Source of the DNA: Lysobacter sp. yr284
GTDB lineage: Bacteria > Pseudomonadota > Gammaproteobacteria > Xanthomonadales > Xanthomonadaceae
Length of the DNA: 64,000 bases
NCBI RefSeq assembly: GCF_900107375.1
Contig: NZ_FNPT01000020.1
Location: forward strand, 1-64,000
Direction of reading: 5' to 3'
Shown: positions 1-64,000 of the stretch, piece by piece
Layout: each line of letters begins with the position of its first letter
Position numbering within the stretch: the stretch's first letter is position 1
Notes under the pieces: model-generated
What the model saw: only the letters and a program-made list of their open reading frames with translations
What the model was told of the DNA's origin: nothing
The model's database searches: none
Translations under genes and position numbers: made by a program

Positions 1-21
1 CTTTCGTCCGCAAGCGGCCGA

Positions 22-58
22 GTTACTTTCTTTTGGCAGCGCGCCAAAAGAAAGTAAC
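22..58. repeat. Long perfect inverted repeat (dispersed xanthomonad palindrome)
   Basis: The left arm gttactttcttttggc (22-37) and its exact complement (43-58) are separated by five bases, giving a 16-bp perfect stem. This palindrome is familiar as a dispersed intergenic element of Xanthomonas, Stenotrophomonas and Lysobacter genomes. It may act as a bidirectional terminator or mRNA-stabilising hairpin. There is no long T-tract. Confidence 0.7.
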
Positions 59-348
59 CAAAGAAAAACGCTGGTCTAAGGTCACGAGCCACTAAGTCCA
101 GCGCCGGGCGCGGGGCTGCGCCATAAGGGACATCCTGTCCCATGGCGCACGCGCGCATCCATGCGCGCGCCCTTCGGGGCTGCGGAACATGGTCCCCGGG
201 CGGGGTTGCGTCCGAGCGAACGGCAAAGGCTAACGGCAACGGCAATAGCGATCGCCAGATCGCAATGGAGTCCGGCTCTCGCCGGAACGACGGCCGGGGA
301 TTTACGAATTCGAAGCGCCGCGCCCGAACGGCCCGGCCCCGACCACCG
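59..348. other. Non-coding, hairpin-rich intergenic DNA
   Basis: I see no credible gene here. The stretch contains short GC-rich inverted repeats, for example gcgcgcatccatgcgcgc near 150-170 and a gccgg...ccggc hairpin near 270-295. It looks like dispersed repeat DNA trailing the PH-domain operon, which ends at 349. Confidence 0.5.
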
Positions 349-1914
349 TCACCAGCGCAACGGCCGCCCCGCCAACGAACCCGCCAGGCGTTCGTAAAGC
401 CGCCGCGCCTCGTCCACCGGCAGGAACCGGATCCGCAACGGCGGGCTCAACGCGCCGGCCCCGGCCGTGTCCAGCCACAGGGTCGCCGTGCCGCAGCGCC
501 GGTCCAGCGGCGAGCGGGTGAGCTGCAGCGCCTGCAGTTTGTCGAGTTCGGCGAAACGCCAATGCCGGCGCCACCAGCCCTCGCGCACCGCGATCAGTTC
601 GGCGTCCATCGCATAGCCCATGCGCTGCGCGCGCCGCTGCGCCTTGAACGCCGACCACGGCAGCCACAGCAGCGCCAGCAGGCTCCAGCCGCCTAGGTGC
701 CAGTACAGCGCGGACGCCGCCAGCACGGTCCACGGCACATCCGGCAGGAACAGCCGCCACCAGGCCGCGTTCGGCAGCGCGCGCCAGTCCAGCGCGTCCC
801 AGCGCGCGTGCGGCAGCAGGTGCGCGATCAGCCGGTCGCAGGTCTGCGGCGACGCGATCGGCGCCAGTTCCTTGAGCGCGCGGCCTTCGTCGTGTTCGTC
901 CGCGCCGACCGTGTCCACCGCCAGCCGGCGGCGCTTGAGCAGGCGGTGCAGCACGCCTTCTTCCAGGGTCCAGGCCTGGATCCGCCGGCGCGGCACGGTG
1001 GTGCGCCAGCGCGCCAGCAGGCCGCGCTCGGCGGTCAGCCGGCGGCCCTGCTCGCTGAGGTCGAAGCCGTAGTAGCGCAGCAGCGCCAGGGTCACCGACA
1101 GGGTTTTCAGCGCCACCGCCACCAGCGCGATCGTGGCCGCGGCCAGCAAGGCGTAGCCGGCGGCGTCGAGGTGGTAGCCCTCGACCCGGCCGAACAGCCA
1201 GTGCATGCCGCCGCGCAGCACCCGCTCGGGCACGCGGCCGTTGAAGTCGGGCACGGTCTGCAGCGCCGCGGCGATGCCGGCGCCGACCAGCACCAGGCCG
1301 CCGTTGGAGACCAGGCCGAGCCGCAGCACTTCGGCGGGCGACAGGCGCAGCAGGGAATCGGCGCGCTCTTCCACCGCCAGCGCCGGGTCGGCGCCGCGGC
1401 GGCGCACCAGGGTCTCCAGCGCCATCGCGTCGGCCAGGGTGAGCACGCGCATCTGCGCTTCGGGCTCCTTGCCCGCGGCCGACTCCATGCGCACTTCGGC
1501 CACGCCGAACAGCCGGTGCAGCACGGTCTGGTGCACGGCCACGTTCTGGATGCGCACGAACGGGATCACCCGCAGGCTGCGGTTGAGCAGGCCGCTGCGC
1601 ACCACCAGCCCGTTCGGCCCGACCCCGTAGCGGTAGGTGAAATAGCGCCACAGCGCCGCCAGCACCAGCAGGCCGACGCCGATCAGCGAGTACAGCTCGT
1701 TGCGGTCGCCGCGGCCGGCGAAGACCAGGATCAGCAGCGGCACGATGAACTGCTTGAGGTGCTGGATCAGCACGAACAGCCACGACATCGGGTGCAGGCG
1801 GCGGTCGGCGACGGGCTCGCCGGTTGCGCCCGGCGTCGTCGTCGCTGCGGCGTCCGCCGCGGCGACGGATGCGGATCGCTGCGGCGGCGCGGGCGCGGGG
1901 CCGGGCGCGCTCAT
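349..1914 (-). CDS. PH-domain membrane protein (YdbT-like)
   Basis: A 521-residue protein starting at the ATG at 1914, which overlaps the stop of the upstream gene as ATGA, so the two are translationally coupled. The longer open frame to 2346 is rejected because it only reads across the upstream gene. Hydrophobic segments lie near residues 45-85 (FVLIQHLKQFIVPLLILVFA and the next helix), 215-270 and 385-410. They alternate with soluble blocks resembling bacterial PH-like domain 2 (bPH2), for example GVGPNGLVVRSGLLNRSLRV and IPFVRIQNVAVHQTVLHRLF. The size and two-to-three-repeat layout match the YdbT family. The role in the envelope is unknown. The short gene before it is the usual YdbS-like partner. 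Confidence 0.82.
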   Translation of the reverse strand: MSAPGPAPAPPQRSASVAAADAAATTTPGATGEPVADRRLHPMSWLFVLIQHLKQFIVPLLILVFAGRGDRNELYSLIGVGLLVLAALWRYFTYRYGVGPNGLVVRSGLLNRSLRVIPFVRIQNVAVHQTVLHRLFGVAEVRMESAAGKEPEAQMRVLTLADAMALETLVRRRGADPALAVEERADSLLRLSPAEVLRLGLVSNGGLVLVGAGIAAALQTVPDFNGRVPERVLRGGMHWLFGRVEGYHLDAAGYALLAAATIALVAVALKTLSVTLALLRYYGFDLSEQGRRLTAERGLLARWRTTVPRRRIQAWTLEEGVLHRLLKRRRLAVDTVGADEHDEGRALKELAPIASPQTCDRLIAHLLPHARWDALDWRALPNAAWWRLFLPDVPWTVLAASALYWHLGGWSLLALLWLPWSAFKAQRRAQRMGYAMDAELIAVREGWWRRHWRFAELDKLQALQLTRSPLDRRCGTATLWLDTAGAGALSPPLRIRFLPVDEARRLYERLAGSLAGRPLRW

Positions 1915-2777
1915 CGGGCCTCGTCGTCCTCGTGGTCGAGCTGGCGGCCCAGGCGCTCGCGCAGGCGCTGGGCGTCGCCGGCGTCGAGGTGGTCGATCGC
2001 CACCGAGCTGTGGCGGGTGCCGGCGGTGTGCACCACCAGCGTCGCCAGCCGGCGCATGCGCTGCAGCGGGCCGTGCTTGAGGTCCAGGTGCTGGACCCGG
2101 GTCAGCGGCACCGTAGTCTCGCGCTGCCAGGCCACGCCGCGGCGCACCGCGAAGCCGTGTTCGTCGAGCCGCCACAGGGTGTTGCGGTAGCGGCGGAAAC
2201 CGATCCACATGCCGATGCCGGCGCCGAACAGGGCGCCGGTGAGGCCGCTGGCGAGCCCGGCGTGGCGGCCGACGGTCAGCACGCCGCCGATCACCGCGGC
2301 GATCGCGAACACCACCGCCAGCGACAGGCTGATGTCGATCGTGCACAGCGGGATCGCGCGCGCCGGCAGGCGCTGCCAGCCGTCGCGCGGCTGCGCCAGC
2401 CCGAACGCGTCGGCAGGCGCGGACGCCGCATCGGGTTGGGGTGCGGGCGCCGCCGCGGGCGCCGCATCGGGCTGGGTTGCGGACGGTGCCGCCAGCGCTG
2501 CATCGGGCTGCGCGGCGGACGGCGTCGCGGACACCGCATCGGGCGGTGCCGCGGACGTCGCCGCGATGGGCTCGTCGGCGGTCTGGGCCGGCGCGGCGGG
2601 CGCGGCCCCGGGGGCCGTGGCCTCGTCGGTGGCCGCGGCCGAGGCGTCGGCGCGATCGGCCCGCGCCGGATCGTCCGCGCCGCCGTCCCCGGCCACGGAA
2701 TGCGGTTCCTCGCGCTCGCGCGCGCCGTCGGCGGAAGTGGGGGCGGGGAAGGCGGAGCCGGGCGGAATGGGCGTCAT
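1911..2777 (-). CDS. PH-domain membrane protein (YdbS-like)
   Basis: A 288-residue protein starting at the ATG at 2777. The first ~125 residues are low-complexity and rich in Ala, Pro and Asp, with short near-repeats such as SAAQPDAALAAPSATQPDAA. Two membrane helices follow (about 145-190), then one bPH2-type domain with the segment RRGVAWQRETTVPLTRVQHL. It overlaps the YdbT-like gene by four bases. YdbS/YdbT pairs are common in bacteria but have no settled function. The repetitive N-terminus is unusual and may be a flexible cytoplasmic tail. The start could lie further in, because the N-terminal tail is not conserved in the family. Confidence 0.78.
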   Translation of the reverse strand: MTPIPPGSAFPAPTSADGAREREEPHSVAGDGGADDPARADRADASAAATDEATAPGAAPAAPAQTADEPIAATSAAPPDAVSATPSAAQPDAALAAPSATQPDAAPAAAPAPQPDAASAPADAFGLAQPRDGWQRLPARAIPLCTIDISLSLAVVFAIAAVIGGVLTVGRHAGLASGLTGALFGAGIGMWIGFRRYRNTLWRLDEHGFAVRRGVAWQRETTVPLTRVQHLDLKHGPLQRMRRLATLVVHTAGTRHSSVAIDHLDAGDAQRLRERLGRQLDHEDDEAR

Positions 2778-2881
2778 CGTGCGGGCAGGGCGAGGTTCTT
2801 CCGCAGTGTAGCCGGGCGCGCGCGGTTCGGTCGGTGCGTTCGCAGACGCCGGTGGCGCTGCGCGCGCGAGGTCGCGGCCGC

Positions 2882-3817
2882 TCAGTGGCGGTCGGTCTCG
2901 ATCGCGCGGTAGGGGTTGTCGCGCCCGTCGCCGGACGGCCGCAGGGTGTAGCGCTTGTAGGTCCACTGGTACTGCGCCGGATCGCGCCGGGCGATGCGTT
3001 CCACCGCCTGGTTGAGCGCGGCGCAGGCGCGGCGCGGGTCGGGATCGGCGATGCCCGGCGGCGCGGCTTCCACGCGCAGGGCGAAGCCGGGGCCGTCGGG
3101 GTGCTGGTCGATGCGCTCGCAGTAGCAGAACAGCACCGGCGCGCCGGTGCGTTCGGCGAGCCGGCCGAGCAGGGTCATGGTCAACGCCTCGACCCCGAAG
3201 AACGGGGCGAACTCGCCGTCGCCGGCCTTGGGCTGCTGGTCGGGCAGGATGCCGACCACGCCGCCGGCGTTGAGCCGCTTCCACAGCTGGCGCACCGCGG
3301 CGCCTTCGGCGCGCACCTGGGTCACGCGCCCGGCGTCGGTGTCGGCGCGCACGAGGTTCAGGAACGCCTCGCCGACCGGCGATTCCGGCGGCTTGTACAG
3401 GATCGCCAGCGGGGTGCGCGCGGCCAGCCACTGGTTCAGCAGCTCCCAATTGCCGTAGTGCGGTGCGGCCACGATCAGGCCCTTGCCGGCGGCCAGGGCG
3501 GCGTCGAACAGTTCGGTGCCGTGCTGCTCGCGCAGCAGGTTGAGGTTTTCGGCGTGCGGGCGGGTCCACAGGCGCAGGGTCTCGACCGCCTGGCGCGCGG
3601 TGGTGCGCACGATCGCCTGCTGCCACTGCTCGCGCTCGGCCGGCAGCAGCTCGGGATAGGCCAGGCGCAGGTTGACCCGGGCGACCCGGGCCTCGCGCCC
3701 GTCGCGGCGCTGCCAGGCCGTGGCCACGGCGTCGCCCAGGCGGCGCTGCCAGGCCCCGGGCAGGCGGCCGATCAGGCTGGCGAAGAAGTAGAGGACGCGG
3801 GCGGCGAACTGGGTCAT
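2882..3817 (-). CDS. Lysophospholipid/lipid A type acyltransferase (LpxL/HtrB family)
   Basis: A 311-residue protein with an N-terminal membrane anchor (VLYFFASLIGRLP) and the family catalytic motif H-x4-E at His120-Glu125 (APHYGNWELL). A further conserved block is GILPDQQPK. LpxL/HtrB proteins transfer acyl chains from acyl-ACP to lipid A or, in related subfamilies, to other lipids on the inner face of the inner membrane. The ATG at 3817 is preferred over an upstream frame to 3916 because hydrophobicity begins directly after it. Which acceptor it uses cannot be told from sequence alone. Confidence 0.88.
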   Translation of the reverse strand: MTQFAARVLYFFASLIGRLPGAWQRRLGDAVATAWQRRDGREARVARVNLRLAYPELLPAEREQWQQAIVRTTARQAVETLRLWTRPHAENLNLLREQHGTELFDAALAAGKGLIVAAPHYGNWELLNQWLAARTPLAILYKPPESPVGEAFLNLVRADTDAGRVTQVRAEGAAVRQLWKRLNAGGVVGILPDQQPKAGDGEFAPFFGVEALTMTLLGRLAERTGAPVLFCYCERIDQHPDGPGFALRVEAAPPGIADPDPRRACAALNQAVERIARRDPAQYQWTYKRYTLRPSGDGRDNPYRAIETDRH

Positions 3818-3946
3818 GCCGGCGAGTGTAGCCGCGGCCACGGCCGCCGCCGTCGCGTCGCCAGGCCCCGGGCCCGCGCGAACGCCGCCATAGCCGGCAT
3901 GTTGCAGGCCGTACACTGGCGATCCTCGAAATCGACGCGGTGCGCG

Positions 3947-4387
3947 ATGCTCAGCCTGATCCAGCGGGTGACCCAGGCCAGGGTGACGGTCGACGGCGAA
4001 ACGGTCGGGGAAATCGGGCCGGGCCTGCTGGCCCTGGTCGGGATCGAGCCCGGCGACGGCGAGGCGCAGATCGCGCGCATGGCCGATCGGCTGCTCGGAT
4101 ACCGTGTATTCGCCGATGAGGCCGGACGCATGAACCGTGGCCTGGCCGACACCGGCGGCGGGTTGCTGCTGGTCAGCCAGTTCACCCTGGCCGCCGATAC
4201 CAGCAGCGGCATGCGTCCGGGCTTCAGCACCGCGGCCGCGCCGGGGCTGGCTGAACCGCTATTCAACCGTTTGCTCGAAACCTGCCGACAACGCCACGGC
4301 GGAGGGGTGGAAACCGGCAGGTTCGGCGCCCATATGGTGGTCAGCCTGGTCAACGACGGCCCGGTCACCTTCCTCCTCCGGTCCTGA
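3947..4387 (+). CDS. dtd: D-aminoacyl-tRNA deacylase
   Basis: A 146-residue protein, the normal Dtd length. It hydrolyses D-amino acids from mischarged tRNA in the cytoplasm. The two family signatures are present: SQFTLAAD (catalytic Thr at residue 80) and the Gly-cisPro loop NDGPVTF at 136-142. The ATG at 3947 begins MLSLIQRVTQARV, the standard N-terminus. It diverges from the acyltransferase gene and lies 92 bp before rpoD. Confidence 0.96.
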   Translation: MLSLIQRVTQARVTVDGETVGEIGPGLLALVGIEPGDGEAQIARMADRLLGYRVFADEAGRMNRGLADTGGGLLLVSQFTLAADTSSGMRPGFSTAAAPGLAEPLFNRLLETCRQRHGGGVETGRFGAHMVVSLVNDGPVTFLLRS

Positions 4388-4431
4388 TCCGGCCCGCCGC
4401 CCCGCCTTGTCCGGGTCGGGCGCGCCGGACC

Positions 4432-4440
4432 TGATATACT
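4432..4440 (+). promoter_or_regulatory. Extended -10 promoter of rpoD
   Basis: TGATATACT matches the extended -10 consensus TGnTATAAT. It lies about 40 bp before the rpoD start and just after the dtd stop. No good -35 hexamer at 17-bp spacing is visible, as is usual for extended -10 promoters. Confidence 0.55.
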
Positions 4441-4479
4441 GGAGCGTTCCCTACCCTCAATAGCGCGGTGGCGCAGCCC

Positions 4480-6348
<1,869 letters not shown>

Positions 6349-6374
6349 TACGTCGGGCGAGTCCGCGCACGCAG

Positions 6375-6402
6375 AAACAGGCCCCGCTCGCGGGGCCTGT
6401 TT
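6375..6402 (+). terminator. Rho-independent terminator of rpoD
   Basis: A perfect 12-bp stem, aaacaggccccg / cggggcctgttt, with loop ctcg, is followed by TTCGTTTCC. It begins 26 bases after the rpoD stop. Confidence 0.92.
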
Positions 6403-6458
6403 CGTTTCCGGCCCGATGCCGCGGATGCCTCCGGCGCGCGATGTCGCGGATGCCCCCT

Positions 6459-6540
6459 GTAGGAGCGGCGCAAGCCGCGACCGCGAAACCGCGCCTACGA
6501 CGCAAGCGAGGTTTCGCGGTCGCGACTCGCGCCGCTCTTG
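6459..6540. repeat. REP-like dispersed palindromic repeat, copy 1
   Basis: The segment begins ctgtaggagcggcgcaagcc and gcgaccgcgaaacc, then returns as its complement (ggtttcgcggtcgcgactcg, cgccgctctt). The same unit occurs at 7119-7203. TGTAGGAGCGGCGC...GCGAAACC units are abundant REP-type intergenic repeats in Lysobacter and relatives. Confidence 0.8.
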
Positions 6541-6614
6541 GAAGTGGCTCGGGTCGCAGGACGACGAGGCGGCTACGCGCGCTAAGATCGTTGCGACTCC
6601 ACGCAGGGAAGGCC

Positions 6615-7103
6615 ATGGACGAGGACAACGTCTGGAGCGCGCCCAAGGCCGCGGTCGGCGCGGACCCGCGCCGCGAGGCCTGGTTCGGCCTCGGCGCGAT
6701 GCTATGGGGTAGCGCGCTGGCCACCACCGTCGCCGGGCTGTTGATGATGGCGATGAACTACCGCGCCCAGGGCCGGCCGCGGCTGGCCTGGGCGGTCGTG
6801 GCCGGCATCGTGCTGGTGGTCGTGCCCGGCCTGTGCTGGGCTTTCATCTATCTGCTGATGTCGGTGATGCCACACCCCGTGGGTCAGGTGCTGGCGCTGG
6901 TCGGCTGGATCGCGGCGCAACCGTTGGCGACGCTGACCATGCTGGGCACCTCGCACCGTCGCGCGATTGCACAACGCCTGCGCACCGGCCAGCCGATGCG
7001 GCCGGCCGCGCACGCGGCGCTGGTGGTGATCGTGGTGTGGATGGCGCCGGTCCTGCTGTTCTTGTTGCTGTCGGCGCTCGCAGGCTTGTTCGTGGTCGGC
7101 TGA
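6615..7103 (+). CDS. Small multi-pass membrane protein, unknown function
   Basis: A 162-residue protein from the ATG at 6615, the first start after the repeat element. Four hydrophobic segments are visible: about 28-48 (LGAMLWGSALATTVAGLLMM), 60-82 (AVVAGIVLVVVPGLCWAFIY), 90-110 and 135-160. The N-terminus is hydrophilic and probably cytoplasmic. I do not recognise a family. It is bracketed by two copies of the dispersed repeat and looks monocistronic. Confidence 0.6.
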   Translation: MDEDNVWSAPKAAVGADPRREAWFGLGAMLWGSALATTVAGLLMMAMNYRAQGRPRLAWAVVAGIVLVVVPGLCWAFIYLLMSVMPHPVGQVLALVGWIAAQPLATLTMLGTSHRRAIAQRLRTGQPMRPAAHAALVVIVVWMAPVLLFLLLSALAGLFVVG

Positions 7104-7118
7104 AGCGCCGCTGCCCTT

Positions 7119-7203
7119 GTAGGAGCGGCGCGAGCCGAGACCGCGAAACCTCGCTTGCGTCGTAGGTCGGGTTTCGCGGTCGCGGCTTGCGCCGCTCCTA
7201 CAA
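7119..7203. repeat. REP-like dispersed palindromic repeat, copy 2
   Basis: ttgtaggagcggcgcgagcc, then gaccgcgaaacctcgcttgc, followed by the complementary half ending gccgctcctacaaa. It is a nearly perfect inverted repeat of about 85 bp and a sibling of 6459-6540. It lies 14 bp from the end of the mannose operon and could act as its terminator. Confidence 0.8.
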
Positions 7204-7216
7204 AGCGGCGGGCGGC

Positions 7217-8431
7217 TTAGGCGCCGCGCAGCCAGCGGATCACTTCGTAGCACGCGCCCATGGTGTGGTAATCGGTCTTGCCGGCCGGGCTCTTCTCGTC
7301 GCTGTACTTGCCGTTGCGGCGGTCGAGGATGCGGTACCACGCGCCGTAGCGATGATCGACCATGTGCTGCCACGCGTAGGCCCACAGCTTGTCGTACCAC
7401 TGCCAGTAAAGGTTCTCGCCGGTGCGCACGGCCAGCAGCGCCGCGGTCGCCAGCGATTCGGCCTGGACCCAGAAGTATTTGTCGTCGTCGCAGACCGCGC
7501 CGTCGGGGGCGAAGCCGTAGGCGAGGCCGCCGAATTCGTCGTCCCAGGAGCGCGCGATCGCGGTGTCGAACAGGTGGCGCGCGGTCGGCACCAGCCAGGC
7601 CGGCGCGTCGCCGCGCGCGGACAGGTGGCGGTCGAGGATCAGCAGCAGCTTGGCCCACTCGGTCTGGTGGCCCGGCTGGAAGCCCCAGGGGCGGAACAGG
7701 TGCTTGGGATCGTCGCGGTGGTAGTCCCAGTCGATGTTCCAGTCGCGGTCGTAGTGCTCCCACACCAGGCCGTCGGCCTGCGCCGCCTGGCGCTGGGTCA
7801 TGTTCTGCGCCAGGGTCAGCGCGCGCTCGAGATAGCGCGCATCGCCCGACGCTTCGTACGCCGCCAGCATCGCCTCGCACATGTGCATGTTGGCGTTCTG
7901 GCCGCGGTAGCCGGTGAAGTTCCAGTCGGCATCGGCTTCGTCGCGGTACAGGCCGAACTGCGGTTCCCAGAAGCGCGCTTCGAGCAGGTTCCAGGTTTCG
8001 TCCATCCACGCCGCCGCTTCGGCGATGCCGGCCTTGACCCCGCACGAGTACGCCAGCAGCACGAAGGCCACGCCGTAGCAGTGGTTCATGCGGTCGTCCG
8101 GGCGGCCGTCGCGGATCGTCCAGGCGTAGCCGCCGGTGTCGGGATTGCGATGCACCTCGCGCAGGTAGCGCAGGCCGTGGCGCGCGCGTTCGCGGTAGTC
8201 GTCGCGGCCGAACTCCACCGCCGCCATCGCGTAGTTGAAGACGAAGCGGGTCGAGCTGACCAGGTGCCGGTGCGAGGCGTCGTAGACCGAGCCGTCGTCG
8301 CGGAAGTAGTGGAAGAAGCCGCCGTCGGCGTCGAGCGCGACCGGATCGTAGAACGCCAGGGTGTCGCGGATGTGCGCCAGCAGGGTGTCGGCGTCGCGGA
8401 AGTCCGGCAGCGGGTTCGAGGGGAGGTTCAT
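7217..8431 (-). CDS. AGE-family sugar isomerase, probable D-mannose isomerase
   Basis: A 404-residue protein of the N-acylglucosamine 2-epimerase (AGE) superfamily, an (alpha/alpha)6 barrel. Recognisable blocks are HRHLVSSTRFVFNYAMAAVE (residues 61-80), GYRGQNANMHMCEAMLAAYE, FRPWGFQPGHQTEWAKLLLI and DEFGGLAYGFAPDG. Histidines in these blocks form the catalytic pocket in the family. Mannose isomerases of this group convert D-mannose to D-fructose without phosphorylation. That substrate is supported by the operon, which contains a fructokinase-like gene, an MFS sugar carrier and a divergent mannosidase. The start overlaps the kinase stop (ATGA). An epimerase acting on another sugar remains possible. 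Confidence 0.82.
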   Translation of the reverse strand: MNLPSNPLPDFRDADTLLAHIRDTLAFYDPVALDADGGFFHYFRDDGSVYDASHRHLVSSTRFVFNYAMAAVEFGRDDYRERARHGLRYLREVHRNPDTGGYAWTIRDGRPDDRMNHCYGVAFVLLAYSCGVKAGIAEAAAWMDETWNLLEARFWEPQFGLYRDEADADWNFTGYRGQNANMHMCEAMLAAYEASGDARYLERALTLAQNMTQRQAAQADGLVWEHYDRDWNIDWDYHRDDPKHLFRPWGFQPGHQTEWAKLLLILDRHLSARGDAPAWLVPTARHLFDTAIARSWDDEFGGLAYGFAPDGAVCDDDKYFWVQAESLATAALLAVRTGENLYWQWYDKLWAYAWQHMVDHRYGAWYRILDRRNGKYSDEKSPAGKTDYHTMGACYEVIRWLRGA

Positions 8432-9459
8432 GCGGGTTCCTGGGCTTGTTCCTGCATCAGGCGTTCGACGTCCGCGGCGCTGGGCATGGCCGCGAACGCG
8501 CCGTGGCGGGTGGTGGCGAGCGCGCCGGCGGCGGCGGCGTAGCGCAGCGCGTCGATGAGTTCGTGTTCGCGCTGGAGGAAGTCGCTGAAGTTCGCCGCGC
8601 CGACGCCGAGCGCGACCAGCCGGCGCAGCAGGCCGCCGACGAAGGCGTCGCCGGCGCCGGTGGTGTCGCTGGGCGCGACCTTGTAGGTGGCGACCGAACC
8701 GTGGCGGGTGCGCGTGTACCAGCGGATCGGGGTGGCGCCGTCGGTGATCAGCACGCAGGTCGCGTAGCCGTGCCACAGCCGCTGCAGCGCGGCCTCTTCG
8801 CCGCCGAGGTGGCGGGCGAGGAATTCGAACTCGCTGCCGCACAGCTTGATCAGGTCCGCTTCCAGCAGCGCCGCCAGCAGCCGCGGCGCCGGGTCGAAGC
8901 CGGCCGGCCACAGCGACGGGCGCAGGTTCATGTCCATGCTCACCAGCGCGTCGGCCAGGCGCGCGCGGCGCATGCCGGCCAGCGTCGCCGCGGCGATGGC
9001 TTCCTCGGTGAGGCTGTTGGAGCAGACGTGGAACACGCCGGCGTCGGCGAAGCCGTCCGGGCTGAAGTCGGCGTCGCGGAACAGCAGGTCGGCGGCCGGC
9101 GGGCGGTAGAAGCTGAAGCTGCGTTCGCCATCGCCGTCGAGCGAGACGAAGGCCAGCGCGGTCTTGGCCGCGTCGGTGCGGCGCACGTCGCGGGTGTCGA
9201 CGCCGTAGCCGCTGAGCTGGTCGGCGATGAAGTCGCCGAACATGTCGCGGCCGAGCATGCCGACGAAGCGCGCGTGCGCACCCAGGCGCGCGGCGGCGAC
9301 GGCGACGTTGGCTGGCGCGCCGCCGGCGTATTCGACGAAGTGGCGCGGTTCGCCCGGGCTCGCGGCCGGACGCGCGAGGAAGTCGATCAAGGCTTCGCCG
9401 AAGCAGACGATCGCGGCGTTCGCGCCGCTGGCGCCGGACGAAAGGGGTACGGCGGACAT
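8428..9459 (-). CDS. PfkB-family carbohydrate kinase, probable fructokinase
   Basis: A 343-residue ribokinase-fold enzyme. It shows the N-terminal signature region (ICFGEALIDFLARP, then GGAPANVAVAAARLG) and the C-terminal PfkB signature DTTGAGDAFVGGLLRRL, which contains the catalytic Asp of the GAGD motif. It should phosphorylate fructose made by the neighbouring isomerase to fructose 6-phosphate, feeding glycolysis. It overlaps the isomerase gene by four bases and the transporter stop by one. Substrate is inferred from context; a closely related sugar kinase activity is possible. Confidence 0.87.
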   Translation of the reverse strand: MSAVPLSSGASGANAAIVCFGEALIDFLARPAASPGEPRHFVEYAGGAPANVAVAAARLGAHARFVGMLGRDMFGDFIADQLSGYGVDTRDVRRTDAAKTALAFVSLDGDGERSFSFYRPPAADLLFRDADFSPDGFADAGVFHVCSNSLTEEAIAAATLAGMRRARLADALVSMDMNLRPSLWPAGFDPAPRLLAALLEADLIKLCGSEFEFLARHLGGEEAALQRLWHGYATCVLITDGATPIRWYTRTRHGSVATYKVAPSDTTGAGDAFVGGLLRRLVALGVGAANFSDFLQREHELIDALRYAAAAGALATTRHGAFAAMPSAADVERLMQEQAQEPA

Positions 9460-10757
9460 CAATGCATCACTCCCGAAGCTTGCGCGCTGGCGTGCTGGCC
9501 TTGGCCGGCGCGGATGCGCGAACCGGACAGGCCGTACCAGACGATGAAGGCGTAGCACACCGCCGGAATCACGAACGAATGCTGGATGCCGATGTTGTCG
9601 GACAACAGGCCCTGCAGCAGCGGCACCACCGCGCCGCCGACGATGGCCATGATCAGCAGGCTCGAGGCTTTGCTGGTCATCGGCCCGAGCCGCTCGATGG
9701 CGATGGTGAAGATGGTCGGGAACATCACCGAGTTGAACAGGCCGATCGCCAGCACCGTCCACATCGCCACCGTGCCCTGGGTGCTCATGGTCAGCGCCAG
9801 CAGCGCGATCGCCGCGACCGCGGCCAGCGCCAGCAGCTTGCGCGCGTCGACGCTGCGCAGCAGCGCCGCGCCGATGAAGCGCCCGACCATCGCGCCGCCC
9901 CAGTAGTAGCCAAGGTAGGTGCTGGCGGTGGCATGGTCGAAGCCGGCGATGTTCGGCTCGGACAGGTAGTTGACCAGGAAGCTGCCGATCGAGACCTCGG
10001 CGCCGACGTAGACGAAGATCGCGATCACGCCGAACAGCAGATGGCGCTGGCCCAGCACCTCGGCGAAGCTGTGGCGGGTCGGGTCGGCGCTTTCGGTGGA
10101 CTCGGTCAGCGGCGGGATGCGCATGGCGTAGACGAACACCGCCAGCAGCACCAGACAGCCGGCGATGACCATGTACGGCATCTGCACCGCCGCGGCTTCG
10201 TGGGCGCGGTAGGCGGCTTTTTCGGCGACCGACATCGCGCCCAGCTGGGCGTCGGTGAGCACCGCCGCGGACAGGATCAGCGGGCCGATGAAGGTCGGGA
10301 ACACCGTGGTGCCCAGCGAGTTCAGCGCCTGCGCCAGGTTGAGCCGGCTCGGCGCGCCGGCCGGGTCGCCGAGCAGGCTGATGTAGGGATTGGCCGAGAC
10401 CTGCAGCACGGTGATGCCGCTGGCGAGCACGAACAGCGCGCCGAGGAACAGCGGGTACGAGGGCACGCGCGCGGCCGGGAAGAACATCGCCGCGCCGATC
10501 GCCGCGACGATCAGGCCGATGACGATGCTGTTCTTGTAGCCGAACTTCGCCACCACCCGGCTGGCCGGCAGCGACATCAGGAAGTAAGCGCCGAAGAAGG
10601 TCGACTGAATCAGCATCGACTGGGCGTAGTTCATCTCGAACACGGCCTTGAGATGCGGGATCAGCACGTCGTTGAGGCTGGTCAGGCCGCCCCAGGTGAA
10701 GAAGATCGTGGTCACCACCGCCAGCGCGGCGGTGTAGGACATGACGCTGCGGCTCAT
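9459..10757 (-). CDS. MFS sugar transporter (FucP/GluP-like)
   Basis: A 432-residue inner-membrane carrier with about 12 hydrophobic helices and the FucP-type N-terminus (FFTWGGLTSLNDVLIPHLKA). Conserved blocks include ASGITVLQVSANPYISLLG and LAQALNSLGTTVFPTFIGPL. FucP/GluP-type carriers are sugar:proton symporters for fucose, glucose, galactose or mannose. Here the isomerase/kinase neighbours and the divergent mannosidase point to mannose. It overlaps the LacI-type gene by four bases (ATGA) and the kinase gene by one. Confidence 0.88.
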   Translation of the reverse strand: MSRSVMSYTAALAVVTTIFFTWGGLTSLNDVLIPHLKAVFEMNYAQSMLIQSTFFGAYFLMSLPASRVVAKFGYKNSIVIGLIVAAIGAAMFFPAARVPSYPLFLGALFVLASGITVLQVSANPYISLLGDPAGAPSRLNLAQALNSLGTTVFPTFIGPLILSAAVLTDAQLGAMSVAEKAAYRAHEAAAVQMPYMVIAGCLVLLAVFVYAMRIPPLTESTESADPTRHSFAEVLGQRHLLFGVIAIFVYVGAEVSIGSFLVNYLSEPNIAGFDHATASTYLGYYWGGAMVGRFIGAALLRSVDARKLLALAAVAAIALLALTMSTQGTVAMWTVLAIGLFNSVMFPTIFTIAIERLGPMTSKASSLLIMAIVGGAVVPLLQGLLSDNIGIQHSFVIPAVCYAFIVWYGLSGSRIRAGQGQHASAQASGVMH

Positions 10758-11806
10758 GCGGGCTCTCCGGGCGGGGTCAGGTGCACCTCGCTGCTGCTGC
10801 GGGCCAGCAGGCGCACGGGAGCGATGGTGTGGGCCGGCGCCAGCTCGGGCTCGCGCAGGCGCTTGAGGATCAGTTCGGCGGCCTGGCGGCCGCGCGCGCG
10901 CGGATCGACCGCGATCGTGGTCAGCGGCGGCGAGGCGACCGCGGCTTCGGGAATGTCGTCGAAGCCGACCACGGCGAAATCGCCGCCGGCGCGGCGGCCG
11001 CGCGCGACCAGCCCGGCCATCAGGCCGAGCGCGACCGCGTCGTTGTAGCAGACCGCCGCGGTCGGCGCGGGGTCGCGCACGAACAGCGCGCCGGTCTGCT
11101 GCGCCGCTTCCAGGCGGGTCGGCGCGCATTCGATCAGCCACTGCGGCTCCGGCTCGATCCCGGCCTCGGCCAGCGCCTCGCGGTAGCCCTGGCGGCGCTG
11201 CCGGCACGAGGACGAATCGCGGTGGCCGCCGAAGAAGGCGATGCGGCGGTGGCCGCGGTCGAGCAGGTGGCGGGTGGCCAGGCGCGCGCCGTGGGTGTTG
11301 TCCAGGGCCAGGAAATCCCAGGCGGTGCCGTCGAGCTCGCGGTTGAACACCAGCACCGGCGTGCGCTCGCCGACCTGCGCGCGGACCCGCGCGCCGTCGC
11401 TGCCTTCGGCCGGCGACAGGATGATCCCGGCCGGGTCGTGCTCCATCAGCGAGTTGAGCACTGCCTGCTGGCGCTCGACCGATTCGTTGGTGCTGCCCAG
11501 CAGGGTGACGAAGCCGGCGGTGGCCAGCCATTCGTCCACGCCGGCGGCGAATTCGGCGAAGAACGGGTTGGACAGGTCGTTGATGACCAGGGCCACGCCG
11601 GTGGACACCTTGCGCCGCAGGTTGGCCGCGCCGCGGTGGTAGACGTAGCCTTGGCGCTTGAGCTCGGCCTCGACCCGGGCGCGGGTGTCGGCGTGGACCA
11701 GCGGGCTGCCGCGCAGCACCAGCGACACGGTCGCGCGCGACAGGCCGCAGGCGCGGGCGATATCGGCCAGGGTGACCCGGCCGCGGGGAGCGGGCGCGTC
11801 GTTCAT
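10754..11806 (-). CDS. LacI-family transcriptional regulator of the mannose locus
   Basis: A 350-residue regulator. The N-terminal LacI helix-turn-helix and hinge read VTLADIARACGLSRATVSLV and LRGSPLVHADTRARVEAELK. The rest is a periplasmic-binding-protein-like effector domain (GVALVINDLSNPFFAEFAAG; VVGFDDIPEAAVASPPLTTI). The ATG at 11806 has a GAGGTG ribosome site seven bases upstream. A GTG at 11815 would add three residues. It is the first gene of the operon with the transporter, kinase and isomerase, and is probably autoregulated through the operators at 11872 and 11973. Confidence 0.92.
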   Translation of the reverse strand: MNDAPAPRGRVTLADIARACGLSRATVSLVLRGSPLVHADTRARVEAELKRQGYVYHRGAANLRRKVSTGVALVINDLSNPFFAEFAAGVDEWLATAGFVTLLGSTNESVERQQAVLNSLMEHDPAGIILSPAEGSDGARVRAQVGERTPVLVFNRELDGTAWDFLALDNTHGARLATRHLLDRGHRRIAFFGGHRDSSSCRQRRQGYREALAEAGIEPEPQWLIECAPTRLEAAQQTGALFVRDPAPTAAVCYNDAVALGLMAGLVARGRRAGGDFAVVGFDDIPEAAVASPPLTTIAVDPRARGRQAAELILKRLREPELAPAHTIAPVRLLARSSSEVHLTPPGEPA

Positions 11807-11871
11807 CTTGGGCACCTCGCGGAGAGTGGACAGGCGGAACTCATGGCCGGGTTACGGAGGGATGGAAGGCT

Positions 11872-11887
11872 TTTGGATCGTTCTAAA
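11872..11887. promoter_or_regulatory. LacI-type operator, copy 1
   Basis: tttggatcgttctaaa is a near-palindrome (TTTRGA-N4-TCTAAA type) and matches the reverse complement of the site at 11973-11988 at 15 of 16 positions. It lies about 65 bp before the LacI-type gene start, on the side that controls the minus-strand operon. Confidence 0.75.
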
Positions 11888-11972
11888 TGCCGCCATCCTG
11901 CGGCCTGGGCCCCGCCGCTGCATTCTGCAATGCAGCATGAACGGGTCTGGGCCGCGTGTTAGCTTGCCGATA

Positions 11973-11988
11973 TTTAGAACGATCTAAA
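11973..11988. promoter_or_regulatory. LacI-type operator, copy 2
   Basis: tttagaacgatctaaa has perfect six-base arms (TTTAGA/TCTAAA) around ACGA. It lies about 115 bp before the GH92 gene. The pair, 85 bp apart in the divergent gap, could support looping or independent control of the two arms. Confidence 0.78.
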
Positions 11989-12102
11989 AGTGGCGCCCGG
12001 CCTCGCGGCCGACCGCCGTCCCCATCGAGCCATTCCCGCCGCACCGGTTCGAACGCGCCAGGGCGCGAACGTTCCGGTCCGGCCCCAGACGGAGTACCCC
12101 GG

Positions 12103-14490
12103 ATGACCCGGCCGGTCCAGTCCCGCACGTCCCGTTCCCGTCCCGCCTGGCCGCTGGCCGCCGTCGCCGTGGCGCTGGCCGCGGGCGTCCTCGTCGCCCC
12201 GGCCGCGGCCGCGGCCGGTACCGACGCCGGCCGCCGCGCGTTCGAGGCGGTCGACCCGTTCATCGGCACCGGCGGCGAGGGCCACACCTTCCCCGGCGCG
12301 ACGGTGCCGTTCGGCATGATCCAGCTCAGCCCCGACACCGAGATCAAGCCGCGCAAGGAGGCCTACGGCTGGGCCGCCGGCTATCGCCACGGCGACAAGA
12401 CCATCGTCGGCTTCTCCCACACCCACTTCTCCGGCACCGGCCATTCCGACCTCGGCGACGTGCTGGTGATGCCGATCGCCGGCGAGGTCAAGCTCGAACG
12501 CGGCGACTCGACGATCCCGCGCAGCGGTTACCGCTCGGCGTTCGGCCACGACGACGAAGTGGCCCAGCCGGGCTATTACGCGGTCACCCTCGACGACTAC
12601 AAGATCCGCGCCGAACTGACCGCGAGCGAGCGCGTCGGCGTGCACCGCTACCGTTTTCCCAAGGGCCAGTCCGCGCACGTGCTGCTGGACCTGCGCACCA
12701 GCCTGTACGACTACCCCGGCAAGGTGCTGTGGTCGCGCGTGCGCCTGCGTCCCGACGGCACCGTCACCGGCTTTCGCGAGACCCGCGGCTGGGCGCCGGG
12801 CCGGCAGCTGTACTTCGCAATGCGCTTCTCGCGCCCGGTCAGCGGCCATGCCTTCCACGACACCGAGGCCGACGTGGCCTACAAGGGCTTCCCGCCGCCG
12901 GGCGAGAAGGACCCGACCCGGCGCGCGCAGATCGAAGGCCGCCAGCTCGTCGCCAGCCTCGACTTCAAGGACGCGCCGGGCCAGGAGCTGATCGTCAAGG
13001 TCGCGATCTCGCCGGTCGGCGAAGACAGCGCCATCGCCAACCTCGACGCCGAAGTGCCCGGCTTCGATTTCGACGGCGTGCGCGCGCAGGCGCGCGAGCG
13101 CTGGAGCCAGGCGCTGTCGGCGATCGACGCCGACGGCGACGAGGCCGCGCGCAAGAGCTTCTACACCGCGCTCTACCACACGCTGATGGGGCCGAGCCTG
13201 TTCATGGACAGCGACGGCCGCTATCGCGGTCCGGACAACGCGGTGCACGAGGCCAAGGGTTTTCGCTATCACTCCACGTTCTCGCTGTGGGACACCTACC
13301 GCGCGTTGCATCCGTTGCTGACCCTGGTGCAGCCGGAGCAGCGCAACAACGACTTCGTCAATTCGCTGCTTGCCTCGCGCAAGCACAGCCCGTACGGCGT
13401 GCTGCCGGTGTGGGCGTTCCACGGCCAGGAGACGTGGTGCATGATCGGCTACCACGCGGTGCCGGTGATCGCGGACGCCTATATGAAGGGCATTCGCGGC
13501 TTCGATGCGGACGAAGCGCTGGAGGCGATGGTCGCCAGCGCCGACTACGGCCCCTACGACGGCATCGCCCAGTACAAGGAACTGGGCTACGTGCCGATCG
13601 ACGAGGAAGGCGAGGCGGCGTCGAAGACGCTTGAATACGCGTTCGACGACTGGACCATCGCGCGCATGGCCGGGGCGATGGGGCGCAAGGACGTCGCCGC
13701 GCGCTTCGAAAAACGTGCCGGCAACTGGAAGCACGCGTTCGACGCGAAGACCGGATTCATGCGCGCACGCAAGCGCGACGGCAGCTTCCGCGAACCGTTC
13801 GACCCCAGCGCCAGCGGCTACGGCAGCGACTACACCGAAGGCAATGCCTGGCAGTACTCGTGGTACGTGCCGCAGGACGTAGCGGGATTGGCCAAGGCGC
13901 ACGGCGGCGGCGACAAGCTGATCGCGCGGCTCGACCAGGTGTTCGAGGCCAAGGTCGATCCGAAGATCTTCGCCCACATGGAAGACATCACCGGCCTGAT
14001 CGGCTGGTACGCGCACGGCAACGAACCCAGCCACCACGTCGCCTACCTGTACGGCTACGCCGGCCAGCCCTGGCGCACCCAGGAGCGGCTCAAGCAGATC
14101 ATGGCCAGCCAGTACGCGCCGCGGCCCGACGGCCTGGCCGGCAACGACGACCTCGGCCAGATGTCGGCCTGGTACGTGTTCACTGCGCTGGGCTTCTATC
14201 CGGTGGCGCCGGCCAGCAACGAATACATCATCGGCCGGCCGTTCCTGCCCAAGGCCACGCTCAACCTGCCCAACGGCAAGCGCTTCAGCGTGATCGCCGA
14301 CGGGCTCGACGAGGCGCACACCTACATCGGCAGCGCCACGCTCAACGGCCAGCCGCTGGATCGCGCGTTCCTGCGCCACGAGGAGATCCTTGCCGGCGGC
14401 GAGCTGCGCTTCGTCATGCAGGCGCAGCCGAACCGCGAATGGGCGAGCCATCCCAAGCAGTTGCCGTATTCGATGAGCGCCGCGCGCTGA
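12103..14490 (+). CDS. Secreted GH92 alpha-mannosidase
   Basis: A 795-residue glycoside hydrolase of family 92, which are calcium-dependent exo-alpha-mannosidases. A signal peptide is evident (basic start, then PLAAVAVALAAGVLVAPAAA, cut near AAAA). The N-terminal beta-sandwich begins VDPFIGTGGEGHTFPGATVP and has FSHTHFSGTGHSDLGDVLV. The catalytic (alpha/alpha)6 domain has FSLWDTYRALHPLLTLVQPE, GNEPSHHVAYLYGYAGQPWR and GNDDLGQMSAWYVFTALGFY. The ATG at 12103 starts the signal peptide. It faces away from the LacI operon, with two operators between. It would release mannose from alpha-mannosides such as N-glycans or mannan in the periplasm or medium. Confidence 0.95.
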   Translation: MTRPVQSRTSRSRPAWPLAAVAVALAAGVLVAPAAAAAGTDAGRRAFEAVDPFIGTGGEGHTFPGATVPFGMIQLSPDTEIKPRKEAYGWAAGYRHGDKTIVGFSHTHFSGTGHSDLGDVLVMPIAGEVKLERGDSTIPRSGYRSAFGHDDEVAQPGYYAVTLDDYKIRAELTASERVGVHRYRFPKGQSAHVLLDLRTSLYDYPGKVLWSRVRLRPDGTVTGFRETRGWAPGRQLYFAMRFSRPVSGHAFHDTEADVAYKGFPPPGEKDPTRRAQIEGRQLVASLDFKDAPGQELIVKVAISPVGEDSAIANLDAEVPGFDFDGVRAQARERWSQALSAIDADGDEAARKSFYTALYHTLMGPSLFMDSDGRYRGPDNAVHEAKGFRYHSTFSLWDTYRALHPLLTLVQPEQRNNDFVNSLLASRKHSPYGVLPVWAFHGQETWCMIGYHAVPVIADAYMKGIRGFDADEALEAMVASADYGPYDGIAQYKELGYVPIDEEGEAASKTLEYAFDDWTIARMAGAMGRKDVAARFEKRAGNWKHAFDAKTGFMRARKRDGSFREPFDPSASGYGSDYTEGNAWQYSWYVPQDVAGLAKAHGGGDKLIARLDQVFEAKVDPKIFAHMEDITGLIGWYAHGNEPSHHVAYLYGYAGQPWRTQERLKQIMASQYAPRPDGLAGNDDLGQMSAWYVFTALGFYPVAPASNEYIIGRPFLPKATLNLPNGKRFSVIADGLDEAHTYIGSATLNGQPLDRAFLRHEEILAGGELRFVMQAQPNREWASHPKQLPYSMSAAR

Positions 14491-14500
14491 GCACGGCACC

Positions 14501-14530
14501 GCGTGCGTCGGCGCCTGCGCCGACGCACGC
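14501..14530. terminator. Perfect hairpin between convergent genes
   Basis: gcgtgcgtcggcgc (14501-14514) is followed after two bases by its exact complement (14517-14530). It lies 10 bp after the GH92 stop and 15 bp from the convergent lyase stop, so it can serve both. No T-tract is present. Confidence 0.65.
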
Positions 14531-14545
14531 CGGGCGCGATCAGGA

Positions 14546-15706
14546 TCAGAAGTCGTCGCGCCCGTGGGTCGCCGCCGACCAGCCGATGAACTCGGCGGCG
14601 TTGCCGTCCGGCCGCCCACGCTTGGTCGCGTTCTGGAAATTCGGAATCGGCGTACCGCGATTCATGTAGCCGTTGACCGCGATTTCGCTATAGCCCGGAT
14701 ACAGCCCGTTGGAACGGCAATCGCGCACGCCCTCGCCGTACAGGATCGACTTGGCCATGTACTCCAGCCCGCGCGAGAACCGCGGCTGCGGCTCGTTGCC
14801 GACCTTGAGCAGCCACACGCTGGTGTCGCCCTGGATCGTCGCCATCTCCGCCGCCTGGGCGATGCCGGCCAGCGAATACTGCGGATGGTGGCAATCGCGC
14901 GCCGCCAGCTCCTGCACTTCGCCGCTGCTGTAGACGATCAGCGGGATCAACTGCTTCATCCGGTTGAGCCCGGCGTTGTAGCGATTGGCGTCGTCCTGGT
15001 AGACGCCGGTCGCCATGGTCGCCAACGCGCCCGACACGCCCCAGTTGTTGGTCCGTGCGGAGGCTTGGTTCGCATACCCGTAAAGCCGGTTGAGATACCC
15101 GTTGAACCGATCCTGCGACGCCTGCGGCCAGCCGGCCGCGCCGCCGTCGTGATGGCGCAGGATCTCCGCCGCGCTGGCCCACACCGGCAGCCCCCACGCC
15201 GCCTCCAGCCACGCCTGCGGCGCGTCCGTGCCCGGCGCCAAAGTGAATCCGGTGAACTTCGCCGACCACGCATCGATGATCTGGATCGCCTTGTCGCGAT
15301 TGCGCGTATCGCCGGTCACCGCCCAGCGCAGCGCGTTCAAGTACGCCGCGAACCCGTCGTTCTTCCAGCGCCCCTCCTGCGGCCCGCCGGCCGCGCGCAC
15401 CACGTCCACCGTCGTCAGCGCCTGATGCGCGTAGGTGTGCGAACCGCGGCCGTCCTGCAGCAGACGGTTGAAGCCGGTCTTCATCGCGCCGGCGTTGCCC
15501 GATTGCACCGCGGCGCGGATCGAGGCGAGGCGGTTCTGGGTCATCAGCAGGCCGGGGTGTTTGAACGGCGGCACGGCGGCCGGCGCGGCGGCGGCCGCAA
15601 CATCGGGAGCGGCGGCGCCGTATTCGGCGGCTCGAACGGAACCGGCGGCACCGGCCAGCAACGCCAAGGCCAGGACATGGAAGCGGAACGCAGTCGTGCG
15701 CAGCAT
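14546..15706 (-). CDS. Secreted alginate-lyase-superfamily polysaccharide lyase
   Basis: A 386-residue protein with a signal peptide (FRFHVLALALLAGAAGSVRA) and an alginate-lyase-like (alpha/alpha)n toroid domain. Diagnostic blocks are HPGLLMTQNRLASIRAAVQS, WLEAAWGLPVWASAAEILRH and the NNWGVSG motif (residues ~207-213), which carries catalytic-site Asn in these lyases. A later HHPQYSLAGIAQAAEMA block supplies the conserved His/Tyr. The uronic-acid substrate (alginate or glucuronan) cannot be decided from sequence. It starts at the ATG at 15706 and converges on the mannosidase gene without sharing its control region. Confidence 0.8.
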   Translation of the reverse strand: MLRTTAFRFHVLALALLAGAAGSVRAAEYGAAAPDVAAAAAPAAVPPFKHPGLLMTQNRLASIRAAVQSGNAGAMKTGFNRLLQDGRGSHTYAHQALTTVDVVRAAGGPQEGRWKNDGFAAYLNALRWAVTGDTRNRDKAIQIIDAWSAKFTGFTLAPGTDAPQAWLEAAWGLPVWASAAEILRHHDGGAAGWPQASQDRFNGYLNRLYGYANQASARTNNWGVSGALATMATGVYQDDANRYNAGLNRMKQLIPLIVYSSGEVQELAARDCHHPQYSLAGIAQAAEMATIQGDTSVWLLKVGNEPQPRFSRGLEYMAKSILYGEGVRDCRSNGLYPGYSEIAVNGYMNRGTPIPNFQNATKRGRPDGNAAEFIGWSAATHGRDDF

Positions 15707-16056
15707 AGAAACCTCGTTGAAGGGTGAGGCGGCACCGGACGCCCGCCGACACCGCGGCGAGTCCGGAACGTGAGCCCCCATCAGTGCGCGGCGCGCCGGC
15801 GCTGCCGCCGCCGCGTTCCGCAACGCCGGGCGGCCTGGAAAGCCGCCGGCGCAGGCACGCGTCTGGCGCGCGTGTCGAGGTCATGCTGCCCGAGGTCGGT
15901 GCGCGAAAAATGCGACTGGCGCTAGGCAAGTCGGGTGGCGGGAATCGTATAAAGGCGAGCGGATTCGCAGTTCTGCGGGGCAGGGTGCGAACCGCCGGGT
16001 TGGCTTGGCCGAGGCGATTGGGGCCTCGAGCGGCCGCGGGACGACGACGGCCCGGG
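15707..16056. other. Intergenic stretch without a recognisable gene
   Basis: This spans the lyase promoter side and the approach to the tRNA promoter. I see no RNA gene or conserved coding frame. A weak TATAAA lies near 15951 on the plus strand, without a matched -35. Confidence 0.4.
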
Positions 16057-16085
16057 CTGACTGGACCGCGGCGCTGCATTAGAAT
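16057..16085 (+). promoter_or_regulatory. Promoter of the original tRNA-Ile2 gene
   Basis: CTGACT (16057-16062) and TAGAAT (16080-16085) are spaced by 17 bases and end 12 bases before the tRNA 5' end at 16098. This native promoter now drives only the truncated tRNA copy. Confidence 0.6.
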
Positions 16086-16097
16086 CGCGGCTCTCGC

Positions 16098-16137
16098 GGG
16101 CCTATAGCTCAATGGTTAGAGCAGAGGACTCATAATC
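16098..16137 (+). pseudogene. Truncated tRNA-Ile2(CAU), left attachment site
   Basis: The 40 bases are identical to the first 40 of the complete tRNA at 20899, from acceptor arm to just past the CAT anticodon. The sequence then diverges (ggcctcgg instead of ctttggtt). This marks an integration junction inside the anticodon region and is the left member of a 40-bp direct repeat bounding a 4.8-kb island. Confidence 0.9.
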
Positions 16138-16265
16138 GGCCTCGGCGGCGTTTCCGGCGGTTTCCACGGAATGCAGGAGTGCCGAAAAACAGGCGCTTCC
16201 ATGCCTCTCCGCCGTTGTCAGTTTTTCTCCTGATCGTCGGATTTTCCCCTGTTTTTCCGTCACGC

Positions 16266-16282
16266 TTACACCGGAATTACAC
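16266..16282. repeat. Possible integrase arm site, left copy
   Basis: ttacaccggaattacac matches 20848-20864 (ttacactgaaattacac) at 15 of 17 positions in the same orientation. The two copies sit at opposite ends of the island, 130 and 35 bases inside the repeated tRNA segment. Arm-type integrase binding is inferred from position only. Confidence 0.4.
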
Positions 16283-16311
16283 AGAAGCCTTGAGGGCGCA
16301 GCTTGCGGCTC

Positions 16312-16509
16312 ATGACACCTAACGCCTGGGCCGAAAAGTACTTCGCTGATGGCAGCCGTCCTTCCGAAGCGACCCTTCGCCGTTGGCTGAGCAGCGGGCA
16401 GGTGCCTGGCCGAAAGGTTGGCGGCTCTTGGTACGTCGACGAGCATGCATGGCTCGCTGATGGAGACCCACTGGTTGAGCATGCCCTGCGTACCTTCGAC
16501 CTGCAGTGA
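16312..16509 (+). CDS. Excisionase-like winged-helix protein
   Basis: A 65-residue protein, MTPNAWAEKYFADGSRPSEA then TLRRWLSSGQVPGRKVGGSW. This is the layout of phage and island excisionases (helix-turn-helix, then the VGGSWYVDE wing with conserved Trp). The ATG at 16312 is preferred to the one at 16303 by family length, but either is possible. It lies 175 bp inside the left attachment site. In a circular form of the island it would lie just across the attachment site from the integrase fragment at 20682, as usual for int/xis pairs. It would bend the att DNA for excision, but with the integrase truncated it is probably no longer used. Confidence 0.72.
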   Translation: MTPNAWAEKYFADGSRPSEATLRRWLSSGQVPGRKVGGSWYVDEHAWLADGDPLVEHALRTFDLQ

Positions 16510-16589
16510 TGCTCCTGATTCTGAGCAAGCCAAAGGGGGTGTTGGCATTCGTGTTCAATTCTGATGCCAACGCAATTGTGCGTCATCTG

Positions 16590-16730
16590 CTCCCGTGTAC
16601 CGGCCCGGTTCCTGTCCCGCCACTCGACGACATCTCCTGCCTTCCAGGTCGCCGGCTTCCGGGTGACGCGAACCGGGAAGTCTGGCTTGCACGCGATCGC
16701 CGCAAGAAAATGCTCAGGCGAGAGGCCCAT
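16590..16730 (-). pseudogene. AlpA-like phage regulator fragment
   Basis: From the ATG at 16730 the frame reads MGLSPEHFLAAIACKPDFPV then RVTRKPATWKAGDVVEWRDR. This is like the second half of an AlpA-type DNA-binding domain (FP-x-P--x--R-x-x-W...DVxxW). The frame stays open to 16266, but the rest runs antisense to the excisionase gene and lacks family features. An in-frame stop lies just upstream of the ATG, so the first helix is missing. I read this as a decayed fragment. Confidence 0.35.
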
Positions 16731-16865
16731 CGCTCAGCGCAGTCCGCGGCACGGAGGTAAGCTGGCTAGAGTAGGTGGTCGCACATCTTCGGCGCCTGGA
16801 AGATGACATGATGAGACAATCTGGCTGGCCACGCAGAGCACCTCCTGACCTGCATCCTTACGAAC

Positions 16866-17150
16866 TTGCTCTGGCGAGGCGATCAGCTACCGAGTTGGGA
16901 ACTCTCCATTCTTCTCATAGTTGAGTTCGGCACTGGCCAAATTCCGGTGGAACGTTGCACTCACTATTTTGGCTTGGGCGAGCATCAGGCAAAGCAGGCT
17001 GCATCCAAGCAGCAATTGCCCGTGCCGGCGTTTCGCCTTGGGTCTCAGAAATCGCCCTGGCTCATCTCTGCAATTGAGCTGGCGGCGTTGATCGACAAAC
17101 GGGCCGGACGGGCCCGTAAGGAATGGGCGCGCTTGCAGAACGTTCCTTAG
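16866..17150 (+). CDS. PrtN-like pyocin/prophage activator
   Basis: Up to 94 residues. The core matches the PrtN family: VEFGTGQIPVERCTHYFGLG, then EHQAKQAASKQQLPVPAFRL and SQKSPWLISAIELAALIDKR. In Pseudomonas, PrtN activates pyocin genes after DNA damage; many prophages carry short homologues. The start is uncertain. The only in-frame start before the conserved block is the TTG at 16866, and the family normally begins close to the ILLIVEFG segment, so the 5' end may be damaged. It belongs to the prophage-like remnant in the tRNA. Confidence 0.65.
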   Translation: MLWRGDQLPSWELSILLIVEFGTGQIPVERCTHYFGLGEHQAKQAASKQQLPVPAFRLGSQKSPWLISAIELAALIDKRAGRARKEWARLQNVP

Positions 17151-17425
17151 CCAGCCGCATTGGCCTTGTCGCTTGGCCCTCAGCAGTGTCTGCCCTCAAT
17201 GCACGTGATCTGAGGGCCTGCGACATTCGGACCGCGGCTAGTCGTGCTGGATGCAGGAGCCAGCGCAATCATGCGTCGGTTGTTCCCGTGTGCCGGCTGG
17301 GTTCTCAGCCTGTTGGCGCTGCGCAATCTTACGCAGTGCTTCTGGGGCAGGGCATATCAACTATTCTCCGGTGGCCTCCGGCCGTCTGCCTCTCCGTTTT
17401 CCCATGAACTACAGGAGGGATAGAT

Positions 17426-17677
17426 ATGGCTGGCAAACCGCACTTTGAGATCTATCGGGAAGGCTTGAAGGTTGGTGAAACCGAGTTCGGCGTTAACGCA
17501 CTTCTGGTCGCTGGTACGTCACGCACGCATGGTCAGTGGCGCTGGCGACTGGTGGGAGGAAACGGCGAGCCAATGGCGTATGGCGAGGCCTACACTACCC
17601 GTGCAGCCATGATGGAAACTCTAGAGGCAATCGTGAGTCTCGGGCCCACCGAGTTCCGTGAAGTCAATGGCCGATAA
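17426..17677 (+). CDS. DUF1508 (YegP-like) small protein
   Basis: An 83-residue protein with the YegP/DUF1508 pattern: FEIYREGLK, then QWRWRLVGGNGEPMAYGEAY and TTRAAMMETLEAIVSL. The family has a beta-beta-alpha-beta fold often found in prophages and islands; its role is unknown. The ATG at 17426 has a strong ribosome site, aggagg, eight bases upstream. It is a single-gene unit in the island. Confidence 0.72.
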   Translation: MAGKPHFEIYREGLKVGETEFGVNALLVAGTSRTHGQWRWRLVGGNGEPMAYGEAYTTRAAMMETLEAIVSLGPTEFREVNGR

Positions 17678-18050
17678 AGTGCCGGTTCGAAAATGTGCGC
17701 TCACCTGGTTCAGACTTGGCTATCAATCCATGCCCCGGCGTGAGACGCCAAGCGGAATTCACGTAGCGAGCCGGGTTTATCTAGGGGCAGTCGGCCGTTT
17801 GACGCATCGTTGCCAGTTCCTGGCTAACCACTTGAGGCGCTCCACCTGTCCGGCTTCCTGCTCGCTCCTCGATGACAGCCGCGATTCGACTAGCCCTAAC
17901 AGTCCGATGAGTCGTAGGCCGTAAGCACCCTGGTCATGGATGGCCGGATCAGCACCTTTTTTGCGTTGTGGGACGCTGGGCATTGCTGTTCATCGCATGC
18001 TTAGACAGCATTAGGCTGGCACATGCTCTACACAACCGCAGGACGCGAGA
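17678..18050. other. Stretch without a convincing gene
   Basis: A minus-strand frame at 17777-17983 has protein-like composition (YGLRLIGLLGLVESRLSSRS) but no recognisable family, no good ribosome site and no partner. I see no RNA gene. The interval probably holds the promoter for the gene at 18051. Confidence 0.35.
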
Positions 18051-19109
18051 ATGGCAGATAATCAAAAAACTGTTGATCGATTCGCTCACGCAAAGCGAGT
18101 TCGATTCAAGGATCGGCTAAAGAAGGCGATAGTCGTCTACCCTCCCATTGAATCTCTCCTGCTGGAAATCATGGAGAACGCACCGCAATGGAAGGACCGG
18201 ATTGTCCCAACCTATTCAGACGAAAATAGTCATCCGCCCGGTACTGTATGCGCCTACCTCCGGAGCGCGCGTCCGCGAGTGGGCAAAGACGGCAAAGGCG
18301 TCTACTTCGAAATCGGCACCTATACGGTTCAGGCTGCGCACGATGTGACAGTGCTCAACTATACAGCGCCTGTCCCGGACACGCTCACAGCTACGCTTCC
18401 CAAAAGAGACGATAACGATCAGGCACTTACAGCAACCATCCGCGGCGTCGCGCTTGGCGAGACGGTCTTGCTCGAAAGTTCCCGTGGCACGGGAGGATAC
18501 AAGTTGGCGGAAATCGTGCTGGGGCGATTAATCAGCCGATGGTGCCCACGACCAGCGCCAAAGGCCGGCGAAAAGCCACTCGCAAGTCCGAATTGGCCAT
18601 CGATCGAATTAATGGATGTAGTCTCTCAAGGGCTTAAAGATGCAATTCAGAGTGGCGGCGGCGTAACTAGAATATCCCTTCGCGTTTCGGCCGGCTCTGA
18701 AAATGAAGATGAAGATTCGTTTGAGTTCAGGCTTCGCGACCAACTCGGTGAGTTTCAAAACTCAATAAAATTTCATGCTCGTTGGGACGCTGGAACTGAT
18801 CCGCTCGATGAAGAATCTATTCTTGCGGTCGCAATGGAGGCCCTGGAAGATGGTTCAGGTATTGATCAAATAGTTCTTGATCTTAAAAATGCCACCAAGA
18901 TCACTTCTCTCAGTAAGTATAAAATGCGAGATGTTCTGAAGGTTAGGGTCGACAAGTCAAATGGGACGCTCTACGCAACTGATGTTGTGGACGGATTGTG
19001 GGGCTACTTGGACGATCTGCGAGTGGCAAATAAGGCGATGTGGAGACTGATCAATGACGACGGTTACTTCACAAACAATGGAACGGTTTCTCTCAAAATT
19101 AAGTCATAG
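18051..19109 (+). CDS. Unknown cytoplasmic protein, first gene of a two-gene cargo unit
   Basis: A 352-residue soluble protein I do not recognise. It begins MADNQKTVDRFAHAKRVRFK and has no signal peptide or membrane segment. The C-terminal half is rich in Asp/Glu and Lys with alternating beta-like segments (GTLYATDVVDGLWGYLDDLR). Codon use and base composition are clearly more AT-rich than the flanking chromosome, suggesting transfer. The next gene, a four-helix membrane protein, overlaps its 3' end by up to 56 bases, so they are coupled. Location in a prophage remnant at a tRNA and the soluble + membrane pairing resemble cargo defence pairs; function is inferred only. Confidence 0.6.
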   Translation: MADNQKTVDRFAHAKRVRFKDRLKKAIVVYPPIESLLLEIMENAPQWKDRIVPTYSDENSHPPGTVCAYLRSARPRVGKDGKGVYFEIGTYTVQAAHDVTVLNYTAPVPDTLTATLPKRDDNDQALTATIRGVALGETVLLESSRGTGGYKLAEIVLGRLISRWCPRPAPKAGEKPLASPNWPSIELMDVVSQGLKDAIQSGGGVTRISLRVSAGSENEDEDSFEFRLRDQLGEFQNSIKFHARWDAGTDPLDEESILAVAMEALEDGSGIDQIVLDLKNATKITSLSKYKMRDVLKVRVDKSNGTLYATDVVDGLWGYLDDLRVANKAMWRLINDDGYFTNNGTVSLKIKS

Positions 19110-19704
19110 CCCTCGTCTTCGCCGGATCATGCCGGCGGAGTGGGTTGGGGCGGCTGACATTTTGGAGGAGATGGCCGAGCTTGACACCAAGCGCCCGCGG
19201 GAAACCAGAAACTCGAGGGTCTTCACCTTTGCGCAGTTTCTGCTGGGTATGATGCCGGGAAGCTATCTCGCGTTTTTGATGGCAAAGCTCGACGCGTCGA
19301 TACCCGGCATGTTCATTGCGGCAATCCTTGCGATGAGCGCAATTCTAACTGGGTTTGTAGTCACTTTGATGCTCTTTGCAGGCACAGTGGGAAAGCCAGA
19401 GCTACTACCGTTAGAAAAGCTCAAGTCTCATATCTCAAGGCTGAAGTATCTGCTTTCATCTCAAACTACCACGCTTATGGCGTCTGTTTTGATGGCGGTT
19501 GCGTCAGTTGCGTGGATGGCTCTTTATATATTGAAAGTGGACGGAATATACCAGGGGATGGTTGGGGGTGTCTGCCTAGGGCTGTTGGTAATTAGCCTCA
19601 TTAGATCCGTTCTTCTTCCTTTTCAGATTTTCGAGCTGCATAACGCGGTATTTTTTGATTTGCTTAAAGCGGCTGCAGAGCGAACTCGCGAATATCGCGA
19701 GTAG
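19054..19704 (+). CDS. Four-helix membrane protein, second gene of the pair
   Basis: A 216-residue protein with four predicted membrane helices at about 58-78 (TFAQFLLGMMPGSYLAFLMA), 85-110 (GMFIAAILAMSAILTGFVVT), 142-162 (TTTLMASVLMAVASVAWMAL) and 170-192. A hydrophilic loop of about 30 residues lies between the hairpins. The start at 19054 gives a 56-base overlap with the previous gene; an ATG at 19078 shortens this to 32. AT-rich composition matches its partner. No family recognised. A two-gene phage-defence or abortive-infection unit is one possibility. Confidence 0.6.
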   Translation: MTTVTSQTMERFLSKLSHSPRLRRIMPAEWVGAADILEEMAELDTKRPRETRNSRVFTFAQFLLGMMPGSYLAFLMAKLDASIPGMFIAAILAMSAILTGFVVTLMLFAGTVGKPELLPLEKLKSHISRLKYLLSSQTTTLMASVLMAVASVAWMALYILKVDGIYQGMVGGVCLGLLVISLIRSVLLPFQIFELHNAVFFDLLKAAAERTREYRE

Positions 19705-19791
19705 CAAAGGATGGAGTTAGGCGCTCCTTGGGGAAATCAAGGACAGAATAGTTTTGCACCGGTTGAGTGTAGGCCCGGGGGAGCTATTGAT

Positions 19792-20397
19792 TTACTGTTG
19801 ATCCTCTGCGTAGATGCCCGCCGAAAGGATCGCGCCGCCAGTCCACACGCCCTTGCCGTCGTGGCCGGGGCCGTACAGCAGCGGCACGGCCGCGCCCTGC
19901 GCCTGCGTGTTCACGATGCCGCTGAACATGTAGCTGGGCTGGTTCTCCGGCCGCTCCCTAGTATTCAGGCCTTTGGGCTGCGGCGACAGCAACTGCACCA
20001 CGCCGCCGGCGATCATTGACCAGCCGAACTTTCCCAGCATGAGGGATGCGCCACCGGTGAACGGGGCCAAGGCGTAACCGGCGGCGATCAGCGCGGCGCC
20101 CGCTATGATCTGGACCAAGCCGCCCCGCTTGGACCCGATAAGGATTGGCGCGATCCGGATTGCCTGATCACCAGGCGGGTCGTTGAGCTGAGATTCCGCC
20201 AGGTTGCGCCGGCCCAGGAACACCGCGAATCCCAGGCCCCGCGCCTTGGCCTCCTGCAGGTAGGCTCGGAAGCCGGGGATCTGGATGCTGAGCGCCTGGA
20301 TCGCCTCCGCGGCGTTTGATACCACCATGCGGTACTCGCGGCCGAACCGGGCACCCAGTGACCCGTACAGGCGGATGGTGCGGAGCTTGTCAGTCAT
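19792..20397 (-). CDS. Phage lambda-type tail assembly protein I
   Basis: A 201-residue protein with the lambda tail assembly I (Lambda_tail_I) layout. An N-terminal ubiquitin-like domain (IRLYGSLGARFGREYRMVVS) is followed by a hydrophobic Gly/Ala-rich stretch (IAGAALIAAGYALAPFTGGA). The C-terminal tail is Gly-rich (NTQAQGAAVPLLYGPGHDGK). In phages it acts in tail tip assembly. Its start overlaps the stop of a preceding phage frame (ATGA at 20394-20397). It is an isolated relic, since no other intact tail gene is present. Confidence 0.85.
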   Translation of the reverse strand: MTDKLRTIRLYGSLGARFGREYRMVVSNAAEAIQALSIQIPGFRAYLQEAKARGLGFAVFLGRRNLAESQLNDPPGDQAIRIAPILIGSKRGGLVQIIAGAALIAAGYALAPFTGGASLMLGKFGWSMIAGGVVQLLSPQPKGLNTRERPENQPSYMFSGIVNTQAQGAAVPLLYGPGHDGKGVWTGGAILSAGIYAEDQQ

Positions 20398-20674
20398 GAC
20401 TGTCCTTGGGGTTGTTTGTGGCGGCGCCTGCGTTGCGAGCGCCGCCATTCGGCGAGGTGGGCGAGCAGCGCGCGTACATCGCCCGATTTGGCCCGTTCGC
20501 AGAGAGAGTCGAGCCGCACATCCTGATCCGCGCGGCGCGCTGCTGGTCGGTGCTGGCGCAGGCGATGAACTCGTCATGGCTCTCTGGCGCTGCCAATGCA
20601 GCGCAGATGTGCCCGGATTTGGCTAGACGGGAAGCAGCCTGCGCAGCGATGTGTGGGCTATAGCCGGCGTCCAC
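20394..20674 (-). pseudogene. Frameshifted phage gene fragment upstream of tail gene I
   Basis: One frame gives HIAAQAASRLAKSGHICAAL then SHDEFIACASTDQQRAARIR. The next frame continues with DSLCERAKSGDVRALLAHLA and EWRRSQ and ends in a TGA overlapping the tail gene ATG. Both halves look protein-like and the switch near 20510 suggests a frameshift. The 5' end is lost at the junction with the integrase fragment near 20680. Function unknown; position suggests a phage tail-region gene. Confidence 0.4.
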
Positions 20675-20681
20675 GGCCGTG

Positions 20682-20888
20682 GCTTTGTCACTCAGGCCCG
20701 GGCGTACGGCGCCGGACGCAGCGACGATCCAGGAAATGGGTGGGTGGAAGACGAGAGCGATGGCCGAGCGATATACTCACGCCGCTTCGATGCGGGTCGC
20801 GATGTCGGCGCTGCAGAAGCGCTTGGAGCCCAAGAAGGCCCGCCGAGTTACACTGAAATTACACGGGCGATCTCGGGAAAAGCGCTGA
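20682..20888 (+). pseudogene. 3' end of a tyrosine integrase gene
   Basis: The frame encodes DAATIQEMGGWKTRAMAERY then THAAS, the C-terminal block of phage tyrosine recombinases around the catalytic Tyr (MAERYTH; compare LGGW...MVxRYAH). The earlier catalytic Arg and HxxR block are absent, so only about 65 codons remain. It lies 10 bp before the complete tRNA, as expected for the integrase of the element that used this tRNA as attachment site. Confidence 0.72.
20848..20864. repeat. Possible integrase arm site, right copy
   Basis: ttacactgaaattacac, 15/17 identical to 16266-16282 and in the same orientation, lies in the last codons of the integrase fragment, 35 bases before the tRNA. Confidence 0.4.
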
Positions 20889-20898
20889 AACCCCTTAA

Positions 20899-20974
20899 GG
20901 GCCTATAGCTCAATGGTTAGAGCAGAGGACTCATAATCCTTTGGTTCCAGGTTCGAGTCCTGGTGGGCCCACCA
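20899..20974 (+). tRNA. tRNA-Ile2 with CAT anticodon
   Basis: A complete 76-nt cloverleaf: acceptor 5' GGGCCTA pairs with 3' TGGGCCC, followed by A and encoded CCA. The anticodon loop CTCATAA has anticodon CAT, and the T-arm is CCAGGTTCGAGTCCTGG. The D-loop and anticodon stem resemble the minor isoleucine tRNA, whose C34 is changed to lysidine, more than elongator Met tRNA. A Met assignment is the alternative. The first 40 bases duplicate 16098-16137, so the gene was rebuilt at the right edge of an island and is separated from its native promoter. A Tn7-like element begins 17-25 bp downstream. Confidence 0.93.
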
Positions 20975-20991
20975 TAAAACAAGGAGTTTCG

Positions 20992-21063
20992 TGATACCCT
21001 GCGCGATCCAGCCATGTTTGGCCAATTCGGCCAAACCTCGATGGATGTCCAGCAAGTTTGGCC
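20992..21063. repeat. Left end of Tn7-like transposon with TnsB-type sites
   Basis: TGCGCGATCCAGC (21000-21012) is an exact inverted match to the other end at 44963-44975. It runs into CATGTTTGGCC, forming a first ~24-bp site (21000-21023). A second copy, GTCCAGCAAGTTTGGCC, lies at 21047-21063. A palindrome, GTTTGGCC...GGCCAAAC, occupies 21016-21036. The terminus is either TG at 21000 or TG at 20992. No matching 5-bp target duplication was found. Confidence 0.75.
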
Positions 21064-21135
21064 ATTTTGCGAACGCGAGTGTTTAGGCAGGAAACCTTGC
21101 GGGTGAAGGCCGGTGTGGAGTGGCAGAGAGCTTGT

Positions 21136-22473
21136 CTAGATGGACGCTTTTCGGCGTCGGGTGGCTTCCCGTCTGCCGAATTGCTTTTTGAGGGCGACGC
21201 CCACGGCAATTCTGGCTATCCGTACCCCAACTCCAAGCTCCTGTACCGCCGCCTCGGCCAGATGGTCGAGGCTTGGGAACTTGCCAGAGGGGTACTGCGC
21301 GATGGGGCCGCTAAGTAGAAAATGGGTGGAGCGCTCAATTTCGGCCCCGGCTTTTTTGTTCCTGCATCCAGTGCGATGGCGTGCATACTTTGCGCAAAGG
21401 TCGCCATGGTGGTAGTTCAAGAAGCCTTTGGATACACCAAGCTGGTGCGCGATCTCAGTCAGTGATGGAAGCTGGTCATAGTCGGATTTAGAGAGTTCCG
21501 ACTGCAGGCGATCCAGCGCTAATCCAACTAGTTCGACCGACTTCCGTGGCTTGATGTCAGCGGGAAGATCTAGTCGCGCAAATTCCAGTAAGCATGCGGA
21601 TTTCGCCGCCCCGACGGGATCCAGGAAAAGATCCGAAGGATCGATACCGAATGCCACGCATCTTCTCAACAATGTCATGAACCTCGGGCGAGTGACCTCT
21701 CTGGCGTTCTGAGGTCGCCTGGGAGCACGGTAGGTATGTCGACTAATCTTCAACCCAATGGGAGAAAGATAGTCAGCAAAGTCCTTGATAAACACTCCAT
21801 ACGCGTCATCGACCGCAGATGTAAGGTCTCCAGCCGAAATTTGTTTCACCAGCCGAATGCATTCCTTTTCATAAGGGGCTGGATGAAATGCGACTTCCCA
21901 CCTGGAAGGTTCGCTGAGCAATGGCCTTTTGCACACGCAGCACAGCTCCATGTGCCCAAGATGGTGATAGTGGGCCTGCGAGTATCCGCACTGGGGACAC
22001 TTTGACTCCAACGCAACTTTGTGTGCGGGACAATTCTTAATGGCTGGGATTGCCCAAATAAGACGGTCGTAGAACGGGCTTTTGCTCTCCATACTCTCTG
22101 CCATGCAGGCAGGGCACCAGGCACGGCCCTTACGAACCAGGGCGTGGCCATTCTGGGATATGGCGGGCCTGAGTGACAGCAGGGTGGTTCTCTCGAGAAT
22201 AGTGCATCCAGTTGCATCGCCGACAATGTTTGTGAAGGTCGCAACATTTGGACCTATGCTGCGAAGCATGGGGTTCATAGCGTTCGTGACATTCTTCTTT
22301 GCACTGTCGTCATCTGGGTGCTTCTGCCTCCACCAAGTGCGTAGATGAGTGGTCAGGACATAGATGGATACCGAGTGCGCGCGAGCCATGCGGCAATAAA
22401 AAGATCCAAACGCTTCAATTTCCCAGTTTCCGACACCAATCGGCGAAAGAGGAAAATACTCAGTCATCGTCAT
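21136..22473 (-). CDS. tniQ: TniQ/TnsD-type transposition targeting protein
   Basis: A 445-residue TniQ-family protein, which links TnsC to the target site. The N-terminus has the TniQ start (FPLSPIGVGNWEIEAFGSFY) and a zinc-binding core: C120-x2-C123, C148-x2-H151, C159-x2-C162, a His cluster at 169-171 and C178-x2-C181. The C-terminal ~200 residues hold two helix-turn-helix-like blocks (SLTEIAHQLGVSKGFLNYHH; SLDHLAEAAVQELGVGVRIA), a TnsD-like extension suited to reading a fixed site. That site is presumably the adjacent tRNA-Ile2 gene. The start (ATG 22473, or 22467) overlaps the tnsC end. It is the last gene before the left end. Confidence 0.85.
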   Translation of the reverse strand: MTMTEYFPLSPIGVGNWEIEAFGSFYCRMARAHSVSIYVLTTHLRTWWRQKHPDDDSAKKNVTNAMNPMLRSIGPNVATFTNIVGDATGCTILERTTLLSLRPAISQNGHALVRKGRAWCPACMAESMESKSPFYDRLIWAIPAIKNCPAHKVALESKCPQCGYSQAHYHHLGHMELCCVCKRPLLSEPSRWEVAFHPAPYEKECIRLVKQISAGDLTSAVDDAYGVFIKDFADYLSPIGLKISRHTYRAPRRPQNAREVTRPRFMTLLRRCVAFGIDPSDLFLDPVGAAKSACLLEFARLDLPADIKPRKSVELVGLALDRLQSELSKSDYDQLPSLTEIAHQLGVSKGFLNYHHGDLCAKYARHRTGCRNKKAGAEIERSTHFLLSGPIAQYPSGKFPSLDHLAEAAVQELGVGVRIARIAVGVALKKQFGRREATRRRKASI

Positions 22474-23527
22474 GGAGGACGATCTCCACAGCAACATTTC
22501 GATTGGGCTTGCGCTGGAACGGCGGGGTTCCCTGTTTATGGCCATCCTTGCTTACGTCAGGCTGATCTTTCTTCTGCGGCGGCTGTGACGCAGGAGGAAC
22601 GGCGAACTGCGAACTTGGTTGGAGGGCTTCTTTGCCCTTCCTGATGTCCTCTGCGACTGCCTTTCTTTCTTTTTCGGGAGGGGCACACGCTCGAAGAATC
22701 GTCTTATCTATTGGTTGATGGCGGGCTTTGGCTTGAATGCTGCAGGACCAGAGGTGCTTGTCGAGTAAGCCAACCGTTCCATTGTTCCAGTGCAGAAGGT
22801 TGATAGCCTCGTCCAAGAGTAGGGACTTGGGCTTCAGGTCAAGCTTGCTGCTGTAGGTTTTAAGTATGCGCGCCCATGATTTGATGTCATCCGGGCTACT
22901 CACGGAGTAGTGACCAAAATCGAAGCTGATCACGCGCCCGCAGAAGTGGGCAGACTCGAATAGTCCCTTGTAGGCCATCTCGTAGCCCCCGCAAGCAATG
23001 AGAGACCGATCTATTGCGCATGTTGATTTGATGGACTCAAGGATCGCAGCGCGGAGTTCTGGATCTTTGGTTCGAGTAAGGAGGTGCGCTTCATCCAAAC
23101 AGGTGCGACGAGTGAACCTATTAGTAAACGCCTCTTTCAGCGCAATGCGAATTGTGGATTCATCTCTGCCCTTTGATGGGAAGTAGTGCTCATTCTCCTC
23201 GAAGCTTCCTATGTGCTTGTATATCGGATGGTTCAGGGCCTTCAGTAGCTCAATCCCAATCCATTTCGGCTTTGTCCGCCCCTCGCTCACCGTCTCAATT
23301 TGCAAATCAACGATAGGGATCGCGCCGGGACGCTTGTCTTGGAAGGAATTCTTCAGTATTGGGACGATCTCGTGGAAGATTATTGACTTGGCGCACTGCG
23401 TCGGTCCTAGGAGAAGCAATACAATTCCGTCGGTTGCATCGCGACAGAGGGGGATGAACATGTCCCTTGCTCTTTCAAGAAGTGGGTGTTTGATTACGCC
23501 GTTGGTAACTCGCGATACGCGATTCAT
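22460..23527 (-). CDS. tnsC: TnsC/TniB-type AAA+ transposition regulator
   Basis: A 355-residue AAA+ ATPase that joins TniQ-bound target DNA to the transposase. The Walker A-like motif is GPTQCAKS (41-48) and Walker B is CLDEAHLL (143-150). Sensor-like and lid segments follow. The last Gly of Walker A (GxxxxGKS) is replaced by Ala46, confirmed in the codon GCC; this is unusual and could weaken nucleotide binding. The C-terminal tail (from ~300) is Pro/Lys-rich and probably disordered. It starts one base from the end of tnsAB and overlaps tniQ, so the three genes form one transcript. Confidence 0.85.
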   Translation of the reverse strand: MNRVSRVTNGVIKHPLLERARDMFIPLCRDATDGIVLLLLGPTQCAKSIIFHEIVPILKNSFQDKRPGAIPIVDLQIETVSEGRTKPKWIGIELLKALNHPIYKHIGSFEENEHYFPSKGRDESTIRIALKEAFTNRFTRRTCLDEAHLLTRTKDPELRAAILESIKSTCAIDRSLIACGGYEMAYKGLFESAHFCGRVISFDFGHYSVSSPDDIKSWARILKTYSSKLDLKPKSLLLDEAINLLHWNNGTVGLLDKHLWSCSIQAKARHQPIDKTILRACAPPEKERKAVAEDIRKGKEALQPSSQFAVPPASQPPQKKDQPDVSKDGHKQGTPPFQRKPNRNVAVEIVLHDDD

Positions 23528-26017
23528 TTATGGCGTCTCATTCTCGTAAGGTTCGATATCATCGAAATTGAAGGGCACGAAAGTAGATAGCTCCGGCGAA
23601 TCGTCGGAATTGACATCAGGGCCGGTCGGCTGAGAACTGCCCGACTCCTTGCGTCCTGCAATCTCGCGAAGCTTCTCGTTGACGATTTCGGCTACGCAAC
23701 GATTCATGTCGTTAGTAAGTTCCGCCCGGAGTGCAGAAAGATCGTGGCGTTCAGCACTTCTGAACAGCAAGCTGGTTTCGCTCATGGCTAGCTGCAGGGG
23801 CGCTTCGGAATTCCTGCATTCCAGCCATTTGCCCTCGATGCAAACGTAGATGACGGAATCTGCGTAGGGTTCAAGTCGCACAGAGATGTCCTTCTTGTAC
23901 CCGCGGTACACCAACAGTCGCGGCGAGCTATACCACTTGTCATATACGTGGATGCCCCTGCCAGTCCAAAGCTTGTAGTGGTCGTCGGGCGATTCGATTG
24001 ATGTCGCGATTAGGAATTTAATATCCCACGAGACCTTGCGGCCGCCGTGCGGATACGACCTCTCGGCCTTCTGGCGGATGGCGTAGCGTGACGATGTCTC
24101 GCCAGGTTTTGGGCTATTGTTATAGCCATGGAACGCAAATGCCTCTATGGCTTCAAAGGCCTCAAGGAGCGTCAAGCTGGAGCTCTCAGCAGCTTTGAAT
24201 GCAGCTGAAACTGCGCGAGAACGTTCGATACTGATGCCAAATCCTGGAAGGCCCCGCGCGAACCGGTCTTTGAAATCCTTGAAGAGACGTTCGACTTGCT
24301 GTCCGAAGCGGGGGTCTTCTGGCGGCCGTTCACAGCGCACGACCTTCAACGTTGCAAGCATGACGAAGAAGTGGCTACTTCTGAAGTCGCTACTGCCATC
24401 GACGATGATCATCTCAGGCAACCGGCCATGACGCCGGGCGCAGTCACGAATCACCATCGTGCAAGACTTTTTGCTCGGATCAGCGAAAGAAAGCCAGATC
24501 GCAAGTACTTCGCCATTAAAGGCGTCGACCATGGCAGTCAGCCAAGCGCGTTTGGTGATTTTCGCTCCATTGATGTAGCCGACCACTAGGTGTAGATCGG
24601 TCTTCCAGTGATCGATATGGGCAACCGCGAAAGGTCTGGTTGCAATGATCGTCTTCTTTTCCGGGTCAAACGAGTCCGCCTGCTGATTCTCCAAGCGACG
24701 GCCGCCCTTATTGAATGAGTCTTCATTCTTTAGCGATATGCGATCCCAGTACGTGTAGAAGGTGGATCGGCACACGGGTCGGTCATCGAAGAACCCAAGA
24801 TCAACTTTGGCCTGTGGAAACGCCTTTTCGTAGGCGATAAAGCATGAGCTGGTGGAGGGGTCGTTTTTGTCGCCTTTCCTTGCGCGGATAAAAACCTCCA
24901 GAAAAGACAGGTGGACCGTTCCGATCAGGGGGTCTTTGTTTCCGCAGTTTCCCCACAGCGGAACTAGACCGCGCGGATCACCATCGGCTTCTCGAAAAGC
25001 CTTGCGATACCGGCGGATGGTTCGCTCTGAGACTTCCTCTCCATTGCTATTCGTGCGCTTAGTTCCTTGGATAATCGCGAGCCGAGTTGCAACTTCAAGC
25101 TCGTATCGAGGATCAATGACATCGTTGGTATCGATCGCAGTAGAGCGGAGCAAGTTTGCAAGATTGCTGCTTGCTTCTTGAGCAATCTTGGCGAATTCCG
25201 GACGAGTTGAAATCCAAACACTACTTGGATCAGAGAGCGTTACGCGGTCCAGATCGGCAAATACTTCTCCCGAATCTAGGAGCTGAAGAATTGGGGTTTC
25301 ATCAAATTCTCCGATTCGTTCAAGCAGGTCGGAGACGCGCATGGTTGACTCATGCTTGAGCAGGTCTCGGATACCTCGGCGTGCTTTCCGGTACTTCTTA
25401 GTGTCCGGTGCCTCCCGAGCGCTGGTGAGCAGTCGCAGATTGTCAGCGCGGAGCGAGGTCAATGAACTGATCGGAACGATGACATGTTCTATACCCATCG
25501 AATTGAAATGCTTCGATACCGGGAGATAGTGATAGCCATCTTTGTCGAGGATCCAATCCTCAGGTCGTTCGCGGATCAGCCTCTCGAGTTCGGAGTCCGC
25601 TTTGATCTCGTAGACGCAAAATCTTTGCCGGTCGATCGCCAGATAGTCAGCGGTGTAAGTGGTTCGGGTGCGACGTCCTATGTTGTCTGTGATCCCAACT
25701 TTGATGGTGATCGGTTGGTCAAAGACCGCAAGCAGATCACTGCGTCGATCGAGTTCGACGAGGAAATTGAATTCCCCTGTCATTGACTCGGCTTGGAGTA
25801 CCACGCCCGGGATGCTTTTTAGAGGAACGTCGAAGATCAGATTTCGGCGCTGCTTGCGCCCTACCTTCCTGGCTGGCGGCGAAATTCCGGTCTCAATAAC
25901 GTATGAGAGCCCTTCGGGCGAGAGGCCGTGGCGTGTAAGAGCCTCTTCCGTCAGCCTTTGAGCGGCCGGCCCTGCTTCGGCGAGGGCCTCGTACAACTCT
26001 GATGACGTCTGAGCCAT
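23528..26017 (-). CDS. tnsAB: TnsA-TnsB fusion transposase
   Basis: An 829-residue protein. Residues ~50-185 look like the TnsA endonuclease: Glu88 in FLVELD, Asp124 in TADYLA and Glu137-x-Lys139 in VYEIKA give the E...D...(E/Q)xK restriction-type core. Helix-turn-helix segments follow (SERTIRRYRKAFREAD near 330-345). The DDE domain has Asp469 (AHIDHW), Asp540 (IIVDGSSD) and Glu576 (QQVERLFKDF), with a 35-residue D-E spacing. A C-terminal beta-barrel and tail follow. TnsA cuts 5' strands and TnsB 3' strands, so a fusion predicts cut-and-paste movement. It diverges from an Xre gene across 44 bp, a likely control region. Confidence 0.87.
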   Translation of the reverse strand: MAQTSSELYEALAEAGPAAQRLTEEALTRHGLSPEGLSYVIETGISPPARKVGRKQRRNLIFDVPLKSIPGVVLQAESMTGEFNFLVELDRRSDLLAVFDQPITIKVGITDNIGRRTRTTYTADYLAIDRQRFCVYEIKADSELERLIRERPEDWILDKDGYHYLPVSKHFNSMGIEHVIVPISSLTSLRADNLRLLTSAREAPDTKKYRKARRGIRDLLKHESTMRVSDLLERIGEFDETPILQLLDSGEVFADLDRVTLSDPSSVWISTRPEFAKIAQEASSNLANLLRSTAIDTNDVIDPRYELEVATRLAIIQGTKRTNSNGEEVSERTIRRYRKAFREADGDPRGLVPLWGNCGNKDPLIGTVHLSFLEVFIRARKGDKNDPSTSSCFIAYEKAFPQAKVDLGFFDDRPVCRSTFYTYWDRISLKNEDSFNKGGRRLENQQADSFDPEKKTIIATRPFAVAHIDHWKTDLHLVVGYINGAKITKRAWLTAMVDAFNGEVLAIWLSFADPSKKSCTMVIRDCARRHGRLPEMIIVDGSSDFRSSHFFVMLATLKVVRCERPPEDPRFGQQVERLFKDFKDRFARGLPGFGISIERSRAVSAAFKAAESSSLTLLEAFEAIEAFAFHGYNNSPKPGETSSRYAIRQKAERSYPHGGRKVSWDIKFLIATSIESPDDHYKLWTGRGIHVYDKWYSSPRLLVYRGYKKDISVRLEPYADSVIYVCIEGKWLECRNSEAPLQLAMSETSLLFRSAERHDLSALRAELTNDMNRCVAEIVNEKLREIAGRKESGSSQPTGPDVNSDDSPELSTFVPFNFDDIEPYENETP

Positions 26018-26061
26018 GGCAAAGTGGGCTCCGAGTCGGGGATTCTTTAAAATTTAAGGCA

Positions 26062-26472
26062 ATGAGCGAAAAAAGACAAGAAAATCGACTTTTTGGAAAG
26101 AATCTCAAGATTGAGAGGCTTCGTCTTGGGCTCAATCAGTCTGAGCTCGCCCAGATTGGCGGGGTCAGCAAGGCCACCCAGGTCGCTTACGAAGCTGACA
26201 GCACCCGGCCGGACGCTGCCTATTTGGCCCGGGTATCCGAAGCAGGGGTCGATGTGCATTGGCTGTTGACCGGGCGTCGTGCGGCGCCTGGTGTGCAGTG
26301 GGAACTACTATTCGAGATCTCGGCCTTGGTCGATGAATGGATAGGCGAGCGAGGTAAGCCCACCCCTCCAGCGGAGCGAAACGATCTGCTTCGCAATCTC
26401 TACGCGCAATTTTGCGCTGACAACCGCATCGATATCGAGCAGATGCGAGCAACTTTTCGGTTAGTCAAATGA
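26062..26472 (+). CDS. Xre-family transcriptional regulator
   Basis: A 136-residue protein with an N-terminal Xre helix-turn-helix: FGKNLKIERLRLGLNQSELA, then QIGGVSKATQVAYEADSTRP. The remaining residues (WELLFEISALVDEWIGERGK) are helical. The ATG at 26062 has aagg just upstream. It is divergent from tnsAB with only 44 bp between, containing the AT-rich near-palindrome ctttaaaatttaagg, a plausible operator. It overlaps the next gene by four bases (ATGA). It may repress transposition genes, itself or the defence cargo. Confidence 0.82.
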   Translation: MSEKRQENRLFGKNLKIERLRLGLNQSELAQIGGVSKATQVAYEADSTRPDAAYLARVSEAGVDVHWLLTGRRAAPGVQWELLFEISALVDEWIGERGKPTPPAERNDLLRNLYAQFCADNRIDIEQMRATFRLVK

Positions 26473-26777
26473 GCAAAAGCCAGAAAGCTGGACTTACCAA
26501 GGAACAGGTTCAGCAGATTCGTAAGCAGTTGCGTGAGCTGAATGATGAGCCGGAGTCTTTGAGTGCCCGAATCGGTAGGATCATCTCTTATCCACCGACC
26601 CCAACCGGCAACGTGAAGCGCTACAGGTTTGGCATAGCGCTAATGCTGCTGGCAGTTTTCCTGATGCTGCTCGTTATCGTGCTGCCTGACGACGACCGTC
26701 GCTGGATATTTGCAGGCTTTGCCTTTTTGATGGTGGCGGTCGCCGCATGGCAGATAGATCTCGCGAAGAAAAGGTAG
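26469..26777 (+). CDS. Small two-helix membrane protein
   Basis: A 102-residue protein with a basic, coiled N-terminus (LTKEQVQQIRKQLRELNDEP). Two hydrophobic helices lie at about 52-73 (FGIALMLLAVFLMLLVIVLP) and 78-97 (WIFAGFAFLMVAVAAWQIDL), ending in KKR. It overlaps the Xre gene (ATGA) and is probably co-expressed. I do not recognise a family. It could be an accessory of the regulator or a small cargo gene. Confidence 0.55.
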   Translation: MSKSQKAGLTKEQVQQIRKQLRELNDEPESLSARIGRIISYPPTPTGNVKRYRFGIALMLLAVFLMLLVIVLPDDDRRWIFAGFAFLMVAVAAWQIDLAKKR

Positions 26778-26831
26778 GCGAGGGATTCTCTGAAGGATGT
26801 AGGGAATAGAGTCGGCATTGGGGGGACGGGG

Positions 26832-26990
26832 ATGGAAGTTTTTTCGCTACGGGAACAGCTGATCGCGGATTACAGTCGGTTCGCTCGGTCCTTCACGACA
26901 ATCTTGGCCGATGATCTGCGAAGTTGCGTCCATGATGCCCATTCCAATGGCCGGCAACCAATGAATGCTCAGGGGGAGCAAGGCAAGTGA
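26832..26990 (+). pseudogene. Internally deleted helicase remnant coupled to sspF
   Basis: A 52-codon frame, MEVFSLREQLIADYSRFARS then FTTILADDL, ends in NAQGEQGK. Its first ~25 residues match the N-terminal pattern of large DEAD/DEAH helicases found beside defence genes (M-x-VF-x-LR-x2-LI-x-DY-x2-F-x2-SF). No helicase motif remains, so the body appears to have been deleted in frame. Its TGA overlaps the GTG start of sspF (GTGA), so it may still serve as a translational leader. Family assignment from so short a match is tentative; a genuine small protein is possible. Confidence 0.45.
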
Positions 26991-28894
26991 CTACTGGAAC
27001 CAGCGAAGCTAATTCGGCGGAAAGAATTTCTTTTCCAGCGATTGCGTGGGTAAGGTTCCTGCGTAGCTATGGCCCAACGCCGCAAAACCTGACGATGTTC
27101 GACGAGTATGTATCCGGTGCCGTTGGCCGGGCCAAAGTCCAGCCGATCAGGCTCGCGACGCCGCTGCTCGAAGATATGGTCAAGCACATCGAGTCTAAGG
27201 CGCCGGGCTCGATGCTAATCGCCGGGACTGCGGGCGACGGCAAGACCTACCACTGCCGGGCCCTGTGGCTGCGTCTGGGCGGCGATCCCAAGGCTTGGAC
27301 TGCCAAGGGCAACGTCAAGGAACTGCGGCTCGCTGACGGTCGCTTGGCCGTCTTCATCAAGGACCTCTCTGAGTTCAACGGTCAAGAAAGTGACCTTCCG
27401 CTGCAGCGGTTAGAAAGGTCGGTGCTGGGCGGCGACGATTCCGAGGTGCTTATCATTGCGGCCAATCATGGCCAGATCCTCGATCGCCTGCGCGACCTCG
27501 GCAAACGCCAAGGCCTCCGGCATCCGCTGCGCACGCCGCTCCAGGAGTGCTTCTTGCAGGCCGGCCCGGCTCCTGATCGCTTGGCGGTGTTCGACCTTAG
27601 CCGCACGACGACGCGCAAGACTCTTGAAGAGGTCGCCAGGGCGGTGGCAGGGCACCCCGAATGGGACAACTGCTCCCGCTGCTCACTTAATGCTGACGGG
27701 AAGGTCTGCCCGATCGACGAGAACCGTCGCCGGCTGCTCGGCGATGCCGACGGTGGCCAGCTCGCGAGCCGAATTGGTGACCTGGTAGAGATCGCCCGTC
27801 TCAACGGTCTGCATCTGCCGGTGCGCGACCTGCTTGCACTGTGCGCGAACATGGTCCTCGGGTATTCCGACGCCAAGGAGGCGAAGGAGAACCTCATGAC
27901 CTGCGCCGATGTGGCGAAGATCCAAGAGGCGGATCACGTCAGCAAAGCCAACATCTACGCCAACGCCTTCGGGGCGAACCTTCCCAAGCGCAGAGCGTCC
28001 GACCGGCCGGTTTTCAAGGCCATGGCAAGCTTCGGCGTCGGCGAGGAGACCACCAATGGGGCCGATGGCCTGTTGGTCTACGGCAAAGACGATTCGAGAC
28101 TGCAAGCCGACTTCCAGCGCTTAGTGGCGAGCGACCCCATCTACGGCGGAACGGCGAGCTATCTCGCGGCCCAAAACGACTACCTGGAAGGGCATGAGGG
28201 CGCTCGGCTTGAGGCCGCCGCGGGGTTCACGGAGATGCTGGAGGACCAGCGTCGCAGACTCTATTTCACGCTGCCCAAGGACGAGCTCGGCTATTCGCGC
28301 TGGGCCATGACGGTCTTCCGCTACGCGGGCGACTACCTCGGGATCATCGACACATTGACCGAGAAGAAGACGCAGGTCAGCGAGGCCGTCCGCGCGCGGA
28401 TCGCCAAGGGTCTCAACCGCGTTTTGACGGGGCTTCTGTTGGAGAACTCAGACCGGATCTTCATCGCGAGTTCCGGCGGTTTTACGCAGAGCCGCGTGAG
28501 CGTGCTTTGCGACCACGAAACTGCTGCACGGCGGCAGCAGGGGGTCGGAATGGCAATCAAGCTCAACACCATGACGGGGCGACCCTTCTTGGAGGTTCAG
28601 CTCGCCCCGGGCGCGGCCAACAGGGTGATTTTCGATTTAACGCCCATCCGCCATGAGTTCCTCTCTCGGGTCGCGGAAGGATCGCTGCCAGCTAGCTTCT
28701 CCAACGAATGCCTCGAAGACTTGATGGCGTTCAAGGCCAAGCTTCTGCGTAAAGCGGAGACCGTCCGGAAGGACGGCATCGCCGATGATGACGAGGTCAG
28801 CGGCGAAGACTCGGCCATGACGCTCAACTTCATTGATATCGAACCAGGCGGGCGCGGCTCCACCCGCCCCGTTACTGTGAGGGCCCCGGCATGA
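26987..28894 (+). CDS. sspF: SspF/DptF-like ATPase of phosphorothioation restriction module
   Basis: A 635-residue P-loop protein. Walker A is GTAGDGKT (residues 80-87). A Walker B-like strand (LAVFIKDLSEFN, ~118-129), a later VLIIAANHGQ strand and a Cys cluster, CSRCSLNADGKVC near 227-240, follow. Size, motifs and position before the G and H genes match DptF of the Dnd system and SspF of the SspFGH module, which damages DNA lacking the sulfur mark. The GTG start overlaps the preceding small frame and the end overlaps sspG (ATGA). Dpt versus Ssp naming rests on the linked SspBCD genes. Confidence 0.78.
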   Translation: MTTGTSEANSAERISFPAIAWVRFLRSYGPTPQNLTMFDEYVSGAVGRAKVQPIRLATPLLEDMVKHIESKAPGSMLIAGTAGDGKTYHCRALWLRLGGDPKAWTAKGNVKELRLADGRLAVFIKDLSEFNGQESDLPLQRLERSVLGGDDSEVLIIAANHGQILDRLRDLGKRQGLRHPLRTPLQECFLQAGPAPDRLAVFDLSRTTTRKTLEEVARAVAGHPEWDNCSRCSLNADGKVCPIDENRRRLLGDADGGQLASRIGDLVEIARLNGLHLPVRDLLALCANMVLGYSDAKEAKENLMTCADVAKIQEADHVSKANIYANAFGANLPKRRASDRPVFKAMASFGVGEETTNGADGLLVYGKDDSRLQADFQRLVASDPIYGGTASYLAAQNDYLEGHEGARLEAAAGFTEMLEDQRRRLYFTLPKDELGYSRWAMTVFRYAGDYLGIIDTLTEKKTQVSEAVRARIAKGLNRVLTGLLLENSDRIFIASSGGFTQSRVSVLCDHETAARRQQGVGMAIKLNTMTGRPFLEVQLAPGAANRVIFDLTPIRHEFLSRVAEGSLPASFSNECLEDLMAFKAKLLRKAETVRKDGIADDDEVSGEDSAMTLNFIDIEPGGRGSTRPVTVRAPA

Positions 28895-30450
28895 GCGAGG
28901 TCATCAAGCGGCCCGAGATCAGGAGCGTCGACTTCTGCGTGGATGAGAACATCTGGGGGCACCGCCTCTACGACGAGCAGCTGCCGCATCTGACTGTGCT
29001 GGAGTTCCTAGGCGTCTTGGGCTCGAACCTGGACAAGCCATTGCGACCCCACGACAGCCTTGGGGGCGCAGTCAAATTCAAGCCGCAGCGCCAGATGCGC
29101 TTGCGAGGGCTTCTCTTCAACAACCCCTACGTCGAGTCAATCGCCGAAAGCAAACTCGCCGACGAAGAGAAATGGCGCCAGTGGTTCGAAAAGTTCGACC
29201 ACGGGAAGACCGGCAATGGCGATTCGGCCAGCGACGTGGCCTACCTGCGCCAGTCTTTCACCAGCTTCGACGACTTCTCCAAGGCAATAGAACTGCTTCG
29301 CTCCTCATCGTTCGAGTCGCGTAGCAACAAACGTTGGAGCTCGAAGTTCGTCTTCCCCTTCGGCCCTGACGCCCTCTACGAGGACTTACAGATCAATGCC
29401 AAGGGCAACATGAGCAACGATCGGCGTTTTTTCGCGCGCACTGGTGAGTTGCTCTACTTAATGCTCACCCGTGCCAAGCGCGGCGCAGAGCTTGGAGACC
29501 TATTAGCCAATCGCTTGTTCGAGCGCTCCGCCCCGATGAATCGGTTGGCCCATGCGCTGCAGGGCACGCCACAATTGCCAGAAGAAGCGCGCCTGTCCGG
29601 CTACCTACCGGAGGTATCCAACCCGCGATTTGACCAGATTTGCGAGGACTGGCTTGCGATTCTGTCGAGAGACATGCCGGTCTATGACGCGTTAGAACAC
29701 CTGATCGCTATCACGGGCCTCAACATGTTGCTCTACTTCCTGGAGCGCGCGAAGCGCGTCGCGGGGCATGACGAGCCGGTCGAGTTCGTTTGCGAGATCG
29801 TCTCAAAGGATGGGCGCAAGGTGAGGGCGCTATCCGGAGACAGCTACTTGGCGAATCAGGGTTACCCCGAAAAGGCAATACGGGCGCACATCGAATCGAT
29901 CCGTAGCGAGAAGGCGTGGTTTGACGCAGCCGAAGTGGAATTTCCCGACGCCGAGCGCGTGACGCTCTTGAGGGAGGCTTTCCAGTGGCCTCCTGCCGAT
30001 GACAAGGACGACGAGGGTTATTCGAGCCGCAACCCCGACGACTTGGTCTCCAAGCTGGTGGACCTCGCGCTGCCTCGGCATGCCCAGCATGTCGGCAAGA
30101 TCCATGCATCGTGGTCGCGCGCGATCGGCCTGAGCTCCCGCAGGCTCTCGCGGCGGTATCGCTATGCGCCCAACGACCGGCTGCTCAAATCCATCGTGAT
30201 CGCAATCGTCGGCGACCGCATGCAGTTCGATGAGTTCCTCCTCGAGGCCAAGCGCCGTTATGGCTTGGTGATCGGCGACGCCGAAGGCTCGCGCCTGGTG
30301 GAGGCCAAGTCCATCGACCAAGCCGAGCTCAGCGAAAACCGCGACAACCTGGAAGCCCGGCTTGTCGGCCTGGGTTTAGTGCGCCGGCTCTCAGATTCCT
30401 GCTCCTTTGTTGAAAACCCGTTTGCGTTTGAGGTGGAGGCCGCGTGCTGA
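28891..30450 (+). CDS. sspG: SspG/DptG-like subunit
   Basis: A 519-residue soluble protein with no P-loop or membrane segment. It begins MSEVIKRPEIRSVDFCVDEN. The placement between the F ATPase and the very large H helicase, the length, and overlaps on both sides (ATGA with sspF, seven bases with sspH) support a DptG/SspG role as the middle subunit of the restriction complex. I cannot point to catalytic residues. Recognition is therefore mainly by context. Confidence 0.68.
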   Translation: MSEVIKRPEIRSVDFCVDENIWGHRLYDEQLPHLTVLEFLGVLGSNLDKPLRPHDSLGGAVKFKPQRQMRLRGLLFNNPYVESIAESKLADEEKWRQWFEKFDHGKTGNGDSASDVAYLRQSFTSFDDFSKAIELLRSSSFESRSNKRWSSKFVFPFGPDALYEDLQINAKGNMSNDRRFFARTGELLYLMLTRAKRGAELGDLLANRLFERSAPMNRLAHALQGTPQLPEEARLSGYLPEVSNPRFDQICEDWLAILSRDMPVYDALEHLIAITGLNMLLYFLERAKRVAGHDEPVEFVCEIVSKDGRKVRALSGDSYLANQGYPEKAIRAHIESIRSEKAWFDAAEVEFPDAERVTLLREAFQWPPADDKDDEGYSSRNPDDLVSKLVDLALPRHAQHVGKIHASWSRAIGLSSRRLSRRYRYAPNDRLLKSIVIAIVGDRMQFDEFLLEAKRRYGLVIGDAEGSRLVEAKSIDQAELSENRDNLEARLVGLGLVRRLSDSCSFVENPFAFEVEAAC

Positions 30451-33400
30451 CCGATCGCATCATCGGGCGCGTCGGCGCGGACATCCTCGCCAAGCGCCTC
30501 GCCAACCCTTCCCAAGCGGGGGATTCCGTCGCGCTCTTCCGGCTCGACAAGCTCTCGGCTGGCCAGATCGCCGCTGTCGCGCGCTCGGTCATGGGGAAGC
30601 CCGACCTCTCCGCTCGGATGGATCTGATGATCCCCGAGGCACTCGTGGAGGGTCAAGACTTACCGCCGGAAATCCTGATCCAGCAGAACGCCGGCTACGT
30701 GCGCAACAACGCCGAGACCGACAAGGAGGCGATTCTCACGGCCAGTGGTAGCGAGCACAACCTCTCGGACACACTTGCGCACGTCACGCCCATAGGTGCC
30801 AAGGAGATGCGCTCCGATGCTCAGTCTTGGGTGGACGCGGCACTCCATACCGGTGGCCTCTCACCCGTGGTGGACGATCGCGCGGTCTTTCAAGCCGCCA
30901 TCGGTGGCCTGCTCAACGCATCCGAGCTCTCCCTCGTGCAGCTCGGCGAGTTCTGCTCCGAGATCGTCGAGGCCATCTCCACGCGCGGTCTGCCGATTCG
31001 CGATGCAGTGGGCTATGCGCTGCCGAGGGCGGGGCTGCCCAGGGACAGTGGATATTTCTCGAACGCGAGGACGTTCGGGACAGTGCGCGGCCCATGGCAG
31101 AAGGCCTTCGCGAAACTTTTCGCCCAGCGGGCGCCGCTGCTCAAGAAGCTCCGTCAGAACGGTCAACCGCTCGACGCGGAGGAATTGATTGAGCGAATCG
31201 AGGCCAACGCCGCTGAGATCGACGAAGGCGTGCGACAAGCGTTGCAGGCCTTCGCGGTGGCGCCGTTGGGCGACCAAGTGACCGCGGCATCGCTTGCCCA
31301 GTTCGAATGGGAGTCGGAGGGTGTCTATCTGGCCTTCGACAAGCCTAAGGAGAAGCAGCAGGGCTTGGCGGAAACGACACTGCGCTTCTTCGACCACGAT
31401 TGCGACGAAGAAGACGCGCTGGAGCCGGAGGGCCGTAAGCTTCTTGAAGACTTGAAATCGCGCGAGCGGCGCGCCGAGTTCACCCCCGAGGACGAAGAGT
31501 TCTTCGCCACGCACCGCCGCTTTCTGGAGCGCGACGCCAAGCTCATGTCGCGGTGGGAGAAGGCGCTATTCGGCAAACCCATCGAATGTAACGACTTCTT
31601 CGATGGGTTCGCGCGGGTGGTCAACAATCTGCATGCGGGTCTCGAAGATGCCTCAGGCGAGCGAATCCTGCGCTTCACCGTCAATAAGGGCCGGACCGAA
31701 TGGCGCGAGCGTTTCAACCACGACGCCGGCTGCTTCTTCTCTGCCATGTATCGCGGACTGCGGGACCTGATGGGGGCAAAGGTGGATTGGAAGGTCACGC
31801 GTATGACCGCGGCCGATCTTCCAGATCCTCTGTTTGACTTCGAACGCTTCATCGCCAAAGAGCGCGAGATAGCCGAGAGTCGGAACAAGAAGTTCAAGGC
31901 CGTCACATCACTCGGGCGCCAGGCTTTGCAGATCAAGTTCGATGTCGAGCTGCTGAAAGTGGCTTCCGGCACCGAGATCAAGGTCAGCAAGACGCAGCTC
32001 CTATGGAGCTACAGGCCCGCGTCGATCGGCCTGTCGATGGTCGCGGACATGCGCCGCCTCTTGGACAAGGGCGCGGTCGGCTGCTCGGAAGTGCCGCGGC
32101 GCTTGGTCAGCAAGAAGGGAGGGGTGCAAAACGTGTCGCTGCTGGACACTGGCACCTTGGAGGCAACCTACTCCACCGACGCCGGCTCGCTCATTCCTGC
32201 GGTCAACAAGCTCCGCAGCTTGCGGCATGAGATCAAGTCGCGGATCAAGGACCTCGCGGACGAGGGCCGGCTGAGCCCGACGCAGCGCGATGAAGTCAGG
32301 GGGGCGTGGGACTCGTTCGAACTGGACTATATCAAGGCGATGGAGGACTTTGTCTCCACCGGGCTGCATGGCGAGGCCGTCATGCGGCAGGCCGAGTCCT
32401 TCAGCGCGTTGCTGAACACGCTGATGGCGCATGCCCGTGGCGATGTCTGCCGTTCGCGCTTGGTCTCCGAAGTTCTATCGGTCGGCACGGCCCGAGTAGC
32501 TGGCGACAACCCGACGCTGATCATCCCGCCCTGGCACCCCGAGCGCATGAAGGCGCTGGCGGTGAAGACCCGCCGCGTTGCGGGTTTCGCCACCCACTTG
32601 CTCTCCAGCGGCAGCATCCTCTACGGCGACCGCGAGATCTTCATGCGCGAGCTCTCCGACGAGATCGCCCATCCGTTCTATCCAGAGATCGCGGTCCTGA
32701 ACAAGGGCGGTTCGCCGAAGTTGGTCAGTGAGAGCAGCACCGTCAACGGCTACAGCCTCTTGGAGGCACCCATCCGCGGCGACGAAGACGCGATGAGCGA
32801 CGTGGATCCCGCCGCCGCGGCCAAGCAGGCGAGAGAGCTTTTGGAGCGCTACGTCGGCTTGCAGCCCCATGAGGCGTCGAACCTCAGTGTCGTGCTCTAC
32901 GACGCCGACGCGGCCGAGCTACCGCTGGCGACGGTGCGCGAGCTGTCTTCGATCCAGGAGGGCGGCAAGTTCCAATGCAGCGTGTCGGTGCGCCACGCCG
33001 ACCAGGCGAAGCTTCGCAGCGTCTACGGCGAGCTGGTCAACAAGGCCGGCGATGATCCGGATCTGCCCGTGGTCAGTGAGACCAGCGACAACTTCATCTC
33101 GAAGCTGCGAATCGCCGTCACGCCTATCTCGTCGACTCCCAGCGAGAGCGCGCATGGTTTCAAAGCGTTCGATGTGGCCTTCCTGCATGACGTGGTCGCC
33201 CGCTCCGCCAAGGAGGAGTGGCTGCCTGTCGCCTGGACCAACGATCGCCCAAGCCTTGAGCACGCGCCTTCGCGCTGGTCCTATCGCAGCGTGTCAGGCG
33301 AAGACGAGCTCAAATCAACCACGTTCCTGACCTGCCCATGGCAAACCGCATCGGGATGGGCCTATGTGACCGCCGTGGCCGCGGTCTGCAACCAGACCGA

Positions 33401-35852
33401 TGCGGTCCCCGACAAGCGATTCTTGCCCGCCCGGCGCATCTCCCTGCAAAGTCAGGAGCTGGCCGCGTTGATCAAGGACGCACACGAGCTGGCGGAATGG
33501 GTCGCCACCTACGACGAGCTACTCGACAAGCGGCAGCTGCAGCACAACGGCATCACCGTCGTCCGCTACCGTCGCGGCTCCACCAACGGCCGCAACATGA
33601 TCGTGAGCTCCACCTCCGAGCTTCGACTTCTAGGCGTATTGGTGCGCCGCCGGCTCGACGAGCTCAAGCTCCAGCTCACCCCGGACGAGATCAACGCTAC
33701 CGCTGACAAGGCCAAACGCGATGCGCTCTCTGTCTCTGGCGACATCGTCCTGCGCGCGGCCAAGCGTGGCGTCTCCACCGGTGAAATGATTGGCCTGGTG
33801 CTCAGCCGCCATCTGCTGGCCGAGGAGTTCAAGGCGCTCGCCAGCAGTGGCCAAGTATTGACGGCTTACTTCTTGCTCGACGACTACGCGAGCTGGCTTT
33901 CGCAGCCGGAGAGCCGTATCGCCGACATTCTTGCCATCAATGTAGAAGAGAGAGAAGAGGGGATCCGTGTTGCCATTTCGATCGTCGAGTCGAAATATGT
34001 CGGTGCCGACGGCCTAGCCGCGGCGCGCCGCAGCTCAAAGGACCAGTTGCTGCAGACGCTGGACAAATTCCGGGAAGCGCTCTTTGGTGACCCCGGCCGG
34101 CTCGACCGCGACGTGTGGCTCGCTCGGCTTGCTGACATGCTCATCGATGCCGATATCCCGCCGGGTATGGCCAGCCTGATGGAGCGTGCCCGCTCGAAGC
34201 TTCGCGAGGGAGATGTGGAGATCTCACTGCGTGGCTACTCTCAGGTCTACGTCCATACTTCGGATGCAGGCTTTGGATCAGCCTCCGAGCAGGAGCTCCT
34301 GTTGGACGAGAGCGGCGTCAAGGCTTGGCAAGAAGTCTTCGATCGGGAGGATCTGAGAAAGCTTGCCGAAGCCTACGCCAAGAACGCGGGAAGCCTGGCG
34401 GCGCGAGCCGGCCTCGGCCCCCACGAGCCCTGGATGGGCCACAGTTTCAAGAAGCCCGCCCCTCGCGTACCGTGGCTTTCGTCGGTGGATCAGCTCGCCA
34501 ATAGTGCGGGTGAGGCCACGATGGAGGTTGTTGCGGAGGAATCCCTAGTTTTGGGAGAGGCCGATGCCCCGGCTCAACAGCCTCCGACTTCTGCGCAAAG
34601 CCTGCCTAAGGACAATGCCGAGCCAACAGCTGCAGCCCCAGCTCCTGCGCCCGCTGCATACCTCGACTCCGCTCTTGCTGAACTCGTCGCTTCCAAGTTC
34701 GCAGTTGGCGCGCAATCCGATGCCGAACGGGAGGAGTGGGCCCAGGATGTCACCAAGAAGCTCAAGGCCGCTCTCAACAGCTATGGTCTGCAGGCGGCGG
34801 TCCTCGGCACGCGTCTGACGCCCAATGGCTGTCTGGTGCGCCTGGCTGGTTCCGACCGGCTGCGCGTTGAGGACATCGAGAACAAGCGCACGCAGCTTCT
34901 GACCACTCACGCGATCAATCTCGTCACGGTACAGCCCAAGCCCGGTGAGATCGTGGTGACGGTCGCCGGCTCCAAGCGCCAAGCAGTGTCGCTCTGGGAG
35001 CTCTGGTCGCGCCGTGAGCTCAATCGCAATGTCGCCGGCATCAACACCTCTTTTCTCTTGGGCCTCCAAGAGATCAACGGTGCGCTGCTGTACCTCAACC
35101 TGGGTGCGGAGTTTGGCGGGCTTTCGTCCCACGAGCCGCATTCGCTGGTGGCTGGCGCCACCGGCAGTGGCAAGTCAGTACTGATTCAAGCCTTGCTTCT
35201 GGACATCGCAGCGACCAACCCCAAGGACTTGGCGCAGATCATCTTAATCGACCCCAAGATGGGCGTTGACTACGCTCCTTTGGCGGACTTGCCGCACATG
35301 CGCGACGAGATCGTCACTACTAAGGAGAAGGCCAGCGAGGTTCTCGAAGCGTTGGTGCAGGAAATGGAGGATCGCTATCGTGCGTTCGCCAAAGCCCGCG
35401 CCCGCGACCTTCCCACCTACAACTCCAAAGTTTCGGCAGAAGAGCGCTTGCCGATGGTGTTCCTGATTCACGACGAGTTCGCGGACTGGATGCTCGATGA
35501 CGCCTATAAGGGCGCTGTGGGCGCGGCAGTGCAGCGCTTGGGCGTGAAAGCCCGTGCGGCCGGTATCCACTTGATCTTTGCTGCTCAGCGCCCCGACAAG
35601 GACGTGATGCCGATGCAGCTTCGCGAGAACCTGGGAAACCGCCTGATCTTGAAGGTATCCAGCGAGGCGACTTCCAAGATCGCTCTCGACCGGCCCGGAG
35701 CCGAGCTGCTGCTAGGCCGTGGGCACTTGGCAGCCAAGCTCAATGGCGAGCAGGGCCTAGTCTTCGCGCAGGCTCCGTTCCTGTCGGATCAGGACATCGA
35801 AGCCGCAGTGGCTGCAATCGCCACTGACATCGCGGATGGAGGCACTCAATGA
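30444..35852 (+). CDS. sspH: SspH/DptH-like giant FtsK/HerA-type translocase
   Basis: A 1802-residue protein from a GTG start. The last ~250 residues form an FtsK/HerA-like ATPase: Walker A GATGSGKS near 1570, Walker B LIHDEFADWML near 1672, then the FtsK-like FAAQRPDKDVMPMQLRENLG and RLILKVSSEATSKIALDRPG. A Pro/Ala-rich linker (~1370-1410) precedes it. The N-terminal ~1350 residues have no family I can name. DptH/SspH proteins are the motor and probable nuclease-coupling subunit that attacks non-phosphorothioated DNA. It overlaps sspG and the next membrane-protein gene. Confidence 0.8.
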   Translation: MLTDRIIGRVGADILAKRLANPSQAGDSVALFRLDKLSAGQIAAVARSVMGKPDLSARMDLMIPEALVEGQDLPPEILIQQNAGYVRNNAETDKEAILTASGSEHNLSDTLAHVTPIGAKEMRSDAQSWVDAALHTGGLSPVVDDRAVFQAAIGGLLNASELSLVQLGEFCSEIVEAISTRGLPIRDAVGYALPRAGLPRDSGYFSNARTFGTVRGPWQKAFAKLFAQRAPLLKKLRQNGQPLDAEELIERIEANAAEIDEGVRQALQAFAVAPLGDQVTAASLAQFEWESEGVYLAFDKPKEKQQGLAETTLRFFDHDCDEEDALEPEGRKLLEDLKSRERRAEFTPEDEEFFATHRRFLERDAKLMSRWEKALFGKPIECNDFFDGFARVVNNLHAGLEDASGERILRFTVNKGRTEWRERFNHDAGCFFSAMYRGLRDLMGAKVDWKVTRMTAADLPDPLFDFERFIAKEREIAESRNKKFKAVTSLGRQALQIKFDVELLKVASGTEIKVSKTQLLWSYRPASIGLSMVADMRRLLDKGAVGCSEVPRRLVSKKGGVQNVSLLDTGTLEATYSTDAGSLIPAVNKLRSLRHEIKSRIKDLADEGRLSPTQRDEVRGAWDSFELDYIKAMEDFVSTGLHGEAVMRQAESFSALLNTLMAHARGDVCRSRLVSEVLSVGTARVAGDNPTLIIPPWHPERMKALAVKTRRVAGFATHLLSSGSILYGDREIFMRELSDEIAHPFYPEIAVLNKGGSPKLVSESSTVNGYSLLEAPIRGDEDAMSDVDPAAAAKQARELLERYVGLQPHEASNLSVVLYDADAAELPLATVRELSSIQEGGKFQCSVSVRHADQAKLRSVYGELVNKAGDDPDLPVVSETSDNFISKLRIAVTPISSTPSESAHGFKAFDVAFLHDVVARSAKEEWLPVAWTNDRPSLEHAPSRWSYRSVSGEDELKSTTFLTCPWQTASGWAYVTAVAAVCNQTDAVPDKRFLPARRISLQSQELAALIKDAHELAEWVATYDELLDKRQLQHNGITVVRYRRGSTNGRNMIVSSTSELRLLGVLVRRRLDELKLQLTPDEINATADKAKRDALSVSGDIVLRAAKRGVSTGEMIGLVLSRHLLAEEFKALASSGQVLTAYFLLDDYASWLSQPESRIADILAINVEEREEGIRVAISIVESKYVGADGLAAARRSSKDQLLQTLDKFREALFGDPGRLDRDVWLARLADMLIDADIPPGMASLMERARSKLREGDVEISLRGYSQVYVHTSDAGFGSASEQELLLDESGVKAWQEVFDREDLRKLAEAYAKNAGSLAARAGLGPHEPWMGHSFKKPAPRVPWLSSVDQLANSAGEATMEVVAEESLVLGEADAPAQQPPTSAQSLPKDNAEPTAAAPAPAPAAYLDSALAELVASKFAVGAQSDAEREEWAQDVTKKLKAALNSYGLQAAVLGTRLTPNGCLVRLAGSDRLRVEDIENKRTQLLTTHAINLVTVQPKPGEIVVTVAGSKRQAVSLWELWSRRELNRNVAGINTSFLLGLQEINGALLYLNLGAEFGGLSSHEPHSLVAGATGSGKSVLIQALLLDIAATNPKDLAQIILIDPKMGVDYAPLADLPHMRDEIVTTKEKASEVLEALVQEMEDRYRAFAKARARDLPTYNSKVSAEERLPMVFLIHDEFADWMLDDAYKGAVGAAVQRLGVKARAAGIHLIFAAQRPDKDVMPMQLRENLGNRLILKVSSEATSKIALDRPGAELLLGRGHLAAKLNGEQGLVFAQAPFLSDQDIEAAVAAIATDIADGGTQ

Positions 35853-36538
35853 AGGTTGAAGAAGCGGCAGACACGATAGCCAAGTTTTTTAACGACTTGA
35901 TCGGCGCGTGGGTGCCCGGCGCTGTCTTGGCGGTCGGCTTGGCGCTCATGCATCTAGGCCCAGTTCAACTGCAATCGATGTTTAAGCTCGGCGATACGAT
36001 CTCGGCTTCCCTCACATTCGCCGGCGTCCTCTTCGCGGTCGGGCACGCGCTGCTTGCTCTTCACGAGCAGATCTTGAAGAAGCTGCTCTCTAAATTCGGA
36101 CTCGCCACACCCTTCGATGAGGCGGGGGCGAAGATGCGACAGTCTTATGAGTGGTTCGCCGAGCTAGTCAAAGTCCACCAGACAGGGGCTGGCGCGAAGG
36201 ACTGGGAGTACAAAGACCTGCGGAGCGTGGCCCTCTCGGTTTCAACAGAGGCTGCCTCGTTGGGCCGTAGGTTCATGTTCATCTCGCTGCTTTGCAATGG
36301 CGTGGGGACTGCCCTAGCGATCCTTGCGTTCGACTTTGCAGCTTGCTCCTTGCTCTTTCCCCAGTTGCTGTTTGCTTACGATCACGCGGCCCCTTGGCTC
36401 ATTCAGGCAATTTTGCTCTTGGGCATTGCGTTGGCGCTCTTCAAGCACGGCGAAGTATTCTACAGTCGCGCGATGGCGACTCCCTTTTCGGTCGCGGCCG
36501 CTGAGTTGAAATTCAAGAGGGACGCCAATGCTAACTGA
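35849..36538 (+). CDS. Four-helix membrane protein inserted in the defence operon
   Basis: A 229-residue protein with likely helices at about 20-38 (AWVPGAVLAVGLALMHLG), 50-68 (ASLTFAGVLFAVGHALLALH), 141-163 (RFMFISLLCNGVGTALAILA) and 184-204 (LIQAILLLGIALALFKHGEV). A ~70-residue cytoplasmic loop joins the two hairpins. Its ATG overlaps the sspH stop (ATGA), and its end overlaps the next gene by 11 bases, so the three are translationally coupled. Not recognised as a standard Ssp component. It may be an accessory effector. Confidence 0.6.
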   Translation: MKVEEAADTIAKFFNDLIGAWVPGAVLAVGLALMHLGPVQLQSMFKLGDTISASLTFAGVLFAVGHALLALHEQILKKLLSKFGLATPFDEAGAKMRQSYEWFAELVKVHQTGAGAKDWEYKDLRSVALSVSTEAASLGRRFMFISLLCNGVGTALAILAFDFAACSLLFPQLLFAYDHAAPWLIQAILLLGIALALFKHGEVFYSRAMATPFSVAAAELKFKRDANAN

Positions 36539-36920
36539 GCCGTTGCTTAGAAAGATTTATCTGGCCGGCGGGTTCAGATCGAATTGGCAGGCTCAGGTTA
36601 TGGCGCGCTTGGCCGGAGCGTTTGAGCTGCTCGACCCGAGCGCACACAACATCCAAGATCCCGCCGAGTACACGCGATGGGACTTGGAGGCCGTTCGCCA
36701 ATCCGACATCGTTTTGGCGAACATGGAGGCCTCCAATCCGGGCGGCTATTCGCTGGCGTTGGAAGTCGGATTTGCGAAGGCCTTGGGCAAGAGGGTCTTT
36801 ATGGTCGATCAGGTCGAAGATCCGTCGGTGAAGCACTACTTTGAAATGGTCCGCCAGTGCTCCGAGCGCACTTTCCCGACGCTCGATGAAGCCCTCGATC
36901 ACTTGTTGTTACTGGAGTAA
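36528..36920 (+). CDS. Nucleoside 2-deoxyribosyltransferase-like protein
   Basis: A 130-residue protein of the nucleoside 2-deoxyribosyltransferase superfamily. It has KIYLAGGFRS at the start, then the paired catalytic-region blocks YTRWDLEAVRQSDIVLANME and NPGGYSLALEVGFAKALGKR. The Asp of the first block and Glu of ALEVGFA match the acid residues of the family. Members cleave or exchange bases on deoxynucleosides or nucleotides. Overlap with the membrane-protein gene suggests a pair. In a defence operon it could alter the nucleotide pool or process a nucleotide signal, but that is inference. Confidence 0.72.
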   Translation: MLTEPLLRKIYLAGGFRSNWQAQVMARLAGAFELLDPSAHNIQDPAEYTRWDLEAVRQSDIVLANMEASNPGGYSLALEVGFAKALGKRVFMVDQVEDPSVKHYFEMVRQCSERTFPTLDEALDHLLLLE

Positions 36921-37068
36921 GGAGATTCGTTGATGTCCTGCTACTCCCGAAAACTAGGAATCGCGCCCCCGCTAGGTCCGTAGGTCGGATGCCCCAATGA
37001 CTAAACGCCGCGGCGAAAGGGCATCCACTTCGTCTCACTCCGTGCGATATTGACCCGATAAGCTGAGC

Positions 37069-37095
37069 GCTTAAGTTAGAGTGATCGGCTTAAGT
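37069..37095. promoter_or_regulatory. Direct repeats in the sspB upstream region
   Basis: Two copies of GCTTAAGT (37069-37076 and 37088-37095) are 19 bases apart, about two helix turns. A small hairpin, CTGA-TTTT-TCAG, follows at 37098-37109. They lie 115-140 bp before sspB in a 289-bp gap between the NDT-like gene and sspB, where its promoter should be. A regulator site is likely but its binder is unknown. Confidence 0.4.
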
Positions 37096-37209
37096 GTCTG
37101 ATTTTTCAGAAAATTCAGTGTGACGCTCCAATCGGTGTCAACTGCGCCAACTGGACAGCTTGTCCAGCCCGGGGTAGCCGCTGGTGGACCTCGCCAGTTA
37201 GAATGTTTC

Positions 37210-38133
37210 ATGGCTACCGCTCGGCTACCGGACAAGCTCCAATTTTCAGGTCATGAGACCTTTCCGCTGCGACAGCTTTGGCTTCGCAAGGCTTATTTCG
37301 CAGTTGCCGAGGGCACCTCAGGGAACGTCTTCGGCGAAGAGGCCGCCATACGCCGCTTTGGTGTGGGCAAGAACATGGTGTCGGCGATCCGGCATTGGGC
37401 ACTTGCCTCCGAGGTGCTCGAAGAGGGCGCCGGTAATACTGTGCAGACGGCGCCGCTCGGCGAGATGCTCTTCGGCAAGCATGCCGTAGACCCCTACCTT
37501 GAACGACCTGCCACCGCTTGGCTTGTGCATTGGATGCTGGCAGGCATGGCTACGCGCTCCACGACGTGGTATTGGGTCTTCAACCGCATCACTTCGCAGA
37601 GCTTCGATCGCAACGCGATCGTGCTCGCTTTGTCAGAGGTTGTGAGCGAGAAGCGGAGCCGGGTCTCACTGATAACGCTCAAGCGCGATGTTGAAGTGTG
37701 TCTGCGTTGCTATCTCACGCGGCGGGACGGCAAAGAGGTCGATGATGCTGCTGAGCCACTATTGGCCGAGCTCTCATTGATCACCGAAGGGCCCACCGGC
37801 ACCTTCCAATTCCGCCGCGGACCCAAGCCCAACTTGCCCGACGCCTTGTTCGCTTTCGCGTTGAGTCAGTTCTGGGATCGCTGGGAAGAGACGACGGGGT
37901 CGTCGCAGAACACGCTATCATTTGAAGCCATCGCGCACGACTTCGGCTCGCCGGGGCGGGTTTTCAAGTTGGATGAAGCCGCGGTCGCAGAGCGACTGAT
38001 GGGCCTCGAAGAAGTGTCTGATGGCGCGATGATCTGGACAGACAGTGCAGGCTTGCGTCAAGTCAGTCGTCCGCATGGTCGCTTGGATCCGCGTTCCGCT
38101 ATGAAGTTGCTGCGGAGGGCGTATGTACGCTGA
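37210..38133 (+). CDS. sspB: SspB-like DUF4007 protein (DNA phosphorothioation)
   Basis: A 307-residue DUF4007 protein. The family start is present (LPDKLQFSGHETFPLRQLWL) together with RRFGVGKNMVSAIRHWALAS, which includes a winged-helix-like segment, and ATAWLVHWMLAG. SspB carries DUF4007 and nicks DNA during single-strand phosphorothioate insertion with SspACD. The ATG at 37210 precedes the family start. A GTG at 37120 would add 30 atypical residues. It overlaps sspC by 11 bases, starting a second operon after a 289-bp gap. Confidence 0.82.
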   Translation: MATARLPDKLQFSGHETFPLRQLWLRKAYFAVAEGTSGNVFGEEAAIRRFGVGKNMVSAIRHWALASEVLEEGAGNTVQTAPLGEMLFGKHAVDPYLERPATAWLVHWMLAGMATRSTTWYWVFNRITSQSFDRNAIVLALSEVVSEKRSRVSLITLKRDVEVCLRCYLTRRDGKEVDDAAEPLLAELSLITEGPTGTFQFRRGPKPNLPDALFAFALSQFWDRWEETTGSSQNTLSFEAIAHDFGSPGRVFKLDEAAVAERLMGLEEVSDGAMIWTDSAGLRQVSRPHGRLDPRSAMKLLRRAYVR

Positions 38134-41100
38134 TCTGGCCGCACAGGTTCGAGTTAAAGCAAAATTCCAGCGCTCGGTGCGCCTGGATACGGACTTCGAT
38201 CAATCCGATGCTCTCGATGGTTACGTCTTGCAGGCGAGTCCGCGTCATGCATTGGAAGTAGTGGCAAAGCACGTTGCCCAGACTCAGCAGCGGGCTTTTA
38301 CCTGGACGGGTCCTTATGGCGGCGGCAAGTCCTCCTTGGCCTTGGCCGTGGCGGCGCTTGCGGGTGGTGATACCTCCGGACGCCGCAAAGCAAAAGAGAT
38401 CCTTCGGGTCCATCCCAACGAGCCAATTGCACACGTCTTTGGCAGCCGCAAGCCCTGGCTGGTGCTTCCCGTCGTCGGTCGCCGTGCCTCAGTAGAAGAC
38501 GCTATTGGTAATGCTCTGGACACGCACGCGCCCGTGCGTGGTCGACGCCCTATGCGCGATGGTCGGCGCGACGTCATCGCTGAGCTGGCACGGCGCGCAG
38601 AGACAGGCGAGCATGGCGGCGTGCTGCTGATCCTCGATGAACTGGGAAAGTTCTTGGAGGCGGCCGCTTCAGCGGGCGATGACATCTTCTTCTATCAGGA
38701 GTTAGCCGAAGCGGCGAGCCGAAGCGACGGCAGGCTCGTAGTCGTAGGCGTGCTCCATCAAGCCTTCGAGCAGTATGCCTCTCGGCTGGGACGTGAGGTG
38801 CGCGAAGAGTGGGCCAAGGTCCAAGGTCGCTATGTTGATATCCCGATTGTAGCGGGCACTGATGAAGTGCTGGATCTGATTGGGCGCGCGATCGAGACAA
38901 AAGTTGCGCATCCGAAAACGCAGCGAGTGTCCAAACACATCGCCGCTTCCATCCAGCACCGCCGCCCCTCTTCACCGCCCAATCTGGCTGAGGCTCTGGA
39001 TAAGTGCTGGCCGCTGCACCCAATCACGGCTGCGTTGCTGGGGCCCAGTTCGCGTCGCAAGTTCGGCCAGAACGAGCGCAGTGTTTTCGGCTTCCTCACT
39101 TCCGCTGAACCTCTTGGATTTCGTGAATTCCTAGCTAGTGGGGAGGGGGATATCGCCGAGGTCTATTACACCCCCGCGATGTTCTGGAATTACCTACGAG
39201 CCAACCTCGAAAGCGCAATTCTGAATTCGCCTGACGGACATCGTTGGGCGATTACTGCCGAGGCAGTTGAGCGCGTCGAAGCACGTTTTGATGAGCCGCA
39301 TGTTTCGTTGGTCAAAACCGCTGGACTCATCGAGTTGTTCCGTAATGGGTCCGGTGTCGCGGCTGATACGGACGTCCTGGCCGACTGCGTGCCTGGTTGG
39401 ACCAAGAAGGAAGTTGAAAGCGCGCTGGATGAGCTGGCCCGAGCGAGTGTGCTGATCTACCGCAAGCACACTGGTGCTTGGGGCGTATTCGCGGGTAGTG
39501 ATTTCGACATCGAGGCCTCTGTCTCTGCGGCACTGCAAACGATTGGCTCAGTTGACTTCGAGCAGCTCAAAGCCATTGCTCCGCTTCCTGCGGTTTCGGC
39601 TCGTCGCCACTACGTCGAGACGGGCACTCTCAGATGGTTTGAGCGAGAAGTCGTGCCGGCATCTGACGCAAAACGCTTTATGCGCGATCGCAAGAGTAGC
39701 GCGCGGGCTGGTCGGTTCGTGCTGCTCCTCCCCACAGCAGAGATGTCCGATGTCAAGGCCGGCAAGCTTGCGGCAGAGCTCTCGCAGCAAGCCGATAACG
39801 GAGAGATCATCTTCTACGGCGTTCCGCATGGTCAGAGCGGCATCATGGAGCGTGCCGCGGAATTGGCCGCATTAGAGCACGTAGCCAAGAACAAGCCTGA
39901 GCTGGAAGGCGACTCTGTGGCTCGCCGTGAAGTCGAGGCACGCCTGCGGCAGGTGCGTTCCGACCTGGCCGGCGACCTGTCCGAGGCCTTCGGAGACGCG
40001 CACTGGTATTGCGCTGGTCGTCGCTTCAAGTCGGATGCTTCGCACGGGCTCTCGCCATTGGCCAGTGCAGTGTGTGGTGAGGTGTTCGGGGAAACCCCGG
40101 TCATCCACAGCGAATTGGTCAACCGCGACGTGCTCTCGTCCAGCGCAGCCAAGGCGCAGCGGAACTTGCTCCACCGCATGCTGGACTTCGGCTCCGAAGC
40201 GCGGCTGGGATATGAAGGCTTCCCAGCGGATGCGGGTCTTTACTACACCATCGTGGCTGAGCTTGGTATGCATGCCAAGGTGGGCGCGAATTGGGGCTTC
40301 CACTCGCCTGAGCGAAATAAGGGCACTCGTTCGGAGTCGCTCGTTGCGCTCTGGGCGGCCACCAATGAAATGCTTGAGCAGACAAGTGATGCTATATCGC
40401 TTGCTGACATCTATTCGCTATGGCGCAAGGCACCCTTTGGCTTAAAACATGGCGTGATGCCCATCATCGCGCTGAGCTTTTTATTGGCCAATCGCAGCCG
40501 GGTTGCGGTCTATGTCGAAGGCACGTTCACGGCCGAGCTGACCGATGCCAATGTGGATGAGTGGTTGCAAGATCCCAAGCGCATTTCCTGGAAATGGGTG
40601 CGGATAGATGCATCGGCCAAGCGCTTGCTTGTGCGGCTGGCTGATCAGCTCGAAGTTGCCGTGGGTCGCTCCGTGGCGGCTGATCCATTGGACTCGGCGC
40701 GCGCGCTGGTATCCCAGGCCCTTGCGTTGCCGGCCTGGACTCAACGCACTGCACGCGTGTCAGAGCGGGCGCGCGCGGTCCGCACGCTGCTGTTGCGTGC
40801 TTCTGACCCGATCAAGGTCATCTTCTCTGACCTGCCTGAGATGCTGGGGACACGTGATGCCGATTTGCTCGTCTCTCGCATCGGCGAAGTGGTTAAGGAG
40901 TTGGAGGGTGCTTATCCGACGTCGCTACGCACATTGGAAGGGCAACTGTTCACCTCCCTCGATCACCAGGGTGACTTGAAGCACCTGGCACAGCGGGCTT
41001 CTGTCGTGCAAGGCATAACGGGTAACTTCCAGCTCGACGCCTTTGCGGGACGCTTGAAGACCTACAACGGCACCTTGCCTGACATCGAAGGAATGATCTC

Positions 41101-41440
41101 GCTTGCCGTGAGCAAGCCGCCCATGGGTTTCACCGATCACGATCTGGACGGTGCTGTTATTCAGCTCGCCAAGTGGGCATTCGAGTTCCGACAGGTCGAA
41201 GCGCTCGCCATGGTGCAAGGACGTGATGCGTCCCGCCAGGCGCTCGCCGTGGTCCTCGGTGGTGGCCAGACGGTCTCGCATGTTTTTGATGTGAGCGTGC
41301 AGGAGAAGAAGGAGGTCTCAGCACTGGCCAAGAGGCTGTTGGAAGCCTCAGACGGCAAAATCAAGCCCGACATCTTCCTGGCGGCGTTGGTGGAGGCAGG
41401 CACAGAGTTGCTTCGGCAGCGGGGAGGCAGTCATGACTGA
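38123..41440 (+). CDS. sspC: SspC-like ATPase (DNA phosphorothioation)
   Basis: A 1105-residue P-loop ATPase. Walker A is GPYGGGKS (63-70) and Walker B is LLILDELGK (168-176). The segment after Walker B (FFYQELAEAASRSDGRLVVV) and the long helical remainder are typical of large ATPases in phosphorothioation and BREX-type loci. It sits between the DUF4007 and PP-loop genes, as sspC does. SspC supplies ATPase activity to the modification complex. It overlaps sspB by 11 bases and sspD by eight. Confidence 0.8.
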   Translation: MYADLAAQVRVKAKFQRSVRLDTDFDQSDALDGYVLQASPRHALEVVAKHVAQTQQRAFTWTGPYGGGKSSLALAVAALAGGDTSGRRKAKEILRVHPNEPIAHVFGSRKPWLVLPVVGRRASVEDAIGNALDTHAPVRGRRPMRDGRRDVIAELARRAETGEHGGVLLILDELGKFLEAAASAGDDIFFYQELAEAASRSDGRLVVVGVLHQAFEQYASRLGREVREEWAKVQGRYVDIPIVAGTDEVLDLIGRAIETKVAHPKTQRVSKHIAASIQHRRPSSPPNLAEALDKCWPLHPITAALLGPSSRRKFGQNERSVFGFLTSAEPLGFREFLASGEGDIAEVYYTPAMFWNYLRANLESAILNSPDGHRWAITAEAVERVEARFDEPHVSLVKTAGLIELFRNGSGVAADTDVLADCVPGWTKKEVESALDELARASVLIYRKHTGAWGVFAGSDFDIEASVSAALQTIGSVDFEQLKAIAPLPAVSARRHYVETGTLRWFEREVVPASDAKRFMRDRKSSARAGRFVLLLPTAEMSDVKAGKLAAELSQQADNGEIIFYGVPHGQSGIMERAAELAALEHVAKNKPELEGDSVARREVEARLRQVRSDLAGDLSEAFGDAHWYCAGRRFKSDASHGLSPLASAVCGEVFGETPVIHSELVNRDVLSSSAAKAQRNLLHRMLDFGSEARLGYEGFPADAGLYYTIVAELGMHAKVGANWGFHSPERNKGTRSESLVALWAATNEMLEQTSDAISLADIYSLWRKAPFGLKHGVMPIIALSFLLANRSRVAVYVEGTFTAELTDANVDEWLQDPKRISWKWVRIDASAKRLLVRLADQLEVAVGRSVAADPLDSARALVSQALALPAWTQRTARVSERARAVRTLLLRASDPIKVIFSDLPEMLGTRDADLLVSRIGEVVKELEGAYPTSLRTLEGQLFTSLDHQGDLKHLAQRASVVQGITGNFQLDAFAGRLKTYNGTLPDIEGMISLAVSKPPMGFTDHDLDGAVIQLAKWAFEFRQVEALAMVQGRDASRQALAVVLGGGQTVSHVFDVSVQEKKEVSALAKRLLEASDGKIKPDIFLAALVEAGTELLRQRGGSHD

Positions 41441-42272
41441 GCGGCACGTATTGGGCCTGTCAGGTGGCAAAGACAGCGCGGCGTTGGCTGTCTATATGCG
41501 ACTGCATCGCCCTGAGTTGGACATCCAGTATTTCTTCACCGACACCGGCAAGGAACTCAAAGAGGTTCATGAGTTCCTTGGAAAGCTCGAAGGCTTTCTG
41601 GGACGTCCCATCCAGCGCCTCAACCCGGATCGAGACTTTGATTTCTGGCTGCGGGAGTATGGGAATTTCCTGCCATCTCCCCGCACCCGTTGGTGCACTC
41701 GGCAGCTCAAACTGGCGCCCTTCCGGGACTGGATCAAGCCTTGGCTAGCTGCGGGCGACACGGTGCATAGCTATGTCGCTATCCGTGCGGATGAGCCTCA
41801 TCGCGAGGGCTATGACTCAGGTCACGACAACCTAACGGTGCATCTGCCATTCCGTGCTGCGGCGATCGACCATGCGGGCGTCATTGAGCTCCTAGAAGGT
41901 GCGGGCATTGGGTTGCCTCGTTATTACGACTGGCGTTCGCGTAGTGGCTGCACCTTCTGCTTTTTCCAGCAAAAAATCGAATGGGTCAGGCTCAAAGAGC
42001 GGCATCCAGAGGCGTTTGAAGAAGCCAAGCGCTATGAGAAGAGTGCCTTAGAGCACGGATCACCGTTCACTTGGAGTGACCGGGAGTCGCTGACCGAGTT
42101 GGAACAACCTGAGCGCATTGCGGCCATCGAAAAAGAGCATGAGCGCCGCAAGGCGCGGGCAAGAGCGCGCGTGAAGCCCAATCCGTTGCGGCCTGCTGGA
42201 TGTCAGCCCGAGGGCTTGGAGTTTGAAGAAACGTTCTCGGCCAGCAAGGCTTGCTTGGTGTGCCACAAGTGA
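41433..42272 (+). CDS. sspD: SspD-like PP-loop sulfurtransferase (PAPS reductase family)
   Basis: A 279-residue protein. The PP-loop is LSGGKDSAALAVYM, with SGGKDS at 10-15, the ATP pyrophosphatase motif of DndC/SspD and PAPS reductases. Cys88 (RWCTRQLKLAPF), Cys173 and Cys176 (SGCTFCFFQQ) and C-terminal Cys274/Cys277 (CLVC) are placed to hold an iron-sulfur cluster, as in DndC. It adenylates the DNA backbone for sulfur insertion and receives sulfur from the cysteine desulfurase encoded 33 bp downstream. BrxP of type 4 BREX is a relative but lacks this DUF4007 context. Confidence 0.87.
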   Translation: MTERHVLGLSGGKDSAALAVYMRLHRPELDIQYFFTDTGKELKEVHEFLGKLEGFLGRPIQRLNPDRDFDFWLREYGNFLPSPRTRWCTRQLKLAPFRDWIKPWLAAGDTVHSYVAIRADEPHREGYDSGHDNLTVHLPFRAAAIDHAGVIELLEGAGIGLPRYYDWRSRSGCTFCFFQQKIEWVRLKERHPEAFEEAKRYEKSALEHGSPFTWSDRESLTELEQPERIAAIEKEHERRKARARARVKPNPLRPAGCQPEGLEFEETFSASKACLVCHK

Positions 42273-42305
42273 ATACCTAAGTCGAGAAATTTACCTGGAG
42301 GCAGT

Positions 42306-43493
42306 GTGGGCGGTCGACGTCCCCTATATCTCGATCACAATGCAAGCACGCCTCCCTACCCAGAAGTTGTGGAGGCGATGTTGCCCTGGCTTCGAGACCA
42401 GCACGCCAACCCCCATTCGGATCACTTCCACGGGCGCCTAGCTGCGAATGCAGTCGAGCAAGCCAGGCACTCTGTCGCTCAGCTCATTGGGGCTTCGCCG
42501 GAGGAGATCATCTTCACCTCGGGGGCGACGGAGGCAAGCAATCTTGCATTGCAGGGATATCTACGCGAGCACGGGGACGTGGGCGCGCTCATTTACAGCG
42601 CGATAGAGCATCCTTGCGTCAGAGAAGTCGCGCTCGCCCTGGGTGGGCTTGGCACGCGGCTTCGAGAGGTTGAGGTCGACCGTCAAGGGCAGATCGATCC
42701 TTTGGCGATTGGCCAGGCGATCATAGTGGCGAGGCGAATGCGCTCGCTGGTATCAGTCATCCACGCCAGCAATGAAATTGGCACAGTTCAAGCGATTGCG
42801 CCTCTGGCCGCCGCAGCGCATGCGAATAGCGCACGGTTCCACCTGGACGTCAGCCAGAGCTTGGCATGGGTCGACATCGATGTGGGCGAGGGGATAGACC
42901 TCGCCACGCTCTCCTCCCATAAGATCGGTGGGCCAGCAGGTATCGGTGCGCTGTTCGTAGCCGATGGCTTGAAGAATGAGCTGACTCCGCTTGTCCGTGG
43001 CGGTGGTCAGCAAGGCGGGCTACGCCCAGGCACCATTCCGGTCTTCCTAGCGGTGGGCTTTGGCGCGGCGTGCGACCTGGTGTCCGTTGAACGAGCGAAG
43101 CGCACCTTGGCTGCAGAGAACGCTGCTAACGCCTTCTTGCGTGTGCTGGCTGACAGCGGAGCGGCTTTCGAGATAATGGGATCAACGCAGAGCAGCCTAC
43201 CAGGGCTCAGGAGCATCCGCTTTCCTGGCACAGAGGCGCGGGATCTTCTGGATCGCCTGCAAACCGATGTCTCTGCATCGCCCTCCTCAGCTTGTGCCTC
43301 TGGCGACTTCAAGGCGTCTCATGTGCTGAGGGCAATTGGTCTTAATGAGGTAGAAGCGATGCAGGTCGTGCGCTTTGGGTTTGGCGGCGCGACGTCGGTT
43401 CAAGATGCCGAGCTAGCCGCTCAGCATGTCAGCAGTGCTTTGATGTCTGCGTCCGGGGCCGAAGCCGATAGATATTCTCAGCCTTCTTCGTGA
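42306..43493 (+). CDS. sspA: Cysteine desulfurase, SspA/DndA-like
   Basis: A 395-residue PLP enzyme of the NifS/IscS class. Key features are LYLDHNASTPPYPEVVEAML at the start, TSGATEASNLALQGYL, ASNEIGTVQ, the PLP lysine Lys206 in SSHKIGGPAGIGAL and the sulfur-carrying Cys330 in SPSSACASGDF. It would mobilise sulfur from cysteine to SspD. The GTG at 42306 has a good ggagg site. In many genomes sspA lies apart from sspBCD; here it closes the operon, making the system self-contained. Confidence 0.9.
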   Translation: MGGRRPLYLDHNASTPPYPEVVEAMLPWLRDQHANPHSDHFHGRLAANAVEQARHSVAQLIGASPEEIIFTSGATEASNLALQGYLREHGDVGALIYSAIEHPCVREVALALGGLGTRLREVEVDRQGQIDPLAIGQAIIVARRMRSLVSVIHASNEIGTVQAIAPLAAAAHANSARFHLDVSQSLAWVDIDVGEGIDLATLSSHKIGGPAGIGALFVADGLKNELTPLVRGGGQQGGLRPGTIPVFLAVGFGAACDLVSVERAKRTLAAENAANAFLRVLADSGAAFEIMGSTQSSLPGLRSIRFPGTEARDLLDRLQTDVSASPSSACASGDFKASHVLRAIGLNEVEAMQVVRFGFGGATSVQDAELAAQHVSSALMSASGAEADRYSQPSS

Positions 43494-43689
43494 GACGCGA
43501 CAATTGACGTGCAGTTGCCATATGCCGTTCGAACCAGCACACGGCCGCGACGCCCAGCGATGACTGCACGGGCAGGGTCTGGTCAACGAATCTGCGGGCG
43601 TTCTCCAAGTCGTTTCCTCGCCGCTTGACAGCCATAGCAGCCGAATCAGCTGACTATCCAGGGCATCGGCAGGGAACTCGGTCCAAGAA

Positions 43690-43716
43690 AGGGCTGTCCC
43701 GTCAAAGGTCAGCCCT
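43690..43716 (+). terminator. Probable terminator after sspA
   Basis: AGGGCTG (43690-43696) pairs with CAGCCCT (43710-43716), followed by GTTCGTTTCT. It lies about 200 bp after sspA and just beyond the end of the convergent gene at 43763, so it may stop both transcripts. No convincing gene fills 43494-43762. Confidence 0.5.
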
Positions 43717-43762
43717 GTTCGTTTCTGCGGGTAATTGATGGCAGTGCGGCGGGGTCTGTCGA

Positions 43763-44290
43763 TCACTTCTTCTGTGCTCGTTGGCGAAAATCGGCTTCCG
43801 TCGCGGGGTGCAAGCGAATGAAGTCGGCTTCAGGAAGTGAGTGGAATTCTTCTGTGAATGGCAAGTAGACGCGGATTCGCCAGCCCTCGGCAGCAGGCTC
43901 GGCAGCAAATGGGTGCAGGATCTCGCCGGCGGTGTCCACCCGGTCGAATCGGAACAGGCGTCGATACGGATATCGAGATGAAGGGCTTTCAATTTCCGCT
44001 TGAATTATGGTCGAGACGACTTCGTTGGGGAAACCAGGATGCGGATCGCCATCAACTACCTTAAGCCTCGACAATATGGCTTCTTCGGTCGACCTGTAAG
44101 CCCGCTCGATTTCGATTTCGTCGAAGACTACTTCTGGCACGACAAACGGCGGGCCGGCCAGCCATGCTTCGTCTAGGTGCGGGTCGAATTCGATGGCCAG
44201 AATTGTTCGGCGGCCGATATCGGTGCAGCGCCAGCGCTGCCCGGTATTTATCTGGAATTCCGTGCCAATGTCGAAGTCGTTGATGTTCAC
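43763..44290 (-). CDS. Unknown transposon cargo protein A
   Basis: A 175-residue soluble protein I do not recognise. The GTG at 44290 follows aggaagagg at a suitable distance and gives VNINDFDIGTEFQINTGQRW. A TTG at 44314 would add eight residues and overlap the upstream gene. It is rich in aromatic and acidic residues (EAWLAGPPFVVPEVVFDEIE) and looks beta-rich. It forms a pair with the gene at 44311, 20 bp or less away, at the far end of the transposon and opposite to the defence operon. A toxin-antitoxin or accessory role is possible but unsupported. Confidence 0.5.
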   Translation of the reverse strand: MNINDFDIGTEFQINTGQRWRCTDIGRRTILAIEFDPHLDEAWLAGPPFVVPEVVFDEIEIERAYRSTEEAILSRLKVVDGDPHPGFPNEVVSTIIQAEIESPSSRYPYRRLFRFDRVDTAGEILHPFAAEPAAEGWRIRVYLPFTEEFHSLPEADFIRLHPATEADFRQRAQKK

Positions 44291-44310
44291 GTGACCAGTC
44301 CTCTTCCTGC

Positions 44311-44625
44311 TCAATAGAAGTCGGCGGAGCCGCGCCGGTAGGTCTCGAAAGCCTGGCGGTAGGCCGCATCGTTGATTTCGGCTGCAGTAACAAATCCATG
44401 CTTGGCGATTTTCAGCGCGACGAGATACCAGGCGCGGAACTCGCCATAGGTCAGGCCACCGCAGTTCCGGGCTGCGTCGTGCTCGGGACCAGAGAAGGCA
44501 GTGTCATCGGGGTTCAACGCCCGAAGTTCGAGAACAGTCTTGTCGGCCTGCCGCGCCGCTTCCCTGACTTTCCCCATGGAGCGGGTGAAGGCTGCGCTCC
44601 ACACGTGTTGCTCGCGGCCGGTCAT
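44311..44625 (-). CDS. Unknown transposon cargo protein B
   Basis: A 104-residue, mostly helical protein starting MTGREQHVWSAAFTRSMGKV at the ATG at 44625. Conserved-looking features are RNCGGLTYGEFRAWYLVALK and a Tyr/Phe-rich end. No family recognised. It is the first gene of a two-gene minus-strand unit ending near 43763. It lies 300 bp inside the right transposon end; the intervening 44626-44927 holds no other gene. Confidence 0.5.
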   Translation of the reverse strand: MTGREQHVWSAAFTRSMGKVREAARQADKTVLELRALNPDDTAFSGPEHDAARNCGGLTYGEFRAWYLVALKIAKHGFVTAAEINDAAYRQAFETYRRGSADFY

Positions 44626-44927
44626 CTGATGTCACGGAATGTATTCGCTCATGTCGATGATCTCCTCGCCGCCGAGATGGGGTTATGCAACCTTGCCAAG
44701 GCGCAGTTGCGCATACCGCGACAGTTGCGTGAAGGGGGTTGAGGTCAGCGTCGCTCGACCTGTCGCTCGGGCTGCGAACGTTGCCTTGTTTTGAGCCAGG
44801 TTATGCTTTCCTGCTGTTGCGGTGGACAATTCATGGTTTCACGCACACAGCTAGCTATCTCGGTTTTAAGGCGTCGGACTGGTTTGGTGTGAATGGCGTC
44901 AATTGTCCTCCCGGTCGAGGCTGGTTC

Positions 44928-44975
44928 GGCCAAACTTTGCTGGATAGGGGCGGTCGAACTTTGCTGGATCGCGCA
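44928..44975. repeat. Right end of Tn7-like transposon with TnsB-type sites
   Basis: The inner site ggccaaactttgctggatag is at 44928-44947. The outer site at 44952-44975 ends in GCTGGATCGCGCA, the exact inverse of the left terminal 13 bp. Shared core in all four sites is CCAGC followed by a purine/T spacer and GTTTGGCC or GTTCGACC. The terminus is CA at 44974-44975 or CA at 44984-44985. Confidence 0.75.
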
Positions 44976-45130
44976 CCTGCGTCCACTGATCTCGGATTAT
45001 TCCACGCAGTAGGCCGTTATTTTGGTTACTGACGTCCGTGGGTGTCCGCTTGCATCCGTATCTAAGGTCAATAAGAGTGTGAGTACGGTCCCGATGGGAT
45101 CTATTGATTACTCACAAGACATTACTCACC

Positions 45131-45764
45131 ATGCTGACGGACACCAAGCTACGTTCGCTCAAGCCCAGAGCCAGCGTTTATCGGATGGCCGACTGCACCG
45201 GCTTGGCTATCGAAGTGCGCCCTACGGGGTCCAAGCAGTGGCGCTGTCGCTATCGCTTCGCCGGCAAGGCCAACATGGCTGCACTGGGTGAGTACCCGTC
45301 CATGTCGCTGCAGCAGGCGCGAGCAGAGCGCGACCGCCTCCGCGCCCTGCTGAAGGGTGGCTGATCCGTCGCAGGTCACCCGTGCCGAGAAGGTCGCCCT
45401 GGTTGAGCGTTCGGCCAACACCTTCGGTTTCGTGGCTAATGAACTGCTCGATAAGCGGGCCAAGGAGGGGCTTGGTGCTGGCTCGGTCAAGCGCGAGCGC
45501 CGGCTGATCGAGAAGGACTTGGCAGTCATTGCGGATCTGCCGGTAGCCGACATCACGGCGCCGGTCCTCTTGGCTGCCTTACGCAAGATCGAGAAGCGCG
45601 GCATCGTGGAAACGGCACACAGGGCTCGATCTCTGTCTGGGCGCGTGTTCCGCTACGCGATCGCGACGGGTCTGCGCGGAGCGCGCCCCCTGCCTGGTAT
45701 GCCGTCCAGCTTCGTACGAGAGGGCGTGTCGCCCAAATCGCGCCGAGCCCACAAGAAGGATTGA
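45131..45764 (+). pseudogene. Decayed P4-type tyrosine integrase, copy 1
   Basis: The frame starting MLTDTKLRSLKPRASVYRMA has the DUF4102 arm-binding domain (GLAIEVRPTGSKQWRCRYRF). It stops at a TGA at 45362-45364 and resumes one frame over as ADPSQVTRAEKVA. The core-binding domain (SVKRERRLIEKDLAVIADLP) follows. The match ends near FRYAIATG, so the catalytic domain with the Arg, HxxR and Tyr residues is gone. It lies directly outside the right end of the transposon, as expected for an integrase that once adjoined the tRNA-Ile2 site. Confidence 0.85.
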
Positions 45765-45853
45765 GCCGACCGGTGCCGCAATGGGGGCGGTCGCCGTGCC
45801 TCAACATGCAAGGCAATGAGACTCGAGTCGCCGGCTCGGTGAATCAGAGTGAC

Positions 45854-47485
45854 TTAACGGCCAACTGCAAGCTCAGGGACCCCATCAATTTGGCGGACTA
45901 GTAGTCGCGCCCCAATTGAGTCCAGAAATCCCCGAATATCGCGCTGCATTCGCTTGACGGATTCGATGTTGTCCAAAGCAGGCTGTAGATCGCCTTGGTG
46001 AAGCGAATAAATCGCGTTACCCAGGACCTCTGGTAGGGATATCGAAGCCTTCTTGACGCTGGCGATTCCCAGAGGCGACTGCAGGCGGTGTCGCGATAGT
46101 TTCAGGCGGTACGACTTGCCACGGCGTTCGTCCTGAATTTCCATCGAAAATGATGAGGACGAGAAGTACGGGGTCACCGCATTCAAGCGAACGGCCCGGT
46201 CGTGGAAATCCAGCAGCGGCAGCCCTGCTGCGTCCACCTTGGCGGCAAGCGTCCTCAATCCAGTGAGGATATGATCGTCTTCGATGAGAACCCAGCCAGT
46301 GCCGCTAGCTATCGACACGCCAACCGCCAACTCTTCGATGTCATCCCCACGGCGTACGGCCACAAGCCAGTTCAGAAGGTCGATTTCGTCAGCATCTAGG
46401 CCGACATGGACTTGCCGCTCTCGGCCTGTGGTGCCGACAAAAAAAGGTTCCGATGGCTTGCCGGGAGTGTCGATGGGATCCTTCAACGGAGAGGCGGTGC
46501 CGATCGGAGTCGTGAATGCATCCGGGTCGAGCGCCGGACCGCCTTGTCGAATGGCATCGACGAAGGCCTTGGCTCCCGCCGCATTGACGCCAGCGGCCAA
46601 CTCTTCGGACGTAAACCAGGCAAATCGTTCGGGATGTGCAGCCATGCAGCGCAGCAGACCTGTCTTACCTGCATCGTTCAGGGCAACGCTAAAGGGCTGT
46701 ATGTGATACTCGGTAGCGGAGTACGCACTCTTCGCACCTTCTAGGGCGATGTAGTGGATGGGTTCCCCCAAGGGAATCTCGGCCTCGAAGGCGTTGCCGG
46801 AAATCTCAAGTTCTTCTCGTAGCTCCCGCCTCACAGTTTGTGAGAAGGCGTAACGGATGTGACGGGGGTCGATCTCCACGTTGGGATCGAAGAAGTCAAG
46901 GCATCGGGAAGCGGTCAGCCTCACTGGCTTAGGCAGATCCTCGTTAGACACGCGACCGCCAGGAAATACGAATTGGCCCCGGCTGCCGTCCCGAAAGAGT
47001 GCGGGATCTTCCCGGCGGACCATCAGGAATTTCTCATCCAGTGCGATCCATGCCCAGGAAACCCAGACCCGCCGGATAGGCACCAACCCAGCCGGCAACG
47101 CCGCTCGGAACTCCTCTGATTGTTTGATGAGCGCCCGCTGCCGATCCACCAGGTACTCACTGGCATTCCAGAAGCCTGGTTCCAGCAGCCGGAACTCCGC
47201 TTCGCCTAAGCCACCCAGCACGCTGCGGGCTAGGAGAGACGCTGGGAAGGAGACGAAGGCCCATACCCCGGTACCCAAACGCGCCTCATCGAGCACAGAC
47301 AGGGCTTGGAGCAGGCGCCGGACCACGCCGAGTGCGGAGCCGGCCTCCTCCACCACGATGCCCGTGGCGTTGACCAGGCGTTCGAGGAGGTCGGTCTCGG
47401 GGATCTCCTCCCGGTCGCTGCTCTCCTCGGCGATCCGGGGGAGGATTCGGGAGACCTCGGCCAGTAATTTGTTGGAAGGGTGCAT
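45854..47485 (-). CDS. Large Nudix-like protein with interrupted Nudix box
   Basis: A 543-residue protein. A Nudix-type domain covers about 140-320: the strand IALDEKFLMVRRED, then FVFPGGRVSNED (Gly176-Gly177) and, 42 residues later, RRELREELEIS (219-229). In a normal Nudix box (GX5EX7REUXEEXGU) these parts are adjacent, so an insertion separates them. An N-terminal helical domain (~1-130) and a C-terminal domain (~345-543) are not recognised. Nudix enzymes cleave nucleoside diphosphates linked to another group. It is divergent from the hsd operon across 208 bp and may be a separate island gene. Confidence 0.65.
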   Translation of the reverse strand: MHPSNKLLAEVSRILPRIAEESSDREEIPETDLLERLVNATGIVVEEAGSALGVVRRLLQALSVLDEARLGTGVWAFVSFPASLLARSVLGGLGEAEFRLLEPGFWNASEYLVDRQRALIKQSEEFRAALPAGLVPIRRVWVSWAWIALDEKFLMVRREDPALFRDGSRGQFVFPGGRVSNEDLPKPVRLTASRCLDFFDPNVEIDPRHIRYAFSQTVRRELREELEISGNAFEAEIPLGEPIHYIALEGAKSAYSATEYHIQPFSVALNDAGKTGLLRCMAAHPERFAWFTSEELAAGVNAAGAKAFVDAIRQGGPALDPDAFTTPIGTASPLKDPIDTPGKPSEPFFVGTTGRERQVHVGLDADEIDLLNWLVAVRRGDDIEELAVGVSIASGTGWVLIEDDHILTGLRTLAAKVDAAGLPLLDFHDRAVRLNAVTPYFSSSSFSMEIQDERRGKSYRLKLSRHRLQSPLGIASVKKASISLPEVLGNAIYSLHQGDLQPALDNIESVKRMQRDIRGFLDSIGARLLVRQIDGVPELAVGR

Positions 47486-47610
47486 TCACCTATTGTGACC
47501 GCACTTGCCGCGGCGGCACTAATGCTGATCCTCCGCCTCCGCTCCTCCCGGTTGGAAGCCATAGAGGACAAACTGGGCGACTTGGTGGGGTGACCCCTTT
47601 AAAGTATTGA

Positions 47611-47635
47611 GGTTTAGGCGCCAAGGCGCCAAACC
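47611..47635. promoter_or_regulatory. Hairpin in the hsdR upstream region
   Basis: GGTTTAGGCGCC (47611-47622) and GGCGCCAAACC (47625-47635) form a near-perfect stem around AA. A second hairpin, cccctgttccgggg, follows at about 47640-47653. Both lie 40-80 bp before hsdR and could be operator or attenuator structures. Confidence 0.4.
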
Positions 47636-47693
47636 CGGGCCCCTGTTCCGGGGACACTCTCCCAACAGCGGAAACTGCCCTAAAGGCATTCAA

Positions 47694-49985
47694 ATGACAC
47701 GGAACGAGCGACTAACCTGCAAAGAAGTCATCGAGCCCCAATTGGCGGCGCTCGGCTGGGCGCTGCAGGAGCAGCTGCGTATTGGCCCGGGGCGGGTCAA
47801 TCTCACCGGCGAGGCGATGTACGACGAGACGCAGTCGATCATCGCCGACTACCTGCTGCGCTTCAAAGGCGTGCCTCTGGCTATTGTCGAGGCGAAGTCG
47901 GAGGCCGAAAGTGCGGCTGATGGCATGCAGCAGGCGTCTCGCTATGCCCGTCGCCTCTCCCTGCGATTCTCAATTGCCTCAAACGGCAGTGATTGGATCC
48001 TGACCGACAATGACACCGGCGAGTTCGAGTCGCGGAGCGCGCCGCCCTCTCCAGAAGAGCTTGTCGCCCGCATGGGGGCTGCTGTCGATTGGTCGCGTTG
48101 GGAAGGGGCATTTTCCGCCGGCTACCACATGGATCAGGTGTCGCGCAAGGCCGTGCGTCCCTACCAGGATGTAGCTATCAACAAAGCCTTGTGGCAATTC
48201 GCGCAAGGCGACGATCGCGTGTTGCTGCTCATGGCCACGGGCACTGGCAAGACCTTCACCATCTTCCAGCTGGTATGGAAGCTGTTGAATGGCAAGGCCC
48301 TTAAGCGCGAGCACGTCCTGTTCCTGACCGACCGGAACAGCCTCAAGGATCAGGCCTACCGCGCCTTCAGCGCCTTTTCCGGTGCCGAGCGCGTGCAGAT
48401 CGACAAAGACACCGTCGCCCAAGGCCAGCATCTGGTGGGGAAAGTGTTCTTTGCCAACTACCAAAGCCTCGACGAGGAGTTGGAGGGCAAGAAGGTCTAC
48501 GAACACTACGACCCTGATTTCTTCGATCTTGTTGTTGTTGACGAGTGCCACCGCTCCGGCTTTGGTGACTGGTTCGGCGTGCTCAAGCATTTTGGAGGCG
48601 CCCTACAGCTCGGTCTGACAGCTACGCCGCGCGAGCTAGAGGAGGGTGAGCGCGCGCTTACCACCGAGGAGAAGCGCCGCGACACCCAGCACTATTTTGG
48701 CGATCCGGTCTTCACCTATACGCTCAAGCAAGCCATCGAGGATGGCTACTTGGTGCCCTACCTGTTGGAAGAGCGCATTACGAATGTCGACGAGGAGGGC
48801 TATACCGGCCCAGACGGCAAGCGCTATACCACCGCCAACTTTGAGCGCGACATCCGCATGCCGGACCGTACGCGCGCCATCGCCGAGGATCTCTGGGAGG
48901 TGCTGGGCAAGTATGAGCTACGCGACGAGAAGACGATTGTCTTCTGTGTGGATGACACCCACGCGGCGTTCATGGCGCAAGAGCTACGCCGCCTCTCTGG
49001 CAACGGCGATTACGCTGCGCGCATCACACGTGCTGAGCGCAACAGCCACCAACTAGAACGCAACTTTGCGGTCGTCGGTCCCAGCAATCCGCGCGTTGCT
49101 GTAACCGTCGACCTGCTGACCACGGGATTTGACGCTCCAGACGTCAAGAATGTGGTGTTCATGCGCCCGCTGCGCAGTGCCATCCTCTACAAACAAATGA
49201 AGGGGCGAGGCACCCGATTGTGTGAGGACATCAACAAGCGCTACTTCACCATTTTCGACTATTCGGGCGCCAGCGCGCTGGAAGACACCGAGTTCGATGG
49301 CCATCCTGCAAACCGCCAAAAGGCCCCTTCCGGCAGCAAGCCCAAGAAGAAGAGTGGAGATGACACCCTGCCTAAGCCGATCGGCGAGGGCGTGTCCGTC
49401 ATTATCTCCGCCGAGAACCGCTACGTTTGCCTAGCCGATGGCAGCAAGATTCCGTTCGAGGAGTACGCCGAACAGTCGCGCGAGTTCATCCTGGACGTCA
49501 GCCATAAGGGCATGGATGAGCTGCTGCGCATCTGGATTGACAAGGGCAGTCGTCAGGAACTTCGCGAAGCGCTGCGCGACCGCGATATCTATCCCTCCGC
49601 ATTCCGGCATTACCTGGATCTCCCGGATGCCGACGACGTAGACATCCTCGCCAAGATCGGATTCCAGCTACCGCGGGTGCCCAACAGGGCCGATCGCGCC
49701 AACCGCCTTTGGGACGAGGATCAGATCTGGTTGCTGGCCCATCTGGGCGAAGCCGCGCTGCCTGAAAGCGAGCGCTTCAAATCCCGTCTGTGGCAGACCG
49801 CGCTCGATCACTACCGGCTGTTCGGCATCGACGACCTGGAGCAGGCTCGCACCTACAGCGCTCCGCAGTTTTACGAGCAGTTCGGCAGCTTCACCACGCT
49901 TACCAATCGCTACGGCGGTCCGGTTCTGCTGAAAACTGATCTCGAACTGGTGAAGCAGCACCTTTACGTGCCCATGGCTGCTTAA
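47694..49985 (+). CDS. hsdR: Type I restriction enzyme R subunit
   Basis: A 763-residue motor-nuclease. The N-terminal PD-(D/E)xK nuclease shows Asp52 (IADYLLRF) and Glu67-x-Lys69 (AIVEAKSE). The SF2 helicase has Walker A ATGTGKT (181-187), DECH (283-286), LGLTATP and the C-terminal motif TGFDAPDVKNVVFMRPLRS then YKQMKGRGTRL. It translocates DNA and cuts unmodified DNA with HsdM and HsdS. The ATG at 47694 starts the family domain; upstream frame to 47607 lacks conserved sequence. It leads a five-gene operon to 58257. Confidence 0.95.
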   Translation: MTRNERLTCKEVIEPQLAALGWALQEQLRIGPGRVNLTGEAMYDETQSIIADYLLRFKGVPLAIVEAKSEAESAADGMQQASRYARRLSLRFSIASNGSDWILTDNDTGEFESRSAPPSPEELVARMGAAVDWSRWEGAFSAGYHMDQVSRKAVRPYQDVAINKALWQFAQGDDRVLLLMATGTGKTFTIFQLVWKLLNGKALKREHVLFLTDRNSLKDQAYRAFSAFSGAERVQIDKDTVAQGQHLVGKVFFANYQSLDEELEGKKVYEHYDPDFFDLVVVDECHRSGFGDWFGVLKHFGGALQLGLTATPRELEEGERALTTEEKRRDTQHYFGDPVFTYTLKQAIEDGYLVPYLLEERITNVDEEGYTGPDGKRYTTANFERDIRMPDRTRAIAEDLWEVLGKYELRDEKTIVFCVDDTHAAFMAQELRRLSGNGDYAARITRAERNSHQLERNFAVVGPSNPRVAVTVDLLTTGFDAPDVKNVVFMRPLRSAILYKQMKGRGTRLCEDINKRYFTIFDYSGASALEDTEFDGHPANRQKAPSGSKPKKKSGDDTLPKPIGEGVSVIISAENRYVCLADGSKIPFEEYAEQSREFILDVSHKGMDELLRIWIDKGSRQELREALRDRDIYPSAFRHYLDLPDADDVDILAKIGFQLPRVPNRADRANRLWDEDQIWLLAHLGEAALPESERFKSRLWQTALDHYRLFGIDDLEQARTYSAPQFYEQFGSFTTLTNRYGGPVLLKTDLELVKQHLYVPMAA

Positions 49986-50020
49986 CGCGCTGGGGCTCAA
50001 TAGCAAAAGAAGGACAGAAC

Positions 50021-51502
50021 GTGAATAAGAACAAGGCCGACCACCGCCGCACCGAGGTGCAGCAAATCGTTAAGAACGCCTGCGACCAGCTCAATTCGGA
50101 GGGCGTGGACGCCCGCAACTACGTGGAGCAACTCGCCTGGCTCTTCTTTCTGAAGGCCTTTGACGAAACCGAGACACGCAAGGAGCAAGAGGCCGCCTTC
50201 GACGACACACCTTACGAGCGTCGCCTAACGGGTGATTACGCCTGGAGCCATTGGGCCAAAGACACCGACCACCCCGACGAGATGCTCGAGTTCGTCGACG
50301 GGAAGCTGTGGATCAAGCTCACCAGCCCGGACCCCGCCAAAGGCCTGGGCGACGACGCGCTGGCGCAGCGCTTTCGCCGCATCTTCGACAACGTGCGCAA
50401 CTACAGCCGCCGGGGCGTGAGCTTTGCCAAGGTAGTGCAGCAGGTGGACAAGCTGCACTTCTCCAGCGAGACCGACGTCATCGTGCTGTCGGAAATCTAC
50501 GAGGACCTGCTCAAGCGCGTTGCGGCCGACTCGGCCGGCTACGCTGGTGAGTTCTACACCCAGCGCCACATCATTCGCGCCATGGTGCAAGTGGTGCAGC
50601 CACAGCCCAGCGAGCATGTGTACGACCCCTGCTTTGGCACGGCCGGGTTCCTGGGTGAAGCTGCGGACTACTTGCGCCACAACAGTACCCTCAGCGGCAA
50701 GCAACTCGACGACCTGCAGCATAAGACCCTCTACGGCCTGGAGCTCAAGCCGCTGACCTACCTGCTGGGATCGATGAACATGATCCTGCACGGCATCGAG
50801 GGCGCCAGCCTGGAACTGGCCAACACACTGGAAGTGCACAGCCAGAACGTTGCTGAGAAAGACAAATACCAGGTCATCCTTGCCAACCCTCCCTACGGCG
50901 GGAAGATGGCGCAGGAACTGCAAACCAACTTCCGTGTCCGCTCCGGCGCCACAGAGTGTCTGTTCCTGCAGCACATCATGGCCAACTTGGCCAAGGGCGG
51001 TCGCGCGGCGGTGGTCATTCCCGAAGGCGTGCTGTTCCGTGGCGGCCCGGATCAAAAGGTGCGCAGAGAGCTTCTGGAACAGTTCAAAGTGCACACCATT
51101 CTGTCGCTGCCAGCAGGCTGTTTCCTGCCCTACACAGGCGTCAAGACCAACGTGATCTTCTTTGATCGTGCGCAAGACGGTTCGGGTACGGAGTCTGTCT
51201 GGTATTACGACCTGACCAACGACGGCTACGAGCTCAAGCAGACGCGCAAGCCGATTGCAGGCAACCAACTGCCCGACTTCCTGGCCAAGTGGCAAGGCCG
51301 CGTGGAGAGCGACAACTCCTGGTCCGTACCGCTGGCCGCCATCGTGGCCAAGGGTTACGACCTCTCGGCCAAGAATCCGAACAAGGTGGATGACTACGAG
51401 CACCAGCCAGCGCTTGGGTTGGTGCAGGCAATAAAGGCAAAGGAAGCGCGCATCTCTGAGCTCCTGGATGAACTCGAATCTTTGCTGGAAGGTGACAAGT
51501 GA
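50021..51502 (+). CDS. hsdM: Type I methyltransferase M subunit
   Basis: A 493-residue N6-adenine methyltransferase. The HsdM N-terminal helical domain covers ~10-150. The SAM-binding motif is YDPCFGTAGFLGEAADYL (about 201-218) and the catalytic motif is NPPY (289-292). It modifies adenines in the site chosen by HsdS and protects host DNA. The GTG at 50021 has aagaagga nine bases upstream. It lies 35 bp after hsdR and overlaps hsdS by four bases. Confidence 0.96.
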   Translation: MNKNKADHRRTEVQQIVKNACDQLNSEGVDARNYVEQLAWLFFLKAFDETETRKEQEAAFDDTPYERRLTGDYAWSHWAKDTDHPDEMLEFVDGKLWIKLTSPDPAKGLGDDALAQRFRRIFDNVRNYSRRGVSFAKVVQQVDKLHFSSETDVIVLSEIYEDLLKRVAADSAGYAGEFYTQRHIIRAMVQVVQPQPSEHVYDPCFGTAGFLGEAADYLRHNSTLSGKQLDDLQHKTLYGLELKPLTYLLGSMNMILHGIEGASLELANTLEVHSQNVAEKDKYQVILANPPYGGKMAQELQTNFRVRSGATECLFLQHIMANLAKGGRAAVVIPEGVLFRGGPDQKVRRELLEQFKVHTILSLPAGCFLPYTGVKTNVIFFDRAQDGSGTESVWYYDLTNDGYELKQTRKPIAGNQLPDFLAKWQGRVESDNSWSVPLAAIVAKGYDLSAKNPNKVDDYEHQPALGLVQAIKAKEARISELLDELESLLEGDK

Positions 51503-52689
51503 AGCCGATAGGTTGGAAAACTAGAAAGCTCGGTGAGCTTCTAGATGTTCAGAATGGCTTCGCCTTCGATTCCGCTCTTTTCTCAGAATCTGCGGGGATG
51601 TCGCTTATCCGGATCCGCGACCTGAAGAACGGCTCAGCAACTGTTATCCGCTACAACGGGGCCTATGACGAACGCTTTGTTGTCCGGGAAGGGGACCGCC
51701 TTATAGGCATGGATGGCGAGTTCCGCTGCTATGAGTGGCGTGGAGGTGAGGCGCTGTTGAATCAGCGAGTCTGTCGTTTGGTCGATTTCTCCGACGAGAT
51801 AGACCCTGAGTTCGTTGGATTTGGAATCAACACTCACCTCAAGGAAATCGAAGAAGCCACGCCGTTCGTAACGGTCAAGCACCTGTCTGCCAAGTCGATT
51901 CGTGGCATCGAGTTCTCTTATCCAGAGCTTCCAGAGCAGCGACGCATCGTCGCCCGCATTAAGGAATGCATGGAGCGGGTGGGGGAGGTTGAAGAACTGA
52001 AGAGTTCCTCACGGGTTCAGCAGCAATGCTTGTCTGCCTCATTGATCGAGTCGGAGTTACATCCCGACGTGACGTGCATCGAAGGCTGGGCAACGCGCAC
52101 TGTTGGCGAACTTGTCACCACAGTTCGAAATGGAAGATCCATTGCTCAGGATACTGAAGGCCTAGCCGATGGTGCGGTGTTGACCTTGACAGCGGTGCGA
52201 GGCATCGACCTGGGGATCGAATTTCAAAAAGCCATCGCGCTGCCCAAGGAGGTTGCCAAGCAGTTCGGCATCGATGCGGGCGACGTTTTTGTGTCGCGTG
52301 CGAACACCATCGAGTTGGTAGGGCTATCTGCGGTAGCAATGGATGCGCCGACGGAGCGGCTAATCTATCCAGATTTGCTCATCAAGCTTAAGGTCAACCC
52401 TTCGATGATCCTTCCGCGCTATATGGCCTACGCCTTGCGTAGCGCCAGTTCCAGGAAACAGATCAAAGCGCGCGCGCTTGGGTCGAGCCAGACGATGGTG
52501 AAGATCTCGGGTGAACGACTCCGGGAAGTGAGTATCCCGGTTCCGTCCTTGGCCGAGCAAGAAAGGATTGTCAGCCGGCTGGACGCAGCACACGATGTGA
52601 TGCGCCAACTGGCAACCGAGTCTTTGCCCGGTGAGATCGAAGTGCTTCGCAGGGCTGTCCTCCGCAAAGCCTTCGCCGGGGAGCTGTGA
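51499..52689 (+). CDS. hsdS: Type I specificity S subunit
   Basis: A 396-residue specificity protein with two target recognition domains: the first opens WKTRKLGELLDVQNGFAFDS, the second WATRTVGELVTTVRNGRSIA. Conserved helical spacers follow each (LPEQRRIVARIKECMERVGE; LAEQERIVSRLDAAHDVMRQ). It chooses the bipartite DNA site for HsdM and HsdR. The GTG start overlaps hsdM and its stop overlaps the next gene (GTGA). Confidence 0.94.
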   Translation: MKPIGWKTRKLGELLDVQNGFAFDSALFSESAGMSLIRIRDLKNGSATVIRYNGAYDERFVVREGDRLIGMDGEFRCYEWRGGEALLNQRVCRLVDFSDEIDPEFVGFGINTHLKEIEEATPFVTVKHLSAKSIRGIEFSYPELPEQRRIVARIKECMERVGEVEELKSSSRVQQQCLSASLIESELHPDVTCIEGWATRTVGELVTTVRNGRSIAQDTEGLADGAVLTLTAVRGIDLGIEFQKAIALPKEVAKQFGIDAGDVFVSRANTIELVGLSAVAMDAPTERLIYPDLLIKLKVNPSMILPRYMAYALRSASSRKQIKARALGSSQTMVKISGERLREVSIPVPSLAEQERIVSRLDAAHDVMRQLATESLPGEIEVLRRAVLRKAFAGEL

Positions 52690-55600
52690 GCATCGTGGTG
52701 AATAAGTCGCTACGTGACGGTGCCGCACATTGGGTAGCGGCCTTGGATTCGCTCAGAGGTAAGTTGGGCGAGCCCAAGTCGTTCATCCGTGAGGTCTTCG
52801 CGGCGTTCCTGCTACTGCGCTTGACCGACCTGCGAGACGCCGAGCAGGAGGCGATGGCGACGTTCGAGGATCGCTCGCACCACCCGTTGTTGCCACTGGC
52901 GCTTCAATGGCGCCACTGGTCCCGTCTCGAACAACCGCAGTCCATCGCCGATCGGCTGAGCCAGCTTGCTCGCTACGTAACAGGGTTGCGCGGTGACGCA
53001 GGTGATCCGATGGCGGCCTACTTGCACGCCTTAGCAGGCCCTTTGCATCGTGTGCTGAAGGTGGACTTCGTTTATCTACTCGACCTAGTTCGATGGGTGG
53101 GCGAAGTCCCCTTCGAGACGCCGAGCGAGCGGCGCGCCCTACTTGAGGTATTTGACCAGGTAATGGCCGAAACGGGTGATGCCCGCGATGGCGAGTTTTC
53201 CACGCCAATCGACATTGCCCGCCTGGTTGCGGCGTTAGCGAACCCGCAACCTGGGGACCGTGTGTATGACCCGTGCTTCGGGTCCGGCAATTTTCTGGTG
53301 GCCGCCTGGCAGCAAGCCGAGCGCAGCCGCACGGAACTGCGCCGACCGGGTGCTTTGCTGGAGGTGGCGGGGATCGAGAAGAATGCCGGCGCCTTCCTGA
53401 TTGGCTTGACGCGCATGCTGCTCGCAGGCATTGAAAGCCCGAATCTTGAACTCGGCAACAGCCTGGAACGCGAGTCGCTTAGTAGTCCCAGCCGGCAGGG
53501 CTTTAATGTGGTGGTGGCGAATCCGCCCATCGGCGTCAAGATCAGCCGTGAGCCATGGCGCTATCAACACTTTGCAATCCCGACTAGCGACAGCACAGGG
53601 CTGTTTGTGCAGCACGCGTTGTCGCAGCTAAGGCCGCATGGCCGCGCCGTCATTGCAGTTCCGGAGGGCTTTTTGTTTCGGAGCGGCGGAGACCGTAACC
53701 TCCGGCGCCACTTATTGGAGCGGGGTCACGTAGAGGCAGTAATCGGCCTGCCAGCAGGAGCGATCGCGCCATACACCAGCGTCAAGGGCAGTCTGCTCGT
53801 GCTGAGCAAGCAAGGTGGTGCCAGCCGGGTGCGGATGGTCGATGCCAGCGCCTTGTTTGTGCCCGGGTCCGGACACAAGGGGCCGGGACAGCGGTCCGGT
53901 CCATTGGGACAAGTGATTCCAAGTCTACTGGCCGAGCAACTGGCCAGCGAAGTGTTTCGCGGCGAGCTGCGTCAGCCGCGTGAGCTGCCTCCCGGCATCT
54001 CTGAAGGTGCGCCGGGTACTGGCGTATTGTCACGTTCCGTTTGGGAGGTAAGTGTTGATGAACTCGCCGCCGCCGATTGGGACTTGTCACCCCGGCGACG
54101 CGAAAAGGGTGGGCTGGATGAACTGCTGGGCAGCCTCAAAGAGACATCGGGCAGTTCGAGTGCGCTAGTGTCGCTGTCGGAAGTGGCCGAGGTGTTCGGG
54201 GGACGCTCAATCAAGTCTGCGGACTTAATTGATGAGCCGCCCTTCGAGCGGGCTGCGGGGTATGTACGCATCAAGGATCTGGGCCAAGGCAAGGTTGGTC
54301 GCGTTTCTAACTGGCTGACGCCGGAGTTGGCTAGTCAGGAGCAGCGCTGGGCGCTGTTGCCCGGTGACGTACTGTTGTCCAAGTCAGGCACCATCGGTAA
54401 GTCCGCCTTGGTGCGAAATGGCGCGGTCGGCTCGATCGCAGCAAGCGGCCTTTACGTACTACGTGTAGATCAAGAAAGGCTGGATGCTGGGTTCTTGCTG
54501 GCCTACCTGGCCAGTCCCGCTTGCCAGAACTGGTTAGCGGCGCAATCGCGCGGCGCAGTAATCCAGCACCTCAATCGAGCGGTGCTGAATAACTTGCCCG
54601 TCCCGTTGCCGCCATTGCAATTGCAGGCCCGTGCCGCTGCGCAGTTCCGCGAATTCGGCACCGATGCGCTTACCTTCCTGTCGCAGGCAACTGAAAGCAA
54701 CGAATCGGACCGCCTGACAAGGTGGCTCGCTGATTTAGACGGCAAAGTGCCCAAGTTTGTGGGTGGACTGGACGATACCCCGGCACTTAGCCACTTCGAG
54801 TCTATTGTGGTCTTGGCCGGCAGGGCACGACGCTGGCTGGATCAGGAACAAGTGGGCAGCCAGGCGGTGCGTTGGCTGAAGCCGCTTACAGAGACCCTGC
54901 TACCGCTGGTGGGAGTTGCCCAGATACCGCCCGGACCTGGACTGTTGAACGTATTGCAGGAGGCCGAGCGCGGTGTGCAGACCGTGCTGGAGCAGACCAC
55001 TGGTCACCTGCCTACGGAATCCCAAGCGCGAGCTATCGGCGAGCGATTGCGCGAATGGCTGCGCGCGGCCGTGGCCGACTTGGTCAACGCTGTTGGGTTG
55101 CGGGTGCGCATCTCTCCCGACTCCCTGGTTGCGGGCACCTTTGCCGAGTTCTCAGTCGAACTAGAGAACGCGGGCGCGTTGCCGCTTCGTAATGTTCGCG
55201 TGGCGACCCAGCCTGACTGGGGCGTCGCGGAAGTCGCCTATCTCACCGAGCGCGGGGCGTTTGCGGTCCATTTGCGGGGTGACGTGCCCAAGCGAGGCGG
55301 TAGGCTGTCGTTGCGGCTGCTGTGGCAGGCCCGTGCATTGTCGGGACAACTGGTAGAGGATGAAATCGAACTGGCGATCCGCGTCAAAGAGACCGAGCAA
55401 ATCGCAGGCGCACCTGCTCCCGAATTGGGCGGTAGTCCCTATGTGACCGGCAGCCCACTAGAGCCGCAGCACGGGCACAGCGTCTTCTATGGTCGTGAGG
55501 AGTTGATTGCCACGATCAGTCGCCAGATCTCAACCCATGGCAATGTCGTGCTGCTAGAAGGCAATCGACGCGCGGGTAAGACCTCCATCCTTAAACACTT

Positions 55601-56693
55601 GGAGGGGCGATCAGCAATCCCGGGCTGGTTGGCCGTCTATTGCAGCCTGCAGGGAGCTGAAGGCGATTTGCACGCGGTCGGCGTGCCTACGGCGGAGGTA
55701 TTCCGTGAGGTCGCCCGCAGCATTGCCACGCCGTTGACCAAGTTGCGTATCGAAGTGCCGCTACCCAACGGGCAGATCCTTGCCGCCGGCAAGCCGGCGC
55801 TCGGGGTTGCGCGAGCCTGTCGCGAAGGCATCGGTACCGAGTCACCCTTTGCCGACTTCCGCGACTATCTGGAAGGGGTTCTGGCCGCGCTGGAGCCTCT
55901 GAACCTGGGTCTGGTGCTGATGCTCGACGAGTTCGACAAGCTTCAGGAGGGCATCGATAACGGTGTTACGTCACCGCAGGTGCCTGAGAATATCCGATTC
56001 CTAATTCAGAGCTACCCGAAGTTCTCGGCCATCCTGACTGGATCACGCCGTCTCAAGCGCCTGCGAGAGGAGTACTGGTCCGCGTTGTATGGCTTGGGAA
56101 CTAGCATTCCGGTGACCGCCCTGGATCCCGAAAGCGCGCGCAAAGTGGTAGTGGAGCCCGTCCTAGATCGTTTGACGTTCTCCCAGGAGGCCGTCGATCG
56201 GGTGATCGAGGTGACGGCGCGACATCCATACCTGATGCAATGTTTGTGCAACCGGGTGTTCGACTACGCGGTGCAGGCTAAGAGCCGATCGATCACAGTG
56301 AGCGTGGTCAACGCTGCAGCGTCCAATCTGGTGCGCGACAACGAGCATTTCGCAAGCCTATGGGACTACGCCGCCCTAGGCCCGGAGACTGGCCGTCATC
56401 GCCGGCAGATGATTCTGCTGCTTTGCGCGCGGAGCCTCAAGCAAGGAACTCATATCGGCTTCGGTACCCTTCAAGAGCAGTTGGCGCAGGTGGGTGTTGA
56501 TGTCGATGACGAGGCGCTGGATGCCGATCTGACCTATCTGCGCGAGTTGGAGCTAATTGACCTTTCCGGCGAGATCGGCGATGGCGAGTATCGCCTGACC
56601 ATTCCGCTGATGGCGGATTGGATCGAACAACAACAGGATGCCGACGTGGTTGCCAGTCGCGTTCGCACAGAAGCCGAGGAAGAAAATGCCTGA
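52686..56693 (+). CDS. Methyltransferase-specificity-Ig-ATPase fusion protein
   Basis: A 1335-residue four-part protein. (1) ~1-420: HsdM-like adenine methyltransferase with DPCFGSGNF (195-203) and NPPI (279-282). (2) ~496-650: one HsdS-like recognition half (SLSEVAEVFGGRSIKSADLI ... LPVPLPPLQLQARAAAQF). (3) ~800-900: an Ig/CARDB-like beta domain (LVAGTFAEFSVELENAGALP). (4) ~930-1310: STAND/ORC-like ATPase with Walker A EGNRRAGKTS (~957), Walker B LVLMLDEFDKL (~1075) and a C-terminal winged helix. It overlaps hsdS and the next ATPase gene. I know no standard type I subunit of this layout. A methylation-sensing or DNA-anchored defence ATPase is possible. Confidence 0.82.
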   Translation: MSIVVNKSLRDGAAHWVAALDSLRGKLGEPKSFIREVFAAFLLLRLTDLRDAEQEAMATFEDRSHHPLLPLALQWRHWSRLEQPQSIADRLSQLARYVTGLRGDAGDPMAAYLHALAGPLHRVLKVDFVYLLDLVRWVGEVPFETPSERRALLEVFDQVMAETGDARDGEFSTPIDIARLVAALANPQPGDRVYDPCFGSGNFLVAAWQQAERSRTELRRPGALLEVAGIEKNAGAFLIGLTRMLLAGIESPNLELGNSLERESLSSPSRQGFNVVVANPPIGVKISREPWRYQHFAIPTSDSTGLFVQHALSQLRPHGRAVIAVPEGFLFRSGGDRNLRRHLLERGHVEAVIGLPAGAIAPYTSVKGSLLVLSKQGGASRVRMVDASALFVPGSGHKGPGQRSGPLGQVIPSLLAEQLASEVFRGELRQPRELPPGISEGAPGTGVLSRSVWEVSVDELAAADWDLSPRRREKGGLDELLGSLKETSGSSSALVSLSEVAEVFGGRSIKSADLIDEPPFERAAGYVRIKDLGQGKVGRVSNWLTPELASQEQRWALLPGDVLLSKSGTIGKSALVRNGAVGSIAASGLYVLRVDQERLDAGFLLAYLASPACQNWLAAQSRGAVIQHLNRAVLNNLPVPLPPLQLQARAAAQFREFGTDALTFLSQATESNESDRLTRWLADLDGKVPKFVGGLDDTPALSHFESIVVLAGRARRWLDQEQVGSQAVRWLKPLTETLLPLVGVAQIPPGPGLLNVLQEAERGVQTVLEQTTGHLPTESQARAIGERLREWLRAAVADLVNAVGLRVRISPDSLVAGTFAEFSVELENAGALPLRNVRVATQPDWGVAEVAYLTERGAFAVHLRGDVPKRGGRLSLRLLWQARALSGQLVEDEIELAIRVKETEQIAGAPAPELGGSPYVTGSPLEPQHGHSVFYGREELIATISRQISTHGNVVLLEGNRRAGKTSILKHLEGRSAIPGWLAVYCSLQGAEGDLHAVGVPTAEVFREVARSIATPLTKLRIEVPLPNGQILAAGKPALGVARACREGIGTESPFADFRDYLEGVLAALEPLNLGLVLMLDEFDKLQEGIDNGVTSPQVPENIRFLIQSYPKFSAILTGSRRLKRLREEYWSALYGLGTSIPVTALDPESARKVVVEPVLDRLTFSQEAVDRVIEVTARHPYLMQCLCNRVFDYAVQAKSRSITVSVVNAAASNLVRDNEHFASLWDYAALGPETGRHRRQMILLLCARSLKQGTHIGFGTLQEQLAQVGVDVDDEALDADLTYLRELELIDLSGEIGDGEYRLTIPLMADWIEQQQDADVVASRVRTEAEEENA

Positions 56694-58257
56694 CAGCCAA
56701 TTTCCGATCTTGGGCACGATAGTTCCACCTATGCTTGGGCGAGCAGCTATTCTGGAGAGGATAATTGGATCGCTGACGAAGGCGACCCCGGATCATTTGC
56801 AGATGGTTGGCCCTCGATTCGCAGGCAAGACAGTCGTTCTACATGAACTTGCGAACCAACTGCGAAGGATCGGTTCGCCTTACTCGGCGATTGTACTGTG
56901 GGATCTTGGGCATCAGACGCCGCGTTCTGACGAGATCTTCATGCAGAACCTCGCGAGGGAGTTGTCTGCTGCGCTGGCGGGTAGCTTCTCCGTCTATGCG
57001 GATCATCTCAAGAACCCGCAGGGCAATCCCTATCAGGAAATAGCCGAAGTCCTGGATTTGCTCAAGGATGAAGATGTCAAAGTTCTCTTGATCATGGACG
57101 GCTTTGACAAGCCGCTATCCAATGGTCAACTGACTCGCAATCTGTGGGATCAGTTGCGGGAACTTGCGCTCAAATCAAGCTTGCGACTGATCACTGCCAG
57201 TCGGCGCACCCTGCGTGACCTTATCCGCAATCCCGATGCACAGACTAGCGATTTCTGGAACATATTTGATCCAACCCCAGTTCGTGTAGGTTGCTTCGAT
57301 GACAGAGACTTAGGGGCCATTTTGGCGACAGTACCTGCGCAGAAACTCGGCCCAGGTGCTGAGACCGAGCTTTGGAACGCGAGCAATGGATTCCCCGTCT
57401 TGATGCTAGGCGTCTTGAACGCGACTTATGGAGCCGTCACGAAGGAAGCCATTGGTCCAGAAGTGATTAATGCTGCGTGTAATTCCGCATTTCCAGCGCT
57501 GCTCGACAAACTGGACGCACTCTGGCTTGATTGTTCGCCCTCTTCGCAAGATCTTCTGAGGCGTGTTCTGGACGAGGATGTCGTTAGTCGTGCCGGCATT
57601 GCCAGCGGAGATGCCGAGACGCTGCTTGAGCGAGGATTTGTTCGCTCGGCGGGGAATAAGCTCCAAGGGCCGAGCCGGTTGCTTCGTAGGTATCTTGATG
57701 AGCAGCCAAACGAAGGTAGTGCGCTCGCGCGGCTGTTCGGTGCGACTGATGCCTACCAAAGGAATCTCAAAGGGGTACTGGAGCGACGGATTGGGGCAAT
57801 CAGTGGTATTGATTCAACACTGAAGCGCTACCTTGAGCGCAGCGCCGAAGAGCTCCCAGACCATCCCGACGTCTTTCTGAGTAACGTGCGTGGCATCGTA
57901 GACAAGGCGTTCGACCTAATTTGGGCGGCTGAGATTCCGAACAAGAAAATTCCTTCGGGCTGGATGTCGATATGGAAGCGAAACAATGAGCTGAGGGTTG
58001 ATGAATGGGAGACGACCTTCCCCCAAGGGGGGCGTCGAGTGGTTCTCCTGAAGTTGATGACTGGTAGTGAGAGAAGTGCCCCCTGTGCGAAGTACGTCAC
58101 GAAGGGAACCCATGTCTTGTTGGACGCCGTCCATGCCTTTGGAGACTTTGGGCAGCATCAAGAGGGCGCACGGATCGATTCAGGTATGGCGTATGCGGCC
58201 CTTCATTTGTGCATCGAGCTTTCCGCATGCCTGGCTTGCGAGCTTCCAAAATCGTAG
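56686..58257 (+). CDS. Second STAND-like P-loop ATPase
   Basis: A 523-residue ATPase from the ATG at 56686, overlapping the fusion gene by eight bases. Walker A is GPRFAGKT (42-49), Walker B VLLIMDGF (133-140), with a sensor-like LRLITASRRTLRDL strand after it. The architecture parallels the ATPase domain of the preceding protein (GREEL-type start there, LGRAAILERII here). The C-terminal ~180 residues (PDHPDVFLSNVRGIVDKAFD ... MAYAALHLCIELSACLACEL) are not recognised and may be the effector or partner-binding part. Co-translation suggests a complex with the fusion protein. Confidence 0.75.
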   Translation: MPDSQFPILGTIVPPMLGRAAILERIIGSLTKATPDHLQMVGPRFAGKTVVLHELANQLRRIGSPYSAIVLWDLGHQTPRSDEIFMQNLARELSAALAGSFSVYADHLKNPQGNPYQEIAEVLDLLKDEDVKVLLIMDGFDKPLSNGQLTRNLWDQLRELALKSSLRLITASRRTLRDLIRNPDAQTSDFWNIFDPTPVRVGCFDDRDLGAILATVPAQKLGPGAETELWNASNGFPVLMLGVLNATYGAVTKEAIGPEVINAACNSAFPALLDKLDALWLDCSPSSQDLLRRVLDEDVVSRAGIASGDAETLLERGFVRSAGNKLQGPSRLLRRYLDEQPNEGSALARLFGATDAYQRNLKGVLERRIGAISGIDSTLKRYLERSAEELPDHPDVFLSNVRGIVDKAFDLIWAAEIPNKKIPSGWMSIWKRNNELRVDEWETTFPQGGRRVVLLKLMTGSERSAPCAKYVTKGTHVLLDAVHAFGDFGQHQEGARIDSGMAYAALHLCIELSACLACELPKS

Positions 58258-58288
58258 TCAAGCTGTTCGCATGTGTGCTGTCTTGCGA

Positions 58289-59299
58289 TCAGATCAAAGG
58301 CGTATCTGTTTCCCAGATCTCGTCCGTCCGAAGGCGTCCCCCGGCCAGTCGCTCAGCTAGTCCATTCAACGTGTCCGCGTTGAACTCGATGGAGAAACGC
58401 ACCGGCGGCGCGTCGCGCGCGCCCAAGTTGAAATCGAGGCGAACGGATTGACGGTAGTTGATGGGACAGTCAAAACTATGCTGCAAAGCTCATCAATTCC
58501 GCCAGGCGCAAGTTCAACTCCGTCCTTTGCGATGACGCTGAAACCTGGCAATCGGCCGCGGCGTAGATCATAAGCCTCCGCGTGCGGAACCTGCACATGT
58601 ACCGCATTCTCAATCTGGGCGAACTCGCCCAGCCATGCGGACAAAAACACCCTGCTAGCAAGGACCGCACCGAAATTGCCAGCGGCGACAGCGAACGAAA
58701 TCGAGATCCCATCACGGCGCTCGGTCAACTGGGTGAAATGGGCAATGAAATTGGGTTGGATAACTGGCTGAGGTGCGCGCCCAAACATGCCGGCAAGAAC
58801 GCCGTGCGGAACGATGCTAAACGATGACCCAGAGCGTAGGTGGTACTTATCCGTACGGGTCGCCCGGATTGGACCGATCATCGACTGGGGGATAAGTACG
58901 ACAACGTAGCCAGTCGGGCCAGCACCTTCGAGTATATGCAGGACTCGAGCATTCGACAGTGCGGGAATGGACTCGCCCGACAGAGCTCCTTCAACTAGCG
59001 TGCGGAAGCCCGCCGCTTGAGCCACCGGTGCCTTGTTCATGGCTTCACGCTGTGCTCCGGCTTCCCGACGTGCGTCTATGCCCCAGATCAGCAGGGCGCC
59101 CTCGGAGTTGGCGAAACCAGACAGTGCTTTCGAGAGGTTCTCGCGGTCGTTGCGATGAAGCCCTGGATCCCCCGGGGGGAGTCGCGGAGCGCTTGTAATC
59201 CAGGAAAAGGCTCTCCGGCTCTTCCTCAGCCAGGAGGCGGTCGAGTGCGGCCAGTCCGCCAGCTTCCAATCGTTCAAACAGCTCGCGTGCGCGATCCAT
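58289..59299 (-). pseudogene. AlbA_2-domain protein gene with two frameshifts
   Basis: The start MDRARELFERLEAGGLAALD leads into LFLDYKRSATPPG. The frame then shifts in a CCCCCC-GGGGG run (about 59168-59180) to DPGLHRNDRENLSKALSGFA and NSEGALLIWGID, the AlbA_2/Schlafen-type domain. A second shift near 58485 restores the natural C-terminus (QHSFDCPINYRQSVRLDFNL ... RLRTDEIWETD). Joined, it would be about 335 residues. AlbA_2 domains bind nucleic acid in regulators and defence proteins. Recent decay, sequencing error or slippage in the homopolymer are alternatives. Confidence 0.7.
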
Positions 59300-59326
59300 G
59301 AGACAAGGCATGAGGGTGGGACGTCC

Positions 59327-59704
59327 ATGCTAACCCAGCGCAAGCAGTACGCGTTCGAGAGGGTGTGGATGCAGGGTGCTTACGCTGCGTCATGGCGCAG
59401 GAAGGGAGGCGTCGGATGGCCGTTCAACGAACTGCCGCACTACAGTGCGGGTCTTCTGGAAGACTACCTGCGGCTTCTGCGCGTCAGCACGCCCGCGAGC
59501 ACTAGGCTGGCATTGGCTGCCTTGTGTGTCCGTCCACGTGTGGCGAACAAGCTGCCGTGTCCCTGTGGTTGCCGGCGACGCCTCGGCAGGTGTTCGTATC
59601 GATGGCATTTGGCCAGTTTGCGTCTTCTCGTTACGCGTCCATATCTCCGTCGTATCGTTGCAGACTTTGACCAGCGAAAGTTCGGAAGTGGCGCTGATAG
59701 CTAA
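59327..59704 (+). CDS. Small SEC-C-like cysteine cluster protein
   Basis: A 125-residue frame. Residues ~34-85 resemble a recurrent small protein type: LPHYSAGLLEDYLRLLRVST followed by a Cys/His cluster (LPCPCGCRRRLGRCSYRWH) like the SEC-C zinc motif (CPCGSGKK-x-KxCH). The first ~30 residues look unrelated and may be a truncated or replaced 5' end. It is divergent from the AlbA_2 pseudogene across 27 bp. Function unknown. Confidence 0.45.
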   Translation: MLTQRKQYAFERVWMQGAYAASWRRKGGVGWPFNELPHYSAGLLEDYLRLLRVSTPASTRLALAALCVRPRVANKLPCPCGCRRRLGRCSYRWHLASLRLLVTRPYLRRIVADFDQRKFGSGADS

Positions 59705-60068
59705 ACAGATCCACAGGCCGATGCCGCGGATATGTCTCCTGAAGTGCTATCGCGGATTCGTGAGACGAATCGCCATTTCGTTATGAGCTTCCGGCCTACA
59801 TGCTCGACGCTTCTAGGGCTCTGACTGACCCGGCCGTGGAATTGGTCGGGTGCGGCGGACTGCATTCCGCGAGCAGTTGCTAGGTCGGTAAGGACCGATT
59901 GTAGCCAGAGCGAATTGACGGTCCAGCCATCGGTGAAGTTAGATGGAGTGGCTGGTGTCCCGCTGAAATTGAACCCTGTGTCACCACGTGGCGGTCATGG
60001 AAATGTGAGTAATATTGTGCGTAATATTATAAATGAACTTTGATGATATTAATTTATATAAATAAGAT
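59705..60068. other. Non-coding stretch with an AT-rich end
   Basis: No gene is visible. The last 70 bases (from about 59998) are strikingly AT-rich (for example gatgatattaatttatata) against a high-GC background and run into the second integrase remnant. They may be the old promoter or junction of that element. Confidence 0.45.
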
Positions 60069-60622
60069 ATGCTGACTTTTAGGTTGATGGTGGGACCTGT
60101 TAGTCCGGTGGTTGTCCGAACGCGTTTCGCTCGGGAGGCGAGAGCCGAGCGGGACCGGCTGCAGGCATTGGTCAACGGGGACGCGAACCCTGCCCAAGTA
60201 GCTCGTATCGAGCGCGCCGCGCAGACCGAGCGTGCTGAACCCACCTTTAGCGCGATCGCCATCGAACTACTGGAGAAGCGAACCAGGGAAGGGCTGACTC
60301 CCGCGTCGGTAAAGCGGGAACGTCGCTTGATCGAGAAGGACCTGGCGTGCATCGGCGATATCTCGATTACGGACGTAACGGCACCGGCCCTGCTGGCAGC
60401 CTTGCGCAAGTTGGAGAAGCGCGGTGTCGCCGAGACTGCGTACCGGATGCGCTCGCTATCGAACAGCAATTGGCGCATGCGGTCAGGGATCCGCTCGGGC
60501 GCGCCTACAACCGCACCGCCCGCTTGGTTGAGCGAAAGAAGATGATGCAGGCGTGGGCCGACTATCTGGACGGACTGCGGCTCAATTCCAAGGTGGTTCC
60601 GATGCTTCGTCGTGCCGGATAA
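60069..60622 (+). pseudogene. Decayed P4-type tyrosine integrase, copy 2
   Basis: The frame enters integrase homology at EARAERDRLQALVNGDANPA and runs through SVKRERRLIEKDLACIGDIS to ETAYRMRSLS. It then jumps, one frame over, to the extreme C-terminus (EQQLAHAVRDPLGRAYNRTA ... MMQAWADYLDGLR). The catalytic core is deleted and most of the N-terminal arm-binding domain is replaced. It is the same family and orientation as the remnant at 45131 and marks the right side of the restriction island. Confidence 0.82.
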
Positions 60623-61182
60623 CCTGCTGCGAAATCGACTCAAGCGCCTGGTGACAGGGACGGTAGCGCCAGCCTGGCAGGACATGGATAGAGGCTTCTG
60701 GATTGGAGCTAAAAAAACCTTCTTGCGCGCCGTCAACCTGCTGCTTGCGATCGTCGAGGTGGCGGAGGTGCGGCATCAGCAGTCGCTGGACTTCAGCCTG
60801 ATGCCGCCCGGGTCGACCGCGGCGCGCGCGTCGTAGGACGCAGCGAGCGGCGGGTCGGGCCGGCCCTGCGTCCGATCGGACGCCTCGGCCGGACGAAGGT
60901 CGATCGTGGCGGGGAATGCGCCAGCGCTGCCGACACGACGATGTTCCTGCGGTTCCCCGCGCATGGCGATGTCGGCGACCTTGTTGAACTCTCGCCAAGC
61001 CCGACGGGATGCGGTGTCGGTCGCAGGCCCCTAGCAAGGGCGCAACCGAACTGCGGTGCGGGCGATGCCCGGCGTAGGCTCCGGCCCGGAAGGCCGCTCA
61101 GGGCGGCCGATCTGATCGCCAACGCGCAAGCCCGTCGCCACCCCGGGGGACGCGTCCGGATTCGATGCTCGCTTCGGCCGCG
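60623..61182. other. Intergenic DNA between island and export operon
   Basis: I find no convincing gene in either strand. Composition returns to chromosomal high GC after about 60800. There is no clear copy of the tRNA-Ile2 3' end, so the right attachment site of the outer island was not located. Confidence 0.4.
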
Positions 61183-61200
61183 CCGTCCGCTATCGGACGG
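61183..61200. promoter_or_regulatory. Possible activator site upstream of a sigma-54 promoter
   Basis: CCGTCCG-CTAT-CGGACGG is a perfect 7-bp inverted repeat 72 bp before the -24 element, the usual distance for an enhancer-binding protein. An AT-rich tract (tgattgatttttatatattt) lies between, suited to DNA bending. Confidence 0.45.
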
Positions 61201-61271
61201 CCACGCGCGATTCCGCCACGGATTCGATTTTATCTGATTGATTTTTATATATTTTATTGCCGTGTTGGTGC

Positions 61272-61287
61272 TGGCATGCTTCTTGCT
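61272..61287 (+). promoter_or_regulatory. Sigma-54 (-24/-12) promoter
   Basis: TGGCATGCTTCTTGCT closely fits TGGCACG-N4-TTGCW, with the required GG-N10-GC spacing. Transcription would start about 61298, one base before the adaptor ATG, implying an almost leaderless mRNA. Confidence 0.72.
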
Positions 61288-61298
61288 TTATCCGAGGC

Positions 61299-62552
61299 AT
61301 GGATATCGTAAACAACACATTGAAAGAGAAAAAACGCCGCCGGCTCCGCATGACGGTGGCCGCGGTCGCCGCGGGGGTCGTGTTGTTGGGCGGCCTGATC
61401 TGGAGCCTGGGCCCGGCGCTGCCTCAGGTCGATCGTTCCAGCCTGTGGATCGGTACCGTCCAGCGCAACGACATGCTGCTGGAAGTGCGCGCGAGCGGAA
61501 CCTTGGTGCCGCGCTCCAGCCGCTGGCTGGCCGCGGCCACCGCTGCCCAGGTCCAGGAGATTCTGGTCCAGCCGGGGACCGTGGTGAAGGCCGATACGGT
61601 GCTGATGCGGCTGAGCAATCCGGAGGTCGAAGACAATCTTCGCAACGCGCAGGCCGAGGCGACCGCGGCCGAGGCGGATGTGGAAGCCAAGCGCGCGGAA
61701 CTCGCTTCGACGCTGCTGGATCGCCGCACGGGGCTGGCCCAGGCGCAGGTCGATTACGCCTCGGCGCAGGTCAAGTTCGAAGCCGATACCAAGGCCGTGG
61801 AACTGAAATTGATTTCGCAGGTGCAGTACGACCAGGGGCAGATCGTCTTCAAGCAGTTGGGCGAACGCGTCAAGATCGAACAAGAGCGGGTGAACGGATT
61901 CTTCGCGAACATGAAGGCGCAGATGGAAGCGGTGAACGCGCGGGCCGACCAGCAGCGCAGCACCCTGATCCTGCGCCAGCGCCAGGCCGATGCGCTGAAC
62001 GTGAAGGCGGGCATCGACGGCGTGTTGCAGGAGGTGGTGGTGCAGGAGGGCGTGCAGGTCAGCGTCGGCACGAACCTGGCGCGCGTGGCCCGGCCGGATG
62101 TCCTGATCGCGCGGCTCCAGGTGTCCGAACTGCAGGCCAAGGACGTCGCCATGGGCATGCCGGTCACCGTCGACACCCATAACGGTACGGTCGAAGGCAA
62201 GGTCGAGCGGATCGATCCGGCGGTGCGTAGCGGCAGCGTGCAAGTCGATGTGACCCTGACGGGAGCGCTGCCCCATGGCGCGCGCCCGGATCTGTCCGTC
62301 GACGGGCGGATCCGCATCTCGCTGCTGCGCAACGTGCTGTCGGTCGGCCGTCCGGCGTTGGCTCAGCCCAACGGGGATTCCAGCCTGTTCCGGCTCGACG
62401 CATCCGGAAAGGTCGCTTCGCGCGTGCCTGTGAAGCTCGGCGCCGTTTCGGTCGACAGGGTGCAGGTGGTGCGCGGTCTTCAGGTGGGAGACCAGATCAT
62501 CCTTTCCGACGCCAGCCAGTGGGACAAGTACGACCGTATTCGCGTGAAGTGA
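61299..62552 (+). CDS. HlyD/MacA-type periplasmic adaptor of an ABC exporter
   Basis: A 417-residue membrane-fusion protein. An N-terminal helix (RMTVAAVAAGVVLLGGLIWS, ~31-50) anchors it. A barrel-sandwich start (WIGTVQRNDMLLEVRASGTL ... VQEILVQPGTVVKADTVLMR) follows, then a long coiled-coil hairpin (~125-225), return lipoyl half (VKAGIDGVLQEVVVQEGVQV) and beta-barrel/proximal domain. It links an inner-membrane ABC pump to an outer-membrane channel. The ATG at 61299 has gagg upstream, but the sigma-54 promoter leaves little leader. The ABC ATPase follows at 62662. Confidence 0.9.
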   Translation: MDIVNNTLKEKKRRRLRMTVAAVAAGVVLLGGLIWSLGPALPQVDRSSLWIGTVQRNDMLLEVRASGTLVPRSSRWLAAATAAQVQEILVQPGTVVKADTVLMRLSNPEVEDNLRNAQAEATAAEADVEAKRAELASTLLDRRTGLAQAQVDYASAQVKFEADTKAVELKLISQVQYDQGQIVFKQLGERVKIEQERVNGFFANMKAQMEAVNARADQQRSTLILRQRQADALNVKAGIDGVLQEVVVQEGVQVSVGTNLARVARPDVLIARLQVSELQAKDVAMGMPVTVDTHNGTVEGKVERIDPAVRSGSVQVDVTLTGALPHGARPDLSVDGRIRISLLRNVLSVGRPALAQPNGDSSLFRLDASGKVASRVPVKLGAVSVDRVQVVRGLQVGDQIILSDASQWDKYDRIRVK

Positions 62553-62661
62553 GGCGGCAGGCGCAAAGACTGCCCTTCGGATTTCCCAATTTGCGTCCTG
62601 GCCGAGCCGTTCCGGAGTCGCCAACGCAATCCGACAAGACAACATCAAGAGGCGACCGTCC

Positions 62662-63426
62662 ATGAACGATACCAACACAGTCATCGCGCTCAACGGCATT
62701 CGCAAGGTATTCCAGACCGACGAAGTGGAGACGCACGCCCTCAGCGACGTGAACCTGGAGATCAAGAAAGGCGAATACGTCTCCATTTCCGGTCCGTCGG
62801 GTTGCGGCAAGACGACGTTGCTGTCGATTCTCGGCCTGCTCGACACCGCCACCAGCGGCAGTTTCGTGCTCAACGGCCACGATGTGGCCTCGCTGAGCTC
62901 CTCGGCGCGCGCACAGGTGCGCAACGCGGAGATCGGTTTCATCTTCCAGGCGTTCAACCTGATCGGCGACCTCACCGTGCAGGAAAACGTCGAGCTGCCG
63001 TTGACCTACCGCGGCGACATGAATGCGAACGAGCGCCGCACGCGCGTGGCCGAGGCGCTGGAGCGGGTGGGCATGGCCCATCGCGCGCGCCACTATCCCG
63101 CGCAGCTGTCCGGCGGCCAGCAGCAGCGCGTGGCGGTGGCCCGCGCCTTGGCCGGCCGGCCGGCGATCCTGCTGGCCGACGAACCTACCGGCAACCTGGA
63201 TTCGCGCAACGGCGAGGCGGTGATGGCGCTGCTGGACGAACTGCACAAGGGCGGAGCCACCATCTGCATGGTGACCCACGACGTCCGCTACGCCGAGCTG
63301 ACCGAACGCAAGGTGCGCCTGTTCGATGGCCGCATCGTCGACGAAGAAACCTTCGTACGCCTGCGCCGCGAGGACGAGCAGCGGCTCGACGCGCTGATCG
63401 GCCAGCCCCGGGAGGCCGCCGTATGA
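62662..63426 (+). CDS. ABC transporter ATP-binding protein (MacB/LolD type)
   Basis: A 254-residue ATPase with Walker [14 protein letters not shown]-loop [20 protein letters not shown], signature [15 protein letters not shown], Walker [14 protein letters not shown] and H-loop VTHD. These are the hallmarks of the MacB/LolD (type VII) ATPase group. It powers the adaptor-linked permease that follows with a four-base overlap. The exported substrate is unknown; an antibiotic or peptide is typical for such clusters. Confidence 0.95.
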
Positions 63427-64000
63427 GCATTCTGCTCAACGAAGTCTGGCGCGTGTGGCGCGGAGCCTTGCGCCGTCCCGGGTTCCTGCTGCTGACCGCG
63501 AGCGTGTTGGCGCTGGGCGTTGGAGCCATCGCCGCGGTGTATACGCTGATCGACGGCGTTCTGTTGAAGCCGTTGCCGTTCGCCGAGCCGGCGCGCCTGG
63601 TGGCGGTGGGGCCGATGCCGCGCGGCCAGATCCGCTCGGCTTCGCCCGAGCAGTACCGGAATCTGGCCGGATTGGACGGCATCAAGTCGCTGGGTCTGTT
63701 CGAAGCGCACTCGCCGACGATGAACATCTCCAGCAGCGGCACGCCGGAAGTCGTGTCGGCGCTGCGCGGCGACCGCGGTTTGCTGCCGACGCTGGGGGTG
63801 CAGATGGCGCGCGGGCGGAACTTCAGCGCGCAGGAGGACTTGCCGAACGGGCCGCGCGTCGTGATCCTGACGCACGGTTTCTGGGAGCGCCGCTTCGCCG
63901 GCAGAGACGATGCGATCGGAAGCGCCCTGCAGGTCGAAGGCGCCGCGCACACGATCGTCGGCGTTCTGCCCGAGGGGTTCGCGATCCCTGGCGCGGCGGG
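63423..64000 (+). CDS. MacB-type ABC permease, cut by window edge
   Basis: The first ~192 residues of a FtsX/MacB-like permease. A first membrane helix (GFLLLTASVLALGVGAIAAV, ~20-39) is followed by a periplasmic domain with GRDDAIGSALQVEGAAHTIV then GVLPEGF, typical of the MacB periplasmic core. Related lysobacterial clusters carry two such permeases and a sigma-54 regulator downstream, which would lie beyond this window. Confidence 0.9.
   Translation, partial: MSILLNEVWRVWRGALRRPGFLLLTASVLALGVGAIAAVYTLIDGVLLKPLPFAEPARLVAVGPMPRGQIRSASPEQYRNLAGLDGIKSLGLFEAHSPTMNISSSGTPEVVSALRGDRGLLPTLGVQMARGRNFSAQEDLPNGPRVVILTHGFWERRFAGRDDAIGSALQVEGAAHTIVGVLPEGFAIPGAA

Follow-up and report, generated by a model that had tools for sequence, protein, structure and literature searches.

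The restriction operon and its fusion gene

The window, i.e. the whole stretch of 64,000 nucleotides analysed, carries on its + strand, where the genes and protein parts given below with coordinates all lie, a type I restriction-modification (R-M) operon that continues into two further genes. The first gene, hsdR, encodes a restriction subunit of the EcoAI/EcoE-like type (47694..49985; matches to NCBIfam restrict_EcoAI and to HSDR_N, ResIII and EcoEI_R_C); its restrict_EcoAI score is 518 bits for a cut-off of 550, and the frame is open from 47607, with the likely ATG at 47694. After a gap of 35 bp, hsdM (50021..51502) encodes a type I methyltransferase whose motif IV reads NPPY (N6_Mtase E 4e-66, HsdM_N E 8e-14), and hsdS (51499..52689) encodes a specificity subunit with two recognition domains (Methylase_S, two stretches, E 1e-23). 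The window thus holds the components expected of a type I system, namely a helicase-nuclease HsdR, an HsdM with NPP[YF] and a two-domain HsdS. They are followed by the gene under study, called F (52686..56693), and by a second NTPase gene, A2 (56686..58257), and the M/S, S/F and F/A2 gene pairs each overlap. The full hsdRMS set that an earlier note had placed in the operon of F is confirmed, upstream of F and on the same strand. Unlike in many relatives, neither a CARF-sigma54 activator gene nor a sigma54 (-24/-12) promoter match was found beside the cassette, the region upstream of hsdR (47486..47693) included.

F is a single frame of 1335 aa without internal stops, and its GTG start overlaps the stop of hsdS. 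Its N-terminus is HsdM-like, residues 38-480 resembling the type I M subunit 5ybb_A (phmmer versus PDB sequences, E 8e-47), with an N6-methyltransferase domain at residues 158-391 (53157..53858; Pfam N6_Mtase E 1e-38) that includes motif I DPCFGSGNF (53268-53294) and motif IV NPPI (53520-53531). A single HsdS-type recognition domain follows at residues 495-658 (54168..54659; Methylase_S E 3e-10), and residues 544-670 align to the S subunits 5ybb_D, 3okg_A and 8vsq_A in the same kind of search. The C-terminal part (residues 925-1325, 55458..56660) contains a STAND-type NTPase recognized by AAA_16 (residues 934-1088, Pfam E 5e-9) and by its homology to the NTPase of A2, the nSTAND1 match being under its cut-off. 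Walker A (55560-55583, GNRRxGK[ST]S) and Walker B (55917-55940, DEFDKLQE) are present in 37/37 aligned F, window included, and the NTPase is the best-conserved part of the protein (72 of 226 columns at ≥90%). Residues from about 801 to 912 (55086..55421) are tentatively assigned as an Ig-like part: N828 is invariant, and of 26 members compared with Pfam two matched NPCBM_assoc/NEW3 (E 0.002 at best) and one CARDB (E 0.085), the window copy giving no match. The four-part protein first described from this DNA therefore stands as to frame, coordinates, methyltransferase, half-S and Walker A/B NTPase, whereas its Ig-like part stays a tentative assignment.

Occurrence of F, the CARF-sigma54 activator and the second NTPase

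Relatives of F in a single frame of more than 1000 aa were found at 36 other loci, in nine or ten phyla as judged from record names. All 36 match the methyltransferase, half-S and NTPase segments, so that F is no chance joining, and the segment between half-S and NTPase is also matched in 34 of them (exceptions L053 and L054). The idea that F represents separate genes wrongly joined, which the earlier note had raised against itself, or else an inactive relic, could draw on one locus (L014) in which the regulator, R and M are each split over two frames; F and A2 are however intact there, and with 36 other single-frame copies bearing conserved NTPase sites we regard this idea as hardly credible. 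Among same-order genomes F occurs in 1/299, its own genome, and 6/398 same-phylum genomes match F at E 1e-8, two of them over the full length (its own and G475) and the other four in the NTPase region or beyond only (28-29%, frames of 441-839 aa). Eight pattern matches in IMG/VR contigs included no relative of F, and nothing in phage records matched its C-terminal half. Two of the four loci matched in the NTPase region or beyond, L008 and L009, encode proteins of 835 and 791 aa whose N-terminal stretches look hydrophobic by eye.

The 37 F frames above 1000 aa (the window, L004 and 35 genome loci) were divided into class A, 23 F with a full R/M/S set, and class B, 14 F without it, the DNA upstream of F amounting to just 744 bp in L040 and 1987 bp in L041; partial or short F (L033, L044, L047, L049, L050, L051, L055) were left unclassed and L012, a duplicate of L024, was not counted. 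In the 23 class A loci, window included, a dedicated type I hsdR-hsdM-hsdS lies ahead of F, with a gap of 0.7-2.2 kb from M to S or from S to F in L020, L028, L032 and L054. Two of the 37 have a decayed hsdR ahead of F; they are sister loci of one clade, whose HsdR has lost helicase motifs. The remaining 12 hold F and A2 without dedicated R/M/S; two of these (L021, L023) have distant, ordinary type I genes 3.8 and 5.9 kb upstream, which are 28-30% identical and separated from F by other genes. A search of 13 class B genomes, incomplete assemblies among them, for a close M at another place was negative in 12, and the exception, G693, has a separate class A cassette. In class A, DECH and TATP are present in 21/21 aligned HsdR (L014 and L019, with R in two frames, not counted) and NPPY in 21/21 aligned HsdM (L014 and L046, with M in two frames, not counted), the window being included in both.

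The only widely recurring extra neighbour is a CARF-sigma54 activator, located 5' of the cassette in 20/43 loci and accompanied by a sigma54 promoter in 17 of these 20. Three regulators tested match PADLOC RtcR_PspF2 CARF_AAA_HTH at 651-674 bits, and their CARF half gave no convincing match to PDB sequences. Two further neighbour clusters, of 3 loci, were discarded as HsdS-like pieces and an opposite-strand ATPase. The link of such regulators to R-M systems is already known: RtcR-like CARF-NtrC-HTH proteins were noted in 2014 to be often associated with them (Makarova et al.; excerpt of PMC4012209), and the regulator upstream of 20 of the 43 loci is of this type; neither F nor A2 nor the sigma54 promoters are described in that excerpt. 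The CARF domain of RtcR binds tRNA fragments bearing cyclic phosphate ends (excerpt of PMC7790460). Such a regulator and its promoters point to a cassette that many hosts can induce, perhaps upon RNA damage.

A2 lies 3' of F in 43/43 fetched loci; the earlier finding comprised F alone, and this second ATPase is an addition. Its predicted structure (mean pLDDT 87) is NLR/ORC-like over residues 1-344 (56686-57717) when the model is compared with PDB, and G47, K48, D138, G139 and D141 are invariant in the 39 aligned rows (L004 and L041 left out). Taken together, the domain order, the F-A2 pairing, the NTPase homology and the NTPase sites are established at the level of sequence. The C-terminal domain of A2 (residues 345-523, 57718-58254) is DUF4145-like, with an hhalign score of 31.8 for ≤13.9 in 60 column shuffles (29 of 30 DUF4145 loci taken, 28 then 27 kept in the profile), and no convincing match to it was found among PDB sequences. 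DUF4145 is a member of the HEPN superfamily. In one rival reading, F would release A2 as an RNase effector of the HEPN type, leading to abortive infection by RNA cleavage, with cyclic-phosphate RNA ends feeding back on the CARF activator in the manner of the RtcR ligands just mentioned. In agreement with this, a C-terminal His (His491, 58156-58158) is kept in 39/39 A2, and the Arg of a HEPN-type R-x4-H is found in 11 of them (FRNRxxH, or FRDFGVH in L016). This Arg is however absent from the other 28, among them the window (FGDFGQH), so an RNase output is unsupported for most A2, the window's included; the ten FRNR rows alone score 17.3 against DUF4145, an unclear match. HEPN_Swt1 (profile from 11 of 12 matches aligned) was rejected as identity of this domain, its profile scores being at the level of the controls, and Pfam recognized HEPN_Swt1 and DUF4145 in one A2 member each (E 0.098 and 0.14). 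We consider the RNase explanation improbable.

Recognition domains and methyltransferase motif

In the 97 class A pairs with an F-NTPase identity above 0.6, the two recognition domains of HsdS show median identities of 0.23 and 0.22 and that of F 0.49. When every class A pair is taken, identity in the two HsdS domains correlates with that in the F-NTPase at 0.11 and -0.05, and identity in the F domain at 0.90. By these comparisons the HsdS recognition domains are swapped among close relatives and the F domain is inherited along with F, which speaks against the proposal that F reads the site of its own HsdS. Prediction of the site of F was given up: among the matches listed, the class A HsdS most like the window's F domain (L030) shares 32% identity with it, and the HsdS of the window itself is unmatched at E 1e-3. 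F may read another, fixed site, different from that of HsdS.

Compared with the uniform NPPY of HsdM, motif IV of F lies outside [NDS]PP[YFW] in 24/37 copies, including the window (NPPI), and follows it in 13, mostly as NPPW. The canonical form is missing from 14/14 class B F and also from 10/23 class A F; on the tree at least four changes are needed, with the recognition domain and the NTPase retained. A link between motif loss and R/M/S loss was dropped, independent pairs giving no significance. The 13 motif-keeping F may be active methyltransferases. In another reading, F would methylate a fixed site of its own, A2 and the NTPase acting on unmethylated foreign DNA by a self/non-self logic as in BREX or MADS. 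The conserved recognition domain would be expected of one fixed site, and in motif I all 36 aligned F (L004 left out) share D195, P196 and C197. We nevertheless judge this distinctly unlikely, given the repeated loss of the motif with the reader retained, the window itself being affected; losing a self-protecting mark while keeping its reader should be harmful.

The degenerate motif in many F, the lack of co-variation with HsdS, the retention of F-A2 without R/M/S and the sigma54 promoters are all features read directly from the genomes. The swapping of HsdS, the degenerate motif IV and the survival of F-A2 argue against the mechanism first proposed, in which DNA methylation status would be coupled to an ATPase switch; it is more likely that F serves an NLR-like NTPase alarm as a receptor of fixed specificity.

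R and M identities correlate with F-NTPase identity at 0.88 and 0.89, and this co-inheritance also fits a direct restriction role. A further reading makes F-A2 a switch that regulates the type I enzyme next to it, F replacing M or docking on R2M2S and the NTPases licensing or restraining HsdR. The overlaps of the M, S, F and A2 genes are in agreement with such a switch, as is the DUF4145-like end of A2; of the 30 DUF4145 matches fetched, 15 have HsdR-like sequence encoded in the DNA about them. It is unlikely in view of the 12 F-A2 pairs without dedicated R/M/S, of the class B genomes, 12 of 13, in which no close M was found, and of the two-locus clade whose retained HsdR lacks helicase motifs.

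A proposed paired NTPase alarm and its relation to known systems

Our preferred reading, to which we give a probability of roughly 45%, places F and A2 at the core of an alarm that works through paired STAND NTPases, F being the receptor and restriction the first layer. The sensor would be made of a type I M subunit and a half S, of fixed specificity and independent of HsdS; two copies of F would restore a DNA channel like that of M2S enzymes, and the Ig-like part would join this receptor to the STAND NTPase. A2 would be the partner NTPase, its DUF4145-like domain serving as an output or docking part. DNA with a fixed feature, or a DNA-mimicking anti-restriction protein, could engage the receptor, and ATP-driven assembly of F and A2 would then lead to the response. 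Receptor role, ligand, dimer, assembly and any defence outcome are inferred. In most loci a dedicated type I R-M system precedes the pair, so that restriction would act as the first layer and F-A2 as the second, often under control of the CARF-sigma54 activator. The 13 F with [NDS]PP[YFW], and the window's cassette with no regulator or promoter, count against this alarm.

A more specific version, possible although rather doubtful, makes F an integrated decoy whose M and half-S unit, freed from catalysis in many lineages, baits the DNA-mimicking anti-restriction proteins of phages and plasmids. Binding of the mimic would fire the NTPase pair, so that disabling the type I enzyme, the first layer, would trigger the second. 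If true, bacteria would have turned a restriction enzyme into an equivalent of the plant NLRs that carry integrated decoys. The alarm itself, if true, would bring restriction together with NLR-like STAND sensing in a single operon and offer a testable guard or decoy made out of the guarded enzyme; clear predictions follow from the HsdS specificity swaps beside an unchanging F and from the survival of F-A2 without R/M/S.

The earlier note knew of no described system with this layout, and indeed no name for the F-A2 system and no named defence system with this layout was found in PADLOC, NCBIfam or the open-licence literature searched. F-A2, often preceded by R-M genes of its own, looks like an undescribed defence module of many bacterial phyla. 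Next to F, the R, M and S genes are canonical for the EcoAI/EcoE type, and the N-terminal half of F corresponds to M plus half an S; unlike type I R-M, F adds the Ig-like part and the STAND NTPase, often lacks canonical motif IV and ignores the specificity of HsdS. Walker A/B are common to F, A2 and the STAND NTPase defence proteins (NLR-like, Avs), and the A2 model is STAND/NLR-like, whereas the proposed sensor is here an R-M methyltransferase/specificity unit and the homologous NTPases form a fixed pair. PADLOC Avs models at E 0.01 retrieved only Avs5, in 2/39 A2 (best E 5e-4) and in none of 35 F C-terminal halves. PrrC and PARIS are described as R-M guardians, with an ATPase tied to or watching an R-M system (excerpts of PMC12707154 and PMC9122126), and by analogy would share the second-layer logic proposed for F-A2, but in F it is M and S parts that make up the proposed sensor; the PrrC, AriA and AriB models were not among the E 0.01 matches of the 39 A2 and 35 F C-terminal halves. 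In CoCoNuT, an RtcR-type CARF stands upstream of mixed R-M operons (excerpt of PMC11090510), and BREX-related superoperons combine an ATPase with a methyltransferase and a helicase (excerpt of PMC12839542); the M-S-STAND fusion is not described in these excerpts. F was rejected as BREX PglX (BREX_1_MTaseX, 15.9 vs 500 bits). The MADS models for the methyltransferase MAD2, the S-like MAD5 and the ATPase mad8 weakly match parts of F and A2, these being separate models there and F one protein here; membership of F in MADS was rejected at the NCBIfam cut-offs (MAD2 58.2 vs 720 bits, MAD5 62.3 vs 400 bits). The mad8 model matches 21/39 A2 weakly (best E 4e-6) and is a broad one, since it also matches the window's SspH (9e-23).

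The fused protein, its partner and their relatives

From sequence, we rate the fused gene (F, 52686–56693, plus strand) and the gene that follows it as a putative STAND defence system that has a sensor of a new kind and is linked to a dedicated restriction-modification (R-M) system. The NTPase is common to STAND defence systems and F-A2, whereas the proposed M/half-S sensor sets F apart. As the earlier note had read it, F is one unbroken frame of 1335 aa; its GTG start codon shares bases with the hsdS stop, and at the other end the frame runs into the start of A2 (56686–58257), which encodes a second STAND NTPase. Three of the four proposed parts were recovered by Pfam (N6_Mtase, residues 158–391; Methylase_S, 495–658; AAA_16, 934–1088), whereas the Ig-like part was weakly supported. 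A type I M subunit of known structure can be aligned over residues 38–480, and S subunits over 544–670.

Peptide patterns derived from the F of the window were run against a genome collection of 84,980 species (its own description); this search, which reaches only close relatives, yielded 42 loci. By record title they belong to Proteobacteria (in the old, broad sense), Planctomycetes, Acidobacteria, a Nostoc, Chloroflexota, Gemmatimonadetes, Spirochaetaceae, Verrucomicrobia and Fimbriimonadaceae; one more relative (47.5% identity over 97%) lies on an Acinetobacter ursingii plasmid. The gene is rare, with a full-length copy in 2 of 398 genomes of the phylum, one being the window's own. Among the F frames longer than 1000 aa (n = 37, window included), the methyltransferase, half-S and NTPase segments are joined in one frame in all 36 others, and the segment in between is matched in 34. 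A relative lacking the methyltransferase domain (half-S and NTPase; L051, 9288–11873) still has A2 after it.

PADLOC and NCBIfam assign neither F nor A2 to a named system (for F, among the best 25 of 131 PADLOC matches listed); the matches listed are to component or broad models. Searches of the open-licence literature likewise gave no system with the F-A2 layout, in line with the novelty first proposed.

The adjacent type I genes and the recognition domains

HsdR, HsdM and HsdS upstream of F are canonical. Genes of one hsdR-hsdM-hsdS subfamily precede F in 23/37 loci (class A). Two others, from Acinetobacter (L004) and Citrobacter (L018), form a single clade on the tree and have only an HsdR upstream, whose DECH and TATP motifs are lost; in the remaining 12 the subfamily is absent, although at 3.8 and 5.9 kb from F, L021 and L023 carry type I genes that are ordinary and only distantly related. 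These 14 are class B. A search for the class A HsdM elsewhere in the genomes of 13 class B loci, some of them incomplete assemblies, found it once (G693), in a separate class A cassette, and all three class A control genomes were positive.

Within class A, median identity is 0.70 for R and 0.73 for M, against 0.40 for the F methyltransferase and 0.55 for the F NTPase, and R and M track the history of F (correlation 0.88 and 0.89). HsdM of this subfamily (E ≤1e-150) occurs in 2 of 398 genomes, both times beside F, and among the 1210 plasmid records that match HsdM none reached 60% identity (best among the matches listed, 42%). On these sequence comparisons and small numbers, the R-M system beside F in class A is a dedicated one. 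The tight link of R and M to F favors what we rank as the strongest rival to the alarm model given below, namely that F-A2 is a regulatory switch of the adjacent type I enzyme, which we consider unlikely.

In L034 and L045, 52 aa of HsdS are left just upstream of intact F-A2, and L045 also keeps an HsdR stretch (128 codons, 58% identical); since these remnants adjoin an intact F, the R-M genes were lost there and F-A2 was kept. The R/M/S context changed at least five times on the F-NTPase tree, three changes being forced by starred branches. F and A2 are intact in L014 (Pseudomonas sp. KNUC1026), whereas its regulator, R and M genes each fall into two frames, through decay or sequencing error. 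Between hsdM and hsdS, a class A cassette holds a ThsB-like TIR gene (L028, 4859–5812; PADLOC 381 bits) and L054 an AlbA/Schlafen-like gene (8231–9634, by eye) that weakly matches Argonaute-associated models of PADLOC.

The suggestion that F reads the same site as HsdS was not borne out. In 97 class A pairs whose F NTPases are >0.6 identical (medians: R 0.77, M 0.82, F methyltransferase 0.47, A2 NTPase 0.48), the recognition domain of F has a median identity of 0.49 versus 0.23 and 0.22 for those of HsdS. The contrast is large, although the pairs share rows, which makes them non-independent, and unlike HsdS domains align only roughly. With all class A pairs included, identity of the F domain correlates with that of the F NTPase at 0.90, against 0.11 and -0.05 for the HsdS domains; some pairs have one HsdS domain in common at ~0.8 and not the other. 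By these comparisons, HsdS specificities are exchanged among relatives and that of F is not.

Paired NTPases and an often degenerate methyltransferase motif

In 43/43 loci A2 comes after F, in the same orientation. The NTPase is the most conserved part of F, with 72/226 columns conserved at ≥90% versus 28/245 in the methyltransferase and 17/166 in the recognition domain, and the NTPase of A2 is its homologue (98.5% and E 3e-15 by hhalign). In the predicted A2 model (pLDDT 87), residues 1–344 match archaeal ATPases, ORC/Cdc6, plant NLR resistosomes and CED-4. The A2 C-terminal domain scored 31.8 against a DUF4145 alignment, versus 13.9 for the best of 60 column shuffles and 12–18 for reversed and unrelated alignments; of 30 DUF4145 matches fetched, 15 lie in DNA that also encodes HsdR-like sequence. 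The His of the A2 domain is invariant (39/39), but only 11/39 have the Arg of the HEPN motif, so no nuclease activity is claimed.

The aromatic residue of motif IV packs against the flipped adenine, and enzymes that lose it are usually inactive. The motif, [NDS]PP[YFW], is intact in 13/37 F proteins and not in 24/37, with at least four changes on the tree; the window F reads NPPI, others HPPV, QPPV, APPW, VPPW or TPVT, and HsdM has NPPY in 21/21. Lineages with NPPW, DPPW, NPPF or DPPF may, to judge from the motif, still methylate. The canonical form is absent from all 14 class B and 10 of the 23 class A proteins; in a test on independent pairs, its loss was not significantly associated with that of R/M/S.

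A sensor-effector alarm is most likely, fitting F-A2 better than a second modification enzyme, because two STAND NTPases are constantly paired and their sites conserved, because the methyltransferase can lose its catalytic motif while the recognition domain stays, and because F-A2 survives without R-M genes. As a dimer, F with its M and half-S parts would restore the channel through which a type I methyltransferase holds DNA, and DNA-mimic proteins block this surface. Because of this shared surface, F could, in the boldest reading, be an integrated decoy for anti-restriction proteins, to which we give about one chance in four; the ligand, the assembly and any effect in defence are inferred. 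Ocr and PARIS are treated in PMC9122126.

Regulation and surroundings of the cassette

A CARF-sigma54 activator gene lies upstream of the cassette in 20/43 loci; tblastn with its CARF half recovered the same 20 plus a fragment in L040, and three activators tested matched PADLOC RtcR_PspF2 (651–674 bits). Between the regulator end and the first cassette gene (~10 kb in all), 17 of the 20 have a -24/-12 promoter that is either perfect (nine loci) or has a single mismatch, L016 and L046 have one with two mismatches, and L029 has no site; a background of 0.045 per kb predicts ~0.5. Among 13 loci without a regulator gene in view, the site is perfect in L032 and L054, has one mismatch in L038 and two in L021, L023 and L052, and is absent from seven. 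The window cassette has neither the gene beside it nor the site. A 2014 CARF paper (PMC4012209) describes a frequent association of RtcR-like proteins not linked to Rtc with R-M systems, and PMC7790460 gives tRNA fragments with cyclic phosphate ends as ligand of the RtcR CARF domain.

GC content is 0.52–0.64 over ~16–62 kb of the window versus 0.66–0.76 in the left flank. Two tyrosine-integrase-like pieces of the same kind by eye (45104–45764 and 60069–60545) flank the R-M-S-F-A2 region, which suggests repeated island integration. Divergent from hsdR, a minus-strand gene (45854–47485) encodes a 543-aa protein with a weak NUDIX match below cut-off (E 0.005) and no relatives in the fetched loci by phmmer (E 1e-5). 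Three minus-strand genes at 21136–26017, by eye TniQ-, TniB- and TniA-like, resemble the transposase genes of a Tn7-like element, and PADLOC matches mark an Ssp phosphorothioation gene set at 26987–43493 (SspF 26987, SspG 28891, SspH 30444, SspB 37120, SspC 38123, SspD 41433, SspA 42306).
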